From: CBDUXP01 sp965371225 [NCBI: uncultured bacterium]
GTDB taxonomy: Bacteria > Abyssobacteria > SURF-5 > CBDUXP01
DNA: 18,797 bases
Assembly (NCBI GenBank): GCA_965371225.1
Contig: CBDUXP010000072.1
Span: forward strand, 1 to 18,797
Reading direction: 5' to 3'
A model generated the notes under the pieces. That model did no database searches. It saw only the letters and a list, made by a program, of their open reading frames with translations, and was not told the DNA's origin. Positions 1 to 18,797 of this stretch are shown one piece after another. The position numbers and the translations under genes are program-made. Every line of letters starts with the position of its first letter. Position 1 is the stretch's first letter.

Positions 1-111
1 CTTCTCGTACCCGTCCCCGCCCGCCGAGTTCGCCCAGACCAGCGCCGCGACGGTCGCCCCGATCAGCAGCAGCCCGCCGGCCGTCTGCATCTGTGCGAGC
101 CGAAAAAACGG
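1..111 (-). CDS. nhaA: N-terminal fragment of NhaA-type Na+/H+ antiporter (partial, runs off left edge)
   Basis: On the minus strand, reading from about 111 down to 1, the frame encodes PFFRLAQMQTAGGLLLIGA followed by TVAALVWANSAGGDGYEK. This is the typical NhaA N-terminus: a short amphipathic lead, then the first membrane helix with its GG-LLL core and the WANS signature. NhaA is an inner-membrane antiporter that exchanges Na+ for H+. The rest of the gene lies outside the window. Upstream the frame stays open to a TAG at 181-183 but has no ATG, GTG or TTG before the ATG at 90, and no Shine-Dalgarno precedes that ATG. The fragment overlaps the 5' end of the plus-strand DUF4384 frame, which two intact divergent genes would not normally do. 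The family call is fairly secure; whether the gene is intact is not. Confidence 0.6.
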
Positions 112-1151
112 CGCCGCCAGCGACTCCGCCGCCCGCCCCCGCGGCCACAGTGGTGACCGCCCAGCCCCAAGCGCCGGTAACTACGCCGGAGCCCCGGCTG
201 GAAACGGCTCAGGCCCCAACGCCGACGGATACGCCCACAACCGTTCCGCCCCCACCGGCCGCGCCGGAAGCGGACGCCGCACCGAAACTCGTGGCTGCCG
301 TTGCCCCGACCGTGGAACCGGTGGTGGCCGTGCGGACGACCCCACCCGTCGCCATCCCGGCCCGGCTGGCGAACCTGCCCGGTGCCGCTCCGCTGCGAGT
401 CGCGTACGAAGGCGCGCCCCCGGCCGCCCCCCCCGGCGCGCCGGCCCCGGAGCTGCAATTCGAAATCTTCACCCGGCGTGAGGGCACCACGAAGCTGACG
501 GCCCTGAACAACGGGGATGCGCTCACCTCCATGGTGGACGACTACCTGCTGGTGGCGCGGACACTCTCGCCGGGCTATCTCTACGTCTTTCAGTTGGATT
601 CGCACGGGAACAAGTACTGGCTCTATCCAACAAACCCGCACTTCGCGCTCTCCGTGGGCAGCAATCCGCTGAAGGCCGGCACCGTGGTTCAGGTGCCGGG
701 CAACGCGCAGGCGCTCTATCTGGATGAGAACACCGGAGTGGAGCACGTGTACGTGGTCTACAGTGCCGTGGCGTGGCCCGAGTTGGAGGCGGCGTTGGCC
801 GAGGCGGTTCCGCAGCCGGCGCCGCAGGCCGCGCCTGCCGCCGATGCGCCGCAACCGGCGCCGATCACTCCGGCCGCGGTTGAACCGGTGATAACTTCTA
901 CTGAGGTAGGCAGTTCGATTGCGTCGGCCTACACCCCCGGTGGCCGATTCGAAGTGGCGATGGTAGTGCGGGAACCCAACCAGTTGCGGACACGCGGGGT
1001 CGGTGGGGCGCGCAAGACGCTCGCCAGCGCTAACGTGGTGGTCGAGTTCGAACGGAAGCCGCACACCGTCTCGGTCAAGAGCGATCCCGTTACGGCCGCG
1101 GGTGCCTTCCTCGTCCTCGAACGCTGGTTCCACCACGTCGCGCCCGAGTAA
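93..1151 (+). CDS. DUF4384 domain protein, Pro/Ala-rich, probably truncated at the N-terminus
   Basis: The product starts with about 115 residues of Pro/Ala/Thr-rich sequence. A DUF4384 domain follows at roughly residues 125-250: LNNGDALTSMVDDY, then a YLYVFQLDSHGNKYWLYPT core, then the LDENTGVEHVYVVYS strand. A second Pro/Ala linker leads to a C-terminal segment ending in LVLERWFHHV. DUF4384 is a small beta domain of unknown function, often found with caspase-like or CHAT proteins, and here a CHAT gene follows 109 bp downstream on the same strand. The first usable start is a GTG at 93, with no ribosome-binding site and no signal peptide behind it, although the frame stays open to base 3. Because 1-111 reads as NhaA on the other strand, the true N-terminus is probably missing. 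The peptide RGVGGAR (residues 301-307, bases 993-1013) matches two sites in the CHAT protein. Confidence 0.8.
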   Translation: MRAEKTAPPATPPPAPAATVVTAQPQAPVTTPEPRLETAQAPTPTDTPTTVPPPPAAPEADAAPKLVAAVAPTVEPVVAVRTTPPVAIPARLANLPGAAPLRVAYEGAPPAAPPGAPAPELQFEIFTRREGTTKLTALNNGDALTSMVDDYLLVARTLSPGYLYVFQLDSHGNKYWLYPTNPHFALSVGSNPLKAGTVVQVPGNAQALYLDENTGVEHVYVVYSAVAWPELEAALAEAVPQPAPQAAPAADAPQPAPITPAAVEPVITSTEVGSSIASAYTPGGRFEVAMVVREPNQLRTRGVGGARKTLASANVVVEFERKPHTVSVKSDPVTAAGAFLVLERWFHHVAPE

Positions 1152-1163
1152 CGTCACCCGCGC

Positions 1164-1215
1164 CTGAGCCCGCGGCTCCCGGGGTTCGCCCCGGCCAGGA
1201 TCTCGCCGGGCTCAG
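1164..1215 (+). other. Nested hairpin with UUCG tetraloop between the DUF4384 and CHAT genes
   Basis: CTGAGCCCG (1164-1172) pairs perfectly with CGGGCTCAG (1207-1215). Inside it, CCGGGG (1179-1184) and CCCCGG (1189-1194) close a TTCG tetraloop. No T-tract follows, so it is not a canonical intrinsic terminator. It may attenuate or process the transcript between the two genes, or stabilise a 3' end. Confidence 0.5.
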
Positions 1216-1260
1216 CGCGCAAGATTCCGCATGCCGCAACGCCGGTGGAGGGCGAACAGG

Positions 1261-4200
1261 ATGCAACGACGGCTAACTTGGTGGGTCCTCATCGCCGGGC
1301 TGGTGTGGGCGCGCCCCGCCTTCGCCGACCGGTGGGACCGGGCGTGGGATAAGGCAACGCGCACCGGCGTGGAAGCGAAATACGAGGGCAAGCTGGCGCC
1401 CGCCGAGGCGCAATTCCAAACGGCCCTGCAACTGGCGGACACGCACGGGGATCAGGCCGATCCGCGGGTGGTGCAGAGCCTGGACAACCTCGCCGGCCTG
1501 TATCTGGATCTCGGGCGGCACGCCGAAGCCGAAACCCTGTACACGCGCGCGCTGCACCTGCGAAAGACCCACCTGGGCGCGAACCACGCCGACGTGGCCG
1601 TCGGTCTGATGAATCTCGGATGGCTGTATGACGTGCAGGGGTCCCGCGCTCACGCCGAACAGTTCTACACCGAGGCGCTGGCGATCCGCGAAGAGGCCCT
1701 GGGGGAGAAGCATCCCGACGTGGCCGCAACCCTCATGGCGCTGGGGGACCTGTACAGCGCCCAGGATCGGTTCGAGGAATCCATTGACGTGTACGGGCGC
1801 GCGGGCAACATCGCGGCGCACACCCTGGGCGCGTCGCACCTGCGTGTGGCGGACGCGGTCGGTCGCCTGGCGTGGGTCCGTACGCTGCAGCAGCGGTCCG
1901 AAGACGCCGACACCCTGTTCGAAAAGGCCATCACCCTCTACCACGCCACCACAGCCGATCCCGCGGACGTGGCCGTCAGCCTGCACCTGCTCGCGGGGTT
2001 ATACCAGGAGCGCGAACACTTTCCACAAGCGCAACGGCTGTACGCCTGGGCGCTGAAGATCATGGAACAGAACGTGGGCCCGACTCACGAGAGTCTCGGG
2101 ACGAGCCTGAACAATCTGGCGGCGCTGCATTACGCGCAGGGGGAATACGACGAAGCCGAAGCGCTGTACGCGCGCGCCCTGGACATCGCCGAACGCAGCC
2201 AGGGCCCGGACCACCTCGCCACGGCCACGGCGCTGCACAACCTCGCGAGCCTCTATCACGCGCAAGCCCGGTATCGGGAAGCGGCGCAGCTCTACGACCG
2301 GGCACTCCGCATCCGGGAAGCGAGCCTGGGCCGCGACAACCTGCAGGTGGCCGAGACCGCGGACAACCTGGCGGCGCTATACACGGCGGAAGGCCGCTAC
2401 GCCCGCGCGGAGCCGCTCTACACGCGCGCGCTGAAGATCCGCGAAACGCAGCTGGGGCCGGACCATCCGGACGTGGCCACGAGCCTGAACAACCTGGGCT
2501 CGTTGCACCACACCATGGGGGAACTGGACCGGGCGCATCCCCTGTACGCGCGGGCCCTCGCCATCACGGAACAGCGGCTGGGGCCGGACCACCTGGGAGT
2601 CGCCGCCGCACTCAACAACATCGCCGGCGTGGCGTTCCTGCGGAAAGACTACGCGGTAGCCGAGCAGCGGTATCGGCGCTCCCTCGCCATCCGGGAGCAG
2701 GCGCTGGGGAGCCACCACCCGGCAGTGGCTACTGCCCTGAACAACCTTGGCGCGTTGCACGAGGTGCAAGCGCAGTATGCCAAAGCGGAGGCGCTCTACC
2801 GGCGGGCGCTGGCCATTCAAGAAGCGACCCTGGGCCGGAGCCATCCCGCCCTCGGCATCACGCTCAATAACCTGGCGCGCTTGCACCATAGCCGCGGGGA
2901 CTACGCCGCGGCGGAACCCCTCTTCCTGCGCGCCGTGGACATCGCCGCCGCCAGCCAGGGGGAACGGCATCCCGCGTACGCGCGCGCGCGCCACAACGCG
3001 GGCGTGATGTACGGCAACTGGGGGAGGCCGGAGGCCGCACTGAAGCAGCAGGTGGCCGGGTTGGGCGCCGTGACCTCGATCCTCGAGGACTTGGCGCTGT
3101 GGGCCGCGGAACCGCGCCTCAACGGCTACCTGACGACGCTGGAGTATCGGTACGATCAGTTCTACTCCCTGCTGGCACAGCACCCGGCAGCCGCCGCGCG
3201 CGTAGCGAACCAGGCGCTTGAGGCGCACCTGGCATACAAGGGCTTGGCCGCCGAGACGGTCGCCCGGCGCAATCGCCTCGCGCTACTCGGCGATGACCCC
3301 GCCCTGGCGAAGCAGATGGGCCAGCTCCGGGCGGTCACCCAACGCCTGGCCACCGTGACGCTGGCGGGGCCGGGCGAGGGCTCGCCGGAGGAACACCAGG
3401 CCACCATCAAAGCCCTCGAGCAGGAGAAGGCCGACGTGGAGGCAAAGCTCGCTCGTACCTCCGCCGCGTATGCCGCGGCCCAGTTCACGGACGGGGTAAC
3501 CGTGGAGAGCGTGGCGGCGGCCCTGCCGCCCAGCGGGCTGTATCTGGACCTCGTCTTGTACGACACGTACGACTTTGCCAAAACCGGTTGGACCGGGGAG
3601 CAGCGGTACCTGGCGTTCGCCCTCCGGCGGGATACAGACGGCCGCCCCGTGGTCCAGATCGAAGACTTGGGGCCCGCGGACACCATCGACGGCATTATCT
3701 CGCGCCTGCGGGAAGCGCTGCAGGCCGAAGCCGAGACCACACGCGGCATCGGCGGCGCGCGCCAGTTGCGCCCGACCCCCACGGGGCCGGGGGCCAGCGA
3801 ATTCAGCCTGCGGCTATCCGAGAAGGTCCTGCAACCGTTCGCAGACGCGCTCGCGCACACGCGCCTGCTCTGCGTCGCGCCCGGCGGCAATTTCAATCTG
3901 CTCCCGTTCGAGATCCTGTCTGCCCCCCGGAGCGAGGAGTTGATCGCCGACCGCATGTTCGTGGCGTACGCGCTGGGGCGCGACCTGCACGCAGCGCGCA
4001 CCGCGCGGACACCCGATGAGGGCGACCCCAATTTCTACGTCTTCGCTGCGCCGGACTTCGCTCCGCACAAACGTGGGCGGGCCGGGACAGCACCGGCGGA
4101 CACGTCCCCCGTGTTGAAGCGGGGCGTGGTGCGCGGCTGGCCGATAACGTTCGAGCCTCTGCCGGGGACGCGCGCGGAAGCCAAAGGCATCGCGAAAGCC

Positions 4201-4869
4201 GCCGGCCGCCGCCGAGTCACGACGTACCTCGGCCGGTCGGCCACAGAAGAACGCTTCAAAGCCCTGCGGCGGCCGGCGCAGGTGCACATCGCCACGCATG
4301 GATTTTTCCTCGAAGACGTGGCGCGGCCCACCCCCCGCGACGTGCGGGGCATCGGCGGCGCCCGCCCCGTGCAGGGCGCGGTGGCGGAGACGGCCCAGGG
4401 CCTGGGCGGCTTGATCGAGCTGCGCAACCCGCTCCTGCGCTCCGGCCTCGCGCTCGCCGGCTTCAACGGCCTGGCGGAAGGTGTCGACCCCGGCCAGGGG
4501 CGGGACGATGGGATTCTCACGGCGCTGGAAGTCACCTGGATGGACCTGCAGGGCACCGAACTGGTGGTGCTCAGCGCGTGCGACACGGGGTTGGGCGAGG
4601 TGCAGCGGGGACAAGGCGTCGCCGGCCTGCGCCGGTCCTTCCGCATCGCGGGGGCGCGCAATGTGCTCATGAGTCTGTGGAGCGTGCCCGACGAGGAGAC
4701 CGCGTGGCTGATGGAGGAATTCCACCGGCGCCACCTGGGGGGCGAGCCGCCGCTCATGGCGCTGCACGGTGCGCGGCAGGTGGTGCGCAAGCGGCTGATC
4801 GAACGGGACGGCACCGACCACCCGTTTTTCTGGGCCGCCTTCGTGCTCCAGAGCGCGTCGTTGAGCTGA
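1261..4869 (+). CDS. Exported TPR-CHAT caspase-like protease
   Basis: This is a 1202-residue protein. The ATG at 1261 is preferred over the ATG at 1231 because GGAGG lies about 9 bases before it and it opens a clean signal peptide (MQRRLTWWVLIAGLVW, cleavage after ARPAFA). Residues about 35-610 hold some 13 tetratricopeptide repeats of the 42-residue kinesin-light-chain type (NNLAALY-GEYDEAEALYARAL-I-LGPDHP). A helical linker leads to a CHAT domain from about residue 755 to the end. The expected clan CD dyad is present: His1013 in HIATHGFFL and Cys1107 in VVLSACDTG, followed by the conserved GARNVLMSLWSVPDEET. The TPR array should bind a partner or regulator and the CHAT domain should be a cysteine protease, acting outside the cytoplasm if the signal is used. 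RGIGGAR occurs at 828-834 and again at 1029-1035, between His and Cys. The gene ends 15 bp from the convergent permease gene. The substrate is unknown. Confidence 0.93.
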   Translation: MQRRLTWWVLIAGLVWARPAFADRWDRAWDKATRTGVEAKYEGKLAPAEAQFQTALQLADTHGDQADPRVVQSLDNLAGLYLDLGRHAEAETLYTRALHLRKTHLGANHADVAVGLMNLGWLYDVQGSRAHAEQFYTEALAIREEALGEKHPDVAATLMALGDLYSAQDRFEESIDVYGRAGNIAAHTLGASHLRVADAVGRLAWVRTLQQRSEDADTLFEKAITLYHATTADPADVAVSLHLLAGLYQEREHFPQAQRLYAWALKIMEQNVGPTHESLGTSLNNLAALHYAQGEYDEAEALYARALDIAERSQGPDHLATATALHNLASLYHAQARYREAAQLYDRALRIREASLGRDNLQVAETADNLAALYTAEGRYARAEPLYTRALKIRETQLGPDHPDVATSLNNLGSLHHTMGELDRAHPLYARALAITEQRLGPDHLGVAAALNNIAGVAFLRKDYAVAEQRYRRSLAIREQALGSHHPAVATALNNLGALHEVQAQYAKAEALYRRALAIQEATLGRSHPALGITLNNLARLHHSRGDYAAAEPLFLRAVDIAAASQGERHPAYARARHNAGVMYGNWGRPEAALKQQVAGLGAVTSILEDLALWAAEPRLNGYLTTLEYRYDQFYSLLAQHPAAAARVANQALEAHLAYKGLAAETVARRNRLALLGDDPALAKQMGQLRAVTQRLATVTLAGPGEGSPEEHQATIKALEQEKADVEAKLARTSAAYAAAQFTDGVTVESVAAALPPSGLYLDLVLYDTYDFAKTGWTGEQRYLAFALRRDTDGRPVVQIEDLGPADTIDGIISRLREALQAEAETTRGIGGARQLRPTPTGPGASEFSLRLSEKVLQPFADALAHTRLLCVAPGGNFNLLPFEILSAPRSEELIADRMFVAYALGRDLHAARTARTPDEGDPNFYVFAAPDFAPHKRGRAGTAPADTSPVLKRGVVRGWPITFEPLPGTRAEAKGIAKAAGRRRVTTYLGRSATEERFKALRRPAQVHIATHGFFLEDVARPTPRDVRGIGGARPVQGAVAETAQGLGGLIELRNPLLRSGLALAGFNGLAEGVDPGQGRDDGILTALEVTWMDLQGTELVVLSACDTGLGEVQRGQGVAGLRRSFRIAGARNVLMSLWSVPDEETAWLMEEFHRRHLGGEPPLMALHGARQVVRKRLIERDGTDHPFFWAAFVLQSASLS
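1468..3030 (+). repeat. 126-bp-period TPR-coding tandem repeat
   Basis: Within the CHAT gene, a 42-codon unit recurs about 12-13 times without gaps. Each unit holds a NNLAxLY helix, an (A/S)EALYxRAL helix and a LGxxHP turn. Units are clearly degenerate at DNA level, so this is an old protein repeat and not a recent DNA amplification. The fourth and fifth units are the most degenerate; one has ADPA where the others have a G-x-x-H turn. Confidence 0.85.
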
Positions 4870-4884
4870 GGTCCGCGCGGCGGG

Positions 4885-6108
4885 TTATTCGTACCGCAAC
4901 GCGTCGACGGGGTTCAGGCGCGCCGCGCGCAGGGCGGGATACAGGCCGGAGAGGATCCCCACGCCCCCGGCCATGAGCAGGGCGAGCAGTAAGGCCCAGG
5001 GCGTCACCGCGGTGCTCCACCCAGCGTAGAGGCTGACGATCTTCGCCCCCGCCACCCCCAGGACGACGCCCACCGCGCCGCCCACCAGCGTGAGCACCAC
5101 CGCCTCGGCCAGGAAGTGCGCCGCGATGTGCTGCTCGCTGGCGCCGACGGAGCGACGAATGCCGATCTCTTTCGTGCGCTCCGAAACGCTCGCCAGCATC
5201 ACGTTCATAATCCCGATCCCCCCCACGAGCAGGGAGATGCCGGCAATGCCACCGAGCACCACGTTGAAGACCCACTGCGTCCGTTGGGCCTGCAACAGCA
5301 ATTCCTGCGGCACGATGATCTGGAAATCTTCCGTGCGGCGGGCCTGCGCCAGAATGCGGCGGATGACGGCCGCGACGGCACGGACGTTGTGCCCCTGCCG
5401 CACCTTCACCACGATCTCGGTCAGATTGGCCGACCCGTGCGCCAGCCCGACCGCGCGCGGGTCTGCGCCCAGGGGCACGAAGGCGGTGCGGTTGAAGTTG
5501 CGCGCCGCGACGGCGGTGGCCTCGTCTTGCACGAAGCGACGCGCGCGCAAGATGCCCACCACGCGATAGGTGAATTCGCCCAGCCGGACGGTACCGCCCA
5601 CGTACCCCTCCCGGCCGACCATGGCCGCCGCCTCCGCACCCAGCACGCACACGAGCTGCCGCCGCGCCACGTCCGCCGCGCAGATGAACCGTCCCTCGCG
5701 CACCGGCAGGTTCATCACGCCCTGATAGCGACTGTCGACCGCGAGCACGTCGAGCGTGTCGGGCTCACTGGCGTCGCGCACCCGCGCGTTCGTTTCTCGC
5801 ACCGGCGCGACGGCCCCCGCCTCGGGCACCCGGCGTTCCAGGGCGCGCACATCGCTCCACGCCAGGGCCGGCCCGCGGCGCCGCACATTCGCTGCGGTCC
5901 CGTCGCGCCCCCCCCGGCGCACGACGATATTGTTCGTGCCGAGCTGGTGAATCTGCGCGAGGGTTTCGCGCTTGGCGCCTTCCGCGATCGCTAACATGGC
6001 CACCAGCGCGATGACCGCGAAGACGATGCCCAGCATGCTCAACAGGCTGCGCAGTTTCTGCTGCCAAATCGCCTGCACCGCGTGTTGCAGGAGCGGATGC
6101 CACTTCAT
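4885..6108 (-). CDS. MacB-type ABC transporter permease (FtsX family)
   Basis: This 407-residue inner-membrane permease forms the transmembrane part of a tripartite exporter. The first membrane helix is near residues 18-42 (LLSMLGIVFAVIALVAM). A large periplasmic MacB-type core domain spans about 45-270. Three C-terminal FtsX helices follow, including GGIGIMNVMLASVSERTKE, and the protein ends with the typical ARLNPVDALRYE. The start at 6108 is chosen because its ATG overlaps the TGA of the ATPase gene as ATGA; a GTG at 6114 is the alternative. In E. coli MacB the ATPase and permease are one chain, whereas here they are separate genes as in many LolD/YknYZ-like systems. The substrate cannot be told from sequence: a macrolide, peptide, siderophore or lipoprotein are all possible. 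Confidence 0.92.
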   Translation of the reverse strand: MKWHPLLQHAVQAIWQQKLRSLLSMLGIVFAVIALVAMLAIAEGAKRETLAQIHQLGTNNIVVRRGGRDGTAANVRRRGPALAWSDVRALERRVPEAGAVAPVRETNARVRDASEPDTLDVLAVDSRYQGVMNLPVREGRFICAADVARRQLVCVLGAEAAAMVGREGYVGGTVRLGEFTYRVVGILRARRFVQDEATAVAARNFNRTAFVPLGADPRAVGLAHGSANLTEIVVKVRQGHNVRAVAAVIRRILAQARRTEDFQIIVPQELLLQAQRTQWVFNVVLGGIAGISLLVGGIGIMNVMLASVSERTKEIGIRRSVGASEQHIAAHFLAEAVVLTLVGGAVGVVLGVAGAKIVSLYAGWSTAVTPWALLLALLMAGGVGILSGLYPALRAARLNPVDALRYE

Positions 6109-6797
6109 GCGCACGCCGCCTCGGCCGCCACCCGGCCATCCTGCAGTTGCACCACGCGCCCACAGCGCTCCGCGACTTGGGCGTCGTGGGTCACCATCAC
6201 GAGGGTCGTGCCGTGCTCGTGCACCGCGCTAAACGTATCCAGGATGCGCGCGCTCGTGGCCGAATCCAGATTGCCCGTGGGCTCATCGGCCAGAATGAGT
6301 TGCGGCTCGACCACCAGGGCGCGGGCGATGGCCACCCGCTGCATCTCGCCCCCCGACAGTTCCACGGGGCGATGATGGCGCCGGTGGCTGAGGCCCACGT
6401 GGTCCAACGCATGCGCGGCCCGCTCGGCCGCATCGGGAACCGGCTCCTCCCAGTACAGGAACGGGAGCGCGACGTTGTCCAGCACGTCGTACTGCGGAAT
6501 GAGATTGAAGTTCTGGAACACGAAGCCGATGTTCCGCGCGCGCAGGCGGGACAGGGCCGCGTCTGAGAGGCGGGCGACATCCCGGCCGGCGAAGACATAC
6601 GTGCCGCTGGTCGGCCGGTCCAGGCAGCCGAGGATATGCAGGAGCGACGACTTGCCGCACCCCGAGGGGCCCATGATGCCCACGCACTCCCCGCGCTCGA
6701 CTACCAGATCCACATCGCGGAGCGCTTCCACGCGCGGAGCCACGGCGCCGTATACCTTCCACAGGCCGTGCGCCGTGACGAGGGGACCGGGCGTCAT
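6105..6797 (-). CDS. ABC transporter ATP-binding protein (MacB/LolD class)
   Basis: This 230-residue ATPase energises the adjacent permease. All nucleotide-binding motifs are present: Walker A GPSGCGKSS (43-51), Q-loop in FVFQNFNLI (92-100), signature LSGGE (147-151), Walker B LILADEP (167-173) and switch His204 in VTHD. PTGNLDSAT after Walker B is typical of the MacB/LolD/FtsE group. The start at 6797 is fixed by the ATGA overlap with the upstream adaptor gene; the frame itself runs further upstream, but that part lies inside the adaptor. Its own stop overlaps the permease start in the same way, which implies translational coupling. Confidence 0.95.
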   Translation of the reverse strand: MTPGPLVTAHGLWKVYGAVAPRVEALRDVDLVVERGECVGIMGPSGCGKSSLLHILGCLDRPTSGTYVFAGRDVARLSDAALSRLRARNIGFVFQNFNLIPQYDVLDNVALPFLYWEEPVPDAAERAAHALDHVGLSHRRHHRPVELSGGEMQRVAIARALVVEPQLILADEPTGNLDSATSARILDTFSAVHEHGTTLVMVTHDAQVAERCGRVVQLQDGRVAAEAACA

Positions 6798-8278
6798 GAG
6801 GCGGCGGGAGCGGCCGGCAAGGCGCGCTCCCCGCGCACCCGATCCGGTGGCGGGCGGACCAAGGCCACGCGTTCCCCCGCCCGCAAGCCGCGGAGTATCT
6901 GCGCCCAATCTTCGCTCTGCGCGCCGAGGGCCACCTCGCGCAACTGGAACCGGCTGCCGCTGCCCACGTAACAGTACGCCCGCCCGTCTTGGATGAAGAC
7001 GGCATGCACCGGCACGGCCAACGCCTCCCGCAATTGTGCGCTGTCAATCTCGATACGCGCCGTCATCCCGGGGCGCAAGCGCGCATCTCCGTCGTGCAAC
7101 TCGAGCACGGTGCGGAACGCCTTGTCGCCCCCCGGCACGTGGTGCCGCGCTTCCGCCATCACCCCAATGGATCGCACCATACCCGCCAGGCGCAGCCCGG
7201 GATACGCGTCGACGATGACGGTCGCGGGCATGCCCACCGCCACGTTGTGCAGGTCCAGTTCACGAATATGTGTTTCCACCACCATGCGCGACACGTCCGG
7301 CACGTAGATGAGCGGCTGGTTCTGAAGCACCACGTCACCCACCCGGGGTTTCCGCCGTTCCCCCTGGCGGAAACTTTCCTGCAACACCACCATCCCCGAG
7401 AGGGGCGACCGGATGACCGTGCGGGCCAGCTCCGCCTCCACCTCCGCCAGTTCCGCTTCGGCGGCCGCGCGCGCTTCCCGGTTCTGGCCGAGTGCCGCCG
7501 CCGCTTTGGCGACCGCCAGTTCACCGCCGCGGCCCAGCTCGTCGATTTCGGCCTGCGCCCGGGCCACGCGCATCTTGGCCTGCTCGAGCAGCGTCGGCAG
7601 CACATACGTGCCGTAGCTCTGGAACTGGCGTTTGGCAATCTCCAACTCTTGCCGCGCCTCCTCGGCCGTGCCGCTGGCTTGGGCGATTTCCGTGGGGTTG
7701 CTGTAGCCTTGCTCCGCCAGCCCTTCCAGGTCCTTCACGTAGCGCGACTTCTCTTCGAACGCCTTGCGCGCCTTGCGCGCCTGACTTTCCAACCGCGCCA
7801 ACTCGAGCGGCCCTTCCCCCTTCTCGAGTTTCAGCAGGTCCAGTTCCGTCACGCGCGCGTTGAATTCGGCCGTCTTGACATCCCGCGCAGCCTGATTCCG
7901 TTCCAGCGCGAGGGTTTGCTCCGCGGTCGCCACCGCCGCCGCCCGTTCCTGGACCACCTGCCGCAGTTGGACGATGTGCTCCTCGAACGGCGTCGGGTCC
8001 AGCCGGATCAGCACATCGGTTCGGTCCACCGGCGTCCCGTCCGCCACGAGATAAATGATCTTGCCACGGTCGCCACGTACTTGGGAGGACACGACCGTCG
8101 CCCGCGCGGAATCCAGCTCGCCCACGGCGCGCACCACCACGCCGAAGTCGCGCACTGTCGCTTGCGTGGTGGGCACCGCCCACTCGGCTTCGAGGCCGCC
8201 TGATCCGCCGCTCACCGCGCTGACGGTCGCCACCAGCAACAGCCCCAGACCTAAGCCGGCCAAGCCTTTCCACTGCAT
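6794..8278 (-). CDS. Periplasmic adaptor (membrane fusion protein, HlyD/MacA family)
   Basis: This 494-residue adaptor bridges the inner-membrane ABC complex and the outer-membrane channel. An N-terminal membrane anchor or signal (GLAGLGLGLLLVATVSAV) is followed by the first half of a lipoyl domain (GKIIYLVADGTPVDRTDVLI). A long alpha-hairpin of about 200 residues comes next, rich in Glu, Ala and Arg. The second lipoyl half (TVIRSPLSGMVVLQ) and beta-barrel domains (LRPGMTARIEI, ALAVPVHAVFIQDGRAYCY) complete the fold. At 494 residues it is longer than E. coli MacA (about 370), mainly because of the hairpin. It starts 2 nt after the outer-membrane gene stops and overlaps the ATPase start by ATGA. 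Confidence 0.93.
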   Translation of the reverse strand: MQWKGLAGLGLGLLLVATVSAVSGGSGGLEAEWAVPTTQATVRDFGVVVRAVGELDSARATVVSSQVRGDRGKIIYLVADGTPVDRTDVLIRLDPTPFEEHIVQLRQVVQERAAAVATAEQTLALERNQAARDVKTAEFNARVTELDLLKLEKGEGPLELARLESQARKARKAFEEKSRYVKDLEGLAEQGYSNPTEIAQASGTAEEARQELEIAKRQFQSYGTYVLPTLLEQAKMRVARAQAEIDELGRGGELAVAKAAAALGQNREARAAAEAELAEVEAELARTVIRSPLSGMVVLQESFRQGERRKPRVGDVVLQNQPLIYVPDVSRMVVETHIRELDLHNVAVGMPATVIVDAYPGLRLAGMVRSIGVMAEARHHVPGGDKAFRTVLELHDGDARLRPGMTARIEIDSAQLREALAVPVHAVFIQDGRAYCYVGSGSRFQLREVALGAQSEDWAQILRGLRAGERVALVRPPPDRVRGERALPAAPAAS

Positions 8279-8280
8279 CG

Positions 8281-9822
8281 CTAGAACCGCACCGGACGTT
8301 CCACCAACGTCCCCAGGCTCGCCCGCAAGCGGTACGTGCCGACAATGTAGTCGAACACCACGCCGATCAGACTCAACTGCGCCCGCCGCAATTCCGCCTC
8401 CGCGTCGATCACGTCGAAGTTATCGGCCAGCCCGCGCTGGAACTTGACGCGCGCCAACGCCAGTTGACCGTCCGCCTGGTCGATCTGTTCCTGCTGAATG
8501 GCGATCCGCCGTTCCGACCGTTTCAGGCTACGCAAGTCGCGTTTCACTTCGCGCACCACCTCGTCGTGCCGCAGCCGCAGGTTGCGCCGGGAGGTACGCA
8601 CGTTCACCAGGCTCTGTTTGTGCGCCGCGCGTTCGGCTGTGCGCGCAAGGTCCGTGCTGGAAGACAGCGCCACGCCCCAGAAGTCTTGCGACAGGTTCGT
8701 GCTGTCGTTGAAATTGTCCCCCGTGCCCAGGCGGGAATAGGTGAAGTTGATATCCAAGTCGGGAAACGTGTTATGCCGGGCGACGCGGGATTGGCGTTCC
8801 AGGTCGCGCATGAGGTCGGCCGCATTGTCCAGCTCGACCCGCGACCGGAGCGCCACGCGCACCGCCTCGGCGTCGGCCATGCGCACCAGGTCGTAGGTCA
8901 GCGGCGCCTCCACCTGCAGGGCCTCGTCCAGCGGGAGCGCCAGGAGCACGCGCAGGGAGTCTATCGCGTCCTCGTGCGCCTGCCTGGCGTTCGTCAGGTT
9001 GTCCTCTGCCTGATTCAACTCCAGGCCCGCGCGATAGGTATCGATCGCGGTCGTCATGCCGATGCCTTCTTTGACCTTGGCCGCTTCATAGTGTCCGCGC
9101 AGCCGCTCGGCGGATTCCGCGTTCAGCCGCTCGGCTTCCCGCTGCCGGATGATGTTGTACACGCCGCTCACAGTGGCCAACACCGTGTCCACCCGCGTGA
9201 GATACTCCGCCCGCGCGGCGGACCGCTGGCTGAACTCTGCCCCCTGAACGCGCGACAGGTTGAACTCCCGGTTCAGACCGCGCAAGAGGGGCTGCGTCAG
9301 CGTCGTGTCCACGCCCGACCGGTAGAAATCGCCGATGCGCTGCACGTTCGGCTCGACGCTGACCACCGTCCCGAAGGTCGCGAACCGCTGCCGCATTTCG
9401 AGACCGGCGCCGTACCGCTCTTGCGTTTCGGTAGCGCCTTCGAAATCCCCCACGGCGCCCGCCTCGCCCCTCGGGATGAACTTGAGTTCGAACTCCGACT
9501 CCGCTTGCACCAGCGATAACTCCGCCGTTTCCATCCGGTCCCGGGCGTTGAGCAGTCCGCGATTGGCCATGAGCGCCCGATTGATGGCCTGCTCCAGGGT
9601 CAGAGCGCGCGCCACGGGCCCCGGCGTCGGTTCGATAGCCTCCGGCTGCGCCGCCGACTCCGGCTCAGCCGCCTCCGCACTTGGGGGCGCCTGGTCGTCT
9701 TGAGCCCGGACCGGTCCCGCCGCCGTGCAGAGCAGCCCCACTGCGGCACAGAGGAATGCCGTCCCCAGACTGGAACGCCATTGCACTCGGGATTGCGGTC
9801 CCCTGCCTCCCGCTCTGATCAC
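8281..9822 (-). CDS. TolC-family outer-membrane efflux protein
   Basis: This 513-residue outer-membrane factor forms the exit duct of the export system. A signal peptide (GTAFLCAAVGLLCTAAGPVRA) is followed by a Pro/Glu/Ala-rich stretch of about 30 residues. The first TolC helix then begins at ALTLEQAINRALMANRGLL, and the paired outer-membrane efflux repeats follow with long coiled coils (ERRIAIQQEQIDQADGQLAL, then VIDAEAELRRAQLSLIGVV). The GTG at 9822 is the chosen start because GGAGGGG sits 5 nt upstream (9828-9834 on the complementary strand). It is the first gene of the four-gene operon. The Pro-rich insert before the first helix is longer than in E. coli TolC. Confidence 0.92.
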   Translation of the reverse strand: MIRAGGRGPQSRVQWRSSLGTAFLCAAVGLLCTAAGPVRAQDDQAPPSAEAAEPESAAQPEAIEPTPGPVARALTLEQAINRALMANRGLLNARDRMETAELSLVQAESEFELKFIPRGEAGAVGDFEGATETQERYGAGLEMRQRFATFGTVVSVEPNVQRIGDFYRSGVDTTLTQPLLRGLNREFNLSRVQGAEFSQRSAARAEYLTRVDTVLATVSGVYNIIRQREAERLNAESAERLRGHYEAAKVKEGIGMTTAIDTYRAGLELNQAEDNLTNARQAHEDAIDSLRVLLALPLDEALQVEAPLTYDLVRMADAEAVRVALRSRVELDNAADLMRDLERQSRVARHNTFPDLDINFTYSRLGTGDNFNDSTNLSQDFWGVALSSSTDLARTAERAAHKQSLVNVRTSRRNLRLRHDEVVREVKRDLRSLKRSERRIAIQQEQIDQADGQLALARVKFQRGLADNFDVIDAEAELRRAQLSLIGVVFDYIVGTYRLRASLGTLVERPVRF

Positions 9823-9862
9823 TATCGCCCCTCCGTGCGCACCCCCATGCGCGAGTATCCAA

Positions 9863-9868
9863 AGTATA
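9863..9868 (-). promoter_or_regulatory. Possible -10 box for the export operon
   Basis: TATACT (minus strand) lies about 40 bases before the GTG start of the outer-membrane gene, in the most A/T-rich part of the 133-bp gap. No good -35 is found at 17 bp spacing (GCGTAA), so this rests mainly on the -10 and its position. Confidence 0.3.
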
Positions 9869-9955
9869 CGAGAAGACGGTACGGATTACGCACCCGAATC
9901 GGTATTGGCAGAATTGGGATCCGCCCATCGCCAGGCCCGGAGGAGTCCGGAGGAG

Positions 9956-10636
9956 TTAGGGAGCCCCCTCTGCCAATCGCCGCTTCTGGGCTTCGTAGAG
10001 TCCGGAGTTCCGTAACGTCTGTTGGCCGCTCCGCCACATCAGCAAGACGGGATGCGCGGAAAACGCGTTGGTCTGAAACCACTCCTCCCCCTTTGTGACA
10101 AAGAGCATCTTGAGAATCCGCCGCTGCGCTCGCGGGGCATCGCGAGACTCAGCGCCATCGTCTGCCGGGGTGTCGCCTGTGAGAACAATTTCATAGCCGA
10201 TGATGGCAAAATCCGGAGTGGTGGCCTGTGCGGTGAGCAAGACATCGCGCCCAGCTAACCCGGCCCGCCAAGCCGCAATCCAATCCTCGCGGGAGCGCGG
10301 CCGTAGTGCCGGGTCCTGTGCGGCCTCTGGGCTTGCGCGCGCCAAGAGTGCCCGGCGATCTTCCTCGGTCCAACACGCCAACCACGCATCAAAGTCCCCC
10401 GCATGCATGGCCGCGAAGACAGCGGTGGCGGCCTGGACCGGTGTATCACGTTGCACCGACCCGGCCGAACGCGACGGGGCAACGCGAACGGGCGGGGTGA
10501 ACACGTCCTCCTGAAAGGTCCAAACCGTCTCTATAGTGATCTCCTTGGACGCAGACATGCTGGGGAGGGCAGGGGCAGACACGAGTTGGCCAAGGGGAAG
10601 GCCGACAACCACAAACAAGCATCGTGGATTCACCAT
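9956..10636 (-). CDS. Small exported protein with NTF2/SnoaL-like domain
   Basis: This 226-residue protein starts at the ATG at 10636; the longer frame to 10750 would overlap the upstream gene. The N-terminus has a hydrophobic signal (CLFVVVGLPLGQLVSAPALP). Residues about 75-200 resemble an NTF2/SnoaL-like cone fold: a helix (AATAVFAAMHAGDFDAWLAC), a helix-rich part ending DWIAAWRAGLAG, then beta strands (FAIIGYEIVLTG and RILKMLFVTKGEEWFQTNAF). No catalytic residues can be assigned, and a small-ligand or scaffold role is only a guess. It lies 56 bp downstream of the paralogue pair on the same strand and is probably co-transcribed with them. Confidence 0.7.
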   Translation of the reverse strand: MVNPRCLFVVVGLPLGQLVSAPALPSMSASKEITIETVWTFQEDVFTPPVRVAPSRSAGSVQRDTPVQAATAVFAAMHAGDFDAWLACWTEEDRRALLARASPEAAQDPALRPRSREDWIAAWRAGLAGRDVLLTAQATTPDFAIIGYEIVLTGDTPADDGAESRDAPRAQRRILKMLFVTKGEEWFQTNAFSAHPVLLMWRSGQQTLRNSGLYEAQKRRLAEGAP

Positions 10637-10692
10637 GGGGATGCTCTTGCAACCCCGGGAACCTCGCACAAAAGCAAGCTCATCGCGGGCTG

Positions 10693-12003
10693 CTACTGCG
10701 GCAGTGGTTCCTGAATTTCGCCACACGTGAAGCTCACCGTGGCGCTCCACTGAAATCCCGTGGAGTCTTCCCCTTCGGCGTGATCGTGCTCGTAGACCAC
10801 ATCCACGAACGGATTGCCGCTGAAGCTTTCCGCCGTGACCACGGTGGTGCCGGAACTCGCTGTGCGCTGCGAGAAGATGGTCGACCCTTCATAAATGAGG
10901 CTGAAGGTGTCCAGCCCAAAGTCGGGTTCCGTGGAATCGGTGCCCCCGGAATCGAAGCTGAAGTTGACCTGGACTTGGATCACCTCCTGCCCCGAGGGAA
11001 TGTTCAGGGTCTCGATCCGCGTCACCAGGAGCGGAAACGTGCCGAACGTACTGGCACTCACCGCCTGGCCCAGGAAATTGACCGAACCCGGCTCCACTGC
11101 ACAGAACGGGGAACTCGGGGCGGGACCATCCCCGCCGCCGCCCCCACCGCCCGCGGCAGCCACCCCGCCGGCGACCGCACCCCCGACGATAGCCGCACCC
11201 GCGGCAATCGTCCCAACGCCAACCCCGGCGGCGGCGCCCGCGGTCGCTCCCGCAGCGGCCGTCGTGCCCGCAGCGGCCGTACTCGTACCGGCACTCGTTC
11301 CTGCGCTGGCTCCACTGGCTCCACCGCCGCTACCGGTGCCCGATGCCGCGACGCCACTCAGGATCGTGACGGGAACGAGGCCACAGAAGATCACATCGGC
11401 CGGCCCGAGGCCCGGCCCACCGGCGGCTTCATCCTGCGGGGTCCCGTACAGTTCGCCGGTGATGCCGTACCGTTCCTCCGGCGGGGCGCTCGCCAGCTCG
11501 ACGGTATCCTCGAAGCCCGGCACCCCTTCCAAGGTGGCGGCCAGGTCGGTGTTTACCGTAAGGGGTTCATCTTCGGGAACGGCTTGCCACAAGGGGGTCT
11601 CGGGCTCGTCCCGCGCCCCGGCGGCGAAGGCTTCCGTCCGGAACACGCAGCGGGCGCCGGTCACGGTGAGGAACAGGTATTCGAACTCGTTCGTCCCGCT
11701 CTCCGGCGCCGGTAGCACGCCACGATATTGGTCACCGCCGACCGGGACCATGTCCACGTAGCTGTAGTCCACGGCCCCCTTCTGCCGGAAGTAGCAGCGG
11801 ACCGTTTCCACGCCGCTCTCGTCGCTGACCTGAGCGAGAACTTCCACGCGGTGCCCCGGCACGAAGTATTGAATCGGCCGGTGCCGAATCGTCGGGGTCG
11901 TCAACTCTGCGGCCACGCCGGTCGTCGCGGCCACCACCACACACAACAGCAGCGCGCACAGCCGGCGCTCCACCGGCACTCGCCGCGTCTTTCCATACTG
12001 CAT
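10693..12003 (-). CDS. Secreted modular protein, paralogue A (unknown family)
   Basis: This 436-residue protein has its ATG at 12003, with a G-rich ribosome-binding site (GGGGGG) a few bases upstream. A signal peptide (CALLLCVVVAATTGVAA) leads into a beta domain of Ig/fibronectin character: TIRHRPIQYFVPGHRVEVLA, then VSDESGVETVRCYFR and SYVDMVPVGGDQYRGVLPAP. A conserved middle segment (GVPGFEDTVELA, PEERYGITGELYG) ends at VIFCG. A Gly/Ala-rich, weakly hydrophobic hinge of about 80 residues follows, then a C-terminal beta domain with a final Cys in SFTCGE. The neighbour at 12144-13334 shares the first 200 or so residues closely. I do not recognise the family. A surface or periplasmic binding protein is inferred, possibly anchored through the hinge. 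Confidence 0.8.
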   Translation of the reverse strand: MQYGKTRRVPVERRLCALLLCVVVAATTGVAAELTTPTIRHRPIQYFVPGHRVEVLAQVSDESGVETVRCYFRQKGAVDYSYVDMVPVGGDQYRGVLPAPESGTNEFEYLFLTVTGARCVFRTEAFAAGARDEPETPLWQAVPEDEPLTVNTDLAATLEGVPGFEDTVELASAPPEERYGITGELYGTPQDEAAGGPGLGPADVIFCGLVPVTILSGVAASGTGSGGGASGASAGTSAGTSTAAAGTTAAAGATAGAAAGVGVGTIAAGAAIVGGAVAGGVAAAGGGGGGGDGPAPSSPFCAVEPGSVNFLGQAVSASTFGTFPLLVTRIETLNIPSGQEVIQVQVNFSFDSGGTDSTEPDFGLDTFSLIYEGSTIFSQRTASSGTTVVTAESFSGNPFVDVVYEHDHAEGEDSTGFQWSATVSFTCGEIQEPLPQ

Positions 12004-12143
12004 CGTCACGATCCCCCCTACGCCCAACTATGAGTCTCGTGCTGCTCCTGACGGAGCCGAGGCCCATTCACTCCCACCTCCGGAAACGACTCCAGCCACC
12101 CGCGCGCCACACTGTGAAAGGCGCCACGACTGGCCCAGGCTTA

Positions 12144-13334
12144 TTAGCCTAAACTCCCGCACGACACCTCGATGTCCACAGTCCAGGAGTGCCCGTTCTC
12201 TTCGTCGCACCCCTCGTTGCAGGACAACACCTCAACGATCACTTCTGTGGCGCTGCCGGAGCTGCTTCCTGAGCCTGTGCCGGTCTGACCTTGGCTCACG
12301 TTCCCCGTGTCGGCGATCAGCACACCGTCGTAAAACACCTGGAAGATATTGTCGCCGAAACATTCGCATACCGGGCCCGCGTCGCCCAGGATGTTCGCGA
12401 AGACCACAATCGGTAGCTCGGGAGACGGGCCGACGGGAAGCGGGATCACAGTAGTCCAGGGATCCCCCGCAGGCGTTCCCAGCGATTCACCACCACTCGC
12501 GCTGAAGAGAATGGGTGACGTGCTGCTGGTGCATTCCACAGGCGGATCCAACGACCCGCCACCGCCGCTGCTGCCCCCGCCGTCATTCGTTGCGGCAACC
12601 ACTCCGCCGGCCGCCGCCGCCGCCACGCCGACTCCCGCGGCCAACCCACCGCCGGCACCGCCGGTCGACGCGGCGGCCACGATCGTCGCTGCGGGGATGA
12701 CGCCACAGAAGATCACACCGGCCGGGCCGGGCAAGAGCGCGCCGCCCGCGCCTTGGTCGTCATCGTCCGGCTCGCCATACACGCCACCGGTAATCCCGTA
12801 GCGCTCTTCGGGCACCGCCGCGGCCAATTCGATCGCGTCGTCAAAGCCCGGGATGCCGGCCAGCGTGGTTTCCAAATCCGTCCCGACGGCGACCGCCTCA
12901 TTTTCGGCCACCTGCTGCCACTGCGGGGCGCCTTTGGCCTGCTCGCGCTCGTCCCCGGCACGGACCACGAACGGGTCGGTCCGGAACAGGCACCCCGCGC
13001 CGGTCACCAGGAGAAACATGTACTCGATCTCGCTGTTCTCATCCGACGGCGCGGGCAGCACGCCGCGGTACTGGTCGCCCCCGACGGGCGCCATATCCAC
13101 GTAGCTGTATTCGACCGCCCCCTCCTGGCGGAAGTAACACCGCACCGTATCCACGCCGCTCTCGTCACTCACGGCGGCGAGCACTTCCACCCGGTGCCCG
13201 GGCACGAAGTATTGGATTGGCCGGTGCCGAATGGTCGGCAGTTCCTGAGCGACCACCGCGGCGCCCCCCAGCAATCCGGCAAGAACGAAAACGATCCGGC
13301 GCCGCACCGGCGCCCCCCAGAACTGCAACAACAT
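12144..13334 (-). CDS. Secreted modular protein, paralogue B (unknown family)
   Basis: This 396-residue protein is taken from the ATG at 13334, which follows a GGGGGG block like that of paralogue A; an ATG at 13349 is the alternative. The signal (RIVFVLAGLLGGAAVVAQ) is followed directly by LPTIRHRPIQYFVPGHRVEV, and the N-terminal domain matches paralogue A at nearly every position for about 58 residues. The middle segment is conserved too (GIPGFDDAIELAAA, PEERYGITGGVYG, VIFCG). The hinge is shorter and the C-terminal domain is only distantly similar, but it keeps the layout F-x-V-x-Y-DG, W-x-V-x-I-x-V-x-CG. It carries extra Cys pairs (CECFG, CNEGC) absent from A, suggesting disulfides outside the cytoplasm. 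The gene ends in tandem TAA stops. Confidence 0.8.
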   Translation of the reverse strand: MLLQFWGAPVRRRIVFVLAGLLGGAAVVAQELPTIRHRPIQYFVPGHRVEVLAAVSDESGVDTVRCYFRQEGAVEYSYVDMAPVGGDQYRGVLPAPSDENSEIEYMFLLVTGAGCLFRTDPFVVRAGDEREQAKGAPQWQQVAENEAVAVGTDLETTLAGIPGFDDAIELAAAVPEERYGITGGVYGEPDDDDQGAGGALLPGPAGVIFCGVIPAATIVAAASTGGAGGGLAAGVGVAAAAAGGVVAATNDGGGSSGGGGSLDPPVECTSSTSPILFSASGGESLGTPAGDPWTTVIPLPVGPSPELPIVVFANILGDAGPVCECFGDNIFQVFYDGVLIADTGNVSQGQTGTGSGSSSGSATEVIVEVLSCNEGCDEENGHSWTVDIEVSCGSLG

Positions 13335-13706
13335 GGCGAGTCCCCCCATCCACTGGCCGGCGCCCAACGCGCCAGCCGTTACAAAAATGACATCAGGCCA
13401 GCATCTTAACTGCTGTCGCTCCCCGCCACCAGCCTCCCGCCGGCTGAATCTCGGTGGACAATTCCCGATAAAATATACCTGCACCCAAGCCCAGCCCGCC
13501 TTGGGGGATAGGGCTTGGGCGGGGAGCAAATGGGGAGGGGCCGCCGGGCCGAACGGGGGGGCGAGATTGGTGTACACTGCGAGTATTCGCGCCAGGGAGA
13601 GAGTGCGCCGGCAAAGTTCGCGCCGGACGTACGACCAAAAGCATCTGAAACAGCAGCTTTGGCGACTGCCCTTCACTACCCGAGCGTGGTGACTGCTTCG
13701 CACCGC
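13335..13706. other. Divergent spacer between paralogue B and the coiled-coil gene
   Basis: This 372-bp region separates two divergently oriented genes. It holds an A/T-richer patch at about 13461-13484 (ATTCCCGATAAAATATACC) where a promoter could lie, and a G-rich block on the plus strand at 13503-13540. No -35/-10 pair with good spacing was found on either strand. The plus frame of the downstream gene stays open back to 13515, but its codons here lack the third-position G/C bias seen after 13707, so I treat it as non-coding. Confidence 0.5.
13503..13540 (+). other. Putative G-quadruplex motif
   Basis: Six G-runs of three or more (GGGGG, GGG, GGG, GGGG, GGGG, GGGG) are separated by loops of 3, 3, 1, 7 and 1 bases, which satisfies the usual G3+N1-7 rule. 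It is on the coding strand, 167 bases before the likely start of the coiled-coil gene, so it could form in the leader RNA or the displaced DNA strand. Confidence 0.5.
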
Positions 13707-16700
13707 ATGCCCATCATCCCCCAGCCCGATCCTCGCGACGCGAACCCTGACGCCGCCCCGGGCGTCGACAGTGATCTCGCGCGCGCCGTCGAACGCGCCA
13801 AGGCGGCACGCCGGCAGACTCACGCGGAAGCCGCGCGCGCCGCCGCACACGCCAATGCGGCGCGGGTCGCCGCGGAGAAAGCGCGGCGCGCGGCCGAGGC
13901 CAAGGCCGACGACTTGCGCTCGGTGATCGCGGCGGTCCGCGATGCGGGCTGGGCGGGGCTAGGTGGCATGGAGGGCGATTGGGAACGCGTCTTGACCGAC
14001 GCCGCGCAGATGCACGCGCTTCTGACGGCGGACGCCGCGCGTAAGGAAGCCGGGGCCGCAACCGCCCGCGCCGCGGCGGAGCGCGCACGGCTCACGGCGG
14101 AAGGCAAGACGCGCCTGTATTTCACGGCCGAAATCGCCCGGGCAGAGGCCATCGTGGATGCCACGCAAAGCGCGCGGCACCGCGCGACCGACGCAAACGG
14201 AGATTCCACCCACCCCCACCAGGCGATCGACGCGGCGGCCGCGGCGGAAATCGACGAAGCCCGCGCCGCGGAGATGCAGGCCCGAGCCGACGCCCTGACC
14301 GCCCGCATGGAGGTGGAAGAAGCGCGCGCCGCGGCCGAACTCCTACTGGCCCAGGCGCGCACGGAACGCGTCGCGGCACAGACCGAGGCGGAGCAGGCGC
14401 TCTCCCAGGCCGCCGACCAGAGCACGCGCGCGGAGATGGCCGAACGGGTGCTTGCGCGCGCCGAACTCCGGCTGACCAATGTGCAGGGGATGGCCGACGC
14501 GGCCTTTGCGGAGCTGGAGCAGTTGCGTGAGGAAGCCGATACGGCCGCGACGCGGGCGGACGCGGCGGATGCCGCACTCGCAGAGGCCGAGGCCCGAACG
14601 CGCGTGGCGGAAACCGAAGCCGTCACCGCACGCGAAATTGCCGAATCCGCGCGCGCCGAAATGTCTAACGATATCGCGGCAGCAGTCGCCAAGCGGCACG
14701 TGGCGCACACGGAACCCGACCACGTGCACCTGCGGATCGCCACGGAAGCGACCCGCGCCGATGCAGCGGAAGCGGCCCGCGCGGCAGCCGCCGCCGAAGT
14801 CGCCGCGTTACGCACCGAGGTGGATCGGCTCACGACGGACGCGGTCACGTTGGAGAACGCGCCGGGCGAAGCCGCCAGTGGAGAGGCAGCCAAGCGCGCC
14901 GCGGATGCCGCATCGGAGATTGCCACCTACCGCATGGAAGCGGCGGAAGCGCGCGCCGCCGCGGAGGCCGCCCAGGCGCTGACACAACGGGAAGCCGCCG
15001 CGGCCGCGGAGGCGCGCGCGGCGCTGGCCGATGCAAACGCAGCGCGTGAGGAAACCGAAACTCGTGCCACCGAGGCGCGCCTGGAGGCCACCCACACGCA
15101 GGCAGCCCTCGACCAGGCGCGCGCCGAAGCCACGGCGATCGCCGAGCAGGGGCAGGCCTCATCCGCCGCAGTCGCGGGCGCGGAAGCCCGCGCGGAAAAC
15201 GCACGGGCAGATGCGAATGCCGCGCGCCGCGAAACGGATGTGCACATCGCCCAGGCGCGGGCGGAGACGGAGGAAGCCAATGCGGTCGCCGAGCGGTTCC
15301 GCCTGCGGGCGGCGGAGGCGACCGAGCGTGCCGATGGCTTGAACTCGGAGTTGGCCGATGCGGAAGCGCGCGCCACGCAGGCGCGCGAGGTTGCCGAGGA
15401 TGCCCAGACCGAGGTGGAAGACTCACAGACCTGGGCCGAAGGCCAACTACAGCGCGCGAAGGCCGCTGAGGTCGCGTGCGCCGACGCTCAAAAGGAAGTG
15501 GTGCGCGCGCAGGCCGATGCCGCAGATGCCCGCGCTCGGGCGGAAGCGGCCGAGGCCGAGCTGCAAGCTGCACGCGCCCGCGCGGAGGTGGCCCAACGCG
15601 CAAGCACATCTGCCGAGCAAGCGGCCAAGTCCCGCGTTGCCCAACTCCAAGCTGAGCTAGATGCCGCCGGCGTCGAAGCGCGCGCCAATACCGCCGGCGC
15701 CGCGTCGGAGGCGGCGGCCCGGGCGAAAGCGGACCAGCTTGCGGCCGACGCGCGCGTTGAAGCGGCGCGAGCCCGCGCTCAGCGGGATGAGGCCATCACC
15801 CGTACCGCTGCCGCCGTGGCGCACGCCGAGGAAGCCGAACTCGACCGCGCACGTGCGCAGGCCGACCTGGCCGAGGGGCAGGCGCGAGAAGCGGCAGCCC
15901 GTGAAGAAGCCGCGACCCAGGTCGCCAGTGCGCAGACGACTGCCGCCGAAGCCCAGGAACAAGCGGAAGCGGCCCGCGCCCACGCGAACGCCGCGGTGAT
16001 TCGTGCCGAAGCAGCAGACCGGGCACGCTCCGAAGCAGAATCCCAAGTGGCCGACGCCCAAGCGGTCGCCGCCGCCGCCCGGTCCCATGTGGCGGCCTCC
16101 CGGGTGGCCGAGGCCGCCCTCGCCGAAGCCCAGCGCGCCCGCATGGAAGCCGAGCACGTGCGCGATGACGCCCTGGCGGCCCAGACGGCAGCCCAGGAAG
16201 CGTGCGCGGAAGCGGAACGGCAAGTGAGCCAAGCGTGGGCGGTGGCGGACCAGGTTCGCAAGGAAGCCGACGCGGCCCGCACCGAAGTGGCGACCGTGCG
16301 CGCGAAAGCTCAACGCCGCATTGACGAGACGCGCCACAAAGCCGCAGCGATTCATGCAAAGGCCGTCGCGGCCACGCGGCAGGCCGACACCGCGCAAGCC
16401 AGGGCGGACGCTGCCCGCGCCGCGGCGGAGAGCGCGCGCGCGGAACTCAAGACCGAGGGTGCAGCCATGCGCGCCGAGGCCGCGGATCTGCAGGCCCAGG
16501 CCCAGCGGGAAATGCAGGCGGCGACCGCCCAACAGGAGGCCGCCCATCACGCGGCCGAAGAGGCGCACGGCCTATCCACCCGGGCGCGCGCGGAGGCCGC
16601 GGAGGCCCGGACCCGGGCGCTGGAAGCGGAAAGCGCGGCGGCGGAGGCGCATGCCGCCCAAACGGAGGCGGAAGCGGCGGCGGAGAGCGCGCGCGCCCAA

Positions 16701-17552
16701 CTGGCCCAGGCCAAAACCGACCTCGCCCGGGCGGAACGCGTGCGGGCGCAACTGGAAGCCGACTTGGCGGAGGCCACACGCAACCAAGCGCTCGCCGCAG
16801 GACCACCCCTGCCGGCACCCGCACCGAAAAGGGCGGCGCCCACGGTCAAGCCGGCTATGGTGCCAATGGTCAGACCGGCGAGTCCCCCCGCGGACACCGC
16901 GGCCCCACAGAAGACGGCCGCGACGCGGGAGACCTCGGAGCCCGAGCGGCGGCGCACCGTGGTCTGGTATCCCGAGCGCGGGGACGCCCAGCCGCAACCG
17001 CCCGACGAGTTTCTCGAAGCCGCGCTGCATAGCGCGAGCGGACAGGTCATCGTGGCCGATACCGGAACGGAAGCGGGCGCCGCCATCGATTCCACCCGGT
17101 TCCTTGAGACGATGCTGGCGCGGGGCATCGTCAACGCCGCGGTGGCCCCCATCTGGGATCCGCTCGCGGTCACCGCGTGCGAACAAGCGGGGGTGGGCGC
17201 CCGGGTGCCGCTGCGCATTGGCGCCCGGCGCGGGCCGGACGCGGGCGAGCGGATCGAGGTGACCGCCACCGTCTTAGGGCTCACGCGATCGCTGACGGAT
17301 GCAGCCGGGGGCGTAGAGTATTCCTTCGGCGCCTGCGCGGGCATCAAGGTGCACTTGGACGGCGGGTTTTCCATCGAACCGGCAAGTGGCATCGACGTCG
17401 TGCTCTGTCAGCGGCGGCAGAAGCATTTCACCCGGCGCCTCTTCACCCAGGTCGGCATCGATCCGGAACCCAAGCGCCTCTTGATCCTGAAATCCACCCG
17501 GCACCTGCAGGCGGACTTCCGCGAGGATGCCGTGGAATCGGAACAGGTCTAG
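13707..17552 (+). CDS. Giant Ala-rich coiled-coil protein fused to an MlrC C-terminal domain
   Basis: This is a 1281-residue protein if started at the ATG at 13707. A GTG at 13686 is possible, and no start here has a clear ribosome-binding site. Residues about 20-1030 are almost pure Ala/Glu/Arg/Gln coiled coil built from ARAEAEAAR-like units, broken near residues 75-95 by a short non-coiled piece (VRDAGWAGLGGMEGDWERVL). A Pro-rich linker spans about 1032-1080. The C-terminal 190 residues match the MlrC C-terminal domain pattern: VIVADTGT, DSTRFLETMLARGI, APIWDPLAVTACEQAGVGA, IDVVLCQRR, FTQVGIDPEPKRLLILKSTR. In normal MlrC/M81 proteins this domain follows a metallopeptidase half, which is absent here. 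There is no signal peptide or membrane helix, so a cytoplasmic filament or scaffold is inferred. Confidence 0.85.
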   Translation: MPIIPQPDPRDANPDAAPGVDSDLARAVERAKAARRQTHAEAARAAAHANAARVAAEKARRAAEAKADDLRSVIAAVRDAGWAGLGGMEGDWERVLTDAAQMHALLTADAARKEAGAATARAAAERARLTAEGKTRLYFTAEIARAEAIVDATQSARHRATDANGDSTHPHQAIDAAAAAEIDEARAAEMQARADALTARMEVEEARAAAELLLAQARTERVAAQTEAEQALSQAADQSTRAEMAERVLARAELRLTNVQGMADAAFAELEQLREEADTAATRADAADAALAEAEARTRVAETEAVTAREIAESARAEMSNDIAAAVAKRHVAHTEPDHVHLRIATEATRADAAEAARAAAAAEVAALRTEVDRLTTDAVTLENAPGEAASGEAAKRAADAASEIATYRMEAAEARAAAEAAQALTQREAAAAAEARAALADANAAREETETRATEARLEATHTQAALDQARAEATAIAEQGQASSAAVAGAEARAENARADANAARRETDVHIAQARAETEEANAVAERFRLRAAEATERADGLNSELADAEARATQAREVAEDAQTEVEDSQTWAEGQLQRAKAAEVACADAQKEVVRAQADAADARARAEAAEAELQAARARAEVAQRASTSAEQAAKSRVAQLQAELDAAGVEARANTAGAASEAAARAKADQLAADARVEAARARAQRDEAITRTAAAVAHAEEAELDRARAQADLAEGQAREAAAREEAATQVASAQTTAAEAQEQAEAARAHANAAVIRAEAADRARSEAESQVADAQAVAAAARSHVAASRVAEAALAEAQRARMEAEHVRDDALAAQTAAQEACAEAERQVSQAWAVADQVRKEADAARTEVATVRAKAQRRIDETRHKAAAIHAKAVAATRQADTAQARADAARAAAESARAELKTEGAAMRAEAADLQAQAQREMQAATAQQEAAHHAAEEAHGLSTRARAEAAEARTRALEAESAAAEAHAAQTEAEAAAESARAQLAQAKTDLARAERVRAQLEADLAEATRNQALAAGPPLPAPAPKRAAPTVKPAMVPMVRPASPPADTAAPQKTAATRETSEPERRRTVVWYPERGDAQPQPPDEFLEAALHSASGQVIVADTGTEAGAAIDSTRFLETMLARGIVNAAVAPIWDPLAVTACEQAGVGARVPLRIGARRGPDAGERIEVTATVLGLTRSLTDAAGGVEYSFGACAGIKVHLDGGFSIEPASGIDVVLCQRRQKHFTRRLFTQVGIDPEPKRLLILKSTRHLQADFREDAVESEQV

Positions 17553-17570
17553 CCCCGCCGGACACCTTGC

Positions 17571-17600
17571 CTGCGGGCGGCGCCGTCACGCCGCCTGCGG
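17571..17600 (+). terminator. Hairpin after the coiled-coil/MlrC_C gene
   Basis: CTGCGGGCGGCG (17571-17582) and CGCCGCCTGCGG (17589-17600) form a 12-bp stem, counting two G.T wobbles, around a 6-base loop (CCGTCA). It starts 18 bases after the TAG. It lacks a following T-run, so it is a probable but non-canonical terminator or 3'-end stabiliser. Confidence 0.5.
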
Positions 17601-17627
17601 ATCGCTACCGGGGCCGTCCGCGCAGCC

Positions 17628-17656
17628 GTGACAGCGTTCCCCATTGCGCATACAAT
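17628..17656 (+). promoter_or_regulatory. Sigma70-like promoter of the LLM oxidoreductase gene
   Basis: GTGACA (17628-17633) and TACAAT (17651-17656) are separated by exactly 17 bp, each one mismatch from consensus. The start codon at 17689 follows about 26 bases after the expected transcription start, with a strong GAGAGGGGGG ribosome-binding site at 17676-17685. Confidence 0.7.
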
Positions 17657-17688
17657 CTCTGCGCCCACGGCAATTGAGAGGGGGGCGT

Positions 17689-18534
17689 ATGCACATCGGA
17701 ATCTTTCCCGCCACGACGGACTTCGCCGTGCGGCCGGACGAGCTGGCCCGCGCGTGCGAGGAACGGGGCTTCGAATCCTTCTGGGTGGGCGAGCACACGC
17801 ACATCCCCGCCAGCCGGAAGACGCCCGCTCCCGGGGGCGGCGAACTGCAACGGGAGTATTTCCACCTGCACGATCAGTTCGTCGCCATGACCGCGGCCGC
17901 CGCCGTGACGGACACCATCAAGATCGGCAGTGGGGTCAGTCTCGTGATCGAGCACGACCCGATCGTCCTGGCCAAGCAAGTCGCGTCCCTGGACATCATT
18001 TCAGAGGGGCGCGTGTTGTTTGGTATCGGCGGTGGCTGGAACGCGGAAGAGATGGAGAACCACGGCACCCCCTTCGACCGGCGCTGGAAAGTCCTCCGCG
18101 AGCGCATCGAAGCCATGAAGTGCATCTGGACGGAAGAGGAACCGGCGTACCACGGCGAGTTCGTGAATTTCGATCCCATCTGGTGCTGGCCGAAACCGCT
18201 GCAAGACCCGCACCCGCCGATCATCATGGGCTCGAACACCCCCCGCGGCCGGCAGCGGGTGGTGAACTACTGCGACGGGTGGATGCCCCAGGCGCTGCCG
18301 ATGGAGCGGATGCAGGCCGCCATCGACGACTTGCACCAGCGTGCCGAAGCCGCCGACCGCGACCCCGCCTCCATTGAGTTGTCCGTCTTCTGGCCGCGCG
18401 CGGACGAGGCGACGCTCCGCGGCTACGAAGAGTTGGGCGCCGCACGCGCGATCCTCGGCCTCCCCGCCGGCGACCGGGATAGCACCCTCGCGCGCCTGGA
18501 CCGATACGCGGCGTTGGTCCCCGTGCTGGCCTGA
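17689..18534 (+). CDS. LLM class F420-dependent oxidoreductase
   Basis: This 281-residue luciferase-like monooxygenase-fold TIM barrel has the features of the F420-dependent Rv2161c-like group. It starts MHIGIFPATTDFAVRPDELA and continues ERGFESFWVGEHTHIP, IKIGSGVSLVIEHDPIVLAK, then ISEGRVLFGIGGGWNAEEM and IEAMKCIWTE, all classic family blocks. Such enzymes usually transfer hydride between coenzyme F420 and a small organic substrate in the cytoplasm; FMN-using relatives exist and the substrate cannot be predicted. The ATG at 17689 is chosen over one at 17644 because it follows a strong ribosome-binding site and the earlier codon would lie upstream of the transcription start. It has its own promoter and looks like an independent gene. 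Confidence 0.93.
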   Translation: MHIGIFPATTDFAVRPDELARACEERGFESFWVGEHTHIPASRKTPAPGGGELQREYFHLHDQFVAMTAAAAVTDTIKIGSGVSLVIEHDPIVLAKQVASLDIISEGRVLFGIGGGWNAEEMENHGTPFDRRWKVLRERIEAMKCIWTEEEPAYHGEFVNFDPIWCWPKPLQDPHPPIIMGSNTPRGRQRVVNYCDGWMPQALPMERMQAAIDDLHQRAEAADRDPASIELSVFWPRADEATLRGYEELGAARAILGLPAGDRDSTLARLDRYAALVPVLA

Positions 18535-18627
18535 CCGGTCAACCGTTCCCGCGGCGTAGTGGTGGAGACGTTCGTGCCTTCAACAGCGGGCCGACGTCAA
18601 ACTCCCCGGTGCTACAGCTTGCGACGT

Positions 18628-18655
18628 TGGTAGCGGCGCAGGGACTCGAACCCCG
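18628..18655 (-). other. Isolated tRNA 3' end (T-arm, acceptor strand, CCA): likely attachment-site remnant
   Basis: On the minus strand the sequence gives CGGGG-TTCGAGT-CCCTG, a T-arm with 5-bp stem and 7-base loop. It is followed by acceptor strand CGCCGCT, discriminator A and an encoded CCA. Upstream (higher coordinates) there is no D-arm and no convincing anticodon arm at the right distance, so it is not a complete tRNA. A complementary AGCGGCG does occur on the same strand at 18738-18732, but 76 bases separate it from the T-arm, too far for a normal tRNA. The pattern fits the leftover 3' end produced when an element integrates into a tRNA gene. A tmRNA 3' end was considered and is less likely. 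Confidence 0.5.
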
Positions 18656-18698
18656 GAGTGTGCGATGTGGCTTTTACAAAAGTCGGCGTACCGGGGGG

Positions 18699-18722
18699 GT
18701 ATGCCTTAGGCCTCAGGCATAC
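18699..18722. repeat. Perfect 8-bp inverted repeat (hairpin)
   Basis: GTATGCCT (18699-18706) and AGGCATAC (18715-18722) form a perfect stem around an 8-base loop. It sits between the tRNA 3' end and the 10-bp repeats, and could be a terminator-like or recombinase-binding structure at the element edge. Confidence 0.5.
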
Positions 18723-18740
18723 ATGGGGTTGCGCCGCTCG

Positions 18741-18780
18741 GTTCCGGCTGGTTTCGGGTGATTTCGTCTGTTTTCGTGTG
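18741..18780 (+). repeat. Four tandem 10-bp direct repeats
   Basis: GTTCCGGCTG, GTTTCGGGTG, ATTTCGTCTG and TTTTCGTGTG follow one another without gaps, consensus NTTYCGNNTG. The 10-bp period puts every copy on the same face of the helix. The stretch is clearly less G+C-rich than the genes to its left. Short direct repeats beside a tRNA-derived core are typical of arm-type integrase sites. Confidence 0.55.
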
Positions 18781-18797
18781 GCTTTGGCACAAGTTTG

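What the first reader, a model, noticed from the sequence alone, without database searches (positions are those of the whole stretch)
13707..17552. MlrC C-terminal domain fused to a ~1000-residue coiled coil, without its peptidase half
The last 190 residues read clearly as the MlrC C-terminal domain (IWDPLAVTAC, GVGA, VVLCQRR, LFTQVGIDP, KRLLILKSTR), yet the metal-binding peptidase half is replaced by a huge Ala-rich coiled coil. The DST of the usual glycine-rich loop is kept while most of its glycines are lost. This suggests the domain was reused as a binding or capping module on a filament-forming rod, an architecture I have not seen described.
Basis: partly seen in the sequence, partly recalled or inferred. 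Interest (0 to 1): 0.8.

Follow-up and report, generated by a model that had tools for sequence, protein, structure and literature searches.

The report
Enzyme half fused to long rod
A bacterial gene joins the back half of a peptide-cutting enzyme, minus its catalytic half, to a thousand-residue helical rod, so it most likely makes a structural or scaffold protein rather than an enzyme; only one copy has been seen so far.

Summary
Window 13707-17552 (+) is one open frame of 1281 residues. Pfam finds MlrC_C (PF07171) at 1122-1273, E 5.7e-31, and nothing else at E<=10; the M81 peptidase half (PF07364) is absent. Residues about 20-1032 are a 35% Ala rod with heptad periodicity, followed by a Pro-rich linker of about 65 residues. 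They keep the peptidase half and the DNAGGG loop. The window domain lost D332 and N333 of that loop, the S392 equivalent and about 33 terminal residues. Still, family-conserved columns are retained more often than variable ones (22/29 against 24/76, deleted columns not counted, p=5e-5). No second fusion was found in 11 genome searches with the head (1,975 genome draws, some repeated). Best reading: a catalytically dead, exapted MlrC_C head on a long coiled-coil scaffold. Filament formation, capping and folding of the head are untested. A relic domain or an assembly artefact cannot be excluded: single copy, no host genome held.

The parts
13707..17552 (+). Whole fusion gene, 1281 aa, ATG start (in-frame TTG at 13515 is an alternative)
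   Evidence: Pfam MlrC_C only
13767..16802 (+). Alanine-rich helical rod, residues about 21-1032 (A 35%, E 12%, R 11%, heptad periodicity)
   Evidence: model of residues 560-1110
16803..17000 (+). Pro/Ala-rich linker, residues about 1033-1098, unstructured in the model
   Evidence: Pro positions; model
17001..17549 (+). MlrC C-terminal-domain homology, residues about 1099-1281 (Pfam match 1122-1273 = 17070-17525)
17058..17096 (+). Degenerate glycine loop, residues 1118-1130 (DTGTEAGAAIDST for DTxDNAGGGAPxDST)
   Evidence: alignments; D332/N333 of MlrC are T1121/E1122 by the alignment
17526..17552 (+). Truncated end: the sister L148 continues about 33 residues further (site of S485 and R492 in MlrC)
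   Evidence: alignment; Pfam profile matched only to 153/178
17689..18534 (+). Downstream luciferase-like monooxygenase gene, 136 bases after the fusion, with a promoter-like site at 17628-17656; context only
   Evidence: Pfam Bac_luciferase 5.6e-56 (query from 17692, without the first Met)

Best explanation
The gene makes a cytoplasmic structural or scaffold protein. About 1000 residues form a long alpha-helical coiled coil (inferred; roughly 150 nm if fully extended at 0.15 nm per residue). A flexible Pro-rich linker then carries a small head derived from the C-terminal domain of an MlrC-type M81 metallopeptidase related to those of two genomes in a Myxococcota-associated order (homology shown). 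The head cannot be an M81 peptidase on its own: the zinc half is absent, the loop carrying D332 is rewritten and the tail is cut (shown). After separation from the peptidase half, the domain most likely kept its fold and was exapted as a protein-binding or self-association module at the end of the rod (inferred).
For: MlrC_C is the only Pfam match. Both sister proteins have PF07364 plus PF07171 and join the window domain in a 99/96 clade, with a shared insertion after GIKVHL that most other relatives lack. Over residues 1100-1273, 22 of 29 family-conserved columns equal the sister L148, against 24 of 76 variable columns, Fisher p=4.8e-5 (columns deleted in the window, i.e. two loop positions and the tail, are not in this count). 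The core is therefore under selection, or was until recently. In MlrC, H133A (N half) and D332A (C half) give no usable enzyme, which the authors ascribe to folding or stability (passages of PMC9982164); the window protein has lost both sites, as expected if they served the joint enzyme (inference). Rod.
Against: No ortholog shows the fusion conserved. The head has a very long branch (1.7 against 0.27 and 0.15 in its sisters), which also fits relaxed selection. Conserved positions outside loop and tail are lost too (P1113, G1173, K1174, P1182, F1267). If D332 is needed for folding, as the MlrC paper suspects, its loss could mean that the head does not fold. The head's single-sequence model is worthless (pLDDT 31.7), so folding without the peptidase half is not shown. 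No partner, localisation or filament evidence exists; no signal-peptide or membrane predictor was run. Rod codon choice follows neighbouring genes (0.236), but one reverse frame scores higher (0.351), so that test does not discriminate.
Confidence: 0.5

Rival explanations
1. Relic: the rod gene picked up a broken MlrC gene downstream; the domain is a passenger at the C-terminus that is decaying and has no function.
For: Tail and loop lost, further conserved positions changed; long branch; no second fusion in the searches with the head. Stand-alone MlrC_C frames do occur (G1122 and G1129).
Against: Conserved columns retained preferentially; no stop or frameshift in the domain, although neutral simulations at 50% identity stay stop-free in 12% of runs (24% at 65%, 37% at 75%), so that part is weak.
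Confidence: 0.2
2. Ligand-binding pseudoenzyme: the head still binds a peptide or amino-acid ligand with what remains of the MlrC cleft and reports it to the rod or anchors the rod to it.
For: D341 of MlrC, which contacts the docked substrate, is kept as D1128; K, S and H of the KSxxH motif, invariant in the 31-sequence alignment, are kept.
Against: In MlrC the cleft is built from both domains (PMC9982164); here the N half and the S392, S485 and R492 equivalents are missing.
Confidence: 0.15
3. Artefact: a metagenome assembly chimera or sequencing error joined two genes.
For: Single contig, no host genome held, not found in genome or viral contigs by peptide patterns, no other fusion.
Against: The frame continues through a Pro-rich linker into the domain; third-position GC is similar on both sides (0.78 rod, 0.83 head; first-position GC differs, 0.83 against 0.71, as the Ala content would make it); no repeat of 26 bases or more lies in the linker region.
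Confidence: 0.1
4. Split enzyme: the head completes an M81 peptidase half encoded elsewhere and so tethers the enzyme to the rod.
For: MlrC works as two domains around one cleft.
Against: The Asp and Asn of the loop (100% and 96% conserved in 47 relatives) and the tail are gone, and D332A alone yields no usable MlrC.
Confidence: 0.05

Closest known systems
MlrC / M81 metallopeptidases (PF07364 + PF07171), e.g. Sphingomonas MlrC, PDB 7YLQ; nearest by sequence L148 (G1134) and L138 (G1091)
   Same: C-terminal domain homologous: 50% and 45% identity to L148 and L138, weaker to 7YLQ (E 1.3e-13); insertion shared with L148 and L138
   Different: No peptidase half, no zinc ligands, loop D and N replaced, tail missing, N-terminal rod instead
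Bacterial coiled-coil-rich cytoskeletal proteins (Ccrp of Helicobacter, seen only as search listing and start of abstract; crescentin, Scy and FilP recalled)
   Same: Long alpha-helical coiled coil, possibly a scaffold
   Different: No sequence relation shown; none known to me (recall) carries an MlrC_C head; filament formation untested
Stand-alone MlrC_C frame in G1122/G1129 (L150, L151)
   Same: MlrC_C without the peptidase half in its frame
   Different: Loop DNCGGGAPGD intact, tail present, no rod; could be a broken gene

Membership tests
MlrC_C domain (PF07171) | Profile match above gathering score | tested here: met
   108.6 bits against 27.2, residues 1122-1273, profile 9-153 of 178
M81 metallopeptidase (MlrC) | PF07364 peptidase half | tested here: not met
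   No match at E<=10 in the 1281 aa; sisters score 275 and 281 bits
M81 metallopeptidase (MlrC) | Zinc ligands E39, D167, H169, H191 (the paper also prints H196) | tested here: not met
   They lie in the N half (PMC9982164, passages), which is absent
M81 metallopeptidase (MlrC) | D332-N333 loop of the C half | tested here: not met
   T1121-E1122 in the window; D 100% and N 96% conserved in 47 relatives
M81 metallopeptidase (MlrC) | Complete C-terminal tail (S485, R492) | tested here: not met
   Protein ends 15 residues after H1266, the position of Q468
Coiled-coil cytoskeletal proteins | Long heptad helix | tested here: met
   Lag-7 z=6.1; helices of 145, 188 and 115 residues in a single-sequence model of residues 560-1110, pLDDT 72; spectral power at period 3.5 only weakly raised
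Coiled-coil cytoskeletal proteins | Filament formation or scaffold role in cells | not testable with these tools
   Needs the purified or tagged protein

The most novel reading that the evidence does not exclude
A new kind of bacterial scaffold or filament protein in which half of a two-domain metallopeptidase was detached, lost the features tied to its catalytic partner, and became the head of a coiled-coil rod about 1000 residues long.
Probability: 0.3. Interest if true: 0.65.

Novelty: new variant of a known kind. Interest (0 to 1): 0.42.

Why it matters
If real and conserved, it shows that the MlrC C-terminal domain can live without its catalytic half. That would separate what the domain does by itself (folding, binding) from catalysis in M81 enzymes. 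It also adds an enzyme-derived head to the repertoire of bacterial coiled-coil proteins. The test is simple: express the head and the rod.

Tried and rejected
Same fusion elsewhere: not found. Peptide-pattern scans of genome contigs and viral contigs with the head gave no relative; these scans need an exact short peptide and see only close relatives, so their silence is weak. An alignment query in viral contigs gave none either. tblastn against plasmids gave 364 of 72,556 records, all under 60% identity; in the 40 rows listed the features under the match, where annotated, were M81 peptidases. Phages: none. Twelve genome-search runs counted 1,985 genomes, some drawn more than once. (10 genomes) used only a neighbouring gene and found nothing; the other 11 runs (1,975 draws) used the head, joined with other window pieces, so some tallies there are matches to the neighbouring gene. 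In one search at most 8 first-look candidates per genome were scored, and searches did not list their weakest matches, so the frames of those were not looked at.

Listed matches in frames long enough to hide a fusion (10 places of 762-1673 aa, and one of 1082 aa) were fetched: all 11 have the peptidase motif HG[AS] 162-201 residues before the match, i.e. ordinary MlrC in overlong stop-to-stop frames. I did not fetch five further places of 716-742 aa (G250 once, G405 twice, G198 twice), nor one of 715 aa (G1075). Longer frames (up to 3779 aa) are matches to the neighbouring-gene part of the query.

Of 64 frames found in the loci, 56 had at least 250 residues before the match. These are 48 distinct ones, of which 47 carry HG[AS] at the right distance and the other has HSG there. 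The other eight have less upstream: seven begin at an end of the stretch held and one is a short frame. Of 21 rows from later loci (some the same place twice), 18 have HG[AS]; the three without it are the stand-alone frame in G1122 and G1129.

Structure of the head: single-sequence AlphaFold failed (pLDDT 31.7). No fold search was run.

Codon-usage test of the rod was not discriminating. Host identity: unknown. The closest copies of the neighbouring export cluster lie in the phylum group of G495 and the closest MlrC in that of G1134, so the host could not be placed.

Operon with the downstream oxidoreductase: considered, not supported; that gene has a promoter-like site of its own.

Literature: searches for MlrC_C, for MlrC with coiled-coil and fusion, for MlrC with domain architecture and for MlrC with Myxococcota listed no paper that, by title and start of abstract, describes such a fusion. 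I opened only PMC9982164, as passages. Most subscription papers are not held.

Full report
What is there. The reading frame 13707-17552 on the + strand codes for 1281 residues without a stop. The last part is homologous to the MlrC C-terminal domain: Pfam PF07171, 108.6 bits, residues 1122-1273, profile positions 9-153 of 178. The head given alone matches the NCBIfam MlrC model at 324-473 of 511 and PDB 7YLQ at 317-473. At E up to 10 no other Pfam family matches the whole protein, so the M81 peptidase half (PF07364) is absent. PHROGs (E up to 0.01) and PADLOC (E up to 0.001) give nothing for the protein.

The rod. Residues about 21-1032 are 35% Ala, 12% Glu and 11% Arg with 2% Gly and 1% Pro, followed by a Pro-rich linker to about 1098. 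In four of the five other frames of the same DNA, G+P is 25-32%; the fifth is Ala-rich and G/P-poor but has stops and 0.8% Glu. Ala shows a lag-7 autocorrelation of 0.197 over residues 101-1030, z=6.1 against 1000 shuffles, with further peaks at 14, 21 and 28. Spectral power at period 3.5 was only weakly above shuffles (2.64 against 0.99, sd 0.95). A single-sequence AlphaFold model of residues 560-1110 has mean pLDDT 72, three long helices of 145, 188 and 115 residues with low-confidence breaks, an unstructured linker, and a short helix where MlrC homology begins. The openness of the frame is not evidence in itself. Residues 1-1061 have no match among solved structures at 1e-5; the DNA holds only short tandem arrays of 2-3.5 copies.

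Where the head comes from. In the class of a locus labelled Minwuiaceae (Alphaproteobacteria, recalled), 136 of 385 genomes matched the head, the best seven rows at 43-46% identity. A seven-genome order there carries 18-33 matches per genome. Better matches came from the order of G1091, which also holds the genome of a locus labelled Myxococcota (L029 in G015): G1134 at 50% and G1091 at 45-49% identity, among 7 of 79 genomes with a match. Both are full-length, PF07364 plus PF07171. A maximum-likelihood tree of 58 domains puts the window with these two at 99/96, with an end branch of 1.7 against 0.27 and 0.15. The tree tool warns that long rows are placed unsurely, but the three also share an insertion after GIKVHL that most other relatives lack.

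What was lost and kept. Against 47 relatives the loop DNAGGGAPxDST has become TEAG--AAIDST. By the alignment, T1121 stands at D332 of MlrC, E1122 at N333, D1128 at D341 (kept), A1179 at S392, K1262 at K464 (kept) and H1266 at Q468; S485 and R492 fall in the missing tail (about 33 residues shorter than L148). In the MlrC paper (PMC9982164; abstract and passages seen) the zinc ligands are in the N domain, the cleft is made by both domains, and D332A and H133A were non-expressing, which the authors ascribe to folding or stability; K464A had no significant effect. H133 is, by my count in the alignment, the His of the HGA motif of the peptidase half. That H133 and D332 touch each other is my inference and was not tested. 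Over residues 1100-1273, 22 of 29 conserved columns (85% or more) equal the sister L148, 37 of 58 intermediate and 24 of 76 variable ones (below 50%); Fisher p=4.8e-5, conserved against variable. Columns deleted in the window were not counted. Counting every column of 85% or more, linker and tail included, 25 of 38 are kept. This argues against free decay over most of the branch. Absence of stops is weaker evidence (12-37% of neutral simulations, depending on divergence).

Is the fusion found elsewhere? Not in what could be searched: see Tried and rejected for counts, gaps and repeats. Relatives with enough upstream sequence kept the peptidase half (47 of 48 with HG[AS], one with HSG); the exception outside that set is a stand-alone MlrC_C frame in two genomes, without a rod. 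Metagenome contigs could not be scanned, and no genome is held for the window. So the architecture rests on one contig. An assembly error is unlikely but not excluded: third-position GC is similar on both sides of the junction and no repeat of 26 bases or more sits in the linker.

How it may work. Shown: homology, loss of the catalytic half, rewriting of the loop, loss of the tail. Predicted: a helical rod. Inferred: the protein is cytoplasmic (no signal or membrane segment seen in the sequence by eye; no predictor was run), it oligomerises through the rod, and the head serves as a binding or association module on a flexible linker. Probability about 0.5 for this reading; a relic head 0.2, a ligand-binding pseudoenzyme 0.15, an artefact 0.1, a split enzyme 0.05.

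Surroundings. Upstream on the opposite strand are two secreted-looking paralogs (judged by eye) and a TolC-MacA-ABC-MacB export cluster; farther up are a TPR-CHAT protein and a DUF4384 protein; downstream is a luciferase-like monooxygenase. The secreted gene plus TolC-MacA-ABC-MacB order recurs in G495 and G1151, and in part in G1154, with no rod gene in the stretches held (11.3, 19.0 and 6.3 kb). Nothing in the neighbourhood explains the fusion.

Verdict. A well-supported and, in the material searched, unique architecture: a known domain in a new setting, therefore a new variant of a known kind. It is interesting but single-copy, and its function is inferred.

Noticed in passing
window 4885-13850 (-): A secreted-looking gene next to TolC-MacA-ABC-MacB; the same order recurs in G495 (L156) and G1151 (L158) and partly in G1154 (L159) at about 30-60% identity. 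No Pfam family for the secreted gene.
   Followed up: partly
window 11599-11895 and 12942-13238: A 297-base direct repeat (78% identical) between the two secreted paralogs: a tandem gene duplication.
   Followed up: no
L143 (G988:C31) and L141 (G976:C108): The same secreted domain matches repeatedly within giant open frames (3779 and 1371 aa); my guess is a surface-exposed repeat domain.
   Followed up: no
G370, G076, G404, G198, G405, G293, G406: A seven-genome order (class of a Minwuiaceae-labelled locus) with 18-33 matches to the MlrC_C head per genome, some in neighbouring copies: a large M81 expansion.
   Followed up: no
L150 1414-2109 (-) and L151 83-778 (+): An identical stand-alone MlrC_C frame of 232 aa in two genomes (G1122, G1129), with no peptidase motif in its frame; loop intact.
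   Followed up: partly
window 1231-4869 (+): A protein with many TPR repeats and a C-terminal CHAT protease-like domain, after a DUF4384 protein.
   Followed up: no
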